Part shown: positions 1 to 64,000 of the stretch, in pieces
Numbering within the stretch: the stretch's first letter is position 1
How the letters are laid out: every line of letters starts with the position of its first letter
IMG/VR virus record: IMGVR_UViG_3300013119_000533
Span: 59,338 to 123,337 of that record
DNA length: 64,000 nucleotides
Origin: a virus
Direction: 5' to 3' (one strand)
The notes under the pieces: model-generated
The model's database searches: none
What the model was told of the DNA's origin: nothing
Seen by the model: the letters and a program-made list of their open reading frames with translations, nothing else
Made by a program: the position numbers and the translations under genes

Positions 1-2
1 TT

Positions 3-1514
3 AGTTGGATCCTTTATTCTCAATTTAATTCCATACTGGAAAACTGCACCTGTTCCAAGATAATCCGCCACCTGTCTGTCTTCTATGAAAAACTTCCTTT
101 TTACTACCCCTGCCCACCCTGGAACTGCCAACTCTACTATCTTTGAATCGCGGTCTTCCTTGGTGACAATATTTCTTGCACTCACCCCACCTGTGGCTGC
201 GGCGTTTTGCCCACTCGTAGCAACAACGAAATCCTCTTCTTCTATCTGATCAAACGGGATTCTTGTGGGTGCTCCGAGTTTGTTATGTCCGATCAACCTC
301 TTGGTGACCCTTCTCCTCAGTACCGTTATTTCCAAAATATCTAAGAGAGCAGGGTACCCCAGCATCACGTTTGTTGGGTTTGACTTAACCAGATCATAGT
401 ACCTAGTTTGTTCGTATATCGATGCCATGTCAATAATGAATTCTATATTGGCAACCTTTTCAATCCTATCAAAATCAACAACGACTTCTTCTACATCGAA
501 AAAATCTTTATAATTCTTTTCTATCAAATCAAGAGAGGGGATTGAATCGTCAAATGTTTGAAACTCCGATGGCTGATAGTTCGTCTCCTTCAATCTCTCC
601 ATAGATCGAAAGTCCTGTATCTTCGTCAATGGCACCTGGTGAGTGGTCAGCGCTCTACTGGAGTCTCGATGAGACAATCCTGTCATGAGTGTACCGTTTC
701 CCATACTATGAACAGGTCCATAATAAGGCACTTTCGTTATAGCGTCCTTATAGACTAGTGCTGTAGATTCTACGCGGTTGCCTCTGGTTATAACATCTGC
801 AGTGATGTCGCCCGTCATGTAACCCAACCTTCTTACTTCTTCTGATGACAATTCATCCAGACTTAAAGAACTGAAGTCAAAATAAGTAAAACAAATCATC
901 GAAAGGTTTTCACAACGTCCAAAAAAGAGATTTTCAACTTTAAAGGTGTGTTCGTATGGAATAATGTTTATCAGGTTATTGTTGATATCATACTCTTGGT
1001 ACTGTGAGTTTCTAACCTCAAAACCCAAAGTATCGGGCCTGGCGTCTTTGATTTGAAGTACCACTTTTTCAGTTGTTCTGTTTAACAATTGTACTGTTTG
1101 TTGCAGGTAGTTCTCGAATGTCGGCATTATTGAAGGCAAATCCAACCGCCACCCAAACGCATTGAAAGATCTTATTGTATTCAACATGGTCTCAAATGCG
1201 GCATTATCACTAAACAGGAGTACAGCAACCTTCAAAGAAGACAGTATCTCGTCTTGTATTTGGTTTGGGTCCTCGTCTGGATTTTGATTGTTCGTTATAA
1301 CGCCCAACCCCTCTTCGTTCAAAACGTCCCTAATTTGACAATCAACCGTTATTGCAGTTCCTGGACGGAACCTCCTGTCCTGAGATGCCCCCTCTGAAAG
1401 ACCAGAAGCGAACCTGTTCGGTACCTTAGTATCCTCCAGTGTTATTCTGCGAGTGTATATCTTTGGGAGAAATTGTCCCACAATATCATCAGAATTTCTA
1501 AATCTTTGTGTCAT
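3..1514 (-). CDS. Virion structural protein, partial (runs off left edge)
   Basis: The minus-strand frame opens at an ATG at 1514 and stays open for 504 codons to the window edge, so the C-terminus is missing. The protein begins MTQRFRNSDDIVGQFLPKIY and is acidic and soluble, with no signal peptide or membrane segment seen. I do not recognise a catalytic motif. It sits immediately downstream of the 350-residue protein (4-nt gap) at the end of the baseplate/tail block, so a tail or baseplate-associated role is inferred from position only. The frame was translated by hand from the reverse complement and contains no internal stop. Confidence 0.8.
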   Translation of the reverse strand, partial: MTQRFRNSDDIVGQFLPKIYTRRITLEDTKVPNRFASGLSEGASQDRRFRPGTAITVDCQIRDVLNEEGLGVITNNQNPDEDPNQIQDEILSSLKVAVLLFSDNAAFETMLNTIRSFNAFGWRLDLPSIMPTFENYLQQTVQLLNRTTEKVVLQIKDARPDTLGFEVRNSQYQEYDINNNLINIIPYEHTFKVENLFFGRCENLSMICFTYFDFSSLSLDELSSEEVRRLGYMTGDITADVITRGNRVESTALVYKDAITKVPYYGPVHSMGNGTLMTGLSHRDSSRALTTHQVPLTKIQDFRSMERLKETNYQPSEFQTFDDSIPSLDLIEKNYKDFFDVEEVVVDFDRIEKVANIEFIIDMASIYEQTRYYDLVKSNPTNVMLGYPALLDILEITVLRRRVTKRLIGHNKLGAPTRIPFDQIEEEDFVVATSGQNAAATGGVSARNIVTKEDRDSKIVELAVPGWAGVVKRKFFIEDRQVADYLGTGAVFQYGIKLRIKDPT

Positions 1515-1518
1515 TCTC

Positions 1519-2571
1519 CTATTCACACTCCCCACTTGTATCTGGACTCAGGGGTGGAAGTTCCAGCACAGATGTCTTAAATCTTCTTGCGTCTTCTATT
1601 CCCTGCTTTATTCCATTCTTTAGTTTATTTGGATTTGTTCCAAAAAAGTCCAAACCAAACTCATCTGCAACTTCTCTGTCGACGAGCAACTCGAAATATT
1701 GTTCAATATAATCCCTGGAAATGACACCTCTAGTATTTTTTGTGGTATAAATTCTCTTGAGAGATTCTACTTCTGCACTCCCTTGTTTATCTTTAACTTC
1801 TTTTGTTTCAACTTCAAAAAACTCTACTTCAAAGTTTTCCCGCTTGTAATCTGTAGCGCGCTCGATCAAACTAAGGACAAGAGCATTGTCCTCCACGGAA
1901 AGTCTCATATTGTCTGTAAACACTATCTCATCCTCGATTCCGCTATAGGTTACTCTGAACTCTTCGGGCGGTAGTGCATAGTCTGGGTCTGTTGATGGAA
2001 TCGATTCTGCTTTCAGGTTATAATCCACTTCCATAGTAAGTACGGGTCTTTTTATTCCCACGTTGGGCGATGAGGAACTCACATTAAATTGCGTCATCGT
2101 ACCATCCATTATGCTTTCCACATCCCAAGACGGGACAATCTGCTCGCCAAGGAGAGAGTTGCCGATCATGTTTCTTACGAGATTTCTATCATCAGCACCC
2201 ATTTTCTCTTCGGTCAGGAAATCATTACCGTACAGTTCGCCAGCTGGCAGTTCCTCGATCCGTCCCGTTTTGCGAGCTTGCCATCCGAGACCCCTCTGTT
2301 TGTTAATTTCATGCCCATTCAAAGTAAGGATCCTAGTTTCTACACCATCATGCTCATAGTGAGTTCTTACTCTTTGTGTTTCTTTTTGAATTCTTGTCGA
2401 TGTCTCTTTTGCTTTTTCAGGCTCGACTCCAGCGTACTCTACATTGTATAATATTTCATCGTCGGAAAAAACATAATATACTGGTTTGAATTTACCTTTT
2501 GCTAGCAGGTACTTTCCTAATTGAGTTAGTTCTATATCTAATACATCTTCCTTCTTATTAAAAAACGACAC
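1519..2571 (-). CDS. Conserved phage structural protein, 350 aa
   Basis: The start is a GTG at 2571, preceded by AAGGAG with about 8 nt spacing, and the product begins MSFFNKKEDVLDIELTQLGK. This N-terminus, followed by a 'GKYLLAKGKFKPVYYVFSDD' stretch, resembles a family of uncharacterised virion proteins I associate with marine phages; that is memory of family style, not a search. The rest is acidic and has no recognisable enzyme motif. It lies 5 nt after the giant 4178-residue gene and just before the partial protein at the left edge, consistent with a single tail/baseplate operon. Function is unknown. Confidence 0.85.
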   Translation of the reverse strand: MSFFNKKEDVLDIELTQLGKYLLAKGKFKPVYYVFSDDEILYNVEYAGVEPEKAKETSTRIQKETQRVRTHYEHDGVETRILTLNGHEINKQRGLGWQARKTGRIEELPAGELYGNDFLTEEKMGADDRNLVRNMIGNSLLGEQIVPSWDVESIMDGTMTQFNVSSSSPNVGIKRPVLTMEVDYNLKAESIPSTDPDYALPPEEFRVTYSGIEDEIVFTDNMRLSVEDNALVLSLIERATDYKRENFEVEFFEVETKEVKDKQGSAEVESLKRIYTTKNTRGVISRDYIEQYFELLVDREVADEFGLDFFGTNPNKLKNGIKQGIEDARRFKTSVLELPPLSPDTSGECE

Positions 2572-2576
2572 TCTTA

Positions 2577-5500
2577 TTACTCCTTACTAAATCCAACGAA
2601 TCCAGATGACTGCAAATCAAGGGGTTTGTACTTAAAATCAATAGAAGTACCAATATTAACTAGTTCAATTAACGAAAAGTAATCATATGGCCAGTTAAAA
2701 CCATACTCAAATATATCATTTTCCACACTAAGTTTCTTTTCAGGATGTCCGTCTGGAAGTTTGTCTAGTTTCTTTTTCTTAAAGTAATTCGTTTGTGCTT
2801 TCTGCTTAACCTTGAATACCATCCACTGGACGTCTTCATCAAACCCGCCATCCTCCATGAGGTCGGTTGGTCCGAATAGTTCATGATCAACCACTTGCGA
2901 ACTAATAATCCTAGAACCCTCTCCATAGTACGAATCCAAACCGACGTCGGGTGTCACATTTTGCCAAATATTTGCTACATCCTGACGTGAAAGCGTTACG
3001 GAAAACTCAAATATATACATTGCAAATGGTTCAATAAATTTTGAAGTCGGATCATTATATTTTAAGAAGTTAAAGTGCGGTGGAATATTATAATCCATCA
3101 TAGATTTAACCATCTTGAAAATGGATCTTCTTGGTGTAATTGCTCTAGGTGGATCACCCAACCTATCACTCGATGCATCACCTGGTAAAGACCCTCCTGA
3201 TCTGCGGGCAGCTGCATCGTCTAAAATATTCGCTGCTTCTCTCTGTTCACGGCGAGCATCTTCCGTGTCAAGTCTATATTCTGGGAATCCCAAATTTCTA
3301 ACTGACTGGTATACTTCCTCTTTTGGAAGTTTGAAGAACTTCTTTTCTCCATTAACAGTCTTAAAAGGAACTGCGATAACCGCCTCTTTGATTAATTTTG
3401 ATGATGGGAGCGAACCGATTTTGTTATATTCACGTTCTATCCCAAGTCCTATAAGTTTAGATAGGTCTCCCTTTGATCGATCTCTAGGTCCACCAATCCA
3501 AACAGACGGGCGAGTCTTGCCTGTTATGCTGCCTGTCTGGTGCCAGATCCCTTTTATTTTCGGCAAAGTCTGTGTCGTTTTTGAAGTTCTTGGTTGATCA
3601 ACATCTCCATCGGCGGTGCCAGTGAAGTTAAACGTAGGACACTCAAATCTAGTTTGAAGTACCAAAGAACTTCTATTTTCAATAATATCCCCTGTTTCAG
3701 AATTATATGATTGAACAAAACTATCTTCATTAAATCCAAAACCACTGAAACTGGCACTAAGGTGCATGGCATGATCCCTGTTTACAGAAGCTGGTATCAT
3801 CATAGTCACTGACGAGTCTGTGGTGGATCTTCCAGATCCCTTAGAAGACATGGACCCCGTTGCTGATACGAATCTCTCAAATTCGACAGTAGTTTCTGAA
3901 AGGATTTGTCTTATTGAATTATATTGGGTATTTGAGTCTGGAGTAAATTTTAACGTCGCTTCTGCAAGACCGTCATAATGAGGCGGCAAATATGGTGCAA
4001 ACCCATACCCTAGTTTGTCATAATATCTTGGCAAGTTAATACCACCAGGCGTCTTGGTTTTGACTCGACCAACGTCGCACGGCGGGCCGAAAGCTGCTGG
4101 ATTGTTATACATTGGATTATCACGACTTGTCCCGCGGCCGCTGCCAAGTATAACTCTTGCCTCATAGGTGCTCACACTGGAGTCGATTTCTTGTGGGACA
4201 TCTGATGACCTTATTGTCACACCCTTACTGTTTTCAATAAACAAGTTCAAACATTCTGCATAGAAATTACTTGCGGCGCGGGTGTACATCGTTGTTGTCG
4301 ATGCTATTGCATCAAGATCAAGTTTAGTTACGAGAGAAGACGAGTGCGCAGCGACACCACGGACGAAATCCGTATTTTGAACTGCACCCGTGACATTAAA
4401 ACTGCCCGACCATACGGTTGGCCCAGACAAATCACCAGTCAATCTTCTCTTAACGGTATTGGCACCCAAGAGACTTGCGCTCGGATGAGGTTCCATTTCA
4501 TAAAACAACGTCTGATTTCCATCTTCTGTAGAAACTGTGGGCGGAGTGTATATCGCAGGATCTACAATTGCCTCAAACGGTATTCTTGTAACGGACTTTA
4601 TCCCCGTGTCTATATTCAAACTCAGCGAAGTGGGTTCACTACCTATATCCATCGATCCAGTGTAAAAATGTTTATGATATTCTGGAGATCCTATTCTCGG
4701 GATCGAGGCGTCATCCGTAAAATTAAACTTAGAACCAACAACAAAAGTTGGAATAGTGTATGCCCCTGAAACAAAAGTGTTTGCGCTTCCAGATAGTCCA
4801 GCTGGGTGGTTGTCTCTCAAAGTAGACTCTACCATATAACCGTCTCGTGACCTGGTGGTTGTTCCAAGAACCTTCCAGTTGACACCTGCGTTGTCGCGGG
4901 CATTAGTCCACCAAGTTTTAAATGCTGGGGCGTCGTAAGTAGTTGATCCATTGCCCTCAATTTCGCCACCATTAAGAACATAATAGTATAGAGTATATTG
5001 TGCTGGATTTGTTATGTCAGTAATACCGTTCCACCTTCTTCTGGATCTGCTTGACCAACTCGGTGACTGATCCAGGGATCCAGACCAAGTCGAAAATCCA
5101 TAAAAGGTGCCAGAAAGATGATTCGCCAATGTAGGGGCAGCAGTAGTGTCGGGGATCTTAGATTCGAAAGATCCTGATGAGGCAAGTATAGTTTTACCAC
5201 TATACAATGGAGATGCATGATTAAACACTGGTAAATTGTTTGTCATGCTAGCATCCGTCAAATAATCTGATGATGCATAAAGGCTTGACTTTGCCTTCAT
5301 ATACCCAGTGTCATTTCCAGGTCGGTACCATGCCACTAGGTTATCGTGTAAGGATCGAGGCAAGACAGTATATGGGTTTCTTGGACCTATTTGAGATCCG
5401 TGGTTTTTAGACTGAAACTTTGCGGATGAGGCGGTGTCGCCCTGCGATAGCGCACTGATCTGTGTTGCGCCAGCTGGTGGGTTGTCGGGATTAGATCCCC

Positions 5501-8500
5501 CAAGTGCATAAACAGAATATTTGTCTAATTGCTTATTGAAAACTAAAACTTCAGTCATGATGTTTTCAGAGGGTTTGGTTGTTGCTAGTCCGCGCTTCAA
5601 GGTTGAATCAACTGTATTTCCGAGAAATCCGAGGTCTACATTACTATCGGCATTTAGGGATTTTACTGCTCCTAGATGCGACCCTAGATAACAATTTCTT
5701 TCACCGTCCAAAACTACAGAAGCGGCGCTCGAACCATCAAGAGTAAACCCTGCTGACGAGGTTATTTCAGCGGCTGTGCTATATGGGCGACCATTAACAA
5801 AACACTTAAAGTTGTCGACGTCGATCGTGTTTAAATCGAACTCCACATAATAATGGTTCCACCCAGGGTTGAATCTTGCTCCATCTGGTGGCGTGCACTT
5901 CATAACGAAAAAATCCTTTCCATTTCCGCCAGCAGCAACAAAGTGGGTCTTAAACTTTTTATTTGCTCCAGTCTGGGCCTGGGCTTTGTTTTCAAATCCC
6001 GAATAAGTGAGAGAATCATTATCAATAGCATACCCAAGGTGAAAACCCTTCTTGAATGCAGCCTGATCTTCTACTTCTCCACTACCAAGCGAAATCACGG
6101 TACCACACTGCTGGAGGGGGTAGAGCGAATCCATAGAGAAACTACGCCAATCCTGTTCTCGTCCTCGGGCATTAGTCATCGGCAAATACATCCAAAACGA
6201 TACACCAATCTTGTCATTGTGATTGCCGCTGGCGATGGACCCTGTCAGAGACTTAGCCCATTCGCTGCCTCCACCAATCTCAATTCTGTTTCTTGATAGA
6301 TTGGGGTTTGCCTTCGGAAAATTATCAAAATCAGAACTTGAACCCGTCATCATATATGAAGTAACGCTGGCGGATTGGAACATGACACCATACTGGTTAT
6401 ATATCTTGTCTTCGTGGGGTTCGAAAATAGGATAATCAACCGAGATGCCCGACTTGATTGTATTAAATGCAATACCTGGAGCGTAATAAGGCGCTAACAC
6501 GTTTCTCCATAATCCATCAGCATGCTGACTGTAAGAGGAACTAAATTCTGATGCTAATTGAGTCATTCTATCCGCAGGGTACAATCCCTTGTAAGGTAAA
6601 AATTTCTTTAATGCCTTACACTTCAGCATTAACCGCTGTGGAGTAGCGCTCTTTATTTCCAGCATCTGCTCTTCAACGACTTCAAAATCTTTTACAAAAT
6701 CAGTATGACTATAAATTTTATAAAAATTATCCATCGAACTATTGGATGGAGAGGCTGCTCCAGTGATGGTTAGGAAAGAGTCGTTACACGTAAAGTATGG
6801 ATCGGCGCCACCTACGGTATTAATGTAGTGATCCATGTGCTCACTAATTCTGAATTCTGGCACCAAAGAAAAGTCCTTTGCTATCAACCGAGTCTGGTGG
6901 GCAAAATCATTATAGTTATCAAAATTAAACGGATTTCGACCAGAGTGTTCTGGGGTCTTAAAGAATTGAGATCCGAACAGGTGATGATCTACCCTTTCGT
7001 CTTTCTTGTAGATATTTTGTATATGGTATCCGCCTGATTGATGTAGGAAATATGCGAACGTTCCACTTGCCTCTTCAAATCCATATGTAGGCGTGTTCGT
7101 ATTGTTTGAGTTGCCAAACGATCCAGTGTAAAACCTGCCACGAAGATCTGCATAATTCGAAATCTTTGTTGTCGATATGACCGAATGGCCGGTTTCATCG
7201 AAAGGAGTAAACAATTCTTTCTTTGAATTTGTTGGCGTATATGTTCTTACTGAAGACGTTATAAACGATGCAGTCATGTCTGAGATGGCCATCTCCAGAG
7301 TATTATTTACAACATTTAGATCTGCAAACGTATCACGTTCGATGGTCTTCATCTCAAACACATTCGGCGCCTTCATTGCCCATTGCCCAGAAATGTCGTT
7401 GGCAGCACTTGAACCCGTAACAACAGAAACAAATCGTATCTTCTGGTTAGTCAAAGACGCTGTAACTAGTACATCAACAAACTGATACGCTGTGTCGCTG
7501 GCGTATGTGTCAATATCTCCAGAGGACGACCCTATTGTTGCAACAGTTCGGTACCCCCTATCACCACGAGACTGATCTTCGTCGCCGATTTGTACATAAA
7601 ATGGCGTTGTTGATTTGTGGACAATACCGCCGCCAGCAGCTGTTGTGCTGGCGCCAGTCCTAAGTAGGAACGTAATCTTGCCAGGAAAGTCATATGAAGA
7701 AGTAGTTCGAACCCATCTATACAGCGTATGTTCAGAACTCTTAGGAGGATCATACATTGCCGAAACCGCAACAGACCGCCCAACAAAAGCCATTGGCGAA
7801 AGTCCCGATGGGGTTCCAAAATCATCTGACATCACTCTTGGCCCAACCTGTGCTTCGGTGACACTGTTAGTTGGACCACTAGCTGTTCCATAACTAGACC
7901 CATTATAAGTGTGTGTTTTCCATCCTGGTGGTAGTCCTGGACTTGTGTTGAATCCGCTGCCTCCTATTGAATTATAATTGGTCGTGTTTGCTGCTTGGAA
8001 AAAAAGATCATTTTCGGGAAATACGTTCGTAGTATTGAGACCTTGATCATAAATCTTTCCTGCCGAATATGATGCAGACAAAATAAATCTTTGAACTGTG
8101 AAAGAGTTAGGCAAACTAGATGTAGCTTGCATTGGGAACGGTCTCGCGAAGACGGCACTTGCACTAGGAAAGTGTAAGTTATTGTGGAAAACAGAATAGT
8201 TCGCAAATAGCTCACCTGCGCCGTCAGCGCCCAAGTGATCAGATGTTGTCTTCAGCGCTGTTGTTCTAAAATTATCAGGTTCATCTAATGGCCAAATCGA
8301 CATTCTCGGAATCGTATTTCCTTGTGAATTTGTTACGTTCGTTAACGTACGTTCGGATCGCACTGTTTTCCAAAAATCATCAGTTTTAAACTCGGTTCTT
8401 TGTCTAGTTCTCTCAAGATATGCATTTTCCTCTTTCGGAAAAATGTCCATATCAAACCTTGCCCAGTCTGTAACTGGTTTACTTAAATCAAACCCTCTCA

Positions 8501-11500
8501 ACATATTATTGTCTAGGAGATTTATCTTTTGATCGTCTGGAGTCTGCACTCTCAATAAGTTAGTTAAATTATCAGTTGCGAATTTACCAACAATATTACT
8601 AAATACAAACTTGTTCACTGCAAGCTTTGGGATGCCCTTGGAATCTAACACCATTCCAAAAAGTTTAATCGGATACCTGTTTGATGTAACAGGAGGGTCT
8701 GTAAATCTAAAACTAGAATTAGAAACATCCCTATCTGTATTATAGATCCTACGATGATTCGTACTATCTGGCCATGAATAGTTACCTAGAGTGTTCGTTC
8801 TTACGACGCGTCGGCCTTCGTTACTCGGACTACCGATCTCCATTGGAGGTGCATATATATTCTTTTTACGCAAATACCTACCCATTTGAGTTTGTCCTAC
8901 CCTCAATTGTTTCCAAGATGGATAACCATACGGGCCTTGCTTGCTTAAAATCATTGTATGAAAGTGCGCTGGTGCAATTGCTTTAATTTCGATATTCCTA
9001 ATAGACCACAAACCGTCCATCGATATGTCAGAATTTCTTACAATCCACCTTAATTCCAGTGGTCTTTCTGGTCCTTGTCCCAACCCTGAAAGTCTTACAC
9101 TTTGTTGGACATACTCTGTGCGATCATGACGGTTGTTGGAGACGGATGCAACCAAGTCAGAATTGTTGGATGCCAGTTCCAATACTGTCACATAAGAACC
9201 GCCAGACTTCTTGTATTGCAAATACATATTGTTATTGCTTCTGCTTGTTTGATTGATTACGTCAAAATTAATATCAATCGAACCTGGAGTTGTTATAGGG
9301 TTGAACAACGCAACCCACGACCAATAGTCTGACGATACTGGCGGGTTTGTGATATCGGTGTGGGGCAATCCCGTCCCGCGAAATGCTAAAGCTTGATATA
9401 CGCCGTTGGTACTTGTCCATCCATACTGAAATGGCGTTGGGCCTGTGGAGACAGCTGTGGCACCTATAAAAGAATCCACAAAAGATTTTGAATACCCCGA
9501 TCTATCAACAGCTTCGGCGGCGTACGTATTTGCTGTTGCTGTGGAGACCGCCGTTGTAAACCCTAACCCGATATTGAAAAGTGATGCAGTGAGCTGATGT
9601 CCTGGTCCGAGGGCGCCTAAATACCCACTGTCTCCAGTAATCGCTTTATCTGCGGCAAAATTATTCTTATATACAGTGATGGTCGACAAACTCGAAGTTA
9701 AGGTCGATGTGTTTGACCCGACGTCAAGATCTTGATTTGTAAGTGTGTGCGGATACTGATGGAAATTGATTCCAGCATAGTTTACAATTGGGTTCCCAAA
9801 TGCGGCAGCGCCTGGAAAAGGCGTACTTGCTGATAAAAACTCATAAGTTCTCTCATACCTCAATGACCCTGTAGTGTTGCCACCCAGAGCAGCCTGTGTA
9901 AATGAATGTAAGTGCCCTGCAAACTCTATCTTCGGTCTACCTGCGGTGTTTAAAGACGCCGTAATCCAAGCATACTGATAGTCGTTTTGTGGAATCGGAT
10001 GCTGAACGAACAAGTTATCCTTATTGATATCCGTCTCTCCACTGTACTTCTGTCCTGACATTGACCTTCTGTGTCTTGGGTTCGCATTAACCTTGTGGTT
10101 TGTTACAAGACTGTTGGAGTCTTTATTGCTAGCAGACTGAGGCAGTTTGCTCAAGAAATTCATCGGACCTCTAACAGAAAGATTTCGATAGTTTAAGGAA
10201 TTGTAAACAGAATATTGGTTAGTTTCTCTATCCAACCCATGTCCGCCTCTACTATTTCCTGCCACCTCTGTGCCACCTGGCGATGCAAAGCGTGCTTTAA
10301 ATACTGTTTTCCTGACTGGTCTGGCAAATCGAGCGAATTCTTTTACGCCTGGAATGCCTGTTGAATTTGACGATGTCATTTGTTCAAGATTGTCTACGAG
10401 AAAATCTTTTCTTTGATCTTCCGAAGTATATTGCACAATATCATACATATGGTTATAATTTCCCAAGGAAATACTAGATGTTGTGCTTTGTATATTGTCA
10501 ATATTGACAGGGCGTTTTGCGAGTGGTCCTCTTAAAACTTGCGCATGTTGAATGCTATGATCTATAATAGGCAGATTTGAGTCATCCAATCCCGTTGCAT
10601 TTGGAGGCAGAACATATAATCCATCAACTCCGCCAGTAAAATCCGTCTTTGTCAGACCTGGATCGCCAGAATCCGTAATCGTAATAGTTGTGTTACCGCT
10701 CGCACCTTCCACGTTTTGTGTCACCTGGACGACTGTAGAGGCAATTCTTGCAGCGGTCAGTCTGCTATTGCCATTTAAACATGCCGCGATGGCCAGTGCG
10801 GTTGCAGCTGCGGTTCCTACTGCAAACGTCGGATTATTGATGTCCGTAGTTGTAGTTGTGGATCCATGTGCGGTTGCCGTTATTACAGTTCCGTCTGTAG
10901 CGATAACTTGAATAGTGTCAGATGTGTTAATCTCTGTATGATCACTGACTGTAATTGTTGCTGTCGCTGATTCAAAACCCGTTGCAATCTTGAACGCCTC
11001 GGATCTACTACGCCCATCCTTCTTGTTTTCAATATTACCCAATAAGGACCCAGATAAATCTTGATGCCTATGAGCGTTGCCGCCTACCCAGCGTTCTGTA
11101 AATGGAGACTGGAGTGTCACCTCTCTGTCGTCACCATACTCGTCAGAGTGTAAATTTGTTATATCAACACCCTTCTTAAAATTAAGATACAGTGACGCTT
11201 TGTAATCAGTTGGTGCATCGATGGAACTACTGTATATCGTAAATGGAGCGATATCATTTATGTCCCTATCTTTATGCGTAAAAGCAATATCAGCTGGTGC
11301 ATGGATCTTATGCTTCTTGTGGGGGTTAATTACGTCCTTACACGCCGTTGAAGCAGCTTCTGATGCTGTGACCGCAATATGTGTTTTCTCGTGCGCAGAA
11401 GTGACGCCAGTGTAAAATCTTTTCTTTTTATTGCCAAAGGTGTTATCTCCACCCTTCGCATGGCGTTGGTCCTCTACTGTTAAACGATATGGTCTGGATA

Positions 11501-14500
11501 GTCTTCTTGTTGCATAAGTTGATCCCGAAACAGAAGTAATTGATGCCCTTCTGATAATTTCTCTATCCGAGTCCGTCTCCAAAGTACCTGAAACAAAAAG
11601 GTCTGTATTTCGTTGTGCTCTCTCGCTTGTCCATAGACAATTCTTGTTGTTCGGACTTCCCAACGGAGCATGTCCACGATTCCAGTCGTATAACAATTCA
11701 TTAATCGCTCTTATCTGTCCGAGTGGTTCAACCTTTTTAAGTTCTAGGGTTGGATACTTAGACTGGAATTTGTTCCTTTCTAGAATATGACTCTCTATGA
11801 CATTTCTTATATCTTCAGATGCAGCAACAGATGCAGGCACAAACTGATCGATCATAACGGAAAGCGAGGAATCCAACCACTTGTAGTATTCCATAAACCT
11901 CTCAATGTCTGGTGAGTTACCCACTCTGTCAAAGAACATTTGACGCAACTTAGATAGACCCTTATAGTCCTGCCTGAACCTTTCTACTGGGGCGCCGATG
12001 GCGTTATTGAAATCGTTAATACCTGCAAAGAAGTTTAACATCTCATCCGAAACAACTGCATACATACTCTTCTCGAAAGAGAAATAATAATCTGTTGGTT
12101 TCGTCTCTCTTGTGAAAACTACATCATCGTTAAGGGAGATATTGACCATATCGCCAGAGCGTACGTTCTCAAGTGGTTGTAACTTGGCTGCCTGGTCAAA
12201 TTCAACGTCAATACTGCCTGTACCTATCGTTCCGAAAGATATACCCTTTGCAGGATGCATATACTTAATTGTATCTTCGATTGAACCACCGACAAGGTTT
12301 GAGTCTACGGAACCAGAAGATACGTCTGTCACCCACATCTCACCATTGGTATTGGATCCTGTCAAACTTTCAAAGTTCCAATTGATGGTGAGCAATTCCG
12401 ATCTAGGAGTGTGACACCCACCTGCGTTTCCTAGAGGCAAGATATCCCTAGTTGGGTTGGTTACACCGAAAGATTTTGGATCAATCGTATGCTGATGTAA
12501 TTCATCATCACTTAAGAATGTCAACCAGTGTCTGAAATTTGTTGCTTTTATATCCGACCGTTGCAATATGCCGCCGTCGAAGTCTGTCCTATGCGTACCC
12601 ACATAAAACCTTCTGGATGCCTGCGTAAAGGCGGCGCCCACTGCCTGAGACATAGAACTACTAATTATGTGCTGCTGGTCTATCTGATTACCGATTGCAT
12701 TAATGCAAGCAAGTTCAATGAAATAAGATGTAGCAGATCCACTAACGTTCATCGCATCTGGGTTTAATCTATTTTCAAGCCTGGTGCGAACTGCAACATG
12801 CCATCTTCTGGATGTGTACAGATCAGGAATAAACTCCGTTTCGATCGGATCGAATAGACCATTTCTACACGTCAAGACGAACTTGGCAGTTGTTGAATTC
12901 TGAGTGTCTTTGACTGCATATACTTGAAAGTTAGCATCATCGTCTCCGACAGCTGTCCAAGCATGTGAAGTGCCGTTCTGACCTGCAGTATTGGTGCGGA
13001 CTGCGTGACAACCAAACAAACTAGAACTCAACGGCGTACTGCGATAAAAATCATGTTCTATAGGGTATCTATTGGGGAAAAATATCTGTGCCTGAGTTGT
13101 CGATCCAGCTGGTAAAGCAGAAGATCCCGTCACATACCCTCTTGCATCCTTTTGTCTGTAAGTGCCTGGTAGACTAGCCGTTTGAAAAACGGTTGCGTCT
13201 GTACTCGATTCGGAATCAAAGTTTACATACTTGTTCTTCACTGTTGAATGAATGTAACTGTTTTCGAGCGGATATACAGAATCTGTCGAATAAAGATTCA
13301 TCTTTATCAATTCACTATCTACACCAAAGCATCTGAACAGGTTTCTAAATGATCTTTCCGTTCCCTTCGATTTGTAAATACTGTTAATGTTATTGTATAT
13401 GTTGTTGTATATAAAGTTTTTAACGTTGTGTAATTTTTCCCTAAATTTGTCTTCTTCATTCCGATCATTGAAAATGTTGATCGTATCCTTGTCCAAGAAA
13501 AGTTCTGGAGTGACAAGACCCAAAGACTCCAACTTTACATTGTTGAACGGGTGCGGTTTATATTTAAGGTCTGGGTATTTATTTTCCTTGACGTCCTTCA
13601 TTTCCTTTATTTGAATGAATAGACTGTCAAAATAGCTCGCCATGATCTGTGTTATTTTTCTTAATTCGTGTCCGTTCTCCTGACCATCTTCATCAACGAT
13701 CCAATCTGGGATTGAATAATAAAGACTTGAATTGTTGGTTAGGTCAAAAGCATACCCCTCTTCCAATGAACTTGTCGTAAATGCCACCACGTCTGGATGC
13801 GTGGAGTACAGAATAGGGTCTCTGAATTCCTTAAAAGAGGCAGAGGACTCCGTAATTGCCGATCCAGTGTGACGACCTACCGAAGCATATCCAACCCAAT
13901 CACCATTAGATACTCTACCAGAGTAGTCTAAAACTATATTGTCGATTCCAGAATCGCCTACCAGACCTTCATTGAATTTATAATAAACCCCCAATGATGA
14001 ATTTTCCACATTCTTATTGGTGCCTGCGCCGATCTGATGATTGTAGAATCTGCCAACCTCTTTAGAGTTCCTTGCTGTTTTCCAAAATCGAAATTCATCC
14101 AAAGATCCAGACAACTTACCATACCCGCGTCCAGGGTATTGTGGCCTGTCACTAGCAGCGTTGCCTGCGCCCAATTCTCTGGCGTCTTTGTAAGCGACCA
14201 GGGATCCAATTGTTCCTACCATTGCAGTGTTAAGGGTGCCAACGGAACTGCCTGTCATTATAGTTTGATGCAATTCACCGTCGACATAGGATCTAAGTCG
14301 CACCGAACTAGAAACATTTTGCATCGTAAATGAATAATGGTGCCATGCGTCATCTGAACCGCTCGTGTAAAGGGCAGGTTTACCAACTCTGACATCTTTA
14401 AATCCCGTGGTTCCAGACTGATATGTTACAAGAAATGGTGATTTAGCAGAATCACTACTGTCCAATTCTATAGTGAATCGACCATATTTGTGCTCACCCT

Positions 14501-15113
14501 CAACCGAACCAGTAGTAGTAAAGTCAAACACTACCTCTCTTTTGGTCTTTGACGTTCCAACAAATTCTGGTTTTTTCAACCAAAACTCTACAGTATTTCC
14601 ATTTTGTCCATTAATTTCAAGATTAGAAAACCTAGAACTTGCAGTGTGAAATATGTTCCCTACGTTCGGACCACCCTTGATAAAGATATATTCCTTAGTT
14701 GCAGGATTGCCATAGTTGCCAGATACCGATGTTCTAGTGCCCCAACCACCGCCTGCTCTGTTTTCCGAAAGTTTAATGTACCCTGTTGTTCTTGGATATT
14801 CATTCTCAAAGAGATGTAGGTCGAAACCACTTGAGTCATTGAAGAATCTTAATTTCTCTCTTAAGGTACCATCATAAGGGTAGAGTTGCTGGATTCTTTT
14901 TATACCTGCATCATAGTATTCTTCCAGGGAACCATATTGAACAAATTCTTCTGGAACAGAAAAGTCTGTGTGAGATTTTACTCGAACTTTATCCTTGATA
15001 TATTCTTCAATATATCCAACGGACTCCACGTCCGATAGGTACGCCGAAAAATCTCTTTTGGATTCTGTTTTTTGAGAACCCCCACCTCTTCCAAATAAAC
15101 TTTTAAGACTCAT
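2577..15113 (-). CDS. Giant LamG-containing virion protein, 4178 aa
   Basis: A single uninterrupted frame of 12.5 kb. Two concanavalin/LamG-like jelly-roll regions are visible. The first is at about residues 165-375 ('TVEFWLKKPEF', 'AWHHYSFTM', 'SLDEFRFWKTARN'). The second is at about 2965-3160 ('GVSFWMYLP', 'GWNHYYVEFDL', a 'CFVNGRPY' strand). Around residues 1380-1505 is a Thr/Val/Ala-rich beta module with strands like 'DTIQVIATDGTVITATA', related to modules in the next upstream gene. The C-terminal 150 residues are more charged and may anchor the protein. LamG folds commonly bind glycans, so host-surface adhesion or a tail-fibre/baseplate decoration role is inferred. It follows the 771-residue protein by 2 nt. 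No signal peptide or membrane segment was noted. Confidence 0.88.
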   Translation of the reverse strand: MSLKSLFGRGGGSQKTESKRDFSAYLSDVESVGYIEEYIKDKVRVKSHTDFSVPEEFVQYGSLEEYYDAGIKRIQQLYPYDGTLREKLRFFNDSSGFDLHLFENEYPRTTGYIKLSENRAGGGWGTRTSVSGNYGNPATKEYIFIKGGPNVGNIFHTASSRFSNLEINGQNGNTVEFWLKKPEFVGTSKTKREVVFDFTTTGSVEGEHKYGRFTIELDSSDSAKSPFLVTYQSGTTGFKDVRVGKPALYTSGSDDAWHHYSFTMQNVSSSVRLRSYVDGELHQTIMTGSSVGTLNTAMVGTIGSLVAYKDARELGAGNAASDRPQYPGRGYGKLSGSLDEFRFWKTARNSKEVGRFYNHQIGAGTNKNVENSSLGVYYKFNEGLVGDSGIDNIVLDYSGRVSNGDWVGYASVGRHTGSAITESSASFKEFRDPILYSTHPDVVAFTTSSLEEGYAFDLTNNSSLYYSIPDWIVDEDGQENGHELRKITQIMASYFDSLFIQIKEMKDVKENKYPDLKYKPHPFNNVKLESLGLVTPELFLDKDTINIFNDRNEEDKFREKLHNVKNFIYNNIYNNINSIYKSKGTERSFRNLFRCFGVDSELIKMNLYSTDSVYPLENSYIHSTVKNKYVNFDSESSTDATVFQTASLPGTYRQKDARGYVTGSSALPAGSTTQAQIFFPNRYPIEHDFYRSTPLSSSLFGCHAVRTNTAGQNGTSHAWTAVGDDDANFQVYAVKDTQNSTTAKFVLTCRNGLFDPIETEFIPDLYTSRRWHVAVRTRLENRLNPDAMNVSGSATSYFIELACINAIGNQIDQQHIISSSMSQAVGAAFTQASRRFYVGTHRTDFDGGILQRSDIKATNFRHWLTFLSDDELHQHTIDPKSFGVTNPTRDILPLGNAGGCHTPRSELLTINWNFESLTGSNTNGEMWVTDVSSGSVDSNLVGGSIEDTIKYMHPAKGISFGTIGTGSIDVEFDQAAKLQPLENVRSGDMVNISLNDDVVFTRETKPTDYYFSFEKSMYAVVSDEMLNFFAGINDFNNAIGAPVERFRQDYKGLSKLRQMFFDRVGNSPDIERFMEYYKWLDSSLSVMIDQFVPASVAASEDIRNVIESHILERNKFQSKYPTLELKKVEPLGQIRAINELLYDWNRGHAPLGSPNNKNCLWTSERAQRNTDLFVSGTLETDSDREIIRRASITSVSGSTYATRRLSRPYRLTVEDQRHAKGGDNTFGNKKKRFYTGVTSAHEKTHIAVTASEAASTACKDVINPHKKHKIHAPADIAFTHKDRDINDIAPFTIYSSSIDAPTDYKASLYLNFKKGVDITNLHSDEYGDDREVTLQSPFTERWVGGNAHRHQDLSGSLLGNIENKKDGRSRSEAFKIATGFESATATITVSDHTEINTSDTIQVIATDGTVITATAHGSTTTTTDINNPTFAVGTAAATALAIAACLNGNSRLTAARIASTVVQVTQNVEGASGNTTITITDSGDPGLTKTDFTGGVDGLYVLPPNATGLDDSNLPIIDHSIQHAQVLRGPLAKRPVNIDNIQSTTSSISLGNYNHMYDIVQYTSEDQRKDFLVDNLEQMTSSNSTGIPGVKEFARFARPVRKTVFKARFASPGGTEVAGNSRGGHGLDRETNQYSVYNSLNYRNLSVRGPMNFLSKLPQSASNKDSNSLVTNHKVNANPRHRRSMSGQKYSGETDINKDNLFVQHPIPQNDYQYAWITASLNTAGRPKIEFAGHLHSFTQAALGGNTTGSLRYERTYEFLSASTPFPGAAAFGNPIVNYAGINFHQYPHTLTNQDLDVGSNTSTLTSSLSTITVYKNNFAADKAITGDSGYLGALGPGHQLTASLFNIGLGFTTAVSTATANTYAAEAVDRSGYSKSFVDSFIGATAVSTGPTPFQYGWTSTNGVYQALAFRGTGLPHTDITNPPVSSDYWSWVALFNPITTPGSIDINFDVINQTSRSNNNMYLQYKKSGGSYVTVLELASNNSDLVASVSNNRHDRTEYVQQSVRLSGLGQGPERPLELRWIVRNSDISMDGLWSIRNIEIKAIAPAHFHTMILSKQGPYGYPSWKQLRVGQTQMGRYLRKKNIYAPPMEIGSPSNEGRRVVRTNTLGNYSWPDSTNHRRIYNTDRDVSNSSFRFTDPPVTSNRYPIKLFGMVLDSKGIPKLAVNKFVFSNIVGKFATDNLTNLLRVQTPDDQKINLLDNNMLRGFDLSKPVTDWARFDMDIFPKEENAYLERTRQRTEFKTDDFWKTVRSERTLTNVTNSQGNTIPRMSIWPLDEPDNFRTTALKTTSDHLGADGAGELFANYSVFHNNLHFPSASAVFARPFPMQATSSLPNSFTVQRFILSASYSAGKIYDQGLNTTNVFPENDLFFQAANTTNYNSIGGSGFNTSPGLPPGWKTHTYNGSSYGTASGPTNSVTEAQVGPRVMSDDFGTPSGLSPMAFVGRSVAVSAMYDPPKSSEHTLYRWVRTTSSYDFPGKITFLLRTGASTTAAGGGIVHKSTTPFYVQIGDEDQSRGDRGYRTVATIGSSSGDIDTYASDTAYQFVDVLVTASLTNQKIRFVSVVTGSSAANDISGQWAMKAPNVFEMKTIERDTFADLNVVNNTLEMAISDMTASFITSSVRTYTPTNSKKELFTPFDETGHSVISTTKISNYADLRGRFYTGSFGNSNNTNTPTYGFEEASGTFAYFLHQSGGYHIQNIYKKDERVDHHLFGSQFFKTPEHSGRNPFNFDNYNDFAHQTRLIAKDFSLVPEFRISEHMDHYINTVGGADPYFTCNDSFLTITGAASPSNSSMDNFYKIYSHTDFVKDFEVVEEQMLEIKSATPQRLMLKCKALKKFLPYKGLYPADRMTQLASEFSSSYSQHADGLWRNVLAPYYAPGIAFNTIKSGISVDYPIFEPHEDKIYNQYGVMFQSASVTSYMMTGSSSDFDNFPKANPNLSRNRIEIGGGSEWAKSLTGSIASGNHNDKIGVSFWMYLPMTNARGREQDWRSFSMDSLYPLQQCGTVISLGSGEVEDQAAFKKGFHLGYAIDNDSLTYSGFENKAQAQTGANKKFKTHFVAAGGNGKDFFVMKCTPPDGARFNPGWNHYYVEFDLNTIDVDNFKCFVNGRPYSTAAEITSSAGFTLDGSSAASVVLDGERNCYLGSHLGAVKSLNADSNVDLGFLGNTVDSTLKRGLATTKPSENIMTEVLVFNKQLDKYSVYALGGSNPDNPPAGATQISALSQGDTASSAKFQSKNHGSQIGPRNPYTVLPRSLHDNLVAWYRPGNDTGYMKAKSSLYASSDYLTDASMTNNLPVFNHASPLYSGKTILASSGSFESKIPDTTAAPTLANHLSGTFYGFSTWSGSLDQSPSWSSRSRRRWNGITDITNPAQYTLYYYVLNGGEIEGNGSTTYDAPAFKTWWTNARDNAGVNWKVLGTTTRSRDGYMVESTLRDNHPAGLSGSANTFVSGAYTIPTFVVGSKFNFTDDASIPRIGSPEYHKHFYTGSMDIGSEPTSLSLNIDTGIKSVTRIPFEAIVDPAIYTPPTVSTEDGNQTLFYEMEPHPSASLLGANTVKRRLTGDLSGPTVWSGSFNVTGAVQNTDFVRGVAAHSSSLVTKLDLDAIASTTTMYTRAASNFYAECLNLFIENSKGVTIRSSDVPQEIDSSVSTYEARVILGSGRGTSRDNPMYNNPAAFGPPCDVGRVKTKTPGGINLPRYYDKLGYGFAPYLPPHYDGLAEATLKFTPDSNTQYNSIRQILSETTVEFERFVSATGSMSSKGSGRSTTDSSVTMMIPASVNRDHAMHLSASFSGFGFNEDSFVQSYNSETGDIIENRSSLVLQTRFECPTFNFTGTADGDVDQPRTSKTTQTLPKIKGIWHQTGSITGKTRPSVWIGGPRDRSKGDLSKLIGLGIEREYNKIGSLPSSKLIKEAVIAVPFKTVNGEKKFFKLPKEEVYQSVRNLGFPEYRLDTEDARREQREAANILDDAAARRSGGSLPGDASSDRLGDPPRAITPRRSIFKMVKSMMDYNIPPHFNFLKYNDPTSKFIEPFAMYIFEFSVTLSRQDVANIWQNVTPDVGLDSYYGEGSRIISSQVVDHELFGPTDLMEDGGFDEDVQWMVFKVKQKAQTNYFKKKKLDKLPDGHPEKKLSVENDIFEYGFNWPYDYFSLIELVNIGTSIDFKYKPLDLQSSGFVGFSKE

Positions 15114-15115
15114 AA

Positions 15116-17431
15116 TTATTCAACTCTAAATTTAAACTCATCCTTATTAACGATGTTTTGACCATAACTATCCGTAGAGACCTCTAGTGCGTACATGTAC
15201 CCAGGCTCAAATAGAGACATATCAAGCTTGAAAAAACTTCCGCTTGAATCATATGACATCTTACTGTGTGGAATACTTCCTGAACCATACGATACAACCT
15301 CCTCTCCATCAATAACCCTATACGCCCGATAATATACATTATACAACACTTCATTCTGTAATTTATTACTTGCTACAGTATATATGTTTGGTTGGTGATC
15401 TTTTCTTCTCACATTAAGTCTCAATGATGGATTATCCTTGGTTCTATACACAGGTTTTAGATTAGACAAGGACACCACATACTCTTCATCTGCATTGCTA
15501 TATGGGAGAGGTGTGTGTGTCTTGACATATATTGCGGATCCTGTAAACAACTCATGCTTACCGCCATTGTGACTACTATCCGTATGAGACCAGACATCAT
15601 AAACCTTTGTGTGAGAACCTGTGGTTGCTAATGATGCGCTGTAAATCCCTGTTTCATGTAAGTAACATTCCGCAAAGTCTTGTGCCTGACCGTCAGCAAA
15701 GGTATTGCTTGGCACTGATACGTTCGTCACCGATGCCATACTAAGCGCTTTGTTGCCTGCGGTTCCAATAGCGTTCTGGGTGACTGTCACGGTACCGTCG
15801 CCGTTGTCTACTGCGGTAACTGCTAAACTGGTGTTCGCAATAGATTGTTGTATTCTTTCTGCAATTCCAGCATTGTTGCCAAGCACAGAGAAAATACCAA
15901 CAGTGGACGTGGTTGAACTATTTGCTGCGACTGAATTGTTCCCCTGTTGGAATGTAAACGTAACGGATGCGTCAGCAGAATCGGTCATCGTAAAAGTCTC
16001 AGCATTTCCAGGATTACCAGCAACGGTTATAGTTGCCTTTGCGCGTCCATCCTGAACGCCGCCTCCAACTGGTAGAACAATTGCTTTTGAACTAGACTTG
16101 AGGTCTGGATACAATCTAACTCTCATTAGCGCTTCGCCTGTAGATTGATCGGCACCATTGGGATCAGTCTTTAGTGCTGGAATGTTGGATAACCCCCTGC
16201 GAGTATAGTTGTACATGTATAACTGGTTTAGGTTCTCGGGTCCTGTTGCCAAAGATGAACTCTTGTAAAAGTTTGCTCTATCATCTCCTATCGAATCATC
16301 AAATCTCGCCTCGATACAAGGTCTCTTGAAGAAAAACTCCGTACCTCTAGCAAAAAATTTCTTAGTGTAGTATGACCTCTGTCGAGAACCATCCTCATAA
16401 GACCCTGACATCTTGATCATTACGCCATAATTCTCACGATCAGGATCAACGGTCGACTCTGCAGCAATCCATTCTTCGACCAATGCAGTTATATTAACCA
16501 ACACATCTTCTGTTCCATCGGTCAAATCAAATTTGTAGTGTGGTAGGTTTTCTCCAGCAGTGTATCCAACTTCATGAAAGTCACCGCCTTGGGTGGTCCA
16601 GCGAGATCTACCACCTCTCTGAACTTTTGTCAGTGTAAAGTGGGACGAATTTGAAATACTCTCTGGTATAATGGATCCAGAGGTGCCACCGACAACAGTG
16701 TTAGTGAGTCTAACTGTTGCGTTTGTGGAATCGCCCGTATCTTCGTTTGAGATAGATGCAGATAGATTTACACCAACAAGTGCGTCGACAGCTGTCTTTA
16801 CCTGTTTCGCGAACTTTCTAACATTCGCTGGTCCTGCCTGGTCTAATTGAACCTCGACTTCCGTGCCGTCAAGAGATGGTGCTGAACCAGTTCCATCGTT
16901 ATCAAACCAAAAATTGTATCTCTGATCTTCTTTGTTGTCATCTAGGACTTGAACTGAAAAATATTTGCCATCATAATGCGATAGGTTTGTTGAAACAAAT
17001 TTGATATCTGTTATATCCGCCACCTTTGTGTCATTTCGAAATATCCAGTTTGAAACGTCAAGGTCAGAATACTCCTCCATATCCAGACCAGACCCTTCAT
17101 CCCAAGAAGCTGAAATTGGTAAGATTGCCAAGGTTGAATCCTTTGGCAGAGTCTGACCATGTTCGGCATTATGTAATCTCAAAAAGAACCTAACGCTGCC
17201 CGATGCGGGGATAGTAGAATTAGTCCTATCTGTTGCGATCTTTGATATATCAAATTTTATGAGTGCTCTAGATTTCTCCAATGATCCAGACGAAGCCTGT
17301 CCAAATATAGAAAAAACTTCTAAGATATCTGAACGACCTGCATTCGATCCCGTTCCCCTGGTCGTCAACACTGAACTAAATGCATTGTTGATCGTGTTGT
17401 CGCCGTTTGAAAAATACCTCTTTATACTCAT
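15116..17431 (-). CDS. Virion protein with DNRLRE-like N-terminus, 771 aa
   Basis: The start ATG at 17431 overlaps the gp6 stop as ATGA. The first ~170 residues resemble DNRLRE-type beta modules of surface proteins: 'SGSLEKSRALIKFDISKIA', then 'SVRFFLRLHNAEHG' and 'ISASWDEGSGLDMEEYSD'. Two further beta modules follow at about residues 184-273 ('VKTAVDALVG... NATVRLTNTVVGGTSG') and 464-580 ('AETFTMTDSADASVTFTF... DNGDGTVTVTQNAIG'). Both are of the same style as one in the giant downstream protein. The C-terminal region ('LEVSTDSYGQNIVNKDEFKF') looks like an interaction domain. The gene lies between gp6 and the 4178-residue gene, so it probably links baseplate and side fibres; this is inference. 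Confidence 0.85.
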   Translation of the reverse strand: MSIKRYFSNGDNTINNAFSSVLTTRGTGSNAGRSDILEVFSIFGQASSGSLEKSRALIKFDISKIATDRTNSTIPASGSVRFFLRLHNAEHGQTLPKDSTLAILPISASWDEGSGLDMEEYSDLDVSNWIFRNDTKVADITDIKFVSTNLSHYDGKYFSVQVLDDNKEDQRYNFWFDNDGTGSAPSLDGTEVEVQLDQAGPANVRKFAKQVKTAVDALVGVNLSASISNEDTGDSTNATVRLTNTVVGGTSGSIIPESISNSSHFTLTKVQRGGRSRWTTQGGDFHEVGYTAGENLPHYKFDLTDGTEDVLVNITALVEEWIAAESTVDPDRENYGVMIKMSGSYEDGSRQRSYYTKKFFARGTEFFFKRPCIEARFDDSIGDDRANFYKSSSLATGPENLNQLYMYNYTRRGLSNIPALKTDPNGADQSTGEALMRVRLYPDLKSSSKAIVLPVGGGVQDGRAKATITVAGNPGNAETFTMTDSADASVTFTFQQGNNSVAANSSTTSTVGIFSVLGNNAGIAERIQQSIANTSLAVTAVDNGDGTVTVTQNAIGTAGNKALSMASVTNVSVPSNTFADGQAQDFAECYLHETGIYSASLATTGSHTKVYDVWSHTDSSHNGGKHELFTGSAIYVKTHTPLPYSNADEEYVVSLSNLKPVYRTKDNPSLRLNVRRKDHQPNIYTVASNKLQNEVLYNVYYRAYRVIDGEEVVSYGSGSIPHSKMSYDSSGSFFKLDMSLFEPGYMYALEVSTDSYGQNIVNKDEFKFRVE

Positions 17432-19221
17432 AATACGGTCCCCTGAATGTCTGCATTGGGATACTTGAGTTCATATATGTGATCAAACGGAATAGTTAGA
17501 GTCCTACCATCCATGCTTAAATTCTGTTCTATCTCATAAAAGAGAGTAGAGTATTGTTCTCCTTCCATATTTCGTACCGAGACATCCGTCACGTCGACGA
17601 CGAAATCTAGATTGCCTAAAAGTTTGTAAATATCGTTTAAGTACAGTGCTTCTCCAAGTTCTGGGTGGATTCTAAAATATTCAGAAATCTCCCTGTTACA
17701 AACTGTGATTGCTTCGGACGAAGTATAACTTCCGTCTGTTACGACCTGATAATCTATCCCAATGTTTATTATTCTCGCGTCCAAGATATCAAAAGTATCC
17801 GCCATCATTCTATAATGCTCGATCCAGGTCTTTAAATTATTCTTAAGGGTCAAATTACAATCAGTCAAGTTTCCACTCAAATCTTCCGAAGTGACATAGA
17901 GGTTTATGTTTCTCTTAAAAGAATCTTTATCGACAGCAACCGCACACCTCTTTATTGCTCCAAACTTCGCTGGCATGCTGTAGACCATAGATTTATAATC
18001 CTGCATTGTCACTGCACGGTTTTGAGAAGCAAATTGGTTTTTTGCCCTAACTATAATTTCATCCGTATCTGGAATTTCCAGATCTCCCAAAATTTGCTCT
18101 GGGTTGTGTACCTCTACAGAAGTGACAACCAGACTTCTTTTGGACTGTAACAAGATTGACTCATCAGGAAAAGCAAGCACAGGGTTTGTGACGACATTCA
18201 CGCTTCCAATGCTTGCATTTGTCACGTCCTTATCATCTCTCCTTACTCTGACTGACAATGTTGTGTTGGCAGGAGAGACTCCCATTTTTGTTGTAGACGT
18301 TAAATTTGTCGGATCAAACTCGTTATCAGAAACATACTGACTTCCAAACTGATTTAATACGACTTTTGAAGGATCTTCGTAAGATCCCGAAACAATATCA
18401 TTATCACTACCTTGACCAAACTGAAGTTCTACTCCGTTTTGAAAAAAACTTGCAACATACCTCCTCGGTACCGTTAAAGGTTTTATGATATTTTTAACCC
18501 TCTCGCTGTCTGGGTTCCTATTTGCCAAGTCGACATATATTACATCTTGCGATAAATGATCCACTTCGTAATACCGATGCCCTTCCTCGTCAACGACATC
18601 AACGATTTCAGAAGCATTTTCCACATTAAGAGTGATGGTTTTAAATCTTTCGAACGCACCAGTAGAAATCGAGATCGATTCAACGAATCCAGACTTTATC
18701 TGACCCAGTGCCCTAATTGCGTACTCAGAAGGGGCGCCCGTATCTGGGTTGGTTGCTGCGACGATTGTTTCGTTTTCGGGTGATGAAAAGTCAACATCCT
18801 CAATCAACGTATAGCGGCCGCCATCAACACTTGCAAATTCACTCCCCTGTTTTAAGACGGGTATATAATTTGTGTCTGGTGTATTTGTTATTGAATTTAC
18901 TGGGACTGTAATATAAAATTCACAGATACCATAAGATGTGATTGCTTCCGAGTATTTATACCCCATTGATCTTGCAAGAGATATCACGTTCTGCTTCTCA
19001 ACAGCAGTCTCTAGAAAACTTTCATTTACCTGGTAGTCCAAGTAGTATGATAAAACGTCTCCAACATAAGCTACCGAATCCAATAACAAAGACCCGAAAG
19101 ATGCTTCCGAAAAGTCCTGGTATGTGTCTGGGTAATATCTTCTGGCGTGCTCAACAAGGCGTGCCTTTATTGAATTAAAATCTCTCGCTGTGTATGAAAT
19201 GGGTATCTTCTTCTTTGGCAT
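17428..19221 (-). CDS. 6: Baseplate wedge protein, T4 gp6-like / baseplate J family
   Basis: The N-terminus has the characteristic gp6 signature 'YTARDFNSIKARLVEHARRY', then 'DFSEASFGSLLLDSVAYVGD' and 'YYLDYQVNESFLETA'. In T4, gp6 dimers form the continuous inner ring of the baseplate that triggers sheath contraction. At 597 residues the protein is close to the usual length for the family. Baseplate-J-like features continue with 'NQFASQNRAVTMQDYKSMVY', which is the conserved late motif. The ATG at 19221 is preferred to the TTG one codon upstream because GAGAGG lies about 7 nt before it. It is immediately downstream of the gp25 gene, the same pairing as in T4-like marine phages. Confidence 0.95.
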   Translation of the reverse strand: MPKKKIPISYTARDFNSIKARLVEHARRYYPDTYQDFSEASFGSLLLDSVAYVGDVLSYYLDYQVNESFLETAVEKQNVISLARSMGYKYSEAITSYGICEFYITVPVNSITNTPDTNYIPVLKQGSEFASVDGGRYTLIEDVDFSSPENETIVAATNPDTGAPSEYAIRALGQIKSGFVESISISTGAFERFKTITLNVENASEIVDVVDEEGHRYYEVDHLSQDVIYVDLANRNPDSERVKNIIKPLTVPRRYVASFFQNGVELQFGQGSDNDIVSGSYEDPSKVVLNQFGSQYVSDNEFDPTNLTSTTKMGVSPANTTLSVRVRRDDKDVTNASIGSVNVVTNPVLAFPDESILLQSKRSLVVTSVEVHNPEQILGDLEIPDTDEIIVRAKNQFASQNRAVTMQDYKSMVYSMPAKFGAIKRCAVAVDKDSFKRNINLYVTSEDLSGNLTDCNLTLKNNLKTWIEHYRMMADTFDILDARIINIGIDYQVVTDGSYTSSEAITVCNREISEYFRIHPELGEALYLNDIYKLLGNLDFVVDVTDVSVRNMEGEQYSTLFYEIEQNLSMDGRTLTIPFDHIYELKYPNADIQGTVL

Positions 19222-19243
19222 CAAAAATCCTCTCTATAAATAG

Positions 19244-19627
19244 TCATCGAACTGAATTTACATCTAATGATAAATTAAGGATATCGTCAGACAAAATCCC
19301 CTCTATGTTATAAGATAACTTAATGTTCAGTACGTGTTCTTCGATAAAAACGCTCAAATTTCTTATAACTACCGCAGGCATGTATGTGTCAATCTGGGTT
19401 GCGATCCTGTTTTCAAGTTCTGCTACCACCCTATGTGATTCGTTTTCGAAGAGAAAAGTTCTTACACCTACGCCGAAGTCTGGATTCATCACCCTTTCGC
19501 CTGGATTAGTTAAAAGTAAATTCTTTAGGTTTTGTTTCGTGTTTTCTGCCAAGGTCTTGTTTAATCCAATACATCCCTCTGCTTTTGAGACAGCAACTGG
19601 TAACTTTGGGCTGATTCCCACACTCAT
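19244..19627 (-). CDS. 25: Baseplate wedge protein, GpW/gp25 family
   Basis: A 127-residue protein with the gp25 hallmark 'LLLTNPGERVMNPDFGVGVR', then 'ENRIATQIDTYMP' and an ordered C-terminal beta region. In contractile injection systems gp25 family proteins bind the wedge core and nucleate the sheath. Length matches the family (about 110-150 aa). The start overlaps the stop of the 2800-residue gene by 4 nt (ATGA), indicating translational coupling. Position directly before gp6 matches known baseplate operons. Confidence 0.95.
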   Translation of the reverse strand: MSVGISPKLPVAVSKAEGCIGLNKTLAENTKQNLKNLLLTNPGERVMNPDFGVGVRTFLFENESHRVVAELENRIATQIDTYMPAVVIRNLSVFIEEHVLNIKLSYNIEGILSDDILNLSLDVNSVR

Positions 19628-22600
19628 TGATCTTCACCCTCCTTGTCCTTGCAGATCCCTTCTGCTTCTTCTTCCCCTGGTGTTTCGCACTGTTTTCTTT
19701 CTTTAATATTACTTAGTGTCTCGCCAGTTATTTGTGGCGCGGAAAGTGCGAGAAGACCGAAAGGACCTAGTGGATATCCATACCTGGTGTTGGATCCCGT
19801 AGTCAACCCTGCTACGTGTTTCGAGACTTTAGCAATATCAGAAAAGCTAGGAGTAGGCAATGTAGATAACAAGATGTCTATTGGTAGAGAGTTAATAGGA
19901 ACATATTGTTTTTTGCCGTTCTTCTTACCAAATCCTCGATCCAAGTCACCATCATAATTACCATCAACAATGGGATGTCCGACTAACTCATTTGTCAGTC
20001 CAGACTTCATTTCACAAGGATCCTCCCTGTATTGTTTCCTCATATCTCTATAGGCGGGGTCTCCAAAGCGGCCGACGGTCCTGACGGTACGGGCATAAGA
20101 TTGTTTCACAAGTTTCTCTAATATTTTATAAAACATTTTCCAAAAGTCGCCCATCGTAGCCCCAAAATCAAACGCTCTACTTTCATCAATATCAGTCTCT
20201 GGGAATATAACCTCTGGTTCATGCGCAGTTCCCGTTATGCCCATATACCCGAGGCAAGCCATCTTAGTTGCAGTTAAAAGACCGTCATCGGACCTGAATT
20301 CATCAAAAATTATACTGTTTTGCAGGGTATGTATTCCAACATACCTATCTAACGGAAACAATATCTTCAAGGCAACGTTAGCAGGATGATTAACAGGCGC
20401 GTCATTGATGGGGCGTGATCCCATCGATGCATCCACTGGTCCGAGAGCAAGTAAGTTTGTTACGATACTCTCCTCTTTTAGTGCATAAATGCGATCCCTA
20501 ATCATCTCCCTTCTTGTCTGCAGTCCTATGAATCCTGTTTGGGATGGTGTCATCGGAAAGAAAATCTCCTCTGACTCTTCAGCATACAGATCATCCAAAC
20601 ACCCAACATCCTCTATGTGCTCGTGAATTGGTATAGAATAAACAAGAGTATTCTTAACGTCATCATCAAAAATATTTATAGGCATGTAACTGTTGGAAAC
20701 CATAGCAGACCCCAAAGTCTGAAACGAAGATTGTACCGATGCCAGGTTATAGAAAGATGACCTATAGTCTAAACTTGTTGGGCCCTCGGCAGTATTCAGC
20801 GGGTATTTATCAGCATATGCAAGAAAACATTTCTTCCTGTTAAAGAGAGATCCGTCGGACATAAGCCCAACAGTTCTACTATCGACTGAACTCATATCGA
20901 CTTGTCTATCTACATGTGGGCGGAAATCTGCAAATATATCAGATGGTTTTGTTTCCATAACGTTGATGCCAGATACTTCGGAAGACCCCGCGCCAGCTGG
21001 TGTAGCAGGTCTCTCGTATTGACGATATGCCTTTTGGCCCATCATGAGGCGGCCGCCGATTTGAAGGTTGCTTTTTAGAAAATCATATAACTCTTGTTGC
21101 TTTGGCACGATAGTACTCGCGTAGAACTCGTTTATCGGAATATCCAAATTGAAAGTTTCGTCTTCTTGTACCCCTGATGGTGAATTCCATGTTACTGGTT
21201 TTCCAATAGCCAAAGCACCGCTGGCGGATTTGGGTGATGAAAACTGCCTTTCATCCAAAATAGGAGTGTAAGTCCTGCTGATGTAATAGTCCAGAACCGC
21301 TTTTTGCATGCGGCCGCCGCCATACCAAGGTGTTCCGCGAGTGCTGGGCGGGGACCCGTATCCGCTTGGATTGGAACCGATCCTCCAGTCATCAAGATTA
21401 ACCTTCATCGAGTCGGCGTTGTCTTCTCGTAAAGAATAATACCATTTTCTCGCATAGTCTATCGACCTCTTTGCTGTAGCAACTTGCTCAAAAATTTCCT
21501 TTGCGTTGTCGTAGTACCCAGAACCGCGAGGCATTCTGGGGTCATCTCTCCAGTGCACTCTTGTTTTGATAGTGTTTTCTTCTGAAGTGTTTGTCGGCCA
21601 GTTGTGTATGATATCTATCATATTTGTCAAACATTCAACAATAAGTTCCGCCTTGCGTCGTCTGGGGATGTCTTTATATGCGTACCCTGGATTATCACTG
21701 TACCTTTCTTGCTCGAAAACAAACTCGCGCCCTAGCCACTTATAGGCACCTAACTTTGACCATTGAGCATGAAACGTCTCGGCCCATGGTCTCGTGAGTG
21801 TGCCGACGCCAGGGAATGCCTTGGGAAGCGCTTCTGGACCCTCTATGTTATTGCTCCAAGTTCGGAGCATTTCGCGGTTTGCGTCAAACGCGCCGTCGTC
21901 TGCGTTGACGTCGTCAATAATAAACAACACTCTTTCTATAAGTTCTCCCTTGGATACTTGTCCAGACCTGTAGGCGTAGTCAAGTTCTGTCAATATTGCG
22001 TCTTCTGATAGTGGTTCTATTATTTCTGCTGCTTCTATAGTTCTCGGACTTGGATTGCCCCAATTTATACCATAACCAGAAATGTTTGCCGTGAACCCGA
22101 ACGGGGTTCCGCCGCTTTCCACATCGGGATGCCTAGTTATAACGTTCTCTGGTTTCTTGGCAGCGAACCCTATGTCAATCATCATCCTAATTGCTATGGA
22201 CTTATAACAGCGGCCAGAGTGCCAAATCTGTCGGGCGGATGGGGAATCATATACATAATACGCAGGCAGAGTGGGGCGTCCAGCAAAAAAGTTACTTATT
22301 AGTTTTAGATAAAACTTCTGAACAAAATCATATTCAACTCTATTTCTCTCCAGATTTTCCTCAAGTGCCTGCATCCTCTCCACTCTAGTGTCAGTATCTT
22401 CGGCGCCAAAAAGTAGGTGCTCCATGTCAGTTGGGGAAACATATTCGGAATACAAACTTGTCTCGGGGTTGGTACCGATGTTGAGTATGTTCCGAAGCAA
22501 AGGATCCGAGTCTACTTCTAAGTACAATTCATTGTAAATCCTAAAAAACTCTGGAAAATTCTTTATTCTATAGAATTTCTCCATCCAGAAGTGTCCAGAG

Positions 22601-25600
22601 TTTATCTTTTTCTGAATCAACTCCTCTGAGTATCCCTCAAAGGCAAACCTATCATATATGTTTGGAATTATTGCGGCGACGGGCATACGCTTGTACCCAT
22701 CAAGTAAATTGTTGGTATATTCTGTTGCCCACCTTAGATCATAAACATTCTGATCTGCGCGTTCTTGCAAAGTGATGCCTAGGGCGTCTTGTTCCATTGC
22801 ATCGGCCTGCTGCGTGTAGGATATTTTTGCAAAAATATCCGAAGATTCTTCAGCCAGACGTCTCAGTTCACGGATGCGCGCATGGCGAGAGAGGTGGTCG
22901 AGGACCCAATCGGACGAGCGTATCCTCTCTACCTTATCCAAGTGTTGTCTTAACACCTCCAGGTCTTCTCGTCGGGCAGATGCATCCGTCGGATCTTCTT
23001 GGATAATTATTTTTGGATAATTGTCAATGCTAGGAACTTCTTTCGCATTTTCAGCAATCTCATTCCTGACTTTTTCTGAAAAAGAAGCATATTTACCATC
23101 AAATACTTTTGTTACGAATTCTTCAATAGATTTCGTATCGATGTTTTTGAGTATTAATGACCTTAATGCTGCTTTTTCGTCATCCATTTTTGTTATTTTT
23201 TTGACTGTTTTTATGACTTTGTCTTTAATACTCGTAGAATTAACCTTCTTTTCGATGTCATTCATGACATAATTTACAACATAATCAATCATAAACTGAG
23301 AGTCGAAGGCGCCTTTGGGTCCAAAGTTTGAAAACAAGAACATGCTCTTAAAAATAATCTCCATACATGAAAACTTGACATACAACCCAAATAGACCAGC
23401 AGCAGAAGAGGTTTGAAGTGGACCTGGTTCAGTGAAGTCTCTAAATTGTGGGTCATTTTCTGGTTTTTCAGTTTCATTTTTATATGAGCTTAGAAAATCC
23501 TCAACTATCTTTTCAAAATCCAGCAGTTTCGGGTTCGGGACATAACACGGTTTCCCCTGTAGAGACCCCTCAACTATGAAATCTTTAGATATATCTTGCT
23601 GTAATTGATACATTTCATCAAATGAAAAGTATTTTGAATTCTTTACCAAGTCTGAAATGTGAAAATTAAAGGCATCTGAAAAACCTTCATAGATAGAAAA
23701 CCCGTCCTGTCGAGTCGCTGCTGTTTGAGCAATTAAGTTTAACAAATAAACGATGCGCTCGGTTCCAGTTATGTCTCCGTCGCCGTCGGCGTCGAGTGTC
23801 AACCCACCACTTCCTTCAATAAATCCAGAAATATGATTTCTAATCGAATTTTCCTCATAAACATCGAGATTTGTTTCCGATTTGTTATCCGAGACTTTCT
23901 TTAACCCTTCGATATACAAGTCTGCGAAACCACCAGGTCTCAACAATTTGTCAACATGCTTATCTGATTGTATGTCGATGGACTGCTTTCTTGCCTCAAT
24001 GTATTCCGCAGGCAGTTGCTCCTTGTAAACCTTATTAAAGTAAACGCTTTCAAAATTATCCGATGCGTAATTGACAATATATGAAACCCTATAGCAGTCC
24101 TTCATCTGACTGGAGATAAATGGCATGTCGGAATATCCTGCTGATATCCTACTAGGCGTGTTAGATTTACTATCAACATTGTCTGGTTGGAATTCACTCG
24201 GTCTAGTCATAACTCTGACGTGCAATTCTCTATACGGAGATCCTGTAGTTGCAGTTGTTTTTCTCGTAACCGTAGTCACATCACTTGAGGAGATGTCTCT
24301 CATCTCAGGAAACACATGTGGATCTTCTTTTGAATACTTTATGACATACCCTGTAATCTTCTCTTCGATGAGATCAGCCAACTGCTCAGCCTTCTCAGGA
24401 TCAGAGTCGCCCGTTGGGTTGAGTAGGATCGCTTCGGCATCCGTAGAATTGTCTTGAAAATAAAATTGCATATACTGCAGTTCTTCCCTGGGTATGCCGA
24501 TAGATTCAAACCATAAAATGACCTTCAAGCGATCGAAAGGACTAATTGATCTGGCGGTCGCTATTTTGCCTGCCTTTCTAGCAGGTAACTGATTTTCTAA
24601 ATTTTGTACCTGTGTTGTGTAATATTTATAATACAGATAATCCTTGCTGTTAAATCCTGGCTCTCCAGGTGCGATTAGTGACTCGTTCATATCGACCATG
24701 GCGTCTGGGATTCCTGTTATTTCCAAACTAAATGCACTCTTCACATTACTTAACAAGGACTTAACTGCCATCTTAGCAACTCTATCGTGATGAGGGTTAC
24801 TATATGGTCCTGGCATGTCTTTCGCTTTTAGTTCTGATGGCAGGTTTCCTGGTAGTAGTGAGTCGAAATTACCATCTGATGCTATCTTTCTTAGCGCATC
24901 TCTTCTTTTTTGAGCACCCTTCATCTGTTGTGCAATTTCTTTACTTGAAATTCCAGCTTGCTCCAACCTTTTCCTCAACCCATCCATGCCCGACCTTTCT
25001 TCACAAAGAGCATCAGCGACGATGACTTCTTCTATTTCTCGCAATCGATCGCAAAGATAGGGGTCTACCACTTGTCCCAACACTCTAAAGAACTCACTTA
25101 TTTCTGCAAGAGTTTTCATAACTGTCTTTAGTTGCGAATCTGAAGACTTTATAACATTCAACACAACAGTCAAGACGCTTGGACTTGCCTGTCCTTGCAA
25201 CAAATCACACAACTCAGATGGTCTAAGTACCAAACTTATAGAATCAAACAAAGAAGATATAGAACTTTCCGACTCTCCAAACAAAACATCTTGCGGAATA
25301 CCTAAATTACTTAAAACTTCTGAGGTTTTTTCTGCCAGATCTGCTTTTTGTTCAGCATTTGCAAACGGGTTTTCCTTATTCTTATCATTCAACTTAGACA
25401 ATTGGGCGGCGCCGTACTGCAAAGCATCGACACAGTCTGGATATGAAATTGCTTCTAAGATGTTTTTTACCATTTCGCAAATGAAAGATATGATCATGTC
25501 AGATAATGCAATTTTCATTTGAGGCAAAACAAAGTGCAACGGGTTAAAAGTTGGCAACTTAGGCAAAGAAGGAATCTCAAATTTAAACTGTAAGTCAAAC

Positions 25601-28026
25601 TCTATATCATCTAATCCTGGTACACACTTCTTGTAATCACAAAGAATCATTTGAGGATCCCATTTCTGCAAAAACTCTCTCCACATATCTTCAAAGTTGC
25701 AAGCGATTTCACCAAATTTTGGATACACATCAGAAGTTTGAATAGTTTTTCCCTTTTGTTCAAAAAATGTTGATTCCAAAAGATTATCGAGACTTCTATT
25801 GGCAAGCCTCTTTTGCTCCAAGATGTGTGCTTCGATTGTTTTTATGCCGCGTCGGTCAAAATCTAGTCTAAGATTCACCCCCTTTGCCTTGCCTGGCCTA
25901 AATACAAAATTCGGCACTGGGTAGTGAAATCTACTAAAAAACAAAACAGCAGGTATCTTTTCAGCTTCATTACATGGGTTTGGTCTTAAGGATTTTATTA
26001 TCTCTGGTGCACTGTCTTCGCCAGATGTCCTGGTTAATGAATACAGGTACGACACCGTTGCGGGATAAATAAACGGATCTTTTGTTGTAAAGTCAGTAAC
26101 TCCTGTCGTTAACTCCTTCCTCTTGCCCTTAGCGTTGGTATTGTCAACGTGTATAACTTTGTATATTCTATGCCCAACAACCATCTCCACATTTTGACTA
26201 AGTTTTGGAGTGCCTGGTGCTGTCATCTCTGGTTGGGCAGTGCCATCTACAGGTAACGGTATATCTACCTTTTTCTTCACTTCATCAAAGTAGATCTCCA
26301 ATTTATCTTTACTAGTAGGGCCAACCTTGAGAGTCCTTCCGTTAGCAGACAGGAACCCCTCCAGGGCGGCAATGAGATTCATCAACCTCTTGGATTCGAC
26401 CACAGGATCTATTTGTGGAAAGATTGGTGGTGGTGGTGGCGGATTTTGAGCAAACTTATTATAAGGTCTTTTTGCCTTTGGGTTTGGTTTATTATCTTCT
26501 TCAAATTTCTTTATTTCTTTATCAAATGCTGCCAATTCTTCCGAAACTTTTTCTATGTGTCCGCGAATTTCCTGAATTGTGTAAATTCCAGGATTTACGA
26601 GAGAGTTTTCTCCCTTTCTGGCAGCGTTGGCGGATTCTACCTCTTCCTTGGTAGCCTCATCACGCTTTGTTTGGCTTGCACCTTGTCCAGTGCGAGATTT
26701 GTTCCAGAGATTCTTTACGGAATCCTTTGCGGCCTTTTCGGCCTGCATCTTCTTGCCATCGGCCCACTTCTTTGCGCCAGACTTAAGGGAACTTCCTTGG
26801 CGTTTCCAAAAATCCCCAGTGAGTGGTTTTCCAAGATCATTATTTACAAAATCCTTTGCTGCTTTGAATCCCGCAGCGGCAGCTGCAACGTTGTTTGGGT
26901 CCAATACATTGACAGTTCCTCCCAAATCTGCGGCACCAGCACCCCCACGAATCTGATTAAACATATCCTTTCTTATGCGAATGGACATAGAGTATGTTGA
27001 GTTGGGTCTTGCGCCTGGTTGCTCTAGGGAAACGATTGCTGCAAATACTGGACTTGCGCCATAATCCAAACTTTGTCCAAACAAGACATCTACCTTTTCT
27101 CCATTCAATTGCTCATTTAAGGACATACTATCTATCGTAAAGGTAAATTTCATTCCACTAACAAAACCATTTGCGCTGGCGGTGCGGTCTAACCCCTCTT
27201 GCAGATTGTCCTCCCCTTCTGTGTTGATCTGTAAATCATATCCACCTACCCTACCTTGGTGTTGCAAGATTTCTTCAAAAAGTCGTCTCGGCAGATCTTC
27301 ATCATCGATGGCGTCCTGCAGGGGTGATACGATTGGAACAAAACTTCGTTTGCCTGCATCTATGGTCCAGGTTTTTTCTTTCCCGTAAAATTCAAAAGTT
27401 TCAGTAACTGCCTGTCTAAACATCTGCTGCTTAACTTCTGGATTTTCTTCAAGGTATTTATCAGCGTCCTTGTATCCTGCAGCTGAAATGGTTTGTCTTG
27501 TTATATCAGTCTGGAGTTTGTACAACACATAATTTCCTACAATCTTCGGTGCATCTTGTTCTGAAGATGGCGTATGGAAAGATTCTGATGGGTCGCCGCC
27601 AGAAGGCAATCCAGCCAGGTGATTCAAAAATGCTGGTGTAGATATGAGCGATTGCATAGCACGTCCGAGTCCAAGTTCATTCAATACCTGCCAAGTTGGT
27701 TCTCCGATTTGACCCCTTTCTGACATGAATCCGCCTGGCAAGTCAATGTTGATAATTGCATCCGTGCCTGTGTCCATGCCATATTTACCTATCTCAAATA
27801 TTCTTGCTCTGTTGTCTTCCTGGAACTGTACCAGTGCGTTTTCAGTTACTGCATCAAACTCTGCGCTGGTGGTTTCAAGATCCCCCATTCCAAGGAAATA
27901 TTTTACAACATGAACTGCAAGACCTCTTGCTCCCGCTTGCATAGGCAACTCAAAAGTGATTGCTGATTCGTGCTCTTTCCCGTTCTGATCTCTGTATGTG
28001 AATGGTTTCTTTCTAAATGTTGTCAT
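19624..28026 (-). CDS. Giant baseplate/tail protein with PG-binding-like N-terminus, 2800 aa
   Basis: A single 8.4-kb frame between the 672-residue protein and gp25. Residues about 30-125 look like a degenerate peptidoglycan-binding (PG_binding_1) fold: 'AVHVVKYFLGMGD', 'FDAVTENALVQFQEDN' and 'GQIGEPTWQVL'. A proline-rich linker ('NPPPPPPIFPQID') lies near residue 535. A textbook 12-residue EF-hand loop, DADGDGDITGTE, occupies residues 1412-1423 and would bind calcium. Long charged helical stretches alternate with ordered regions, and the tail is acidic with several cysteines. The position inside the baseplate operon implies a baseplate or hub component. The start ATG at 28026 has AAGG upstream. 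No catalytic motif was recognised. Confidence 0.85.
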   Translation of the reverse strand: MTTFRKKPFTYRDQNGKEHESAITFELPMQAGARGLAVHVVKYFLGMGDLETTSAEFDAVTENALVQFQEDNRARIFEIGKYGMDTGTDAIINIDLPGGFMSERGQIGEPTWQVLNELGLGRAMQSLISTPAFLNHLAGLPSGGDPSESFHTPSSEQDAPKIVGNYVLYKLQTDITRQTISAAGYKDADKYLEENPEVKQQMFRQAVTETFEFYGKEKTWTIDAGKRSFVPIVSPLQDAIDDEDLPRRLFEEILQHQGRVGGYDLQINTEGEDNLQEGLDRTASANGFVSGMKFTFTIDSMSLNEQLNGEKVDVLFGQSLDYGASPVFAAIVSLEQPGARPNSTYSMSIRIRKDMFNQIRGGAGAADLGGTVNVLDPNNVAAAAAGFKAAKDFVNNDLGKPLTGDFWKRQGSSLKSGAKKWADGKKMQAEKAAKDSVKNLWNKSRTGQGASQTKRDEATKEEVESANAARKGENSLVNPGIYTIQEIRGHIEKVSEELAAFDKEIKKFEEDNKPNPKAKRPYNKFAQNPPPPPPIFPQIDPVVESKRLMNLIAALEGFLSANGRTLKVGPTSKDKLEIYFDEVKKKVDIPLPVDGTAQPEMTAPGTPKLSQNVEMVVGHRIYKVIHVDNTNAKGKRKELTTGVTDFTTKDPFIYPATVSYLYSLTRTSGEDSAPEIIKSLRPNPCNEAEKIPAVLFFSRFHYPVPNFVFRPGKAKGVNLRLDFDRRGIKTIEAHILEQKRLANRSLDNLLESTFFEQKGKTIQTSDVYPKFGEIACNFEDMWREFLQKWDPQMILCDYKKCVPGLDDIEFDLQFKFEIPSLPKLPTFNPLHFVLPQMKIALSDMIISFICEMVKNILEAISYPDCVDALQYGAAQLSKLNDKNKENPFANAEQKADLAEKTSEVLSNLGIPQDVLFGESESSISSLFDSISLVLRPSELCDLLQGQASPSVLTVVLNVIKSSDSQLKTVMKTLAEISEFFRVLGQVVDPYLCDRLREIEEVIVADALCEERSGMDGLRKRLEQAGISSKEIAQQMKGAQKRRDALRKIASDGNFDSLLPGNLPSELKAKDMPGPYSNPHHDRVAKMAVKSLLSNVKSAFSLEITGIPDAMVDMNESLIAPGEPGFNSKDYLYYKYYTTQVQNLENQLPARKAGKIATARSISPFDRLKVILWFESIGIPREELQYMQFYFQDNSTDAEAILLNPTGDSDPEKAEQLADLIEEKITGYVIKYSKEDPHVFPEMRDISSSDVTTVTRKTTATTGSPYRELHVRVMTRPSEFQPDNVDSKSNTPSRISAGYSDMPFISSQMKDCYRVSYIVNYASDNFESVYFNKVYKEQLPAEYIEARKQSIDIQSDKHVDKLLRPGGFADLYIEGLKKVSDNKSETNLDVYEENSIRNHISGFIEGSGGLTLDADGDGDITGTERIVYLLNLIAQTAATRQDGFSIYEGFSDAFNFHISDLVKNSKYFSFDEMYQLQQDISKDFIVEGSLQGKPCYVPNPKLLDFEKIVEDFLSSYKNETEKPENDPQFRDFTEPGPLQTSSAAGLFGLYVKFSCMEIIFKSMFLFSNFGPKGAFDSQFMIDYVVNYVMNDIEKKVNSTSIKDKVIKTVKKITKMDDEKAALRSLILKNIDTKSIEEFVTKVFDGKYASFSEKVRNEIAENAKEVPSIDNYPKIIIQEDPTDASARREDLEVLRQHLDKVERIRSSDWVLDHLSRHARIRELRRLAEESSDIFAKISYTQQADAMEQDALGITLQERADQNVYDLRWATEYTNNLLDGYKRMPVAAIIPNIYDRFAFEGYSEELIQKKINSGHFWMEKFYRIKNFPEFFRIYNELYLEVDSDPLLRNILNIGTNPETSLYSEYVSPTDMEHLLFGAEDTDTRVERMQALEENLERNRVEYDFVQKFYLKLISNFFAGRPTLPAYYVYDSPSARQIWHSGRCYKSIAIRMMIDIGFAAKKPENVITRHPDVESGGTPFGFTANISGYGINWGNPSPRTIEAAEIIEPLSEDAILTELDYAYRSGQVSKGELIERVLFIIDDVNADDGAFDANREMLRTWSNNIEGPEALPKAFPGVGTLTRPWAETFHAQWSKLGAYKWLGREFVFEQERYSDNPGYAYKDIPRRRKAELIVECLTNMIDIIHNWPTNTSEENTIKTRVHWRDDPRMPRGSGYYDNAKEIFEQVATAKRSIDYARKWYYSLREDNADSMKVNLDDWRIGSNPSGYGSPPSTRGTPWYGGGRMQKAVLDYYISRTYTPILDERQFSSPKSASGALAIGKPVTWNSPSGVQEDETFNLDIPINEFYASTIVPKQQELYDFLKSNLQIGGRLMMGQKAYRQYERPATPAGAGSSEVSGINVMETKPSDIFADFRPHVDRQVDMSSVDSRTVGLMSDGSLFNRKKCFLAYADKYPLNTAEGPTSLDYRSSFYNLASVQSSFQTLGSAMVSNSYMPINIFDDDVKNTLVYSIPIHEHIEDVGCLDDLYAEESEEIFFPMTPSQTGFIGLQTRREMIRDRIYALKEESIVTNLLALGPVDASMGSRPINDAPVNHPANVALKILFPLDRYVGIHTLQNSIIFDEFRSDDGLLTATKMACLGYMGITGTAHEPEVIFPETDIDESRAFDFGATMGDFWKMFYKILEKLVKQSYARTVRTVGRFGDPAYRDMRKQYREDPCEMKSGLTNELVGHPIVDGNYDGDLDRGFGKKNGKKQYVPINSLPIDILLSTLPTPSFSDIAKVSKHVAGLTTGSNTRYGYPLGPFGLLALSAPQITGETLSNIKERKQCETPGEEEAEGICKDKEGEDQ

Positions 28027-28027
28027 A

Positions 28028-30046
28028 TTAATTAACCTTATTATACTTACTCTTTATGGAAGCTTTTGAACCATCTTCTAAGTAAGTTTTTTCTATTACT
28101 TCAGGATTTTGCTGTAGCGAGAAAGCAGAGAAAGTATCCACAGACACTAATTTCATAACCTTTTCTAACATCTTGACCGTTAGTGCTGGTAGTTTAACCG
28201 ATACTCCGGCTGTTGGTGTAACATGCTCATGATTTAGTATTGCACCATACACCTCAATCATATCCTTCTTCAAAGAAGTAATGGCCCCCGCGATTTGTGC
28301 CTGGTTGTTTAACATCTCTTTTAGCAACAAAGTTAGATAGTCGCCTTTGATTAATGGTTGTAACTCATTTGCCTTGTTTGCCGCTATCAAACAAATACCC
28401 AAAGGTTCATTTGCACCTGACCCTCCTTTTGAGTTTACTGATTCAGCGTTTTCAGTCACCAGTCGAATGCCAGATTTGCGAGATATTATTCTAATTCCAT
28501 CTGCCTTCATCGCTATGCCAGAGATGGCCCTGGATGGTTTTGTCTTCGGCGGTAAGGATAGAGAGAAGTTCTCATCTAAATCAGTTTTTTGAGAAATATA
28601 AATTCTTGCAGCGTCCATTACCGTGAGTGTTTCACCATTCTCATAAGTAAATCTTTCGGATGTAAAGATTGGTCCAACATGTTGTTTTCTACCTTTCGAG
28701 TCGAAAGATATTGGTTTTGGTGACATTCTACCTACAACAATATCAATTGCACCTGCTTGAGTGTGTCCCTGTCCAGGCCCATACCCAGTACTAAGTCCGG
28801 CTGGTCGGTCTCTACCAAAAACTATCCAGGTATTATTTTTACCCGTAACGACTTTGTCCGATGAGCACTTATCAAAAAAAGGTACTGGTTCTGGAAGAGG
28901 TCTGTCCAATAGTCCTGTATTTGGACCGACACCTACATTTGGCGCAACATCTCTCGCTATACCATCAGTCATAATGACAGGTTGAGACCCTGGTTTTACT
29001 TTTGTTGGTGCTGCTGGTCTTTTATCCTCTACAGATTCTGCCTTTGATTTGACTACAGATGTTGTGCCGTCTTGTCCTAATGTCGGATCTGCTTCAAAAT
29101 GTTCATATCCGAGGTCCTCTGGTGTTTCCAGAGGTGCTACTGGAAGTCCAGAAACCGAACCTTCTCCAAATAAAAGATTTGCTTCTCTCATTTCTCGCAT
29201 AAACCTTTCAACATCTGCATCATTTACGGGAGGTTTTGGCATACTGAGAGTCATGCCAGCAATCTGATTCGACGCGCCTGGTGGTAAACTTGCCATACCA
29301 GGAAGATCAGATAAAGCGCCTGGTGGTGGTTTTAATGGATATTCTTCAAAACTATATGCGTCATCAGCAGTCGGAGGTATTCTACTATAGAGTATATCAT
29401 ACAAAGAGGGGTGCTCGGTTTTAAACTTTACTATAAATTGATCTACTGAGGTATTTGCGAACTGATCTGCCTTCCAACCTTGATAATCTTCTTTAGATAT
29501 CGTATAACTTGCATCAACCACACCAAGGCCGCTGACAACTTCAATATAAAGAGTGTCCTCTGTTCTGGTGAACAGGACAGTCTGCTCTGTCAAATCTTCG
29601 TCTAATGAAGAGGCTTCGTCTCTTTCAATATCTCTCTGGTTTGCTTCAAGTGGGTCGGCCTGTTCGGTTGGACCAATGGTATCCTCCGCTTCGTCTTCTG
29701 GTTCCATACCAGGAGGATCTGGGTTGGAGGGAGGAACTTGTCCTGTTCGTGCTGCCTCTCTTATTTCAGACTCTCTTTGTATATCCCTTCTTGCTACTGA
29801 GGCATCAGTACCTCGAACTGAGTACTGAGATCCACCGATGGGCGTTACAATAAATTCGACACTTTCATTATTGATCCTGTGGCCAAACCATTCGATACCA
29901 TTCTGCCTGTAGTACTCTTCTATCCTGTCTTCAAGTTCAAAAATTCCTGAACCATCGGGCTTGGCACTAAGGCGCAGACCTTCCTCTGTAAATTTTGGAT
30001 TTCCGAGATAAATTGTTTTTAACTGTTCAAACGTCTTCTGTGCCAT
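28028..30046 (-). CDS. Virion protein, 672 aa, baseplate/hub-associated
   Basis: The first ~90 residues form an ordered N-terminal domain. An acidic, proline-rich low-complexity linker (about 100-370) follows, and then a second ordered domain beginning 'NTWIVFGRDRPAGLSTGYG' and continuing 'AGAIDIVVGRMSP'. That second domain resembles uncharacterised virion proteins of marine phages, from memory only. Residues about 500-560 carry repeated short beta strands ('DGIRIISRKSGIRLVTE'), which are suggestive of a beta-helical or OB-like spike segment. The start ATG at 30046 has AAGG about 8 nt upstream and a TATAAT-containing element 10-25 nt upstream, so it may head its own transcript. No enzyme activity is claimed. 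Confidence 0.82.
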   Translation of the reverse strand: MAQKTFEQLKTIYLGNPKFTEEGLRLSAKPDGSGIFELEDRIEEYYRQNGIEWFGHRINNESVEFIVTPIGGSQYSVRGTDASVARRDIQRESEIREAARTGQVPPSNPDPPGMEPEDEAEDTIGPTEQADPLEANQRDIERDEASSLDEDLTEQTVLFTRTEDTLYIEVVSGLGVVDASYTISKEDYQGWKADQFANTSVDQFIVKFKTEHPSLYDILYSRIPPTADDAYSFEEYPLKPPPGALSDLPGMASLPPGASNQIAGMTLSMPKPPVNDADVERFMREMREANLLFGEGSVSGLPVAPLETPEDLGYEHFEADPTLGQDGTTSVVKSKAESVEDKRPAAPTKVKPGSQPVIMTDGIARDVAPNVGVGPNTGLLDRPLPEPVPFFDKCSSDKVVTGKNNTWIVFGRDRPAGLSTGYGPGQGHTQAGAIDIVVGRMSPKPISFDSKGRKQHVGPIFTSERFTYENGETLTVMDAARIYISQKTDLDENFSLSLPPKTKPSRAISGIAMKADGIRIISRKSGIRLVTENAESVNSKGGSGANEPLGICLIAANKANELQPLIKGDYLTLLLKEMLNNQAQIAGAITSLKKDMIEVYGAILNHEHVTPTAGVSVKLPALTVKMLEKVMKLVSVDTFSAFSLQQNPEVIEKTYLEDGSKASIKSKYNKVN

Positions 30047-30055
30047 AAACTTAAC

Positions 30056-30072
30056 CTTCTATATTATAATTA
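30056..30072 (-). promoter_or_regulatory. Putative promoter -10 / leader element, copy A
   Basis: On the minus strand this reads TAATTATAATATAGAAG and is followed by GGTTAAG before the 672-residue gene. It contains a perfect TATAAT. The identical 17-mer occurs again upstream of phoH (57751-57767), also followed by GGTTAAG. A -35 box at proper spacing was not convincing. It lies in one of the few real intergenic gaps (30047-30111), which otherwise holds nothing I recognise. Confidence 0.45.
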
Positions 30073-30111
30073 ATCTCTTGTTGTTTTTTTGTATATCTTC
30101 AAATTGCTAGA

Positions 30112-30714
30112 TCACCTACTTTTCAGGGGTTTCACTATAGCGCCTTTAGCGCCGAACTTTTGTTTGGATTTGGGGCCCCCTTTCTTTGGTTTTGGTGGTT
30201 TTTTGGGATCTTCATAATTCAATTCAGATGAGGACGTACCTTCGATTATGCCATAATTGTCCCCTATCATAATAACATCAACTACCCTGTCCTGTGCCAT
30301 TAAACTAGTTTCTTGATCTTCTACAAAAATCTCATATATAACTGGACACAACTCCTTTACTACGTTATTGGGATCAATAAAAGATGAAATCCCAGTGACG
30401 ATCGCCCTATGCTCCACAACTATAATTGCTTCGTCACTGTCTTCAGATCTACGAAAATTGAGAGACCCAATGACGCCATCTCTGTGTGGTTCAGGTATTG
30501 CACTTGTTGGTAACTTTCTAGAACTTATTATAATAGCAGGGTAACGTTTTCCTGCTGCATCTACAGTTCTGGATCTACTCATATGATCGATTGCTGCTTC
30601 GGTGTCGACAACAACATCTCCCGACAGTGCAAGCACAGTCGAAGCCAAAACGAGCGTCCTCGACGTTTCATAAGATTGAAGTTTTCTTTTTAACTTTTCT
30701 AGTTCTTCACTCAT
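30112..30714 (-). CDS. Virion module protein without enzyme domain (paralogue 1), 200 aa
   Basis: Residues about 30-170 match the N-terminal domain of the two preceding genes. Shared landmarks are 'RYPAIIISSRKLPTSAIP', 'EHRAIVTG', 'CPVIYEIFVED' and 'IMIGDNYGIIEG'. Where the other two proteins continue into hydrolases, this one ends in a short Lys/Pro/Gly tail ('PKKPPKPKKGGPKSKQK'). The shared domain is therefore probably a virion-docking module, and this copy may be a stand-alone structural version. The start overlaps the SGNH gene stop as ATGA. Function is inferred from paralogy and from position between the sigma factor and the baseplate genes. Confidence 0.85.
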   Translation of the reverse strand: MSEELEKLKRKLQSYETSRTLVLASTVLALSGDVVVDTEAAIDHMSRSRTVDAAGKRYPAIIISSRKLPTSAIPEPHRDGVIGSLNFRRSEDSDEAIIVVEHRAIVTGISSFIDPNNVVKELCPVIYEIFVEDQETSLMAQDRVVDVIMIGDNYGIIEGTSSSELNYEDPKKPPKPKKGGPKSKQKFGAKGAIVKPLKSR

Positions 30715-32021
30715 ATCATTATCGCCTTTGTTATCAACTGTGATGACCCTTTTATAGAAGGATGTATGTGATCCATCATCTCGACTTGTGGCGTAGATCC
30801 AGCAAAACTAAATGTAGAATACTTACTAGATATATGGTTATTGACCTCTGTAGTAAATCTACCATAATGGTCTATCTTGGATTGATTGTCGAAATCATTT
30901 TTAGTATTAACTTTTCTTGTTTTACTTCCATTCCAAGGAAGGTTTACTAACATCACCCTGACCTCATATCCCGACTTTATTCCAAGAGCAACGATTGCAT
31001 CAATATTCTTTTTTGCAAGATCAGCAGTGAATGATGTATTTCTATTCTTTCCATAACCGCCTCTTGCATGCTTTCCCCAACCTGATTGACCAAGAGCATC
31101 GTTTGTCCCTGCTGATACTATCATCACTTTTTTCTTTCCCGAAGTAGTTAGTGTCGTTTTCCCAAAATGTGCTTTAAGTCTTCGAAGTATCTGCGCTGTG
31201 GTGGCGCCCGAAAGAGCAACGGAGGTTTTGCATTGGTAATATAAGTTCTTACCTCGACAGTGAGGGTAATTTATGATTCCTTGACCGACGGCGGCGATGG
31301 TCATTCCAGCGGCGATACTATCCCCAACAATCAAAAATTCAGTTTCTTTGATGTCTGGTTTTTCTTTTATTGCATCTGCAAGGGATTTGCCAGGTGTTGT
31401 ATTTTTTGGTGATGGTTTCGGTACACCCTTCGAGGCATCTTTTAATTTATTTGACTGCTTTTTTTTAAACTTGTCTTCCGTTTTGGGTTTGTCTTTTGGC
31501 TTAGGTGGTTTTTCCCCCTTAACATATGGCAGTCCAGATGCTTTTTGAGATCTTACTATTCCATAATTTGGTCCAAGCATTCGCACGACGCAACTTCTGT
31601 TAGTCTGCATGTCAGTACCATCTTCCGATTCCCCAACTTCATATACGATTGTCAACATTTCAGCTGGTAATTTTGCGGGATTCACATGACTGCCCTGACC
31701 TGCGACGATGGCATAGTGCCTAGATAAAGTTATTGAGTTAGTTGTATCTGAGTCTTCATCTTTGGATACTATTCTCAAAGATGATAACACCTTATCGTGT
31801 GCTGGGGAAATTTGTGATACGGAGATCTTTTCTGTTTTTATTATTATAGCAGGAGTAAACTCTTCACTGTACCCCACCACTCTTGATTTGGATAGGTGTG
31901 CGGCCGCAGTGCGAAGTCTAGACTCAAACGATTCGCCTGGTGTGTGTGATACCACGTCTTCGTCGAGTACCTGATTACCAGAACCTGCTTCTGTAAATAA
32001 GGAATATTTATCTTTACTCAT
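30711..32021 (-). CDS. Virion-associated SGNH/GDSL hydrolase with shared N-terminal module
   Basis: The start MSKDKYSLF at 32021 is preferred to an upstream in-frame ATG because it overlaps the previous stop as ATGA with GGAG about 8 nt before. Residues about 20-165 are the shared module ('FTPAIIIKTEKISVSQIS', 'AEMLTIVYEV', 'MLGPNYGIV'). A Lys/Pro-rich linker leads to an SGNH hydrolase. Block I is 'FLIVGDSIAAG' with nucleophile S235, block II is 'ALSGATT', block III is 'SAGTND' with N307, and block V is 'DHIHPS' with D417 and H420. All four catalytic positions are present. SGNH enzymes hydrolyse ester bonds such as O-acetyl groups on glycans, so deacetylation of host surface polysaccharide or peptidoglycan at the tail is likely. 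The exact substrate cannot be read from sequence. Confidence 0.9.
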   Translation of the reverse strand: MSKDKYSLFTEAGSGNQVLDEDVVSHTPGESFESRLRTAAAHLSKSRVVGYSEEFTPAIIIKTEKISVSQISPAHDKVLSSLRIVSKDEDSDTTNSITLSRHYAIVAGQGSHVNPAKLPAEMLTIVYEVGESEDGTDMQTNRSCVVRMLGPNYGIVRSQKASGLPYVKGEKPPKPKDKPKTEDKFKKKQSNKLKDASKGVPKPSPKNTTPGKSLADAIKEKPDIKETEFLIVGDSIAAGMTIAAVGQGIINYPHCRGKNLYYQCKTSVALSGATTAQILRRLKAHFGKTTLTTSGKKKVMIVSAGTNDALGQSGWGKHARGGYGKNRNTSFTADLAKKNIDAIVALGIKSGYEVRVMLVNLPWNGSKTRKVNTKNDFDNQSKIDHYGRFTTEVNNHISSKYSTFSFAGSTPQVEMMDHIHPSIKGSSQLITKAIMI

Positions 32022-33421
32022 CTCTTGCGCTCCGCCCTCATAAATCCCGCTTTTTTGCCTGCGACATGAGTTTCTAGGCTCCAATCATTTGGTCCTAAAG
32101 TAATTGTCTGCCCCTTGGCGAACGGTATCGAGTAGGTATATCCGTCCTTACCCCTAAACCTATAGATATACCCTTCTTCCTTTACTTTTTTATTGTGGGC
32201 AGCTAAGACTTCCCTGAATTTCTTTAAGTTCTTAAGATAATTCTCCACTGTCTTTTTGGGGTTTCCTATAACTTTCCCTTTAATTGGACTATAGATTTTG
32301 GTGCCTTCGAGGGCGCCAATATCCAGTCCGCCGTGAGAAGTTCCTGCTGCCCTCTTTTGTCCAAATTCTGCAAAACCAGCTGGGGCGTACACGTTTCCAC
32401 CTTTGCCTGAGTTTATGTAGTAATCCCATGCTTTACCCTTATTGAGTGGGTGTTTGTTGCATACTTTGGCCAGGTGTCTGCGGGGATTATACTTTTTCTG
32501 TTTGCGGCCGCGCCATCTTACAACCTCGATATGAGTGTGAGGGAATTGATCCTTACCTTCCTTGTTCAAAGGGTCCATCATACCAGACCTGCCAACCATT
32601 CCTAAATAATCCCCAACCTCAACTTTGCCGTTTTCTAGAAGCGCTTCATTTACGGCTTGAAAATGAAAGAATTTAAGAATATAGTTATCAATAAGAGAGT
32701 CATTATTGCCAACACCCACGAGCGAGACCCTCACGCCAGCCGACCAAGAACTTCTGACACTATTGCCATACCCTGGAGCAAATCTAACCATATTATGTAT
32801 AATGACATAAACTGCGATTGTGTGATTCAATTTTAAATCCTTAAATCCATTAGGTCCGTCTTCTGGTACTGGCACAACCACCAATTCGCCGCGAGGGTTG
32901 CGGTAAAACGCTGGTTTAGCTGGGGGTCGGTCGACTCCGAGTTCTATAGCACCAGACTTAATGTGAGAATCCACAATACCATAATCTGTCGACAACATTT
33001 GAACCCTAACTTCTCTAATGGTATTCTGATTGGTTGTAACATCCGTCGAAGAGTCTGTGAATTCATATATTACTGTAAATATCTCAGCAGGCATGGTAAT
33101 TGCGTTTCGTCCTCCAGTAAGTCCCTCAACTGCACAATAATGCCTAATGACAGACATTGCAGTATCTGAATCGGTATCCACGGATTCTGGATTTATTAAA
33201 TCCCGTGCCTTTTGGTGAGCGTCTGGGATTTGAGATATACTTATCTTTTGCGACTTCAATATCAAGGCACTCCTCGTATTCAGTAATGATTCCGTCTTTG
33301 CTGAAGCGTGTGAGTTTAGGGACTCAATATTATCCGTGATGTCGGTGCCGACTGCTTGGGTTTTTGAAGTGTCCAACGTTGTGTCGGTCATAGAATAGTG
33401 TAGATATTTTGATGATGTCAC
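32018..33421 (-). CDS. Virion-associated M23-like metallopeptidase, permuted halves, with shared N-terminal module
   Basis: A GTG start at 33421 is preceded by GGAGG with 6-nt spacing. Residues about 25-180 are the shared module ('TRSALILKSQKISISQIP', 'AEIFTVIYEF', 'MLSTDYGIVDS'). The rest has all M23 (LytM-type) landmarks but in reversed order. First comes the C-half: H253 in 'FFHFQA', 'VEVGDYLGMVGRSG', then H295-T-H297 in 'FPHTHIEVV'. After that comes the N-half: 'TSHGGLDIGALEGTKIYSPI' with H363 and D367. In normal M23 enzymes HxxxD comes first and HxH last. M23 peptidases cut peptidoglycan cross-bridges, so a tail lysin is likely. The basic C-terminus has no second HxH motif. Confidence 0.88.
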   Translation of the reverse strand: MTSSKYLHYSMTDTTLDTSKTQAVGTDITDNIESLNSHASAKTESLLNTRSALILKSQKISISQIPDAHQKARDLINPESVDTDSDTAMSVIRHYCAVEGLTGGRNAITMPAEIFTVIYEFTDSSTDVTTNQNTIREVRVQMLSTDYGIVDSHIKSGAIELGVDRPPAKPAFYRNPRGELVVVPVPEDGPNGFKDLKLNHTIAVYVIIHNMVRFAPGYGNSVRSSWSAGVRVSLVGVGNNDSLIDNYILKFFHFQAVNEALLENGKVEVGDYLGMVGRSGMMDPLNKEGKDQFPHTHIEVVRWRGRKQKKYNPRRHLAKVCNKHPLNKGKAWDYYINSGKGGNVYAPAGFAEFGQKRAAGTSHGGLDIGALEGTKIYSPIKGKVIGNPKKTVENYLKNLKKFREVLAAHNKKVKEEGYIYRFRGKDGYTYSIPFAKGQTITLGPNDWSLETHVAGKKAGFMRAERKR

Positions 33422-33422
33422 C

Positions 33423-33713
33423 CTAGTCCTCCGAAGAGTTTATCATCTCAAACAAGCTATCCTTTTCATCTTCGGAAATGGAGTTGTCGACCTTAGAACT
33501 CTTTTTGTGTTGTAGTGCTGCAATCTTAACTAACTGTTCATTTGACCTTTGAAGGGTTTCTAAATACTTTGCCGCCACCAGGCCAACTTCTCGATGGCGG
33601 TCGGTTGTCTCTTGCATGTATTTCATCAGATTTGTCAACAAAACTTTCGTTGCGGCACGATCTTCGGTGACGTTTCTGGTTGCTTCTGATATTAATTCTT
33701 CAATCTCTTTCAT
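33423..33713 (-). CDS. Small coiled-coil protein, 96 aa
   Basis: A charged, almost entirely helical protein beginning MKEIEELISEATRNVTEDR, with heptad-like spacing of Leu/Val through the middle and an acidic tail ('SEDEKDSLFEMINSSED'). It ends 1 nt before the GTG of the permuted M23 gene and starts 12 nt after the sigma factor stop. It could be a chaperone or small structural protein for the following tail genes, but nothing in the sequence decides this. Confidence 0.75.
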   Translation of the reverse strand: MKEIEELISEATRNVTEDRAATKVLLTNLMKYMQETTDRHREVGLVAAKYLETLQRSNEQLVKIAALQHKKSSKVDNSISEDEKDSLFEMINSSED

Positions 33714-33725
33714 ACAATAAATATG

Positions 33726-34430
33726 CTAAATTTGAAATTTATCACCCCGTTCATATTTGATCACAAAGTACTTATACCTTTCCCTCATCTTATTCAATGT
33801 ATTTACTATCTGCTTTGTTTTGAGTCCAGTAATTTCTCTTAAATACAAATAGACCGCTTTTTTGTTTAAGATTTCTATATCCTCAACATTTTCTAAAAGT
33901 ATCTTCACAGCAGACAATACTTTCTTTTCATTATCCTTGGTGAAGAGGTTTGAACCTTGCCATCGATCAACCTCTAGTTTTAAATACCCCCAGAACTCGT
34001 ACTTCTCTCGCCTATTGACATAACCTTCATCGTTGTATATCAACCGTTCGTGCTGGTTTTCTTTGACGATCTCCTCATAAGCAACCTCTCTTTTTACTTT
34101 TGTGGAATTCTTCTTGAACTGGTGAATGAACCAATGCTTCGTAATTACGGAAAAATAAGAAAATGCTTTAGATCCTCTATTCGGGTCGTACTTGCTGAGA
34201 ATAGTTGTTAACCAAACTTTACAATCGTCTTTCAGGACATCTATGTTTGGTATGTTTGTGAAGTTATAAGTGTAGATGATCTTATCAACCATCTCACTAA
34301 AGGCGGGTTGTATATATTGTACATACAGTTTTTCACGTTTATCTCTACTTTCAGTAGAACAATATTCGACTATTGCATCCTCGTGAACACTTGTAAAGTA
34401 ATAATTTTTAGTCCTCTTCTTTCTCGGCAT
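33726..34430 (-). CDS. 55: Late-transcription sigma factor, T4 gp55-like
   Basis: A 234-residue basic protein with a sigma region-2-like core: 'YDPNRGSKAFSYFSVITKHW' is the part most like gp55 of marine T4-like phages. It is preceded by a helical segment ('CKVWLTTILSKY') and followed by basic residues. The C-terminal helices ('KTKQIVNTLNKMRERYKYF') could be the region-4-like or clamp-contacting part. gp55 redirects host RNA polymerase to late promoters such as TATAAATA. It sits at the head of the virion genes, where a late regulator makes sense. Identification rests on motif memory; a distant gp55 relative is the best call. Confidence 0.75.
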   Translation of the reverse strand: MPRKKRTKNYYFTSVHEDAIVEYCSTESRDKREKLYVQYIQPAFSEMVDKIIYTYNFTNIPNIDVLKDDCKVWLTTILSKYDPNRGSKAFSYFSVITKHWFIHQFKKNSTKVKREVAYEEIVKENQHERLIYNDEGYVNRREKYEFWGYLKLEVDRWQGSNLFTKDNEKKVLSAVKILLENVEDIEILNKKAVYLYLREITGLKTKQIVNTLNKMRERYKYFVIKYERGDKFQI

Positions 34431-34716
34431 CCCCTTCCTCTTCTGTTTCTATCTCTACCAGTGCCATAAGGTCACCGTACTCATCTAGAGAATCTAAAAT
34501 TCCTTTCGAGTGATCAATCAAAGCTTGCAAAGTCTGATCTCCATAAAACATCTCTGCTTCGTGAATTTGTTCCACATGCATCCTGAATACACTAATCATC
34601 TCGTACACCGAGTCTATGTTAGATCCGACAATCAACATACGGCGGGCGAGTCGCGTAGCGTAGAATATCAACAACCCGTTCAATACTACTGAAAATAATA
34701 AAAACAACTCAATCAT
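34408..34716 (-). CDS. Small membrane-anchored protein, 102 aa
   Basis: The N-terminus is one hydrophobic transmembrane helix (residues about 2-20, 'IELFLLFSVVLNGLLIFYA'), followed by RLARR, which fits an N-out, C-in orientation. The rest is helical with a very acidic tail ('EIETEEEGDAEKEED'). Its 3' end overlaps the sigma factor start by 23 nt, and its 5' end overlaps the zinc-ribbon gene stop. Similar small membrane proteins occur in T4-like phages without known function. Confidence 0.75.
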   Translation of the reverse strand: MIELFLLFSVVLNGLLIFYATRLARRMLIVGSNIDSVYEMISVFRMHVEQIHEAEMFYGDQTLQALIDHSKGILDSLDEYGDLMALVEIETEEEGDAEKEED

Positions 34717-34969
34717 CTTTGTAAACCTTACTCTTTAAATTCTTCTTCTCTTTTTTGATTTCAGATTTTGCTTCCTCAATATGAGATTTAACAACGTCGC
34801 CAGCTTTTGCCTTAAACTTGTCCTTATCTACCTTCTGCCCTATATCGGACACAACCTTGATGATGTGATCGGATGAACATATCTCGCAGGATTCCTGCTC
34901 TTGATCCATCCTAAGAAAAGCGCTAAAATTCTCCTCACATTCTAAGCAAAGAAATTCATAAATCGGCAT
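34709..34969 (-). CDS. FmdB-type zinc-ribbon protein
   Basis: The chosen start MPIYEFLCLECEENFSAF at 34969 sits 4 nt after the previous stop; an in-frame ATG 12 codons earlier would overlap that gene. The CxxC...CxxC pairs ('CLECEENF' and 'CEICSSDHIIKVVS') form a zinc ribbon with the MPIYEF opening of the FmdB family. The last 50 residues are a Lys-rich helix. Zinc ribbons of this size often bind nucleic acid or protein. A second FmdB-like protein lies at 59244-59429, so the genome carries two. Confidence 0.8.
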   Translation of the reverse strand: MPIYEFLCLECEENFSAFLRMDQEQESCEICSSDHIIKVVSDIGQKVDKDKFKAKAGDVVKSHIEEAKSEIKKEKKNLKSKVYKDD

Positions 34970-34973
34970 TATA

Positions 34974-35180
34974 CTAATCGCTTCCAACTGTACTATTTGT
35001 TTCATTCACATCCATAAGATGCGATGTATCAATAGTTGGAGGGTTTAATATAATAATCTCCTCGTTTTCACCCAACATTAAATCAAACCCCCTCAATACT
35101 GGGGTGATATCCGTTTGCTTCATTAGTGAGTCTTGTAGTGCCAACATAATTGCACCAAGTGCTTGATCAGATAATTTCAT
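34974..35180 (-). CDS. Small conserved hypothetical protein, 68 aa
   Basis: It begins MKLSDQALGAIMLALQDSLM, with an N-terminal helix of alternating hydrophobic pattern, then an acidic segment and 'IIILNPPTIDTS'. It overlaps the APS kinase stop by 4 nt (ATGA) and precedes the zinc ribbon by 4 nt. The layout resembles small proteins of unknown function in cyanophage-type genomes, from memory. No function is proposed. Confidence 0.75.
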   Translation of the reverse strand: MKLSDQALGAIMLALQDSLMKQTDITPVLRGFDLMLGENEEIIILNPPTIDTSHLMDVNETNSTVGSD

Positions 35181-35719
35181 TTTTTTCCTCCTGTTTCTTC
35201 TAAAATAAAATTTACTAAATTTTCTACCGACTGGTCAATAGTTTCCTTATTGGTGTCGATAATTAAATCTGCGTTCTTTGGTTCTTGGAATGGATCCGAA
35301 ATGCCCGTAAAGTTCGGGATATGCTCAGGATCCGTTTTAGGTAAAAGTGCCTTTCTGTACAATCCTTTGGGATCTCTCTCAATTAAGGTTTCAATATCAC
35401 ACTTAACATAAACAATCCTAGACAGCGGGTTGTCAGACTTTACCTCTCTCCGTATATCATCATAAGGGTTTATTGCAGACATTACACAGACCACTTTGTT
35501 GCGGGACAAAACCTTCCCAACAAACGAAAGTCTTCTGATATTAGTGTTCCTGTCCTCTTTTGAAAACCCAAGGTCCTTGCAGAGTCCCTCTCTATATTCG
35601 TCACCGTCGATAACCTCTACATTATAACCCATCTCTCTTAGGCGGGTTTGTGCTAAAAAAGTCATTGTAGACTTACCTGCGCCACTCATGCCTGTCATCT
35701 GTACAAAAATACCACTCAT
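35177..35719 (-). CDS. cysC: Adenylylsulfate (APS) kinase
   Basis: CysC phosphorylates APS to PAPS, the universal sulfate donor. The 180-residue protein has the P-loop 'GMSGAGKST', the APS-binding segment 'DGDEYREGLCKDLGFSKEDR', then 'NIRRLSFVGKVLSRN', 'RDPKGLYRKAL' and 'FTGISDPFQEP'. All are conserved in CysC and length is normal. It lies 1 nt after the nucleotidylyltransferase gene and in the same block as a PAPS-dependent sulfotransferase (37844-38530). That argues it feeds glycan sulfation rather than sulfate assimilation. Confidence in the family is high; the pathway role is inferred. Confidence 0.95.
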   Translation of the reverse strand: MSGIFVQMTGMSGAGKSTMTFLAQTRLREMGYNVEVIDGDEYREGLCKDLGFSKEDRNTNIRRLSFVGKVLSRNKVVCVMSAINPYDDIRREVKSDNPLSRIVYVKCDIETLIERDPKGLYRKALLPKTDPEHIPNFTGISDPFQEPKNADLIIDTNKETIDQSVENLVNFILEETGGKK

Positions 35720-35720
35720 A

Positions 35721-36122
35721 TTATTCTCCCAAATACCTTATTACTAAATCATGTATAGATGAGTCGACATTCTCACGCCAAGACTCATTGCTCTCTTTGA
35801 TGTTGTTTCTAATTCCAGTAGCGGAAATAAACCCAATGTTCTGTGGAGGTACGTGCTCGTTAAGTTCATACCCAACTCCGCGTCCCCAATTGACACTTTC
35901 AATGTCTGGGATACAAACTACCTCCACGTCCTGCTCACTGTATACTTTTTGTATCATTTCTACTGTCTGTTCTGTAGTAAAAGGATTCTTTTCATCGGGC
36001 GGGATATCCCTAACTGCGATCAAGATTGGTTTACCCTCGCTTAGCTTCTGGTTGATTAACCACTTGTGTCCATTGTGAAATGGTTGCCACCTGCCAACAA
36101 ACATTGCTCTCTTATTGATCAT
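35721..36122 (-). CDS. HxGH-superfamily nucleotidylyltransferase (possible APS-forming partner of CysC)
   Basis: A small (133 aa) HIGH-type nucleotidylyltransferase. It has 'MFVGRWQPFHNGHKWLI' containing the HNGH nucleotide-binding motif, and 'ISATGIRNN', the ISxTxIR signature. The middle 'VVCIPDIESVNWGRGVGYE' is distinctive. It could be an NMN/cytidylyl-type enzyme. ATP sulfurylase belongs to the same superfamily, and the gene is directly upstream of cysC with a 1-nt gap, so a role in supplying APS is an attractive inference. The alternatives are NMN adenylyltransferase or CMP/ADP-sugar activation. It overlaps the dehydrogenase stop by 11 nt. Confidence 0.85.
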   Translation of the reverse strand: MINKRAMFVGRWQPFHNGHKWLINQKLSEGKPILIAVRDIPPDEKNPFTTEQTVEMIQKVYSEQDVEVVCIPDIESVNWGRGVGYELNEHVPPQNIGFISATGIRNNIKESNESWRENVDSSIHDLVIRYLGE

Positions 36123-36981
36123 CCGAAATTGCCCTACCTTTTAGTTTTTCCCAATCCTTCTCTGGTCTTACATTTAAATTTGTCTTCCATGCGCCCTTCA
36201 ACACCGCAAGGTCCAATCCGATTGAATCCGCAAATGTCATAAACGCATTAATATCTTTAGGGAAACAAGACCCTCCGAAACCCATCTTACCATCTGGTCC
36301 TGGCACCTGTAAGTGTGAATCACCTACACGTCCGTCCGATACAAAACCTCTGACGGCTTTTTCCCAATTAATCGTTCCTGTCTTCTCTGCCACCATATTC
36401 ATCTCGTTCATAAAAGAAACCTTGACGGCAAAAAACAAATTATTAAAATACTTTATCATCTCAGCTGTTTCATAATTCGTTGTTATGAAATTATTTCCAG
36501 CAAACCTCAAATTATACAATTGCTTGACCTTATTAACTGACAAGTTTCGCTGTCCATCATCCAAGTCTGTCTCAAAACCCAATACGATTCTAGACTGGTT
36601 TAGAAAATCAAACCTAGCATGCCGCTCAGTTAGAAACTCAGGATTAAAAACAATTTGCAAATTGGGATGCTTCCTCTTTAAACCCCTGGTTGTGCCTGGT
36701 ACAACTGTTGACTTTAGCACAAATACAGTCTTACTGCTTTGCTTCTTGCACACCTCAACTGCGTCGAATACGGACTCAACGATAGAGAGATCGATTGTAC
36801 CATCACTTTTCATAGGGGTTGGAACAGATATAAACACAACATCCGTATCATTAACAACCTCCTCCAAAGTATTAAAAGACTTATCAGGATCTTTGTCAAA
36901 AATCTTTACCTCCATATATGGAATAAAAGCATGTGCGATTGCGTTTCCGACAAAACCGTTCCCAATAATACCTAACTTCAT
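36112..36981 (-). CDS. UDP-glucose/GDP-mannose 6-dehydrogenase family, short form
   Basis: A nucleotide-sugar dehydrogenase: Rossmann start 'KLGIIGNGFVGNAIA', then 'VFISVPTPMKSDGTID', 'VLKSTVVPGTT', 'FNPEFLTE', and the catalytic Cys loop 'GFGGSCFPKD'. These enzymes oxidise C6 of a nucleotide sugar to a uronic acid using two NAD+. At 289 residues it lacks most of the C-terminal UDP-binding domain found in usual 390-450-residue members. It may use a different substrate or partner, or be degenerate. The next gene upstream is a nucleotide-sugar epimerase, overlapping by 4 nt, which suggests they act in sequence. Confidence 0.92.
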   Translation of the reverse strand: MKLGIIGNGFVGNAIAHAFIPYMEVKIFDKDPDKSFNTLEEVVNDTDVVFISVPTPMKSDGTIDLSIVESVFDAVEVCKKQSSKTVFVLKSTVVPGTTRGLKRKHPNLQIVFNPEFLTERHARFDFLNQSRIVLGFETDLDDGQRNLSVNKVKQLYNLRFAGNNFITTNYETAEMIKYFNNLFFAVKVSFMNEMNMVAEKTGTINWEKAVRGFVSDGRVGDSHLQVPGPDGKMGFGGSCFPKDINAFMTFADSIGLDLAVLKGAWKTNLNVRPEKDWEKLKGRAISDDQ

Positions 36982-37847
36982 GACAACTCCTCTTTCAAAG
37001 TCTTAAATACGGACTCTAGTCCCTTTCCCAATTTAACCTTGCTCTCCCATCCGTGTGATTTAAATTTTGACAAATTCGCTTTAGTCAACATTACATCACC
37101 TACTCGGGCATCAACATACTTAAACTCTTGCTCTGGAAAATATTGTAACACAATTTCTTTCATTTCATTCAAACTAATATTATCCCCAGACCCAATGTCA
37201 TACCAGTGTCCCCACAAATCGTCCTTATCGATATTCTCAGCACAAAAAATGTTTGCAGAAACAATGTCGTCGACGTGGGTCATATCGCGACGCTGTTCTC
37301 CGTCACCCGTAATGAATGGTACTTTACCTTCTTTGATATATTTTTTCCAATTACAAACAACTGTAGCATATTCACTATCAGCAACTTGATCATAAGAGTA
37401 AACATTAAAATACCTCAATGCAACAGTCTTCAACCCATACAATTCACTGTACAATAGAGTCTCCAATTCACCAACATATTTAGAAAGTGCATACGGACTA
37501 GCGGGACCATTACCATTCCCAACAACAGATGATGAACTGCTGTAGATTACAGGAATGCCCTCTCTTTTCGCCCAATGCAAGATATTAGTAGTCGAATTAA
37601 TGTTATTATTCATAACCACCGTAGGATGCTTTACACTAAACGCAACTCTAGGAATTGCTGCAAAATGCACAACTACATCAATAGGGTTGTTTTGGTGGTT
37701 GATGTGTAATTCTTTTACCTTCTTTGATAGGTCAAACTCGCGATTCCCATTCATATCATACCCCACATAGGTATGTCCGAGTTCTTCCCACTTCTTAACG
37801 AAGTTTCCGCCGATGTATCCTTCGTGTCCCGTTACCAACGCTCTCAT
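36978..37847 (-). CDS. NAD-dependent nucleotide-sugar epimerase/dehydratase
   Basis: An extended short-chain dehydrogenase: 'ALVTGHEGYIGGNFV' (GxxGxxG), 'VVVHFAAIPRVAFS', the SSS strand 'IYSSSSSVVG', the catalytic 'SPYALSKYVGE' (YxxxK), 'LRYFNVYSYDQ', and the C-terminal substrate part 'GDGEQRRDMTHVDD'. It is closest in style to GalE/WbpP UDP-GlcNAc/GalNAc 4-epimerases, but the substrate cannot be read. Length 289 is slightly short. It overlaps both neighbours (dehydrogenase downstream, sulfotransferase upstream) by 4 nt. Confidence 0.93.
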   Translation of the reverse strand: MRALVTGHEGYIGGNFVKKWEELGHTYVGYDMNGNREFDLSKKVKELHINHQNNPIDVVVHFAAIPRVAFSVKHPTVVMNNNINSTTNILHWAKREGIPVIYSSSSSVVGNGNGPASPYALSKYVGELETLLYSELYGLKTVALRYFNVYSYDQVADSEYATVVCNWKKYIKEGKVPFITGDGEQRRDMTHVDDIVSANIFCAENIDKDDLWGHWYDIGSGDNISLNEMKEIVLQYFPEQEFKYVDARVGDVMLTKANLSKFKSHGWESKVKLGKGLESVFKTLKEELS

Positions 37848-38530
37848 TTGTATTTTAAATCCTTTAAGTGTTTCTCAAATTTTGGTAGTTCATGATCTGA
37901 ACACAAATCCTTGTATGCCTCTGGGTCTTTTCCTATGGCACGGCCGTCGACCTTTCTCTTTCCATAATTTGTCTCGTTGCCTTTACCAGCGCGGCCTAAC
38001 ACTGAAACATTCCAATCAAAGACCCAATCCTCAACATAATCTGGATAGTCTTTAAAACTATGCTCTGATTCTAATCCAAATTTCTCTTCCATTTGGTGCT
38101 GGACTTTTTCGGGATCCGTTACGAGATCTTCATATTTAACCTCAAGATCAATCAAGTTGCCAAACAGGACCTTGTTTCTTTGGTCCATGGACTCAATCCA
38201 CCTCTTCGGTTTAACATAGTTCCCATCTGACAGGACAACATCTCTCCCATCTCTAACTACGTTTATAACTCTAATGTCTTCTTTTAGAATATCAGCTGCT
38301 TGAAATTGGAACTCTGGTACCAACACGTTACTTAAAAGTGCTGGTGGGTGTCTCTTTCCTATTGTAAATCCGCTCTTGCTTTCATGCTTGACGAACTTGT
38401 CAAAGTCCATCTCATGACCGTCGAAACCCTCTTTGTAAATAACTTCCGTATCTTTAAATGCGTAACACATCCTCAAAAGTAATGTGGTGCCCGACTTCGC
38501 ACATCCTGTAATAAAAATCTTCTTACTCAT
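37844..38530 (-). CDS. PAPS-dependent sulfotransferase
   Basis: The start at 38530 (MSKKIFITGCAK) is chosen because it forms TAATG with the previous stop and has GGGAG about 5 nt upstream; an ATG four codons earlier is possible. The 5'-phosphosulfate-binding loop is 'GCAKSGTTLLLRM' and the 3'-phosphate-binding motif is 'VINVVRDGRDVVLSD', both diagnostic of the Sulfotransferase_1/3 superfamily. The C-terminal 'GRAGKGNETNYGKRK' fits the K/R-rich RxGxxGxW-like region. It transfers sulfate from PAPS to an acceptor, here most likely a carbohydrate given the neighbours. The APS kinase about 2 kb downstream would regenerate its donor. Confidence 0.92.
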   Translation of the reverse strand: MSKKIFITGCAKSGTTLLLRMCYAFKDTEVIYKEGFDGHEMDFDKFVKHESKSGFTIGKRHPPALLSNVLVPEFQFQAADILKEDIRVINVVRDGRDVVLSDGNYVKPKRWIESMDQRNKVLFGNLIDLEVKYEDLVTDPEKVQHQMEEKFGLESEHSFKDYPDYVEDWVFDWNVSVLGRAGKGNETNYGKRKVDGRAIGKDPEAYKDLCSDHELPKFEKHLKDLKYK

Positions 38531-39153
38531 TATATCTCCCAAGTCTTATACTCTGGTTCTTTGGTTTTATTCGTATTGTGCATTCTATATCTATAGAACG
38601 GAATTCTTAAGTGATGAATTTTATACTCTTGCCCTAATCTTTTTCTCAATTCCTCTTCTTCTCTATGGCGCATCTTACCATTATATCCACCCATCTGTAA
38701 GAAGGGATCTCTACGATACATTATACCACAAGATATGTTGTCTTGTTCTGCATATCTTCTCTCTAGTGTGTTCTCGAAGTTGTCTACCATGAGATAATCG
38801 CAAGACACGCAAAAGGCGTCATGATTTGCTTCAAGGTAAGTCTTCATTATATAACACATATCTGAATTTACATAATCATCGGCATCCACTCTAATGAAGA
38901 ATTGTCCTTTACTATTTTGGACACCCACATTTGCAGCGACAGCAACACCACCGTTGGTCCCTGTACTTACAACCTTGACATCTTCTTTGAACGGTTGCAG
39001 TGCTGCAATTGAGCCATCAGTACTACAATCGTCGACGACAATAACTTCATGATTGACGTGAGATTGGTTTAAACAACTCCTCACAGCGCGAGAGATATAT
39101 TTTTCATAATTATAATTTGTTATAATGACAGACACATCAGGATTAGAACTCAC
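38530..39153 (-). CDS. Glycosyltransferase family 2
   Basis: A GT-A fold: 'VSVIITNYNYEKYISRAV', 'EVIVVDDCSTDGS', then the metal-binding DxD as 'FIRVDADDYVNSD'. The usual later 'GGYNGKMRHREEEELRKRL' contains the acidic ED-like catalytic region. The GTG at 39153 is preferred because GGAG lies 7 nt upstream; an ATG at 39195 would extend it by 14 residues but overlap NeuB by 53 nt. It transfers a sugar from a nucleotide donor in the cytoplasm. It sits between the nonulosonate synthase and the sulfotransferase, so it may assemble the glycan that is then sulfated (inference). Confidence 0.9.
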   Translation of the reverse strand: MSSNPDVSVIITNYNYEKYISRAVRSCLNQSHVNHEVIVVDDCSTDGSIAALQPFKEDVKVVSTGTNGGVAVAANVGVQNSKGQFFIRVDADDYVNSDMCYIMKTYLEANHDAFCVSCDYLMVDNFENTLERRYAEQDNISCGIMYRRDPFLQMGGYNGKMRHREEEELRKRLGQEYKIHHLRIPFYRYRMHNTNKTKEPEYKTWEI

Positions 39154-39856
39154 TGTTTTTCTCCATAATTTCAAATTGCTTAACAATGTTAACAAACTGT
39201 CTTAGGGAATCTTGGTCAAAAGATCCCAAATGTCCCCCCTCCAACTTGGTTTGAGAAAAGATATTATTAGAATAGTGCTTCTCAAGTATCGTAGCACCGC
39301 GAGAATGGGCGCGTAGCGCCGCTCCGATGCCAATTGTATGATCACTATACCCCGAATACCCAGGACGCTTAAAATGGGGCATTTTTGCCAATTTTTGATC
39401 GTCTAAATATGTAGGATATTTGGATACACAAAACAAATACTCCACCTGTTCACTGTGCCCGAAAGGAAAATCTGCGAAATCATGCATTCCAGTTGAAACA
39501 ATTGTTGGTTTGCCGTCTGACAATATCAATTCACAGAGGCGTGGATCCGACTTAGAAGTTCTGCTTGCAATCTTGTGTGTCTTTACACCCAAACTGTCTA
39601 ACCACTCAAACCTCTCCTCATCAAAGACAGACGCCATGAATTCAATTCCTATATTATCACAGTACTTTGCCAATGCATAAGCATCCTGAAAAGAGACGTC
39701 CCTATATTTCTTATTAGTTACTCCCAACAACTTCTCAGAATCCATCAGTTGGACTTTCACAGCGTCGGCGCCACCTTGAAAAGCACTTAGAGACATTCTC
39801 TTCAGTTCATCCAATGAACCATGATGTTGATTACAAAGATCAAGAATAATTTTCAC
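39143..39856 (-). CDS. NeuB-family nonulosonate (sialic-acid-like) synthase
   Basis: A TIM-barrel NeuB family protein. Matches include 'LCNQHHGSLDELKRM', 'GADAVKVQLMDSEKL' (catalytic Lys), 'VKTHKIASRTSKSD', 'GKPTIVSTGMHDF', 'CVSKYPT', 'GYSDHTIGIGAALRAHSRG' (metal-ligand His) and 'TILEKHYSNN'. These enzymes condense phosphoenolpyruvate with a mannosamine-type sugar. The residue matching the catalytic Glu of the 'EIGINH' motif is Asp6 here, a conservative change. At 237 residues it has no C-terminal SAF/antifreeze-like domain. GTG start with AAGGAG 8 nt upstream. Together with the CMP-sugar synthetase upstream it suggests a nonulosonic acid; the exact sugar is unknown. Confidence 0.88.
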   Translation of the reverse strand: MKIILDLCNQHHGSLDELKRMSLSAFQGGADAVKVQLMDSEKLLGVTNKKYRDVSFQDAYALAKYCDNIGIEFMASVFDEERFEWLDSLGVKTHKIASRTSKSDPRLCELILSDGKPTIVSTGMHDFADFPFGHSEQVEYLFCVSKYPTYLDDQKLAKMPHFKRPGYSGYSDHTIGIGAALRAHSRGATILEKHYSNNIFSQTKLEGGHLGSFDQDSLRQFVNIVKQFEIMEKNSEF

Positions 39857-40520
39857 TTTTAAATCTCCTTAAATTAATTTCAGCTCTTTCCACTATCTCA
39901 GGGTTCTTATCTTTATTTTGATATAGGGTACCCTTAGATTCTAGTTTCTTCTTATTTATCTTGTTTGCAATTATATCATCTATGTTTTCAGATAGCAAGC
40001 GAAATCCCGTCTGACAAGATTTATAAAACAAGGTATCTAAATTATCAAACCTATCTATGTCGATATTGTCGTCTGCCACTATACTACCTGCATCGATTGT
40101 ATTGTCTATATAATGAAGTGTAGCGCCAATTAAGTCTGGTTTATTATCGTACATTGCCCACAAAGAACTATCAACACCCCTATAATGCTCAACCAACCCA
40201 GTGTGAATATTAACACATCCATATTCAGGTAATTCAAATATTTCTTTTTTTAAAAGTGGGGCACCAAACACAAATCCGACTTTAGGATCCAACTTAGCAA
40301 GAGACTGTAGGACAAAATTAGAATGCAGCTGGTGCTTAGAGCACCTCAATATGTTGGTTCTGTGCAACAAAGACAAGTCAGAATTGAAATAATCCGCTTC
40401 CTCTTGAGTTATGTGACCCTTGTCGATCACCACAACAAGTGGTATTTCCACCCTTTCATAGAGCGTCTCCAAGAACTTCATATGTCTTGGGTGGTTTGAT
40501 GTAATTGCAAAACAACTCAT
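39840..40520 (-). CDS. Formyltransferase (sugar N-formyltransferase-like)
   Basis: The formyl-transferase core is visible as 'FVFGAPLLKKEIFELP', 'GCVNIHTGLVEHYRGVDSS' (catalytic Asn-x-His) and 'GATLHYIDNTIDAGSIV' (catalytic Asp region). These use N10-formyl-THF. Methionyl-tRNA formyltransferase is longer (about 310 aa) with a tRNA-binding C-domain that is absent here. With the sugar-active genes around it, a role on an amino sugar is more likely. The gene lies directly between a PIG-L deacetylase and NeuB with overlaps of 4 and 17 nt, consistent with replacing an N-acetyl by an N-formyl group. Confidence 0.88.
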   Translation of the reverse strand: MSCFAITSNHPRHMKFLETLYERVEIPLVVVIDKGHITQEEADYFNSDLSLLHRTNILRCSKHQLHSNFVLQSLAKLDPKVGFVFGAPLLKKEIFELPEYGCVNIHTGLVEHYRGVDSSLWAMYDNKPDLIGATLHYIDNTIDAGSIVADDNIDIDRFDNLDTLFYKSCQTGFRLLSENIDDIIANKINKKKLESKGTLYQNKDKNPEIVERAEINLRRFKSENYS

Positions 40521-41206
40521 AACTTGTACGGTAATTTCCCTAATCTCTTAAATGCTTCCGCTCGACGGTTGGGGGCAATACTGTAACCTCTAACTAAAGA
40601 TATGCCATTAAGATACTGCTCTATGCCTGGTATTACACCTCTCTGAGATGTATAGACTGCCATGGCCTCACACTTTGTTATGTATTCCTTAGTTATATCT
40701 ACAACAAAGTCTGGATTTTCAAAAGGATCCAATATCTCACACTGCAAGACCATATCCACTGTATGTGTTGGTCCCAATTCTTCCATGATGTTTTCTGTGG
40801 ATTTCCAACAAGACTCTTCGACGATATTCGATGTAATCCTGTGGTCTCTGTGTTTACATATATCGCTATGAGTTATGACAATATTTGGTCGAACTTGTCT
40901 AATCTTTTGTATGACTTTGTGAAACGTTTGTTTATCATTCCTTATCTCTTGACAAGGAAGTCCCAAAGTTGAAACTTCTTTTACTCCAAGAATATGACAT
41001 GCATATGTTGCTTCTTTCATTCTTACACTGGTTATGTCGTCTTGCAATCCAGATCCCTGTTCATAACCCGTTGCGCCGTCAGTCATAAAACAAACGTGCA
41101 CCTTTGCGCGCTGTTTTGACCATTTAGCAATCGTACCGCCACATCCAATCGTTTCGTCGTCCTGATGTGCGACGAAAACCAAAACCCTCTTTCCGCTCAA
41201 TTCCAA
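40517..41206 (-). CDS. PIG-L (LmbE) family N-deacetylase
   Basis: The zinc-binding signature 'VFVAHQDDETIGCGGTIAKW' near residue 13 and the second motif 'THSDICKHRDHR' define the PIG-L/LmbE family, which removes N-acetyl from amino sugars. The start is TTG at 41206, overlapping the NeuA stop (TTGGAATTGA) with AAGGA about 7 nt upstream. Length 229 fits the family. Its position directly before a formyltransferase suggests deacetylation of the amine that is then formylated (inference). It is cytoplasmic, with no signal peptide. Confidence 0.93.
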   Translation of the reverse strand: MELSGKRVLVFVAHQDDETIGCGGTIAKWSKQRAKVHVCFMTDGATGYEQGSGLQDDITSVRMKEATYACHILGVKEVSTLGLPCQEIRNDKQTFHKVIQKIRQVRPNIVITHSDICKHRDHRITSNIVEESCWKSTENIMEELGPTHTVDMVLQCEILDPFENPDFVVDITKEYITKCEAMAVYTSQRGVIPGIEQYLNGISLVRGYSIAPNRRAEAFKRLGKLPYKL

Positions 41207-41763
41207 CGATCGTTCCTTCTCTTAATGAACTCTACATCATTCAAAGTATGTACATCGTGAATATCACAAACATATACTCCACACTTTGTACTTAAGTCTT
41301 TTTGAAAGACATATCCCCGCTTCATTATCCTAAATGCTGCGTTCTGCATTAAGTCAGGAGATACGCTTATTAATTCATTTCTATCATTCTCTATAAACGT
41401 CCTGATTGCGTCATCCAAAACCTCTCCAGTTATCTCTGGTGAATTCGCCTGTAATGAAATGTAGATATTTGCTTCGGCGTCATTGTCTTCCATGTAAAGT
41501 ACCGCGCTGCGGATTGCTTCCATCTTATAGACATGATCTTGCGACAGTTCTGGGTCTCTCCTATGCAGACTTGCTCCATACCTGGCAGCAACGGAAGAAA
41601 CTTCTTTATCCTCTGTTGTGACCCAAACATCCGTTATTAATTCACTTGCCTGCGCAGCCTTAATAGACCAAGCAAGCATAGGGTGTCCCCAGATTGGATA
41701 AATGTTTTTACGCGGCAATCTCTTGGATCCACCACGCGCAGGAATTATTGCTGTTATTTTCAT
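41197..41763 (-). CDS. CMP-nonulosonate cytidylyltransferase (NeuA family)
   Basis: It has the N-terminal nucleotide-binding motif 'AIIPARGGSKRLPRKNI', then 'GHPMLAWSIKAAQAS', 'VWVTTEDKEVSSVA', 'YISLQANSPEI' and 'CGVYVCDIHDV'. This is the family that activates sialic acid, Kdo or related sugars as CMP derivatives. At 188 residues it is shorter than usual NeuA (about 220-230 aa), mainly at the C-terminus. It is the first gene of the run NeuA, PIG-L, formyltransferase, NeuB. The sugar could be a nonulosonic acid or another CMP- or nucleotide-linked sugar. Confidence 0.92.
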   Translation of the reverse strand: MKITAIIPARGGSKRLPRKNIYPIWGHPMLAWSIKAAQASELITDVWVTTEDKEVSSVAARYGASLHRRDPELSQDHVYKMEAIRSAVLYMEDNDAEANIYISLQANSPEITGEVLDDAIRTFIENDRNELISVSPDLMQNAAFRIMKRGYVFQKDLSTKCGVYVCDIHDVHTLNDVEFIKRRNDRWN

Positions 41764-41764
41764 A

Positions 41765-42793
41765 TTAAGATGTTAACACATCCAGGAGATTTTTACAAGA
41801 ATTTTTGTGATCATACAACCACTCGCGCTTACATTTCCTAAAAGAATCAGTATGATCACTGTCAACAAGCAATGTAATCATTTCTTCTAGTTTGCCTGTA
41901 TTGAAAGATCTATCTAGTCCCTTCAAATTTAAACAGAAATCATAATCATACAGAAAATCATAAGTAACTCTGTGTTTTGACTTTCTCCCATGACGGACTT
42001 CTGGTTTTATATCGAAGTTTATTAAAGGAACCTCATGCATCACACATTCCTCTATCGTCGTTGATCCAGAGTTCACCACCAAATCACAAACCTCTAACAA
42101 TTCTTGTGTGGAGTGAGGGTACCAGGATGCGTCAGAAAAGACCTTGTTTCCATTATCCAGCAAATCCTTTATAGTATTATTATGTAAGGTGTCCTTGCCT
42201 CTCGTTTTCACAATCACCTGCCACCCTAACTCATTGAAGTTTTTTATGATATCGATCGGCATCTTATGGAGATCTCTAGACTTAGGCCACATAAACAGGA
42301 CCTTCTTCTTGTTTGGGTCTAGAGAATATTTCTTTATTACGGTCTCGACATCTAATCGAACATCATACTTTGGAATGCCTGTAAAAAGATTCTTTTCAGA
42401 CACTAGGTCATAAAACTTTGCTACATTCTCACTAGGCATAACAACATGGTCAACGATATCGATGTACTTCTGATAGGAGAGTGTATAATCCGTCTGGTAG
42501 CAAAGAGTTACCTTCTTTGCTTTTGTGTTCTTTTTTATAATATCAATGCCAGACTCTTCTGATGTAATTATAATACCCTCTGCATCAATAATTTTTCGTC
42601 CTTCTCTAATCTCTACGTTGAGTTGTTCGCAGGCAGATTTTAAAGATATCTCATGCAACAGAGGGCAGTTATACTTGTTTGAAGGAACAACATAAAATAT
42701 AGATTTCATGCCTCGGGCGTTACCCTCTAGAACCAATGGAATAAAATATCTCAAATGAGTCATCTCTCTGAGAAAGAAATTAATTTCCTTCAT
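41765..42793 (-). CDS. GT-B fold glycan protein (CDP-glycerol/sugar transferase or 2-epimerase-like)
   Basis: The C-terminal half has a GT-B Rossmann domain with 'KVLFMWPKSRDLHKMP', 'NELGWQVIVKTRGKD' and 'LEVCDLVVNSGSTTIEECVM', followed by 'EVPLINFD'. This pattern is found in CDP-glycerol glycerophosphotransferase-like and surface-carbohydrate biosynthesis proteins. Hydrolysing UDP-GlcNAc 2-epimerases (NeuC) share the same fold, and since NeuA/NeuB lie downstream a NeuC-like role is possible. The typical NeuC motifs are not clear. Start ATG at 42793 overlaps the previous small gene by 14 nt. Confidence 0.75.
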   Translation of the reverse strand: MKEINFFLREMTHLRYFIPLVLEGNARGMKSIFYVVPSNKYNCPLLHEISLKSACEQLNVEIREGRKIIDAEGIIITSEESGIDIIKKNTKAKKVTLCYQTDYTLSYQKYIDIVDHVVMPSENVAKFYDLVSEKNLFTGIPKYDVRLDVETVIKKYSLDPNKKKVLFMWPKSRDLHKMPIDIIKNFNELGWQVIVKTRGKDTLHNNTIKDLLDNGNKVFSDASWYPHSTQELLEVCDLVVNSGSTTIEECVMHEVPLINFDIKPEVRHGRKSKHRVTYDFLYDYDFCLNLKGLDRSFNTGKLEEMITLLVDSDHTDSFRKCKREWLYDHKNSCKNLLDVLTS

Positions 42794-43040
42794 TTTGACG
42801 TAACTCCCTCAAATCCTTTCTTATTTCGTCCACATCTTTTTGAAGGTTCTTCAATTCAGCAGTCATCAGTCCTATTTGAATTGTTAAGTTCTTGTTCTTA
42901 TTCTTCTTTGCTTCGTGTGCTACAATTTCTGTAGTGATTGCGTTTGATTCAGCTGTACCTTTCATGATCATAAAACCACTCAACACCAACAGCAATAGCA
43001 GCCCAATCGCTGCCAGGTCTACAACTTTAGATAACTTCAT
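42780..43040 (-). CDS. Small membrane protein with coiled coil, 86 aa
   Basis: One strong transmembrane helix near the N-terminus (about residues 8-27, 'LAAIGLLLLLVLSGFMIM') is followed by a Lys-rich segment ('EAKKNKNKNLT') and a coiled coil ('LKNLQKDVDEIRKDLRELRQ'). The topology would place the helix in the inner membrane. It overlaps both neighbours in the glycan island. It could help to hold glycan enzymes at the membrane, but there is no direct evidence. Confidence 0.75.
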   Translation of the reverse strand: MKLSKVVDLAAIGLLLLLVLSGFMIMKGTAESNAITTEIVAHEAKKNKNKNLTIQIGLMTAELKNLQKDVDEIRKDLRELRQNEGN

Positions 43041-43648
43041 TTTACACTCAAACTACAGAGCGTGTAAAACCTGCCCTTTATGCTATCTCTAAAAGTTATA
43101 ATATTTTCAACACCAATATCCGCTCGGGACAGATCCTCAGAATGTACAATTTGATCATCGTGATTGTACTGTACATCATAATCCCCGTCATACAACTCTG
43201 GAAAGAATGGTAAAATGGTTTGACTGTTGTTCTTTTTGATGAACGTTTCCTTTCCGTTCATTAGAACTGGATTGCCTGTCATAAAATCAAAAATCACACT
43301 CGTGTTAGTTGAGGATATATTCTTGAGATTCTTGAGAAGTTTCTCTCTGGAGTCACACAAGTATAAGACCCTCAAACCAAGAACAAGATCGTACCCACTT
43401 ATTTCCCATTCTGAATGGACATCCCATTTCTTAGATCCTTCAAATTCCTCATTGTTGAGATCATAAAAATCGTGCTTCAAGTCATTGTTAACACCAGACA
43501 TGATAGAGTCGTAAAGAAACTTATCCTTTGCCATTCTTGGATGCTTCTGTCCCAACCAAGCAACAGTCGACCCAACGGGTAGTTCGTTTAAAATTTCACT
43601 AACAGTAGAGGTGTATCTTTCCGCTACCTCAAAATCGGTCATTCCCAT
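43037..43648 (-). CDS. Putative SAM-dependent methyltransferase-like protein
   Basis: The ATG at 43648 (MGMTDFEVAERYTS) is preferred to a TTG two codons upstream because AGGAG precedes it by about 9 nt. The N-terminal region has 'LPVGSTVAWLGQKHPRMA' in place of a clear glycine motif I. The middle reads 'ISGYDLVLGLRVLYLCD' and 'VIFDFMTGNPVL', the strand pattern of class I methyltransferases. The SAM motif is weak, so this is a low-certainty fold assignment. It lies between the possible degraded gene upstream and the small membrane protein downstream. Confidence 0.65.
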   Translation of the reverse strand: MGMTDFEVAERYTSTVSEILNELPVGSTVAWLGQKHPRMAKDKFLYDSIMSGVNNDLKHDFYDLNNEEFEGSKKWDVHSEWEISGYDLVLGLRVLYLCDSREKLLKNLKNISSTNTSVIFDFMTGNPVLMNGKETFIKKNNSQTILPFFPELYDGDYDVQYNHDDQIVHSEDLSRADIGVENIITFRDSIKGRFYTLCSLSVK

Positions 43649-43770
43649 AAACAATCTCCTTTTTTATTATAAGTCCAAGTTGCATGCCGCTTTCAACAGA
43701 TATTACCTCCGACTTTTAAATCAAATTTTTCAATAGATTGTTCTAAAAATAACTTTGTTGCAAAGTCCAC
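43629..43770 (-). pseudogene. Possible frameshifted small gene (about 46 codons)
   Basis: The 126-nt gap between the methyltransferase-like gene and the GT2 gene is coding-like in two frames. A GTG at 43770, with GGGAG upstream, opens 'VDFATKLFLEQSIEKFDLK' and stops at 43693. In another frame the sequence continues 'SEVISVESGMQLGLIIKKE' to a stop at 43629. Removing one A from the AAAA run at about 43714-43717 would join the two parts into one 46-residue product. This could be a decayed gene, a sequencing indel, or chance. Confidence 0.25.
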
Positions 43771-43774
43771 TTAT

Positions 43775-44566
43775 TTAACTCCCTTCACTACAATCTGAAA
43801 TAATAGCACTACAAAGATCATACCAGTCTTTATAATACACTTTCCCTTGTTTGTAATACTTGCCAAACATTTTCATCGTGCCTCGACCTAAATGTACATA
43901 TATCACTTTATTTTTCTTGAGATTTAATGCTCTATCAAGTCCTGCTTTTACGCCCAAAGACCTCCAAGGTTCATCACATAAATCAATTAGTTGCTTGTTG
44001 TTAATTGTGTTTTCAAAACAAAATGTTTTTAGGTTCTCATCCCTACAGTAAACTGTTAAAATATCTCCAACATCCATATTTTTATCAAATTGTGGTTTTA
44101 CACCCACCTTCTTCAATATTTCTGTTTTTACGAAAAGTCCTGCAACATGAATCGCAGAAACTTTATTTGGAAACAAGGAAGTTCCAACTATGCAATTACC
44201 CTCTTCGATTTTTAACAACGAATCAGTAAAAAATTCTTCACTAGTAACAATACAGTCATTGTGACACAAGAAGGTGTAATCAGACTGTATCTTATCCATA
44301 ACAAACTCTATTGCAGAACAATTTGCCCAAGATCCTTTATTGTTAGATGAATCCTCTCCCGTATCAGCACTAGGATTGTTGTACCATTCTATCTTGTCAG
44401 ATAATGCTAAAATATCATCCTTATAAGAGGTTTCATATGAATTCTCAACAACGTGATATTTCAAAGTTAAGTTTTTTGGTTTATGCATTTCCATACTTTG
44501 TATTAAGCATGATACCAGCATTTTGGATTTGTAAGACGGAACTATTACTTCAATTGAATGTGTCAT
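43775..44566 (-). CDS. Glycosyltransferase family 2-like
   Basis: The start at 44566 (MTHSIEVIVPSYKSK) has GGAG 6 nt upstream; an in-frame ATG 18 codons earlier would overlap the 2OG gene further. The N-terminus 'IEVIVPSYKSKMLVSCLIQS' and 'YTFLCHNDCIVTSEEF' (an altered DxD as HND) follow the GT2 layout, with 'GWRS'-like late elements less clear. The first ~45 residues are closely related to the N-terminus of the next gene upstream (44550-45239). It is cytoplasmic and probably adds a sugar in the same glycan pathway. Donor and acceptor are unknown. Confidence 0.82.
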   Translation of the reverse strand: MTHSIEVIVPSYKSKMLVSCLIQSMEMHKPKNLTLKYHVVENSYETSYKDDILALSDKIEWYNNPSADTGEDSSNNKGSWANCSAIEFVMDKIQSDYTFLCHNDCIVTSEEFFTDSLLKIEEGNCIVGTSLFPNKVSAIHVAGLFVKTEILKKVGVKPQFDKNMDVGDILTVYCRDENLKTFCFENTINNKQLIDLCDEPWRSLGVKAGLDRALNLKKNKVIYVHLGRGTMKMFGKYYKQGKVYYKDWYDLCSAIISDCSEGS

Positions 44567-45239
44567 AATACTCTCCAATGATAAACTTAGTACCCCTAGA
44601 TATAGATTGCTTGCTTTCATTTTCGTTATAATGTTTTCTTTTCATTACTCTAAAGTCAACACTAACTCTAGTCTGCCCAGTGGTGTTAGGTTTATTTCCG
44701 TGCAGCAAATTAGCACCATTCCACATATAAGCATCACCATAATCTGCTTCAAAAGGTGAAAAATCTTTTTTGTTAGGTTCGCTTTCTACCCACATAGTGT
44801 TAGTACCGAAAGCAACCGTAAATGGCACAAAAAAGTTAATTTCATGTTCTGAATGATTGTAGTCGATATCTCTATGCCAACCACCCACCGCAACGTTTCC
44901 TGGTGCGTGAACTCTAAAAGTTGGTACTCTCTGAAATATAAAATCATCTCCATTCATCAGTGGAGTAACAATCTCGCGAACAAAATTTCGATATACATTT
45001 ACAAATTCCATATCTCCACTATTAATGGGTTCATAAAATTTTTTATGATACCAAGTTTTGTTATCTTCTCCAATCTTGTGAAGTTCTTTGTATGACACAT
45101 CCTTGGAATTTTCAATCAAATGGAATGTCACTTCCATGCCAGCTGGACTAAAGTGCTCAAAACTCTTCACAAATGCTCTCGTTAAATTTCTTGATTTATA
45201 TGTTGGAACTATAACCTCCAAGACATCAAGACTACTCAT
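44550..45239 (-). CDS. Chimera: GT2 N-terminal fragment fused to a 2OG-Fe(II) oxygenase (StrG-like)
   Basis: Residues 1-51 ('LEVIVPTYKSRNLTRAFVKS', 'LIENSKDVSYKE') match the start of the neighbouring GT2 but contain no DxD or rest of a GT domain. From about residue 70 the protein is a non-heme iron oxygenase: 'VGGWHRDIDYN' (H122, D124), 'FGTNTMWVES', and 'LLHGNKPNTTGQTRVSVDFR' (H180, R191). H122, D124 and H180 form the iron triad and R191 would bind 2-oxoglutarate. It resembles StrG-type phage and antibiotic-pathway hydroxylases. It probably hydroxylates or oxidises a sugar or lipid-linked intermediate. The start at 45239 overlaps the deacetylase stop. Confidence 0.85.
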   Translation of the reverse strand: MSSLDVLEVIVPTYKSRNLTRAFVKSFEHFSPAGMEVTFHLIENSKDVSYKELHKIGEDNKTWYHKKFYEPINSGDMEFVNVYRNFVREIVTPLMNGDDFIFQRVPTFRVHAPGNVAVGGWHRDIDYNHSEHEINFFVPFTVAFGTNTMWVESEPNKKDFSPFEADYGDAYMWNGANLLHGNKPNTTGQTRVSVDFRVMKRKHYNENESKQSISRGTKFIIGEYYDTFN

Positions 45240-45937
45240 AATAAACCCTCCAAAAAAACAAATTCTTTATTGTCACAATTATTTAAAAATTCAATAAGCG
45301 AATGAGACTTCTCTGAATCTAGGAAATTCCCGTCCCATTCGCACGCATGATACACTATACCACACTTCTCTTCGACTTTTAATGGTCTAAAGGGAGGATA
45401 TTGATTAGAAAATGTACTAGGGTACATCTTCTCGGCACCGTCATATACCTTCATTGCATGCTCAACATCTGTTAGGGCAAAGGTGTGGAACCCCCTATCG
45501 CTTAAGCATTTAAAAGCATCAGGATTCATTCTCCAGGCTGGTGGTCTGAATATCTTCTTAAATTTAGAATCCAAACCAGACTTGGCAACCTCTTCAAACA
45601 TCAAATCGATCTTGTCATTGGTTTCATCGTATGTCAAGTGTTGAAATTCATCGTTGTCTGACCTGCCTGGTATACCATGATAATATCCGTGATATCCTAT
45701 TTCGTAATTTTTAGGATCTAAATCAGAAATCTCTTCACAAAAATCTGGGAAGTTTGATAAACTTAATGGCACCCTCGTTGCTGTGCCGTGCTTAATTGTA
45801 CGCCAATAAGACACTGGTATAAACAAAGATATCTTGACTTCTGGATGGGCTTGGATTAATTCTTCACAATTTTCCAAAACCCTTGTCGAAGAAAATGGGT
45901 GCGGACTTACATCATCTATACTTATGTTGATTTTCAT
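45236..45937 (-). CDS. Polysaccharide deacetylase (NodB-like)
   Basis: The NodB-type core is seen as 'INISIDDVSPHPFS' (D8, D9), the zinc-binding HxxxH 'YEIGYHGYYHGIPG' (H83, H87) and 'FRPPAWRMNP' for the third motif. It removes N- or O-acetyl groups from polysaccharides or lipid-linked sugars. With the PIG-L enzyme it is the second deacetylase in the island. Length 233 is normal for a minimal domain; there is no signal peptide, so it would act in the cytoplasm. Overlaps with the GT-B gene (1 nt) and the 2OG gene (4 nt) suggest coupling. Confidence 0.9.
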   Translation of the reverse strand: MKINISIDDVSPHPFSSTRVLENCEELIQAHPEVKISLFIPVSYWRTIKHGTATRVPLSLSNFPDFCEEISDLDPKNYEIGYHGYYHGIPGRSDNDEFQHLTYDETNDKIDLMFEEVAKSGLDSKFKKIFRPPAWRMNPDAFKCLSDRGFHTFALTDVEHAMKVYDGAEKMYPSTFSNQYPPFRPLKVEEKCGIVYHACEWDGNFLDSEKSHSLIEFLNNCDNKEFVFLEGLL

Positions 45938-46845
45938 TACACCCTCCTTATAATATCACAATATTGGTCGATGACCAGGTCGTTTGTATCCTTATATTTT
46001 AAGCAATCCTGCTTATAGTTCACATAATTATCCCTAACTTCCCTCAACGACTCAATCATATTAGAAAAATTTGTATATTCTTTACCGCCAAGGGCACAAT
46101 ACTCTGGAATGCTACCACCAGTATTCCTATAAACGACTGGCAATCCAACCGCTAAAGACTCAAGGACGTGATTTGCTCCCGCTTCTTCCTCAGACGCCGT
46201 TAAGTATATGTCATAGTTCGGCAAGTGAGATATGAGATTTACTGCGCCCATGGGTGGGAATTGGTTCGTGAAGGTGCACCCTCTCGGAACTTGTCCAATA
46301 TAATGAAATTCGAACTCTCCCGTTTGTTGACATAGATCATCAAACTTCTTATACAAGTCAAACCCCTTCTTTGGGTTTGTAGACCAGTGATGCGTCACAA
46401 TTCGAGGAACTTTCGGCAACTCCACTCTCTCATTCCTATTTTCATAAAACTCCCTCATCGGGCAGTTATATATCACACTATGGTTTTCACCAGAGTAGTT
46501 GACATACTCCATCGCCCATTTGCTTGGGAATATAAAATAATCTGATTTATCTAAACACTGCCTAACCATGTGCGTCAGTTCGGGTTTTCCGTGCGTACCA
46601 ACATCTCCAACTCTTTGTATTATTTTTGTTTTTGGGAATAATTGCCTGTATGAATATAGGTGGTTTATGTTTTCCCCAAATGCATTAGGTCGTGGGTCGA
46701 AGCAGAATATTACATCTATATTTTCTTGCAGCTGGTATACAACAGTATGGCCATCGTTCAAGAGTTTTTCCGACAACCTATTTACAGTCTTTGCGCCGCC
46801 GCCCCACGGTCCTTTTTTCGGTTGCCTGTTGATATAAACTTTCAT
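45937..46845 (-). CDS. Glycosyltransferase, GT4-like (GT-B fold)
   Basis: It starts 'MKVYINRQPKKGPWGGGAKT', a typical donor/acceptor loop with 'GGGAKTVNRL'. The C-terminal domain has the GT4 signature 'YLTASEEEAGANHVLESLAV' with 'GLPVVYRNTGGSIPEYC', the E-x7-E type motif. Cytoplasmic, 302 residues. It probably adds a hexose in the surface-glycan pathway. It overlaps the GDP-mannose dehydratase by 4 nt, so a GDP-sugar-derived donor (for example a deoxy-hexose) is possible. Confidence 0.9.
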   Translation of the reverse strand: MKVYINRQPKKGPWGGGAKTVNRLSEKLLNDGHTVVYQLQENIDVIFCFDPRPNAFGENINHLYSYRQLFPKTKIIQRVGDVGTHGKPELTHMVRQCLDKSDYFIFPSKWAMEYVNYSGENHSVIYNCPMREFYENRNERVELPKVPRIVTHHWSTNPKKGFDLYKKFDDLCQQTGEFEFHYIGQVPRGCTFTNQFPPMGAVNLISHLPNYDIYLTASEEEAGANHVLESLAVGLPVVYRNTGGSIPEYCALGGKEYTNFSNMIESLREVRDNYVNYKQDCLKYKDTNDLVIDQYCDIIRRV

Positions 46846-47804
46846 TTTAAAAGATTGATGTCGTTCGTTACCATTTTTTTCACCAACTCTTGAAAGTTGA
46901 CTTTAGGTTTCCATCCAAGATCTTGGGCAGCAAGAGAACTATTACCACGAAGAACGTCTACCTCGGCAGGTCTCATAAATCTTGGATCTTGCTTTATGTA
47001 TCCTGACCAATCATCGATTCCGACGTGAGCGAAAGCGTGAGTTAAGAAGTCTTTAATAGAATGCGTTTCACCAGTTGCAATAACATAGTCGTTTGGACTA
47101 TCTTGCTGTAACATTAACCACATCGCTTCAACATAGTCTGGGGCATATCCCCAATCTCTCTTCGCTTCCAGATTTCCTAATGAAATGTGATCAGCAAGTC
47201 CCAAGTGTATCCTCGCTACGCCGTCTGATATTTTACGTGTTACAAACTCTACCCCTCTTCTTTCCGATTCGTGATTGAACAGGATACCAGAACATGCAAA
47301 AATGTCGTACGACTCTCTGTAGTTCTTTGTAATCCAATGTCCATATAACTTGGCAACTCCATAGGGAGATCGTGGGTAGAATGGCGTCGTCTCTTTAGCG
47401 GGGTTTTCTATCATTCTCCCAAACATCTCAGAAGAACTTGCTTGATAAAATTTCACTGGTTTGCCGTATTCACGAATTGCTTCCAACATCCTTAATACAC
47501 CAAGACCAGTCACTTCGCTAGTATATTCTGGGGTGTTCCAACTCTCACCTACAAAGGATTGTGCTGCTAAATTATAAACCTCGTGAGGATCACTCTCCTT
47601 CAAGCATCGTACTAATGAATTCTGATCCGTCATGTCTCCATTAACAAACGTTATCTTTCCCTCTAGGTGTTTTGTGTTTGTTCTATTCTTTGTGGAAGAT
47701 CTGCGTTCAACGCCCCAGACCTGATATCCCTTAGATAGAAGGAGATCTGCAAGGTGCGATCCATCCATTCCATTGATTCCTGTTATTAGTGCTCTACGAG
47801 ACAT
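46842..47804 (-). CDS. gmd: GDP-mannose 4,6-dehydratase
   Basis: Gmd converts GDP-D-mannose to GDP-4-keto-6-deoxymannose, precursor of GDP-fucose, rhamnose, colitose and perosamine. The sequence shows 'ALITGINGMDGSHLADLLL', 'YNLAAQSFVGESWNTPEYT', 'YQASSSEMFG', 'PRSPYGVAKLYGHW' (catalytic YxxxK), 'NHESERRGVEFVTRKI' and 'AKRDWGYAPDYVEAMW'. All are diagnostic of the Gmd subfamily. Length 320 is just short of bacterial Gmd (about 345-370). No GDP-fucose synthase is seen in the window, so the next step is either host-encoded or elsewhere. Confidence 0.96.
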   Translation of the reverse strand: MSRRALITGINGMDGSHLADLLLSKGYQVWGVERRSSTKNRTNTKHLEGKITFVNGDMTDQNSLVRCLKESDPHEVYNLAAQSFVGESWNTPEYTSEVTGLGVLRMLEAIREYGKPVKFYQASSSEMFGRMIENPAKETTPFYPRSPYGVAKLYGHWITKNYRESYDIFACSGILFNHESERRGVEFVTRKISDGVARIHLGLADHISLGNLEAKRDWGYAPDYVEAMWLMLQQDSPNDYVIATGETHSIKDFLTHAFAHVGIDDWSGYIKQDPRFMRPAEVDVLRGNSSLAAQDLGWKPKVNFQELVKKMVTNDINLLK

Positions 47805-48717
47805 CGTGAACCTCCTTAAATATTTTTATATACTCTTTCTTGTGTTTAATGATATCATACTTTTTAACTTTATTAAAGTTATTCTCTACATCTTCTACTG
47901 TTGGCAAGTATGTGTTTTTCGTTATATCAAAGACACAATTCTCACACAAAACCTCTTCTGATAACCCCACAGGGTTAGATATCACTGGAACCTTCATTGC
48001 AGATGCTTCAAATAGCGCCTGTGGACCACCCTCATGGCGAGATGACACAACATATAGGTCACAGGCAGCGTACATCTTTTTAATGTCTTCTATGGGCGCA
48101 AGTTCGACATATTTGTAATCTATCCCAGCTGCTTGTAGTCTGTTTATTACGTATTGTCTGCGCCATCCCCCTAAAAGAACTAGCGTATCTTTATTTGCAA
48201 TCTTCTCCACATAATCGCAAAAAAGGTCAGGGCCCTTTTCCAACTTCGGAGAAACCAAATCGCTGCCCTCCGTATCTCTCTGAAAAGACCCTATTACAAA
48301 TCGATCTTTATCGATCTGAAGTTCGGATCTGCACTCCTGCTTATCCATAGGATTCCATAAACTCGAATTGAACCAATAACTTGCCACATTGACTGGTTTT
48401 TGAGTCAATTGCTTTACGAAGTGTTCGGTATGCTTATTTGGGACGTGGTATGCATCCACAAATGTGTCCCTGATTAAGAATTCGTTTAAGTTTTGTTTAT
48501 TAAACTTTTCAGGCACAATGTGATGAATAGTACAAACAACCTTTTTCGACTCTAAGTATTGCCGAGGAATCCTGGCCCACTGCCAAGGAGCAACAATCCA
48601 CAAAACATCACACTCAGCAATATTTTCAGTAACCAAGTTTGGATTGTTCTCGTACCACTCCTTCCTTATCCTATCAACTATCCAGGATTCTTTTGGGTCG
48701 TTCAAATATACCTTCAC
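47794..48717 (-). CDS. Glycosyltransferase, GT4 family
   Basis: The N-terminal half has 'VLWIVAPWQWARIPRQ' and 'VCTIHHIVPEKF'. The C-terminal half is a clear GT4 donor domain: 'FVIGSFQRDTEGSDL', 'LVLLGGWRRQYVINRL', 'CDLYVVSSRHEGGPQALFEA' and 'KVPVISNPVGLSEEV'. A retaining GT-B glycosyltransferase of 307 residues. It overlaps Gmd by 11 nt and the methyltransferase by 4 nt. Substrate unknown. Confidence 0.93.
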   Translation of the reverse strand: MKVYLNDPKESWIVDRIRKEWYENNPNLVTENIAECDVLWIVAPWQWARIPRQYLESKKVVCTIHHIVPEKFNKQNLNEFLIRDTFVDAYHVPNKHTEHFVKQLTQKPVNVASYWFNSSLWNPMDKQECRSELQIDKDRFVIGSFQRDTEGSDLVSPKLEKGPDLFCDYVEKIANKDTLVLLGGWRRQYVINRLQAAGIDYKYVELAPIEDIKKMYAACDLYVVSSRHEGGPQALFEASAMKVPVISNPVGLSEEVLCENCVFDITKNTYLPTVEDVENNFNKVKKYDIIKHKKEYIKIFKEVHDVS

Positions 48718-49421
48718 TTTGTAACTACCACAATCCCAGTGTCAGTAACTTTCCTTTCTTGTTCAAACAAATGGCCATGAAAGCAAACAAGTTCAGACTT
48801 AAACGTTGGATTATCGGCAAGGATCTGGTTTACAACTTCCTTTACTGCAAACTTGGAAGGGTGATAGTCATCAAACAAAATCACGCCGCCATCTCTTACC
48901 ATCTTATTTGCAACATTAAAGTCATTCATAATAACATTAACATCTGTATGGTTTCCATCAATAAACGCCAAATCAAACTCATCCTCCATTTCATCAATAA
49001 AAAATGGTACCTCTGATACGTGCTTGAATTTGATCTTTTCTTTTTCCTCAAATGGAATCAACTGGTATATATCCTCATTAGAGACAACGGCAGACCTGTA
49101 TCCTATTGCTTCGTTCTTCTTTTGAAAGTGTGAAACAATATCGATCGTAATAATTTCTTCGATAGTCTCCTCCAGTGCAACCGAAAAACAAGCAGTTCCT
49201 CGACCAGTCCCGATTTCGAAAAATCGTTCTGCCTTGAGGTGATTTGCCACTGCTTTAACTAGAAAACACTGCTCTGCGCCGAAAGACATATCGCCCTCGT
49301 TCTTGTTTGGGTTAACTCTTGTTTTGGTAAAGTGACATATTGTAGAAAGTTTATTTAGATCATCTTTCCACTCGTAACCGATTTGCTTAAAGTAATCCTC
49401 AAGATTAGTTATCTTCATCAT
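48714..49421 (-). CDS. Class I SAM-dependent methyltransferase (Methyltransf_24-like)
   Basis: The SAM-binding motif I is 'RFFEIGTGRGTACFSVALEE', followed by 'IITIDIVSH' (motif II acid), 'DLAFIDGNHTDVNVIMND' and 'GGVILFDDYHPS', a pattern of TylF/macrocin O-methyltransferase-like enzymes. It would transfer methyl to a hydroxyl, here probably on a sugar. The start has GGAG 4 nt upstream and ATG-ATG with an overlap to the preceding GT. Confidence 0.9.
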   Translation of the reverse strand: MMKITNLEDYFKQIGYEWKDDLNKLSTICHFTKTRVNPNKNEGDMSFGAEQCFLVKAVANHLKAERFFEIGTGRGTACFSVALEETIEEIITIDIVSHFQKKNEAIGYRSAVVSNEDIYQLIPFEEKEKIKFKHVSEVPFFIDEMEDEFDLAFIDGNHTDVNVIMNDFNVANKMVRDGGVILFDDYHPSKFAVKEVVNQILADNPTFKSELVCFHGHLFEQERKVTDTGIVVVTK

Positions 49422-50302
49422 ATTTCTCCTAAAAATTTATTATATTGTGATGCGACATATGACATGTCTATATTCGTGTTGCATTCATTGTCTATCTTTC
49501 TTGTAAAATCTAATTGTGGAGGTTCATACAATTTCAATGGCCTGAAATCCCATTCTTCTTCCTCAATCAATGTTGCGCCGAGGGCAACCTCTCTTGTACC
49601 GCCTGTAGATGAACATATAACTTTACACCCACATGCAACTGCATCAACAACAACGTTGGGACAGTGATCTAGAAATGCCAAATGAATAAAATAATCGCTC
49701 TTCTTGTATAACGAAATTAAAGTAGGTATATCCAAGTTCCCGACATAATAAACCCTGTCTTGAATTATCGGGTTGGAAACCTCACCTGCAACAATCAGAC
49801 AGTCACGCTCCCCTGAATGTTCCAAGAAATACCTTATATTTTCTCCCAACCTCTTGTGAGGTCTCCAGCTGGATGCGCAAGACCATACCTTATCATAGTT
49901 ATCAAATACAGAATGCTCTAGAGGTGCTACAGAATTAATAAACTCCAAGTCGGCACCATTTCTAATAACTTTATAATTGTTGTGATGTCCAAAGTATTCA
50001 AAACTCAATCTTTTATTGAACTCAGTCTGAAATACTACTCCGTGTGCCTGGCGATATGTCTTCAATATCGGACTATTCTGAGAGACGTAATCAAAATCGC
50101 TATTAAAATATATTCCATCCAACCTCTGAAAGGTTGGGAGGGATGTTGGTCGCATCAAACTAATAAAAGATAGTTGTACATCAAACGGCATCGATTCTGA
50201 GAATGTGTCTCCTTGCTTTTTCATATATTTCTTAAGCTTGTTTGCGAAATGGTTTGGACCACTCGTAGATCCAACATTAACATTGTCTAAAAATATATTC
50301 AT
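49418..50302 (-). CDS. Glycosyltransferase, GT-B fold (GT4-like)
   Basis: Starts 'MNIFLDNVNVGSTSGPNHFA', with the 'GPNHFANKL' acceptor-binding loop. The donor domain includes 'VWSCASSWRPHKRLGENIRY', 'CLIVAGEVSN', 'IPTLISLYKKSDYFIHLAFL' and 'VVDAVACGCKVICSSTGGTR'. A GT4-like enzyme of 294 residues with a somewhat short N-domain. It overlaps the GT2 gene upstream by 4 nt. Confidence 0.9.
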   Translation of the reverse strand: MNIFLDNVNVGSTSGPNHFANKLKKYMKKQGDTFSESMPFDVQLSFISLMRPTSLPTFQRLDGIYFNSDFDYVSQNSPILKTYRQAHGVVFQTEFNKRLSFEYFGHHNNYKVIRNGADLEFINSVAPLEHSVFDNYDKVWSCASSWRPHKRLGENIRYFLEHSGERDCLIVAGEVSNPIIQDRVYYVGNLDIPTLISLYKKSDYFIHLAFLDHCPNVVVDAVACGCKVICSSTGGTREVALGATLIEEEEWDFRPLKLYEPPQLDFTRKIDNECNTNIDMSYVASQYNKFLGEI

Positions 50303-51036
50303 AGACTTTCTAACTTTTCATACTGTGTTTTTTTGGATATGTGCGCCTCGATCCTCAATTGATCATACCTATGTACGCGGTCGACGGATATCGGATTGTG
50401 CCTATTGTAAATATAAAGAATATCACTTATAAGTCTAACCCTGCCTTTTCCAGACATCTCAACCATAGGATACATCATAGCGCGATCGAACGTGCACTTA
50501 TAAAAATACCCATCCAAATCAAGCAAGTCCTTCTTTTTTATCTTGCAAAATAATTCTTTTCTAAAAGTTCTCAAATGAGAGAATGACCAAGGAGCAGTTC
50601 TTATATTCTGGTTCCAGTAATCGTCAGAGACACTTGGGGTTACAACCATATAGTTATCATTCTGAACATATGAACCAACAGTCATCCAGCAGTCTGGGTC
50701 TCTGTAGTGTTCGTCCAATTTATTTAAGACGGCAGTACCTGCAAGAGTATCATCACCATCCAAAGTAATGATTATGGTGCCATCTTTTGCTGCATGTATT
50801 TGCGTATAAAGATTATAGAGTGCCTTCATATTCTCTTCATTGGAGACAATCTTGAACTTCTTCTCTGATTTTGATAGTATATCTTTTGCTATTTCTAGCG
50901 TGTTGTCCGTAGAGCAATCATCGACATAAACGATATCATAATTATCATATTCTTGTCGCAGGGCAGAATTTAAATTCTTTTCTACCCACTGTTCACAGTT
51001 GTATGCGGGTATAACTATAGTGAAATGACTCTTCAT
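50299..51036 (-). CDS. Glycosyltransferase family 2
   Basis: A canonical GT2: 'HFTIVIPAYNCEQWVEKNLN', 'DIVYVDDCSTDNTLEIAK', 'GTIIITLDGDDTLAGTAVLN' (DxD) and later 'LDGYFYKCTFDRAMMYPMVE'. The C-terminal 'SVDRVHRYDQLRIEAHI' probably holds the acceptor region. Cytoplasmic, 245 residues. Overlaps both neighbours by 4 nt. Confidence 0.93.
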   Translation of the reverse strand: MKSHFTIVIPAYNCEQWVEKNLNSALRQEYDNYDIVYVDDCSTDNTLEIAKDILSKSEKKFKIVSNEENMKALYNLYTQIHAAKDGTIIITLDGDDTLAGTAVLNKLDEHYRDPDCWMTVGSYVQNDNYMVVTPSVSDDYWNQNIRTAPWSFSHLRTFRKELFCKIKKKDLLDLDGYFYKCTFDRAMMYPMVEMSGKGRVRLISDILYIYNRHNPISVDRVHRYDQLRIEAHISKKTQYEKLESL

Positions 51037-53120
51037 GCAAAACTATTCTCCCAAAAGAAGGATGGTCTTGACTTGAGATATTCGACTATCTCTTCATATG
51101 TGCCGTCAAACCAACTTTCTTCATGATGTTGAACTTTGTCATTCATATCCAACTCACAATCCAGAAGTTTTGCCTCGATAACCATTCGTGGGCAAGTATC
51201 CAGACCAGTGGGCTTGAAGCACAACCCTTTAGATTCTGCCATCTTTTCAAGGAATTGTTGATAAGGCAAGTTCCACAATACTTCGTAATCATATCCCTTA
51301 TCTTTACAGTGTGACTCTGTTTCATTGAGTCCCTTCACCCAACTTCTGGATCCCAAGACGACCCATTTTTCATTCTTACTCTTTGCTCTATCTCGAACAT
51401 GCTCGATGAATTCAAAGAACCCATCATTGAAAAGAGAAGACAGAACAAACATATTCTTGTTAGTTATACCAGGAAGACTGTCCGTATGCATCTTCATCTG
51501 ATTGTCTGACATGAAAAAGGCCGATGATGCGGCATTAACGAAATCCGTCATAACCTGTCCCTTTTCTGTGTTCTTGTAATCACATGAAGCGCCTTCTACC
51601 ATCTCGTACAGGGCAGGGTTTCTATGTTTGCAATATTTATAATCGAATTCTACAAAAGTATAAGAAATTGAAGATGACGAGACCATCTTTAGCATTTCAT
51701 TCGATGCATTGGCGACGTTGCCGAAGATCCATTTAGCGTCCTTATTGTTCTCTAAAAGAAATTCAGATAACTCAGATGTTCGAACCTTTACCACTTTGTC
51801 AGACTCACAAGTTTCTACAAGAGTCTCCAAACTCAATTCGGCGCCGCCGACATAATCTTCAACAAACATATCATTAACAAAAATAAATTCTGGTTTTGTT
51901 AACCACTTTTCTGGGATTAGAGTTTTTAGCATTTTATCCAAAATTTTGGGTAGTGCCAGTTCAGATCTTAGGTGTGCAGATAGTTGATCTGCCCAAGACT
52001 TGTACATTCCGTGATTAGAATAAACCTTTCTAATTTTTATCTTAAAGTCTCTCTCGCTTGGATAACACCACATAGCTTCTGGGACAAGGATGTTGTCCCA
52101 TACTGCTTCTTTTTGTATGTGCTTGAGTGAATAATCGACCTTTGCGAACAATGGTTTGTTTTTAATTTTTTTTGTCTTCTTATCTCTAGTAGGAGCATAA
52201 AGAAAATCCATGTGACCAGACCACCCTGGAGCAACTACAGGTAGTCCATTGTACGCTGCTTCAAATAGCGGTAACCCAAACCCTTCGCCGTGGGTTGCTG
52301 ATATGATTGCTTTAATTTTTGAATTGTTATAGATCGCATTGATCTCATCATCAGTCATCTCACCGTGAAGCAAATAGATGGAACACTTTCTTTCTCCAAC
52401 ATGCTTTAGTACTAGTTTTAATTGCTCCAAACAAGATTCGCGGTCTGGAGTGGAGTTCTTGGAAAAGTTAGTCTTTACCACCAACCCTACCTCGTCATCC
52501 TTAAACTCACTTACGAACCATCTAATTGTATCAATGAGGTTCTTTCTTATTCCCCATTGAGCAATACAAAGAAAATTAAACTCATCCTTCAAATCCAAAT
52601 CAATGCTAGTGTTACGTCCTTCGCGAACTGGGTAACTCACCACCTCTACTGGTGCGCCGCATCCGACACGGACCTGTTGGTTCGTTTCCTTATTTTCACC
52701 ATCATAAAAAGTATTTTCAAAGACCCATTTTGAGAAGTTACTAGGTACAATCAGTTTATCCATCTCGTACGACTTTTGAATCCATGCGGGTGCAACTTTC
52801 GTTGCTTCTATGCCAGCTGTCACACAAACAGCATATGGTGCCTTTCTGGAAAACTCACTTGGAATCCCAACATGAATATGTACATCAAAATTCTTCTGAT
52901 CGTCGGGTAGAGATTGAAATTTCGCAACCAGATTGTGGATCCACCGTGCTTCCTCTTCATTGTCCAACAACCACCCTGTGGCACCCCAATTTAGAGGATT
53001 CACATAAAGGTCTAAACTATCACCTCTTGCTTTGAGGGATTCTAAGACCAACCTCGTGTGCACTCCATAACCAGACCTTGTGAGGGCTGGACCTTCGATT
53101 AATACTTTTATTCTACTCAT
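51033..53120 (-). CDS. Two-domain GT4-like glycosyltransferase, 695 aa
   Basis: The start at 53120 (MSRIKVLIEGPALTRSGYG) forms ATGA with the preceding stop; an ATG seven codons earlier is less likely. Residues about 1-400 are a full GT-B domain with 'SGYGVHTRLVLESL', 'FLCIAQWGIRKNLIDTIRWF', 'ISATHGEGFGLPLFEAAYNG' and 'PVVAPGWSGHMDFLY'. A second GT-B-like part (about 415-695) shows 'IFVNDMFVEDYVGGAELSLE', 'WVVLGSRSWVKGLNETESHC' and 'CFKPTGLDTCPRMVIEAKLL'. That makes it longer than a normal GT4 and probably bifunctional. It may add two sugars in sequence. Confidence 0.88.
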   Translation of the reverse strand: MSRIKVLIEGPALTRSGYGVHTRLVLESLKARGDSLDLYVNPLNWGATGWLLDNEEEARWIHNLVAKFQSLPDDQKNFDVHIHVGIPSEFSRKAPYAVCVTAGIEATKVAPAWIQKSYEMDKLIVPSNFSKWVFENTFYDGENKETNQQVRVGCGAPVEVVSYPVREGRNTSIDLDLKDEFNFLCIAQWGIRKNLIDTIRWFVSEFKDDEVGLVVKTNFSKNSTPDRESCLEQLKLVLKHVGERKCSIYLLHGEMTDDEINAIYNNSKIKAIISATHGEGFGLPLFEAAYNGLPVVAPGWSGHMDFLYAPTRDKKTKKIKNKPLFAKVDYSLKHIQKEAVWDNILVPEAMWCYPSERDFKIKIRKVYSNHGMYKSWADQLSAHLRSELALPKILDKMLKTLIPEKWLTKPEFIFVNDMFVEDYVGGAELSLETLVETCESDKVVKVRTSELSEFLLENNKDAKWIFGNVANASNEMLKMVSSSSISYTFVEFDYKYCKHRNPALYEMVEGASCDYKNTEKGQVMTDFVNAASSAFFMSDNQMKMHTDSLPGITNKNMFVLSSLFNDGFFEFIEHVRDRAKSKNEKWVVLGSRSWVKGLNETESHCKDKGYDYEVLWNLPYQQFLEKMAESKGLCFKPTGLDTCPRMVIEAKLLDCELDMNDKVQHHEESWFDGTYEEIVEYLKSRPSFFWENSFA

Positions 53121-54385
53121 AGGACTTTCTGTAAACTCCACTGCTTTCTATCCATCGTATCCCAAGATCCATGCTTCTTGTGAACACCCTCTAGAAGGTT
53201 TCCCCAACTAGAGACATATTTTTCCATGCTATAATTATCTATAACGTGCTGGCGACCCTTCTTGCCCATCTCCAGGCGATCTTTCTTGGTCATCTTAAAC
53301 ATTTTCACCATGGCATCTACCAAGTCAGACCCTGATATTCTATCTTCATAGATCCAGGGAACCTCTTGAGACCCAATGATCGCCTTGGACGATGGTTCAA
53401 TGCCGATACCAAACCAATCTTTTCCATTTGTTACTTGCTCCTGCAGTCCACCTGTCATATTAACAATTATCGGGGTTTCTGTGGCAAGGGATTCAAGCGT
53501 GGCCAGTCCAAAACCTTCAGCATCAGAAATATTGATTGTACAATCTACACTATTATAAAGCATCGACAATTGTTGAATTGATAGTTTCTGTGTCGACAAC
53601 TTAAACTGATCGTCATCAAACCCCAGTTTTTCCTTAATTGCATCCAAATCCTGCCCGTTTGGATCCTTTGGTTCCGTGTGCATGATCAAAGTTGCTTTAT
53701 CTCTACCAACCTTATCAAGAAAATCATTAAACCAGAACATCAAAGAACCAGACTGCTTTCTTCTAGCGTTACGATTATTCCAAAAGAATGTGAATCTCTT
53801 ATTTCCCTTGGAATCAATGCCGAGACCGTTTTCTTTTTTAAATGTCTTTATCAAGTCCGTGTCCTTAGTCTTGCTAAAAACAGTATCATTTACAGCGTGA
53901 GGCATGTGGTGACATTCTACTTCTGGAGCTACAGTTCTTACAATATCATCTGTAACTTTACTGATTGTTGCAATGATATCATTTGATAAGTACCACTTTC
54001 TGTTAAATGTAGGATATGGCAAATTATCCCAAACATGGTAATAAACCAAAGGGGCGACAGATCTAACTTCATTGTCAATCTCCCACAGCCATCCCCAAAA
54101 CCTTGGGTCCGTCATTATCCACACTATATCTGGTTTTTGTGCCTTTAGAAGTGCTCGGACTTGCTCCTGTGTACCATACCCATCAACTGGGTATATGATC
54201 CAATCGTCTCCGTATTCTTCTGTTCTGATTGGTTTGTATTCAGGGTGGCGGATGGCACCGCCGAAGCAAACAAACTCGAATTTTCCAGTTTGTAAAAGTC
54301 CTTCTATCATATATCTTGTTTGCGTTCCCACTCCAGATGGAGCAAGCGGACTATCCGCTAAACAAAATACTTTTATTTTTTTCAT
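53117..54385 (-). CDS. Glycosyltransferase, GT4 family
   Basis: The ATG at 54385 follows a TTG and has AGGTGA upstream. The protein begins 'MKKIKVFCLADSPLAPSGVG' and 'TQTRYMIEGLL'. The donor domain has 'FTFFWNNRNARRKQSGSLMF', 'SVDCTINISDAEGFGLATLE', 'ETPIIVNMTGGLQEQV' and the C-terminal helix 'RQHVIDNYSMEKYVSSWGNL'. A retaining GT-B enzyme, 422 residues, at the head of the glycan island. The nuclease gene upstream ends 3 nt before, which marks the island boundary. Confidence 0.93.
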   Translation of the reverse strand: MKKIKVFCLADSPLAPSGVGTQTRYMIEGLLQTGKFEFVCFGGAIRHPEYKPIRTEEYGDDWIIYPVDGYGTQEQVRALLKAQKPDIVWIMTDPRFWGWLWEIDNEVRSVAPLVYYHVWDNLPYPTFNRKWYLSNDIIATISKVTDDIVRTVAPEVECHHMPHAVNDTVFSKTKDTDLIKTFKKENGLGIDSKGNKRFTFFWNNRNARRKQSGSLMFWFNDFLDKVGRDKATLIMHTEPKDPNGQDLDAIKEKLGFDDDQFKLSTQKLSIQQLSMLYNSVDCTINISDAEGFGLATLESLATETPIIVNMTGGLQEQVTNGKDWFGIGIEPSSKAIIGSQEVPWIYEDRISGSDLVDAMVKMFKMTKKDRLEMGKKGRQHVIDNYSMEKYVSSWGNLLEGVHKKHGSWDTMDRKQWSLQKVL

Positions 54386-54388
54386 CAA

Positions 54389-55249
54389 TCACCTACAATG
54401 TTCTGTTTTATAAAATTCGCAGTATTTACACGACATTCTGTTCTTTATATCGACTCCAGATTCGATATTGTTGATCGCTTGTTCGAGTAACTTAAGAGCA
54501 TTTTGCGTCTTTTTTTCACCACTCGTCACACGAAAAATTTCAACCCTATCCTTCTTGGATGTACGCTTAAGAAGAGCGAAGTGAGTCTCTACGTCCTTTA
54601 TATCAATATTATACTTCATAGAATAGAAATTTTTATATAAAGTTAATTGATAAGTCACTAATCTTTCCGACCTTTTCTTTGCATTCCATCCCCAGGAGCA
54701 TGTTTTCCAATCAATTACGTGATGCTTCTGATCTGGTGTTTTTACGATCAAGTCAATGAATCCTTTGAACTTATAGTCAGTGTCAAAACTGTTTATTGGT
54801 TCGTAAATAGGTTCTTCTACGGAAACAACTTCGTATTTTCCAAAATAATCAGTCAAGGCTGGAAGAATAAATTCGACGATATTGTCTCCCTGATCCCTCA
54901 TGTCATTGACGAGTTTTTTAGTTAACTGGTGGGTTTTAGATATTTCAGTTAATTCACTTAAAAACTTTTTCTGAAACATTAATTTGGCAATTGCGACTTT
55001 AGAATTATCAACAACTAAATTTTCGCAAACATGATGGAGGGCGGTACCAAAGGCAGTATATTCATTCCCCTGAAATTTTTTTATCTTGTCCAGGTAAATC
55101 AGTTTGTGCTTGTGACTGCACTCCGCCCAAATCTTCATTTCCGAGTAGCTGATCTTCTTTAGTCGCCCTGGATCTGGTTGATTTTGCTCGGGTCGGTTTT
55201 GTCGACCTTGCTTTTCTTGGTTGTTTAGCACTTTTAACTGGTTTTTCAT
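54389..55249 (-). CDS. PD-(D/E)XK nuclease, RecB/Cas4-like with Fe-S cysteines
   Basis: The core begins 'KKISYSEMKIWAECSHKHKL' and 'YTAFGTALHHVCEN'. The nuclease motif is 'KFKGFIDLIVKTPDQKHHVI' followed by 'DWKTCSWGW' (D...DxK), then 'TYQLTLYKNFYS'. Cys44 and the C-terminal 'CKYCEFYKTEHC' give four cysteines in the AddB/Cas4 arrangement for a 4Fe-4S cluster. It probably acts in phage recombination or DNA processing. The ATG at 55249 has AAAGG 7 nt upstream, but this start lies 188 nt inside the previous gene in a different frame. An ATG at codon 38 would remove the ISYSE motif. Confidence 0.88.
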   Translation of the reverse strand: MKNQLKVLNNQEKQGRQNRPEQNQPDPGRLKKISYSEMKIWAECSHKHKLIYLDKIKKFQGNEYTAFGTALHHVCENLVVDNSKVAIAKLMFQKKFLSELTEISKTHQLTKKLVNDMRDQGDNIVEFILPALTDYFGKYEVVSVEEPIYEPINSFDTDYKFKGFIDLIVKTPDQKHHVIDWKTCSWGWNAKKRSERLVTYQLTLYKNFYSMKYNIDIKDVETHFALLKRTSKKDRVEIFRVTSGEKKTQNALKLLEQAINNIESGVDIKNRMSCKYCEFYKTEHCR

Positions 55250-55481
55250 TTTTAACCTTTCTCAAAATCCACGTAGAGGATAAAGTTGGATTCTTGCCCT
55301 CTGTACTACAGGCAGTCTCCGTCTCCACAACATAATCATTAAGATTATATCCGTTTTCTTTCACAATGTCAAGAATTTGTTCTGTCCTAACTGATACGTG
55401 TGGATCTCTCGCCTTTGCTCTGCCGTCAATGCTAACATTTACCATCAACCTTCCATTCTCTTCTTCAAAATTAACTTTCAT
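55062..55481 (-). CDS. Basic Lys/Arg-rich tail protein, 139 aa
   Basis: The N-terminal ~75 residues are an ordered alpha/beta region ('MKVNFEEENGRLMVNVSIDG', 'VVETETACSTEG'). The C-terminal half is a basic low-complexity tail ('KSAKQPRKARSTKPTRAKST') ending in Gln/Gly/Asp-rich sequence. Much of the tail is encoded in the same bases as the nuclease N-terminus in another frame. A DNA-binding or DNA-compacting role is suggested by the basic tail only. No family recognised. Confidence 0.75.
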   Translation of the reverse strand: MKVNFEEENGRLMVNVSIDGRAKARDPHVSVRTEQILDIVKENGYNLNDYVVETETACSTEGKNPTLSSTWILRKVKNEKPVKSAKQPRKARSTKPTRAKSTRSRATKEDQLLGNEDLGGVQSQAQTDLPGQDKKISGE

Positions 55482-55483
55482 AA

Positions 55484-56146
55484 CTAACCTCCTGTTTCTA
55501 GTTTTTCTAATTTGTTGAATAATATAGGACTGACCTTCTTTAGATACAGGTCTCTATGAAAAAAGTACGCCTCGAATCCGTTTGCAAAATATTCCCTTAA
55601 AGAAGTTGCACCATAAGGACTGTAAAATATTCCCTGAGAAAGTGTCGTCATGGTAGGGTACCCGATCACCTGTGAAAAGTACATGTCCAACTCTGTGTCA
55701 TACTCTGCGTTTTGCATCTTTTCTTTTGGTAGTGATATTCCAGATGTTTCGAATTCTTTCTGCAGTTGGGATCTCTTTTTTAAAAACTCCCTTTCTATCT
55801 CCATGTCAGAGTAAACAAAGTTCTTATACCTCTCTTCTACAGAGTGTCCTATTTCGTGTACTATATCATCCAATACACTTAAGTTATCCTCTTGACTGTT
55901 ACTAGCATATATTGCACCGTCCATGTATGCGGCATTATATCCTTTCTTTTTTAAGAAATCGAATTCTCCAAATATAATGTAATCAATATCAGATAAAAAA
56001 TGACTTGGAAGATTTTCTAATGTTTCCTTAAGGTCCCCTGTCGACATATCAAAATCAATCGGATCTTTGATGACCACATTTATACCAGAAACAGTTAAAA
56101 AATTAGTTTCATTCAGTTTCGCTTTGCTTTTTAGATAACCCCGCAT
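55484..56146 (-). CDS. Putative zinc metallopeptidase (HExxH), 220 aa
   Basis: Residues 97-101 are HEIGH within 'LDDIVHEIGHSVEERYKNFV', the zincin motif. An acidic residue in 'SLREYFANGFEAYFFHRDLY' (E185 or E192) could be the third zinc ligand, as in gluzincins. The start MRGYLKSKAKLNET at 56146 is chosen because AAGGAG lies upstream (12-nt spacing); an ATG nine codons earlier has no such site. No signal peptide. Substrate unknown: capsid processing, anti-toxin or host-protein cleavage are all possible. It overlaps the preceding small gene by 38 nt. Confidence 0.8.
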   Translation of the reverse strand: MRGYLKSKAKLNETNFLTVSGINVVIKDPIDFDMSTGDLKETLENLPSHFLSDIDYIIFGEFDFLKKKGYNAAYMDGAIYASNSQEDNLSVLDDIVHEIGHSVEERYKNFVYSDMEIEREFLKKRSQLQKEFETSGISLPKEKMQNAEYDTELDMYFSQVIGYPTMTTLSQGIFYSPYGATSLREYFANGFEAYFFHRDLYLKKVSPILFNKLEKLETGG

Positions 56147-56405
56147 TATAAAGTCTTTCTCCTTCCTCCACATCTGCCAGTGCCTGTTGATAACCTCTGA
56201 CCCAGTTTTCCTCAGAGATACAAAGAACCAACTGTGGAAACTGCTCAGCTAAGACATCAATAATCATGCCTACAGTAACTTTCTCATCTTCTGGGTCTTT
56301 CTCATTGCCCACATAGTTGATGATATAATCCTGCAACTCATTTCCGCCATCAACCTGATTGTCTAGCGTTGTAAGTTCTGCGCTTAAATCTTTTTCTATT
56401 TTCAT
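56109..56405 (-). CDS. Small conserved phage protein, 98 aa
   Basis: An acidic, mostly helical protein: 'MKIEKDLSAELTTLDNQVDG', 'VTVGMIIDVLAEQFPQLVLC' and 'ENWVRGYQQALADVEEGERL'. The last two segments recall small proteins of unknown function in T4-like marine phages, from memory. It lies 7 nt after PIN-PhoH and overlaps the metallopeptidase gene. No enzyme motif. Confidence 0.75.
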   Translation of the reverse strand: MKIEKDLSAELTTLDNQVDGGNELQDYIINYVGNEKDPEDEKVTVGMIIDVLAEQFPQLVLCISEENWVRGYQQALADVEEGERLYNAGLSKKQSETE

Positions 56406-56412
56406 TTTATCC

Positions 56413-57738
56413 TCACAATAATTTCGAAGCTAGTGTTGCGATCTGTGATCGCTCACCCTTAATAAGAGTGATGTGTCCAGAACTGTTCTGTTCTTTAAAT
56501 CTATCTATTACATATGTAAGACCATTTGTCGTTTCGTCAAGGTATACATTGTCTATTTGTTCAATATCTCCAGTTAAAACAATCTTGGTGCCCTCTCCCA
56601 CTCGTGTCAGTACGGTCTTTATCTCGTGCTTTGTCATGTTTTGTGCCTCATCAATAATGATAAACGCATTTGCTATTGAGCGACCTCGTATAAAAGTCAT
56701 TGCCTCAATTTCGATCTTTCCTTCATCTATATACATGTCTAAAGTAATTTTATCATTACCCATAAGATTTTTTAAATTATCCTGTATCGGTGCTAACCAA
56801 GGCAGCATCTTCTCTTCCATACTACCTGGGAGGAAACCGATGTCTTTTCCGACTGGTTCGACTGGTTTTGTGACAATTACCCTAGAATAGTGTGAATCAT
56901 TTGCAGTTGCTCCGAAGCACTGTTGTAAACCAGCTGCTAGTGCTAATAGGGTTTTACCAGAACCCGCTTTTCCAATTATCGTAACCAGTGGAATATCGGG
57001 ATTCATCAATAAATCCAACGCAAAGTTTTGCTCCTTGTTTTTCGGGCGTACGCCCCAGATTCCTTTTTTGTATGAATCAATCTTCTTTAATGGCCTCTCA
57101 TAACTCAAGAATCTAACTAGCGCAGTCTTCTTGTCGTTTGAACTACTAATCAACATAACATACTGATTCGGTTCGACCTTGATCTCTTCTTCATCTAAAT
57201 AAACTGCTTCGTCCTTATATACGGAATCGATAATTTGATCATCAACAAGATGTTCTGTAAGTCCTGTATACAGTCCTTCAATATCATCCACCACTTGATC
57301 ATTCGAATAATCTTCACAATCAATAGAGAGAGCATCACATTTGACTCTCATATTAATATCTCGTGATACAAGAATAACTTTTGATTTCTTATTATTCTCT
57401 TTAATGCTTAAAGCAGTGGCAATAATTTGGTTGTCTGGATTTTCTACATCCAGATCATCTGGGAGTTTGAAGGGGTCAAAACCTCTAACGAAAAGTTTGT
57501 TATCACCCTCTTCCTTTAATTTCACGCCCTCAAACAGATTTCCCTGTGATCTGAGTTCGTCTAATTTCCTGATTGTGTTTCTTGCATGTACACCGACAGA
57601 ATCTTGTCTTTTTTTGTGTTTGTCTATTTCATCTAAGACTTTTAATGGGATGGCAATGTCACCATCATCAAAATTTAGTAAGGAATTACTATCTGTTAAA
57701 AGTACGTTAGTATCTAGGACGAATATCTTTTTGCTCAA
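56413..57738 (-). CDS. phoH: PIN-PhoH ATPase
   Basis: Residues about 1-135 are a PIN nuclease domain: 'KIFVLDTNVLLTD', 'IPLKVLDEIDKHKK', 'NPDNQIIATAL' and 'VSRDINMRVKC'. Residues about 225-441 are the PhoH ATPase: Walker A 'IGKAGSGKTLLALAAG' near 258, 'KPVEPVGKDIGFLPGSMEEK', Walker B 'FIIIDEAQNMT' and 'TGDIEQID'. PIN-PhoH proteins are unwinding RNases. The start is TTG at 57738 with GAGG about 7 nt upstream. PhoH is common in marine phages. A TATAAT-containing element lies just upstream. Confidence 0.95.
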   Translation of the reverse strand: MSKKIFVLDTNVLLTDSNSLLNFDDGDIAIPLKVLDEIDKHKKRQDSVGVHARNTIRKLDELRSQGNLFEGVKLKEEGDNKLFVRGFDPFKLPDDLDVENPDNQIIATALSIKENNKKSKVILVSRDINMRVKCDALSIDCEDYSNDQVVDDIEGLYTGLTEHLVDDQIIDSVYKDEAVYLDEEEIKVEPNQYVMLISSSNDKKTALVRFLSYERPLKKIDSYKKGIWGVRPKNKEQNFALDLLMNPDIPLVTIIGKAGSGKTLLALAAGLQQCFGATANDSHYSRVIVTKPVEPVGKDIGFLPGSMEEKMLPWLAPIQDNLKNLMGNDKITLDMYIDEGKIEIEAMTFIRGRSIANAFIIIDEAQNMTKHEIKTVLTRVGEGTKIVLTGDIEQIDNVYLDETTNGLTYVIDRFKEQNSSGHITLIKGERSQIATLASKLL

Positions 57739-57916
57739 TCTTAACCTCTTCTTCTATATTATAATTAGTTTCTGGGGTTATTTTTCTCCAATCAGTAAGT
57801 GTTTTAGAAAAAACTACCTTACCTTCTTCTTGTGGGGTTGTTATGTTTTGGCAGACTGGTTGTTCAGCAACCTGTATACACAGCGTAGCTCCTACGAATA
57901 TGATTGTCTCTAGCAC
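57707..57916 (-). CDS. Small exported or membrane peptide, 69 aa
   Basis: A GTG start at 57916 is preceded by AAAAGGAG at 6-nt spacing, a strong site. The N-terminal 15 residues are hydrophobic ('LETIIFVGATLCIQVA') and could be a signal or anchor. The rest is polar ('TTPQEEGKVVFSKTLTDWRK') and acidic/basic mixed. Its 3' end overlaps the PhoH TTG start by 32 nt. It faces the divergent serine protease gene across a 58-nt gap. No family recognised. Confidence 0.65.
   Translation of the reverse strand: MLETIIFVGATLCIQVAEQPVCQNITTPQEEGKVVFSKTLTDWRKITPETNYNIEEEVKIEQKDIRPRY
57751..57767 (-). promoter_or_regulatory. Putative promoter -10 / leader element, copy B
   Basis: The same 17-mer as at 30056-30072 (minus strand TAATTATAATATAGAAG), again followed by GGTTAAG, here just upstream of the phoH start and inside the end of the 69-residue gene. 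Contains TATAAT. Two identical copies in front of two unrelated genes suggest a reused promoter/leader. Confidence 0.45.
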
Positions 57917-57974
57917 GACTTTCTCCTTTTAAAAAAATAAATGTTTATTCGATATACTTAGTATAGAGGATTTT
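57917..57974. promoter_or_regulatory. Divergent intergenic region between the 69-aa gene and the serine protease
   Basis: The only divergent junction in the window. On the plus strand it has TATACT (at about 57953) and AGAGG followed by five bases before the ATG at 57975. On the minus strand it has an A/T-rich stretch and AAAAGGAG before the GTG at 57916. An ATAAATG close to the T4 late consensus is present at about 57940. Promoters for both directions are expected but not proven. Confidence 0.45.
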
Positions 57975-58724
57975 ATGAAGACTATTAAAATTTTGTTTTT
58001 ATTATTTTGTTTATCTTTTCTCAATTCGTGCATGGTATCGGTGCATTCTAACAGATTCCCAGTCGACTCTTTTGTCAAAGTTCACGCAAGAATGACCATC
58101 GAAGTGTGTGCTGATACTGAATTAATGTCAGTTTGTGAAAAAAGTCACTTTTATTCGGTAGGATCTGGGTCTGTGGTTGGACACCGAAAAGGCAAGACCT
58201 ATATACTTACAGCAGGTCATGTTTGTCATGCAGATGTTGAAGGTCCCGTCAAAGCTATCGCTTCTTCAGTGTCGATGGCATTTAAAGTTCAAAACATAAA
58301 AAATGATTATTATAATGTAAAAGTCTTCAACATCTCGCCTGAGTTTGTTAATGGAAACGAACTAGACCTCTGCTTGCTTGAAAGTAACGGAATAATAGAT
58401 ATGCCTACATTAAACCTGTCCCTAACTGGTCCAAAGATTGGGGAAGAGGTTTACAACGTTGCTGCTCCGACTGGATTTTTCTATCCGCCAGCTGTCCCTT
58501 TGCTGTCTGGATATTATAGTGGTCCTTTAGGACAATACCATGATTTATTAACAATACCTGCGACTGGGGGTAGTTCTGGTTCTCCTGTTTTAAATAATCG
58601 AGGAGAATTAATTGGATTGATCTTTGCGGCGAATGTAGATTTTCCTCAATTGGCGATTAGCATCAAATACGAGACACTACGGGACTACTTGCAAGAAAAT
58701 TTATATCCTCAACCACCTCTCTAA
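57975..58724 (+). CDS. Trypsin-like serine protease, predicted lipoprotein
   Basis: The only plus-strand gene. Residues 1-19 are a lipoprotein signal ('MKTIKILFLLFCLSFLNSC', lipobox LNSC with Cys19). The mature part has the chymotrypsin-fold triad: H82 in 'YILTAGHVCHAD', D131 in 'GNELDLCLLES' and S201 in 'ATGGSSGSPVLNNRGELIGL'. Several cysteines could form disulfides, which fits an exported protein. Ribosome site AGAGG lies 5 nt before the ATG. Isolated opposite-strand genes of this kind are often morons that alter the host. Here the enzyme would sit on the host envelope and may cut surface or exogenous proteins; this is inference. Confidence 0.92.
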   Translation: MKTIKILFLLFCLSFLNSCMVSVHSNRFPVDSFVKVHARMTIEVCADTELMSVCEKSHFYSVGSGSVVGHRKGKTYILTAGHVCHADVEGPVKAIASSVSMAFKVQNIKNDYYNVKVFNISPEFVNGNELDLCLLESNGIIDMPTLNLSLTGPKIGEEVYNVAAPTGFFYPPAVPLLSGYYSGPLGQYHDLLTIPATGGSSGSPVLNNRGELIGLIFAANVDFPQLAISIKYETLRDYLQENLYPQPPL

Positions 58725-58865
58725 CTTAACTTGTTGATGTTCGAGCATAATGGTTAATCTCTTTGCTAGCGCAATCTTATTACCATTCACTGCTTTGGCG
58801 ATCTTCAATTCCAACTCTTCGATCTCAATTTTTAATTTTTGAATTCTATTATCGTACTTCTTCAT
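58701..58865 (-). CDS. Small coiled-coil protein, 54 aa
   Basis: Read from an ATG at 58865 with AGGAAG 4 nt upstream: MKKYDNRIQKLKIEIEELEL, continuing 'KIAKAVNGNKIALAKRLTIM' and ending 'LEHQQVKLERWLRI'. Very charged and helical. Its 3' end overlaps the convergent protease gene by 24 nt, so the pair has no room for a terminator between them. No function known. Confidence 0.7.
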   Translation of the reverse strand: MKKYDNRIQKLKIEIEELELKIAKAVNGNKIALAKRLTIMLEHQQVKLERWLRI

Positions 58866-58873
58866 TTTACTTC

Positions 58874-59254
58874 CTATAAAACATCAAAAACGATGTGAAC
58901 CTTAAACAATAGGTTGATACCATTTACACCTGATCCGACTTTAGAGAAGAAGTATACATCCTCAACCAAGGGGATTTCCTCCAACTTCCTTAAAAATTTC
59001 ATACTGAGTTTATCTACTATAATCTGATATATGTATTTGTTTGGATGAATCCTATTAACAGAATCCCAATCAATTTTGATACCAGATATCCCACTCAAAT
59101 GATTCTTCAATAAAATCATCACATGTTGTTCGCTAAGTTCCTGCTTTACAGGTTTCTTTCTTGGGCGTCCTCTTGGCCGAGCAGGCTTAGCATCTGCCTC
59201 GGGGGTCTTTCGTGGGCGACCCCTTCTTCTCTTAGGTTTTTCCTCAGTAACCAT
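58874..59254 (-). CDS. AT-hook DNA-binding protein, 126 aa
   Basis: Two AT-hook cores RGRPRK lie at residues 11-16 and 28-33, in 'KRRRGRPRKTP' and 'RPRGRPRKKP'. AT-hooks insert in the minor groove of AT-rich DNA. The remaining 90 residues are an ordered alpha/beta domain ('HVMILLKNHLSGISGIKIDW', 'SKVGSGVNGINLLFKVHIVF') without a recognised family. The start overlaps the zinc-ribbon gene by 11 nt. It may act in transcription or DNA organisation in the phage. Confidence 0.85.
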   Translation of the reverse strand: MVTEEKPKRRRGRPRKTPEADAKPARPRGRPRKKPVKQELSEQHVMILLKNHLSGISGIKIDWDSVNRIHPNKYIYQIIVDKLSMKFLRKLEEIPLVEDVYFFSKVGSGVNGINLLFKVHIVFDVL

Positions 59255-59429
59255 CCTTGTACCATCCTTTGCCCTTTAGTTTAAATGAAGTGTTGTTAAC
59301 TTTCTTTTTATAAGACTTGGTAAAACACCTTGGGCATACTGTTTGTAAATATTTTTCAGAGTCGGAAAATGATAAGATTTCTTCTACTTCATACCCACAT
59401 TTTTCACACTCATACAAATATATTGGCAT
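59244..59429 (-). CDS. FmdB-family zinc-ribbon protein, 61 aa
   Basis: Starts 'MPIYLYECEKCGYEVEEILS', with CxxC followed by a second CPRC pair and the C-terminal 'FKLKGKGWYKDGY', which is the standard end of FmdB family proteins. It overlaps the ClpP stop by 1 nt. Second zinc-ribbon paralogue next to 34709-34969. Zinc-binding; role unknown. Confidence 0.9.
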   Translation of the reverse strand: MPIYLYECEKCGYEVEEILSFSDSEKYLQTVCPRCFTKSYKKKVNNTSFKLKGKGWYKDGY

Positions 59430-60061
59430 TAGATTATCTCGTCTATTAATCCATATTCAAGGCACTTTTCTGCTTCCCACCACAGATCGTGTTGCAAAAT
59501 ATTCTCTAACACATCTTCTGGGATTCTTGTATGTTCTCTGTAGATCTTTTTAATCTTCTCCATCAGCATCTCAGAATTTTGCATGTCGTCTTTCATTGCT
59601 GCAAACTTACCCCACATAGCTCCTGACAGTTGGTGAATCAACATGCAAGCATTTCTATGCATATATCTCCTGTCTGCAACAACAGACATCAGCGTAGCGG
59701 CAGATGCAGCACAACCGTCTATAATTGTATGCACTTCTGTCTTGGATGTCTTAATATGGTCCACGGCAGCAAGTCCAGCAAACACAGACCCACCATAACT
59801 ATTAATATGGATCCTAATTGGGATATCAATTCCGTGCGATGCTTTCCTCATTGCCGAGGTCGTGTTTAATGTATCTATCGCTTTGTTCAGTTTTAATACT
59901 TTTGGTCTAGATACGCCAGAATAAAAATAAATTTTATTATCCTGCATTTCTACAGAATTGTAGTCATCATTATTTGCATTAATCTTTTCGTTATGTGTGT
60001 CAAATATAGTTTTCTTTGGCGGGTCTTGCTTTTCAGCATCTCCCCAAAATTGGTCTCTCAT
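59429..60061 (-). CDS. clpP: ClpP-like serine protease
   Basis: Residues about 60-205 carry the ClpP fold: 'IPIRIHINSYGGSVFAGLAA', 'IIDGCAASAATLMSVV' with the catalytic Ser, 'NACMLIHQLSGAMWG' with the catalytic His, and the C-terminal 'DLWWEAEKCLEYGLIDEII'. The N-terminal 50 residues are a phage-type extension. Phage ClpP-like enzymes may take part in head maturation or in host protein turnover with a ClpX/A partner. AAGGAG lies 5 nt before the ATG. It is the first gene after the tail fibre. Confidence 0.93.
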   Translation of the reverse strand: MRDQFWGDAEKQDPPKKTIFDTHNEKINANNDDYNSVEMQDNKIYFYSGVSRPKVLKLNKAIDTLNTTSAMRKASHGIDIPIRIHINSYGGSVFAGLAAVDHIKTSKTEVHTIIDGCAASAATLMSVVADRRYMHRNACMLIHQLSGAMWGKFAAMKDDMQNSEMLMEKIKKIYREHTRIPEDVLENILQHDLWWEAEKCLEYGLIDEII

Positions 60062-60106
60062 GTTTTCTCCTTATAGGTTGAGTATATCACATGTAGGTTG
60101 TTTATT

Positions 60107-63100
60107 TTATCCACAATGATAGGTGCAAGCAATTAATGCTTTTTTATAGGTTTGATTATCGTAGTCTACTGTTTCGGATATGCTGTCCCAGTCTATATTC
60201 TGTGTACACTTTGCTACTGTATAATTATGCAATAAGTCATCATCCTGTAGTCCGCCATATCCAGGCACTTCGCTGGTTGTGATATAGTCTCCATTTTCTA
60301 TATTTCCATATATGTTTGTAACCCAAATCTTTCCCTCTCCTATCGAATTGCATTTGGATTTAAAATATCTAGAATTGTCTGAATATCTATGTGAATCCTT
60401 TTCATAATTATACGATCCACTAGCATCGAACAGTTCAGTCCTTCTATCTGAAGGATGAAAACTTCCGCTAAAATATCTAAAATGTGCCATTCCTTTTTTA
60501 ACTTTGTTTCCAGATAAAACACCATACACTTTTTTAGAATTCTTTTGAGATGATATTTTAATTATTGGTACACAATCGTCAATTCCAGTTACCCCTCTTT
60601 CTATACCAATTATACCAACAGATTCTACAATCATGCCTGATATGATTTCATCGTCCAAATTTGAAATGTCGGCGCTTCCAGAATACACACATATGTGTTG
60701 TCCCGTAAAGGTGTTTGAAAGATTACCGTCTCCATCAATATTAAATTCTTCATCGGCACCAGAGTCAGCGCCAGCGCTGGCATTATCAAAACCTCTTAAG
60801 AAAAAGTCTTCTGCAGTGCCAGAACTGTCAGCAGTATCTTCATTAATGAGCAAATCTAAGAGGACGTGCTTTTTTGCATTTGCTGATACTGACTCAATTA
60901 AACAAACTGGTGTAGGACTTCCAAATGTACTAGTTGATGTATTTGTCACTGCAACATCATCTCTGACATGCAATTTACAATCTGGAGAAGTTGTGCCAAT
61001 ACCAACGTCGCCCGAGCTATTAAAAGTAGCTATATCGTTACCACCTGCTTGAATATTTATATTATTAGTTGTAAATGCAATAAATGTATCAGTATCACCA
61101 TTGTGATATATCTTATTGTTCACATAGAGTTGACCATTGACGTGCACATATCCATCGGGGTGTAATTCTATGTTATTATCAGCATGAATTTCTAAATTTT
61201 CTGTACCGGCCGAGTCGGCTGCAATGTATGTGTTTGTAGAATCTGTATCGAAAGCAATCTTTGCTTGATTAACCAAAACAATATTTCCCATAGAGAGAAA
61301 CGTCTGTCCAGATGCCAGGGTTGCTCCGCCGTTTAAATTGGTTATGCCGTCGACGGACAGTGCTTGATAAATTGTGCTGCCTGCTGCTGTAAAAAGTGCT
61401 GTATCTGTGGCGGCATTATTCAAAAGAGTGCTAATAACTAATTGTCCATCTTTAGTTGTGTCCGTATCTTCTTCCCAGGCTTGCGTTTTTGTTGCTCTCA
61501 TGCTCGCGGCAGTGAGTTCATTGTCGCCGTCGTCCTCAAGTTGAAACTTCATTCCAATAGCTCCAGCGGAAGTGTTGTCTTTGTTTATTAACTCTAGTGG
61601 ATATTTCGCTGATCCATGATTTTGAAATAGTCGAAGGCGATATTGTGCTCCATCAAAAGTTGCATATTGCGTAACGCCTGCGTATATCAAGATGTCATCA
61701 TCAGGCATTAGTTTCAGATCATCATCAGCGTGTATCTCTAGATCCTCCGTAGCGTCTGAGTTTGCTGCAATGTAGGTGTCTGTGCTGTCAAAAATAATTT
61801 TGTTTTGATCTAACAAATGAAACCCATTTTCTGTTATTCTTGCTATTTCTGTTGATGTAGTGTCATCATCTTCATCTGTTATAGCAACACCAAAAGAAAG
61901 ATATCCTCCCTTATCGGTGGTAGCGTGATCCTCAGAGGCAAATCCAGCGACATAAGCAGAGGACTCTAATATAGAACTTGGTGGATTTCCGTCACCACTA
62001 TCAAAACCAATACCGCCCAACAAATCACCAGATTCCGTAGTTCCATCATTTCTGACTAATGATATCCCATTATCGCCATCGTTGCATGTTAGTGATAACT
62101 GTAATCTATTTTTAGGCAATGATGTTCCTAGTCCTACCTTAGCATCGCCGCCCTCGACAAAAACGGCGTTGGCCTCTCCGCTCGTCTCTACACGGAAGTT
62201 TACATCAGCACCACCTTCGTTTATAACAATGGTATCAAGGGTATCTTCGTCCATCTTGATCATATGAATATTACCAGCAGTAAGATCTATCTGATCGGTG
62301 GAGAATGTTATTTTCGTATCTGTATCTCCGTAATGATATATGTTCGCTCCAACATAAACATCTGTAGACGCTCTAAGATAATCATTGCTTGCAATACCTT
62401 TAGTTGAAAGCATTTGTGATGAATTGATTCTAAAAACTTCAGTTAAAGATTCATCAACAACCACACTGAATATCATTTCTGCGTCTGTATTATCACTACT
62501 GTCCCAACCAGCACCTTTTACAACTTCTATTTGTCCTGCAGTTTTTTCTGCGCCTGATGTATTTTCAAGTTGGAATTGCATACCAATACCTGCGCTGGTG
62601 CCAGTATCCTCTTTATTGATTAATTGTAAAGGAAAAACGGTTGAGTTTGTTTCTCTAAACATTCGCAAACAAAATGCTGATCCATCAAAAGTACCATATT
62701 GTGTGTCACCATATCTAATGGTGATATCGTTATCGGGTTTTAGATGAAGGTCCTGATCAGCGTGTATCTCTAAGTCCTCTGGGTTATCAGAGTTTGCAGC
62801 GATATAGGTATCTGTACTGTCGAACACAACTTTGCCAGGTGCTGTTATAGTAAGGTCAGTGCCATCAAACGTTAGGTTTGCTTCAGCATTCATACTATCT
62901 GTGCCTGCTGCTGTTAAAACCCTATTATTTGATCCGTTTGACATAAAGTCTGAGACGTCTACAGAAACTTGAGTAGAACTAACATCAATTCCTGTTCCAG
63001 CACCTACAGTCAAGGTTACACCGCCTGAATCGCCACCGCCAGTTAGACCATTACCTGCCGTAACACCAGTTATATCTCCCGATGCTCCTCCAGAAGTCAA

Positions 63101-63931
63101 GTCTGTTTCGGCAACATCGCCAGATTTAAAGTAAAGTTTTCCGTCTGTTTTTGTATAAATAACACCGACGCCAGCAGCAACAGTCGGAGATGATGATTCT
63201 GCTGATATTGCTATCCTTCCTGCAACATCAAGTTTTTCATCTGGTGTTATGGTTCCAATTCCTACGTTACCATCATGTGCTACGGTCATTCTAATGTCTG
63301 AGGTGCCTGAACCAGATGGAGTTGTATAAAAATACAAATTTGTCGGATATGAATTAGAAGGAGTATTTTTCCAATCTGCATGCGCCTGAGCTTCAATTGC
63401 TGCATGAAATTTTGCAACATCCGCAACAGGTGACCTGTCATCAGTAAACCAAATAATCGAACCCAAAGAAAGTTCCTGTATTGGAGATTCTCCAGTAGGA
63501 CTTTTGTTTCTTCTGAAGAGTAGTCGAGGTTCATTGTAGGACCCATTGTTAAGTTCGTTGCTGGTTATGAAAACTCTTGGAGGGTCAAGCACAACTGAAC
63601 CTGACCCTAAAAGCGATGACTTACTCTCATCAAACCAGAGTGACGACGTTAAGGTCATCTCTACGCCTGTCCGATACCTGTAGTTGCCATCATCTTTAAC
63701 GTTGTTTTTTATAGTGACATTTTCAACGTTAAAGTTACCATCTCCATTTGAAGTTACAATTCCATTTGGTGTTTTTATAGACCTAAAAACTGTGAAATAA
63801 GAAGATGTATTATCGTCTGCTAATCCTAAAATTCTAATATTATTATTGACAGACCCGCTTGGTATTTTGCTCCAATCTATCTGTGCTGGGACAATCTTCT
63901 TTATCCCTATGCTTGTTAAACCACCTGCCAT
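60107..63931 (-). CDS. Tail fibre protein with repeated modules, 1274 aa
   Basis: Beta-rich and full of fibre landmarks: 'GNVGIGTITPDEKLDVAGRI' near residue 220 and 'VGIGTTSPDCKLHV' near 977. A repeated unit of about 50 residues ('FDSTDTYIAANSD... EDLEIHADQDLHLKPD... TQYGTFDG') occurs at about 364-414, 710-760 and, more diverged, 890-934. A 'NGDTDTFIAF' unit recurs near 524 and 940. The C-terminal ~170 residues ('GEGKIWVTNIYGNIENGDYI', 'VPGYGGLQDDDLLHNYTVAK', ending 'KALIACTYHCG') match a terminal domain I associate with marine phage fibres. It should form a trimeric fibre. No clear Shine-Dalgarno is visible before the ATG at 63931. Confidence 0.92.
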   Translation of the reverse strand: MAGGLTSIGIKKIVPAQIDWSKIPSGSVNNNIRILGLADDNTSSYFTVFRSIKTPNGIVTSNGDGNFNVENVTIKNNVKDDGNYRYRTGVEMTLTSSLWFDESKSSLLGSGSVVLDPPRVFITSNELNNGSYNEPRLLFRRNKSPTGESPIQELSLGSIIWFTDDRSPVADVAKFHAAIEAQAHADWKNTPSNSYPTNLYFYTTPSGSGTSDIRMTVAHDGNVGIGTITPDEKLDVAGRIAISAESSSPTVAAGVGVIYTKTDGKLYFKSGDVAETDLTSGGASGDITGVTAGNGLTGGGDSGGVTLTVGAGTGIDVSSTQVSVDVSDFMSNGSNNRVLTAAGTDSMNAEANLTFDGTDLTITAPGKVVFDSTDTYIAANSDNPEDLEIHADQDLHLKPDNDITIRYGDTQYGTFDGSAFCLRMFRETNSTVFPLQLINKEDTGTSAGIGMQFQLENTSGAEKTAGQIEVVKGAGWDSSDNTDAEMIFSVVVDESLTEVFRINSSQMLSTKGIASNDYLRASTDVYVGANIYHYGDTDTKITFSTDQIDLTAGNIHMIKMDEDTLDTIVINEGGADVNFRVETSGEANAVFVEGGDAKVGLGTSLPKNRLQLSLTCNDGDNGISLVRNDGTTESGDLLGGIGFDSGDGNPPSSILESSAYVAGFASEDHATTDKGGYLSFGVAITDEDDDTTSTEIARITENGFHLLDQNKIIFDSTDTYIAANSDATEDLEIHADDDLKLMPDDDILIYAGVTQYATFDGAQYRLRLFQNHGSAKYPLELINKDNTSAGAIGMKFQLEDDGDNELTAASMRATKTQAWEEDTDTTKDGQLVISTLLNNAATDTALFTAAGSTIYQALSVDGITNLNGGATLASGQTFLSMGNIVLVNQAKIAFDTDSTNTYIAADSAGTENLEIHADNNIELHPDGYVHVNGQLYVNNKIYHNGDTDTFIAFTTNNINIQAGGNDIATFNSSGDVGIGTTSPDCKLHVRDDVAVTNTSTSTFGSPTPVCLIESVSANAKKHVLLDLLINEDTADSSGTAEDFFLRGFDNASAGADSGADEEFNIDGDGNLSNTFTGQHICVYSGSADISNLDDEIISGMIVESVGIIGIERGVTGIDDCVPIIKISSQKNSKKVYGVLSGNKVKKGMAHFRYFSGSFHPSDRRTELFDASGSYNYEKDSHRYSDNSRYFKSKCNSIGEGKIWVTNIYGNIENGDYITTSEVPGYGGLQDDDLLHNYTVAKCTQNIDWDSISETVDYDNQTYKKALIACTYHCG
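61130..62840 (-). repeat. Three in-frame copies of a fibre module
   Basis: Within the tail fibre gene, an approximately 150-nt unit is repeated three times (about 62690-62840, 61650-61800, 61130-61260). All encode 'DTYIAA' followed by 'LEIHAD' and a Pro-Asp turn. The first two also share 'TQYGTFDG/TQYATFDG'. The copies are diverged, so old internal duplications. Confidence 0.75.
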
Positions 63932-63959
63932 AACATATTAAATAGTATTTGATTTTAAT

Positions 63960-63998
63960 CTATGAAGCGCTAAAATCAACTAGAGTAACAGTCTTTGT
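63960..63998 (-). CDS. C-terminus of upstream gene (cut by right edge)
   Basis: A frame entering from the right edge reads TKTVTLVDFSAS and then a TAG stop at 63960. It would be the end of another gene upstream of the tail fibre. Only 12 codons are visible, so this rests on position and plausible residue use. Confidence 0.4.
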   Translation of the reverse strand, partial: TKTVTLVDFSAS

Positions 63999-64000
63999 AA

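Follow-up and report, generated by a model that had tools for sequence, protein, structure and literature searches.

Three tandem genes in a baseplate gene block

The window, a 64,000-nucleotide stretch of a single virus record, contains three consecutive and co-oriented genes whose products share an N-terminal domain and differ in the payload that follows it. These genes lie between a gene encoding ~100 amino acids and a conserved downstream gene of 672 aa, a position that we refer to as the slot. The genes of the neighbourhood are listed below.

33726..34430, minus strand: gp55-like late sigma factor (PHROG_234, E=9e-5)
33423..33713, minus strand: ~100-aa gene, upstream edge of the slot
32018..33421, minus strand: paralogue 1 (467 aa), GTG start behind GGAGG; leader, OB-type domain and M23-like payload
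30711..32021, minus strand: paralogue 2 (436 aa), ATG start; leader, OB-type domain, basic linker and SGNH esterase
30112..30714, minus strand: paralogue 3 (200 aa); leader, OB-type domain and short basic tail, without an enzyme
28028..30046, minus strand: conserved downstream gene (672 aa), its C-terminal part of ~300 residues serves as slot marker throughout the lineage
19244..19627, minus strand: gp25 baseplate wedge homologue (PF04965, E=4e-12; PHROG_261)
17428..19224, minus strand: gp6 baseplate wedge homologue (PHROG_219, E=5e-19)

With gp25 and gp6 homologues downstream of the three genes and the gp55-like sigma factor upstream, this region represents the baseplate block of a contractile-tail phage. 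Paralogues 1 and 2, as well as paralogues 2 and 3, are joined by ATGA overlaps. A longer 457-aa reading frame of paralogue 2, starting at TTG 32084, was rejected as over-extended in favour of the ATG-initiated gene. The three-gene region was found unbroken in other assemblies with an identity of 99.95-99.99%.

The sequence-only reading had placed three consecutive paralogous genes at 30112-33421, and both the coordinates and the paralogy proved correct. Pairwise BLASTP of the N-terminal regions gave E-values of 7e-19 (42% over 110 aa), 6e-19 (36% over 130) and 2e-8 (28% over 152), a likeness far above chance. The window paralogues are monophyletic with a support of 100/100, and no fourth copy of the shared domain was found in the 123-kb record. 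The proteins had also been described as beginning with the same ~140-residue domain. A domain is indeed common to all three, but its core comprises ~110 residues and starts at about residue 50-58; variable leaders precede it, so that it does not form the start of the proteins. The domains and segments were located as follows.

32951..33274, minus strand: OB-type core of paralogue 1 (residues ~50-157)
31551..31853, minus strand: OB-type core of paralogue 2 (residues ~57-157)
30235..30546, minus strand: OB-type core of paralogue 3 (residues ~57-160); core strands with pLDDT ~80, fold matches to phage spike proteins
30747..31328, minus strand: SGNH/GDSL hydrolase domain of paralogue 2 (PF13472, 34.5 bits; cut-off 32.9)
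32468..32851, minus strand: M23-like segment 1 of paralogue 1 (residues ~191-318), with FFHF, HTHIE and a possible NGFKD replacing HxxxD
32021..32419, minus strand: M23-like segment 2 of paralogue 1 (residues ~335-467), with HGGLD and without a clear HxH

Payloads of the three proteins

The assignment of an SGNH hydrolase to the second gene was confirmed by a family score above the cut-off and by the GDS, GTND and DHIHP motifs, corresponding to the Ser, Asn and His blocks. Paralogue 3 carries no enzyme payload, and its basic tail is similar to the linker of paralogue 2.

Paralogue 1 had been read as an M23-type peptidase. M23-like similarity is present, but PF01551 scores 27.4 bits, under the cut-off of 28.7, and the motif order is reversed: HxH (H295, H297) comes before HxGxD (H363...D367), opposite to normal M23. 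The usual order, HxxxD followed by HxH, is present in the related loci L036, L041 and L163. When the segments were scanned apart, residues ~218-304 corresponded to PF01551 positions 21-90 and residues ~362-412 to positions 2-54. M23 rows were placed inconsistently across the alignments built for payload structure prediction.

The reversed motif order suggests a circularly permuted single M23 domain. A complementary tandem M23 pair is at least as likely, because the payload of ~280 residues corresponds to two M23 lengths and segment 1 holds the possible degenerate NGFKD. It is also quite plausible, at slightly under even odds, that the payload consists of two degenerate M23 segments without catalytic function, serving a structural or binding purpose instead, which would leave the SGNH domain as the sole active enzyme. 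The sub-threshold score and the absence of the HxxxD histidine from segment 1 and of HxH from segment 2 point in this direction, and both functional degenerate M23 folds and the active/degenerate Csd1-Csd2 heterodimer have precedent (PMC9662197). However, HxGxD, an upstream histidine and HxH each occur once across the two segments, an arrangement compatible with an active site that is composite or circularly permuted.

The slot across relatives and the nature of the shared domain

Searching with the conserved downstream gene yielded 82 distinct syntenic virus loci, in which the slot was compared. It holds a single gene in 69 of them, and the usual product combines an N-terminal OB fold with one swappable cell-wall hydrolase; the payloads across the slot include M15, amidase, muramidase, SGNH, CHAP, lysozyme, M23 and others. 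In L051, L052, L057 and L059 the only slot gene encodes a spike that consists of the domain alone. Most two-gene slots have the OB domain in the first protein only, the second being a hydrolase without it (L036, L039, L073, L079). One other locus, L078 (IMGVR_UViG_3300025168_000047), resembles the window, with three adjacent slot genes that each encode an OB domain and a different payload (SGNH, muramidase, amidase). Unlike those of the window, its genes do not overlap and its OB domains are of the general type. This triplication is probably separate, because these domains cluster in another part of the family.

Related-locus searches with paralogue 1, paralogue 2 or the three-paralogue alignment retrieved near-identical contigs only, and tblastn against cultured phages (paralogues 1 and 2, the 672-aa and 2800-aa neighbours, and L027 homologues) gave no matches. 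L012, the nearest relative when judged by the 2800-aa gene (57%), stops short of the slot. A genome collection scan returned one contig, in an Actinomycetes MAG, which is of no use for host assignment.

The predicted structure of the shared domain in paralogue 3 is OB-type with a five-stranded N-terminal barrel, in the order strand-helix-strand-strand-strand-strand (core confidence moderate). A fold search of the PDB with this model, whose mean confidence is low (61.6) and whose fold E-values are all weak, ranked baseplate proteins of P1 and of a Klebsiella phage at the top together with T4 gp5, the T4 chains 1pdl and 1k28 both falling within the first four matches. Matches to viral structures included gp5 OB and "baseplate hub + tail lysozyme" proteins. 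The BFVD entries A0A1B1IUR3, A0A1B1IUR4 and A0A1B1IUT8 all ranked high there; if they belong to a single record, they may point to a further phage with several spike proteins. The model of the OB family of the relatives (pLDDT 85.6) displays the same element order as the window domain and matched P1, injection-system spikes and VgrGs. The P1 chain 9vzk_q (207 aa), probably P1 gp5, was the top PDB match for both models and is near paralogue 3 in size; chain 8kea_D of cyanophage A-1(L) was also among the matches of both.

Profile comparisons linked the window to this family through intermediates. In a set of 1798 ORFs, a profile from six single-copy relatives retrieved copies of the window domain at 1.7e-8 and 1.3e-5, and these six-relative sequences scored 27.6 against the OB family, with decoy maxima of 18.9 and 15.6. 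Compared directly, the three window domains alone scored 15.7, which is not above decoys and not significant. Curated families (Pfam, PHROG, NCBIfam), including gp5/VgrG, gave no match to the window domain, and the OB family members of the relatives likewise lack a curated gp5/VgrG match. Profile searches of solved-structure sequences with the window or OB-family alignment returned chance matches only. Taking profiles and models together, we regard the window domain with moderate confidence as a divergent form of the OB domain found in gp5-type central spikes. The tail role proposed for a "virion-docking domain" is supported, with a more specific identity in place of an anonymous docking module.

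Origin and composition of the putative spike

With a probability of roughly 0.72, the products of the three genes are paralogous subunits of the gp5-type central spike in a contractile-tail phage. The window is read as carrying a triplicated spike gene because the OB domain is recognised by profiles and fold and the paralogues are monophyletic. Since single-copy relatives already fuse the OB domain to a hydrolase, a payload-bearing spike gene was probably duplicated, and its payloads then replaced or lost, as across the slot of the lineage. The earlier proposal of tandem duplication followed by attachment of different hydrolases therefore keeps the duplication, the differing payloads and the tail role, but not the order of events.

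The OB domain of each subunit would sit at the tail-tube tip, beneath the hub ring; sheath contraction would force the spike across the outer membrane, bringing its enzymes into contact with the cell wall in the periplasm. No C-terminal beta-helix needle was recognised by eye in the three window proteins. The 672-aa protein, which matched no solved-structure sequence, is possibly the needle or tip and might supply a beta-helix. Enzyme-carrying OB spikes of the lineage are likewise without an obvious beta-helix.

Among known systems, T4 gp5 also places an N-terminal OB-type domain before a cell-wall enzyme and is encoded in a T4-like baseplate block. It forms the central spike as a homotrimer of OB domain, lysozyme and beta-helix from a single gene (PMC3004832), whereas the window has three paralogues with different payloads, no recognised beta-helix and no sequence-family match. 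P1 gp5 is a trimeric spike without lysozyme or any other enzyme, and no enzyme-bearing paralogues are reported there (PMC12810830). The spike of cyanophage A-1(L) is trimeric, with an N-terminal helix and an OB fold (PMC10966104), but it is one protein, and the hydrolase activities sit on the hub. A VgrG system offers three spike paralogues, of which VgrG-2 has virtually no C-terminal extension and interacts with the other two; either a homotrimer or a heterotrimer has been suggested (PMC3166118). It differs from the window in serving type VI secretion, in fusing gp27-like and gp5-like parts, and in genes that do not form one tandem array.

The simplest reading of the trio is a single mixed trimer combining several activities with one enzyme-free structural chain, perhaps heterotrimeric in line with the proposal for VgrG. 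Retention of the OB domain in all three copies and the ATGA coupling point this way indirectly. The specific form, a 1:1:1 spike whose chains carry the M23-like module, the esterase and no enzyme, in an arrangement with at least two origins (window and L078), is advanced tentatively, its chances being clearly below even. We infer the presence of all three proteins in virions, together with the trimer composition and the catalytic activity and substrates of the predicted payloads.

The three proteins could instead form alternative homotrimers, with one kind of spike per virion and three lytic variants in the population. A homotrimer is evidently workable, because most loci manage with one gene, in some cases one that encodes only the domain; VgrG1 and VgrG2 in S. 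marcescens also apparently form no heterotrimers (PMC4924876). The ATGA overlaps nevertheless suggest coupled, balanced translation, a better fit to a joint complex, and we consider this arrangement unlikely. Another account, to which we give rather little weight, would make one copy, such as the enzyme-free paralogue 3, the structural spike and the other two accessory lysins docked by their OB domains elsewhere in the baseplate. The enzyme-free P1 spike and the two-gene slots with a single OB domain would accord with it, but the OB-type core and the same conserved positions are kept in 3/3 window copies, and the OB domain in 3/3 L078 copies, which would be unexpected if two had left the spike. 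The missing curated and solved-sequence matches, together with the non-significant direct profile score, could also mean that the N-terminal domain is unrelated to gp5, its position and weak fold matches being coincidental and the products soluble lysins or other proteins. Given the transitive profile link, the synteny in the baseplate block, the shared element order and the phage spike proteins that top independent fold searches, this is very improbable.

The solved phage spikes of T4, P1 and A-1(L) are each built from three identical chains and bear one kind of enzyme at most, and our literature search found no heterotrimeric phage spike. Paralogous spike proteins are discussed for phiKZ; a phiKZ heterotrimer, if established, would reduce the novelty of such an assembly. 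A spike of unlike chains, if true, would allow a phage to combine enzymes, in parallel to the proposal for type VI VgrG spikes. With three copies and unlike payloads, the window departs from most relatives, which have a single copy and a single enzyme. In this widespread uncultured phage lineage, the spike appears as a slot whose enzyme has been repeatedly exchanged, and the slot census provides a natural catalogue of tail-borne cell-wall enzymes that can be found by gene position, despite sequences matching no cultured phage.

Tandem paralogues within a baseplate block

Three tandem genes, termed paralogues 1, 2 and 3 in order of transcription, lie in the following neighbourhood.

Genes of the three-paralogue region
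Upstream of paralogue 1: gp55-like late sigma factor (PHROG_234, E=9e-5)
Upstream of paralogue 1: ~96-aa gene
33421-32018, minus strand: paralogue 1, 467 aa, GTG start behind GGAGG
32021-30711, minus strand: paralogue 2, 436 aa
30714-30112, minus strand: paralogue 3, 200 aa
28028-30046, downstream of paralogue 3: 672-aa gene
19624-28026, downstream of the 672-aa gene: 2800-aa gene
Downstream of the 2800-aa gene: gp25 and gp6 baseplate-wedge homologues

Given gp25 and gp6 downstream and the gp55-like factor upstream, the region is a baseplate block, from a T4-like phage with a contractile tail. No protein used as a query had a match among 50,697 phage records, and the lineage is distant from cultured phages. 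The C-terminal ~300 residues of the 672-aa gene are well conserved (GRDRP, GAIDIVVGR and RIYISQKTD motifs) and mark an uncultured phage lineage, with no match in cultured phages and one in GTDB contigs; as a guess, the product could be a needle or tip.

A shared N-terminal domain, proposed by the sequence-only reading, was confirmed: these regions are alike pairwise (BLASTP E = 7e-19, 6e-19 and 2e-8) and clearly paralogous in sequence. The domain does not, as had been described, open the proteins over ~140 residues; the common core spans ~110 residues from residue ~50-58, behind variable leaders. Both junctions show an ATGA overlap, and translation of the three genes is therefore probably coupled. 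The region recurs in other IMG/VR contigs at 99.95-99.99% identity, which argues against assembly error. No fourth copy of the domain was found in the whole 123-kb source record.

Other features were observed in the window. Two ORFs are very long: 2577-15113 (4178 aa), without a match in PHROGs, the one library scanned, and 19624-28026 (2800 aa), without a match in Pfam or PHROG, whose protein has a 57% relative in the related locus L012. A PhoH2-like protein lies at 56413-57738, minus strand (NCBIfam NF053827, E=3e-87, below the curated cut-off). A run of glycan genes, identified by eye, occupies 35177-40520 on the minus strand, and the proximity of APS kinase and sulfotransferase hints at a phage-made sulfated glycan.

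Glycan gene run (all minus strand, by eye)
35177-35719: APS-kinase-like protein
35721-36122: nucleotidyltransferase
36112-36981: UDP-sugar dehydrogenase
36978-37847: epimerase
37844-38542: sulfotransferase-like protein
38530-39195: glycosyltransferase
39143-39856: NeuB-like protein
39840-40520: formyltransferase

The slot and its payloads

Searches with the paralogue proteins themselves returned no relatives beyond near-identical contigs. Relatives were found through the C-terminal ~300 residues of the 672-aa gene (171 and 293 in IMG/VR, 80 retained per search), and the census set comprised 82 distinct loci with both flanking genes detected. The slot, bounded by the ~100-aa gene and this marker, held one gene in 69/82 loci, two in 9/82, three in 2/82 (the window's phage and L078, IMGVR_UViG_3300025168_000047) and no called gene in 2/82; these counts are approximate, as ORF calling was mechanical and one locus (L041) had one gene in one count and two in another. 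Normally, the first slot gene encodes an OB-like N-terminal domain, found in 70 slot proteins, followed by a variable payload. Among 83 payload regions, Pfam detected VanY (18), Amidase_2 (12), M15_4 (7), muramidase (5), GDSL (3) and CHAP (2), with single matches to GH25, M23, M15_3, phage lysozyme, M74 and GH19; some overlap between the M15 models may occur. In four loci (L051, L052, L057, L059), the protein of 192-210 aa consists of the domain plus a short basic tail, resembling paralogue 3. As this is their sole slot protein, some relatives seem to have an enzyme-free spike.

In many slot proteins, paralogues 1-3 included, a short xxAF or xKF-type motif seems to recur in otherwise low-complexity linkers ~15-30 residues past the OB domain. 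In L155, a 208-aa gene (4991-5617), by eye GIY-YIG homing endonuclease-like, lies between the gp55-like and ~100-aa genes.

The SGNH hydrolase assigned to paralogue 2 held up, with a complete motif set (GDS, GTND, DHIHP) above the Pfam cut-off. Five slots have an SGNH domain (window, L036, L039, L078, L099), four of them multi-gene, versus ~11/82 slots overall (hypergeometric ~9e-4, in a small post-hoc sample). The SGNH accompanies recognised wall enzymes in two of them, lysozyme and M23 in L036, and muramidase and amidase in L078; the first slot gene of L039 had no Pfam match. It may reasonably be inferred that the SGNH role is accessory, e.g. stripping off O-acetyl groups that obstruct other wall enzymes.

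For paralogue 1, the suggested M23-type peptidase stood only as M23-like halves. The match falls below the Pfam cut-off and the halves are reversed, model positions 21-90 (residues ~218-304) preceding positions 2-54 (residues ~362-412), so by sequence it is not a standard M23 peptidase. One each of HTH (H295, H297), an upstream histidine (FFHF) and HGGLD (H363/D367) is present. These features would fit a site that is either composite or permuted, or alternatively two degenerate M23 folds; degenerate folds and an active/degenerate heterodimer have precedents (PMC9662197).

Probable relation of the domain to gp5-type spikes

The closest syntenic relatives (L112/L098, L113/L095, L114/L084, L115/L097, L116, L117/L087) each encode a single slot protein. 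All six carry the window-type domain, fused in part of them to an amidase (PF01510); the remaining payloads, without Pfam matches, are by eye M15- or transglycosylase-like. Their profile retrieved paralogue 3 (E=1.7e-8) and paralogue 1 (E=1.3e-5) among 1798 ORFs, and a profile of the three window copies retrieved L098 (1.9e-8) and L084 (7e-7). Against the general OB family, the six relatives scored 27.6 in hhalign over 120 collinear columns; decoy maxima were 18.9 (18 unrelated families, same loci) and 15.6 (150 column-shuffled decoys). The window copies alone scored 15.7, not significant, and the link is therefore transitive, through the six relatives.

The AlphaFold2 model of paralogue 3 (nine sequences; mean pLDDT 61.6, core strands near 80) has the order strand-helix-strand-strand-strand-strand, identical to that of the OB family model (24 sequences, L046; pLDDT 85.6). 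Run through Foldseek against the PDB, the paralogue 3 model had as its first four matches the P1 baseplate (9vzk_q), a baseplate protein of a Klebsiella phage and, two times, T4 gp5; numerous other OB folds, e.g. IF1 and eIF1A, came after these. Among predicted viral proteins, its best matches included some labelled 'Gp5 N-terminal OB-fold' and others labelled 'baseplate hub + tail lysozyme'. The OB family model matched VgrGs and extracellular-injection-system spikes besides the P1 baseplate. Individual E-values are weak (0.006 at best); the argument is the concord of libraries and models. Membership in the gp5 group rests on structure and synteny rather than a curated sequence-family match. 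Three unnamed viral proteins with close accessions (BFVD A0A1B1IUR3, A0A1B1IUR4, A0A1B1IUT8) were also top structural matches of paralogue 3 and may derive from another phage with several spike paralogues.

Duplication history and possible spike assembly

In a nine-row, midpoint-rooted tree, paralogues 1-3 group as a single clade (100/100), separate from the six single-copy relatives, with paralogues 2 and 3 as sisters (82/80). Elsewhere in the OB family, the three OB copies of L078 group together: two are sisters, and one, of unresolved placement, lies beside L069/L086; at least two separate triplications are therefore likely from the sequences. The earlier proposal that a docking domain was duplicated before enzymes were attached was not supported. 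Because single-copy relatives already have a hydrolase, a payload-bearing spike gene was likely duplicated first, with payload exchange and loss afterwards.

From metagenomic sequence and prediction only, we consider paralogues 1-3 to be probable gp5-type spike proteins (probability about 0.72), and all three would most likely be spike subunits. T4-like phages have one trimeric spike per tail, which, with three coupled paralogues, suggests one mixed trimer. The T4 gp5 trimer carries a lysozyme, and its OB domain joins the hub ring to the beta-helix (PMC3004832); the trimeric P1 gp5 spike has no lysozyme (PMC12810830). Against mixing, VgrG1 and VgrG2 of S. marcescens apparently remain unmixed (PMC4924876). 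In V. cholerae, an analogous homo- or heterotrimer was put forward for VgrG-1/2/3, of which VgrG-2 all but lacks a C-terminal extension (PMC3166118). The three window paralogues might be assembled as a heterotrimer, a tentative proposal to which we give somewhat less than even odds.
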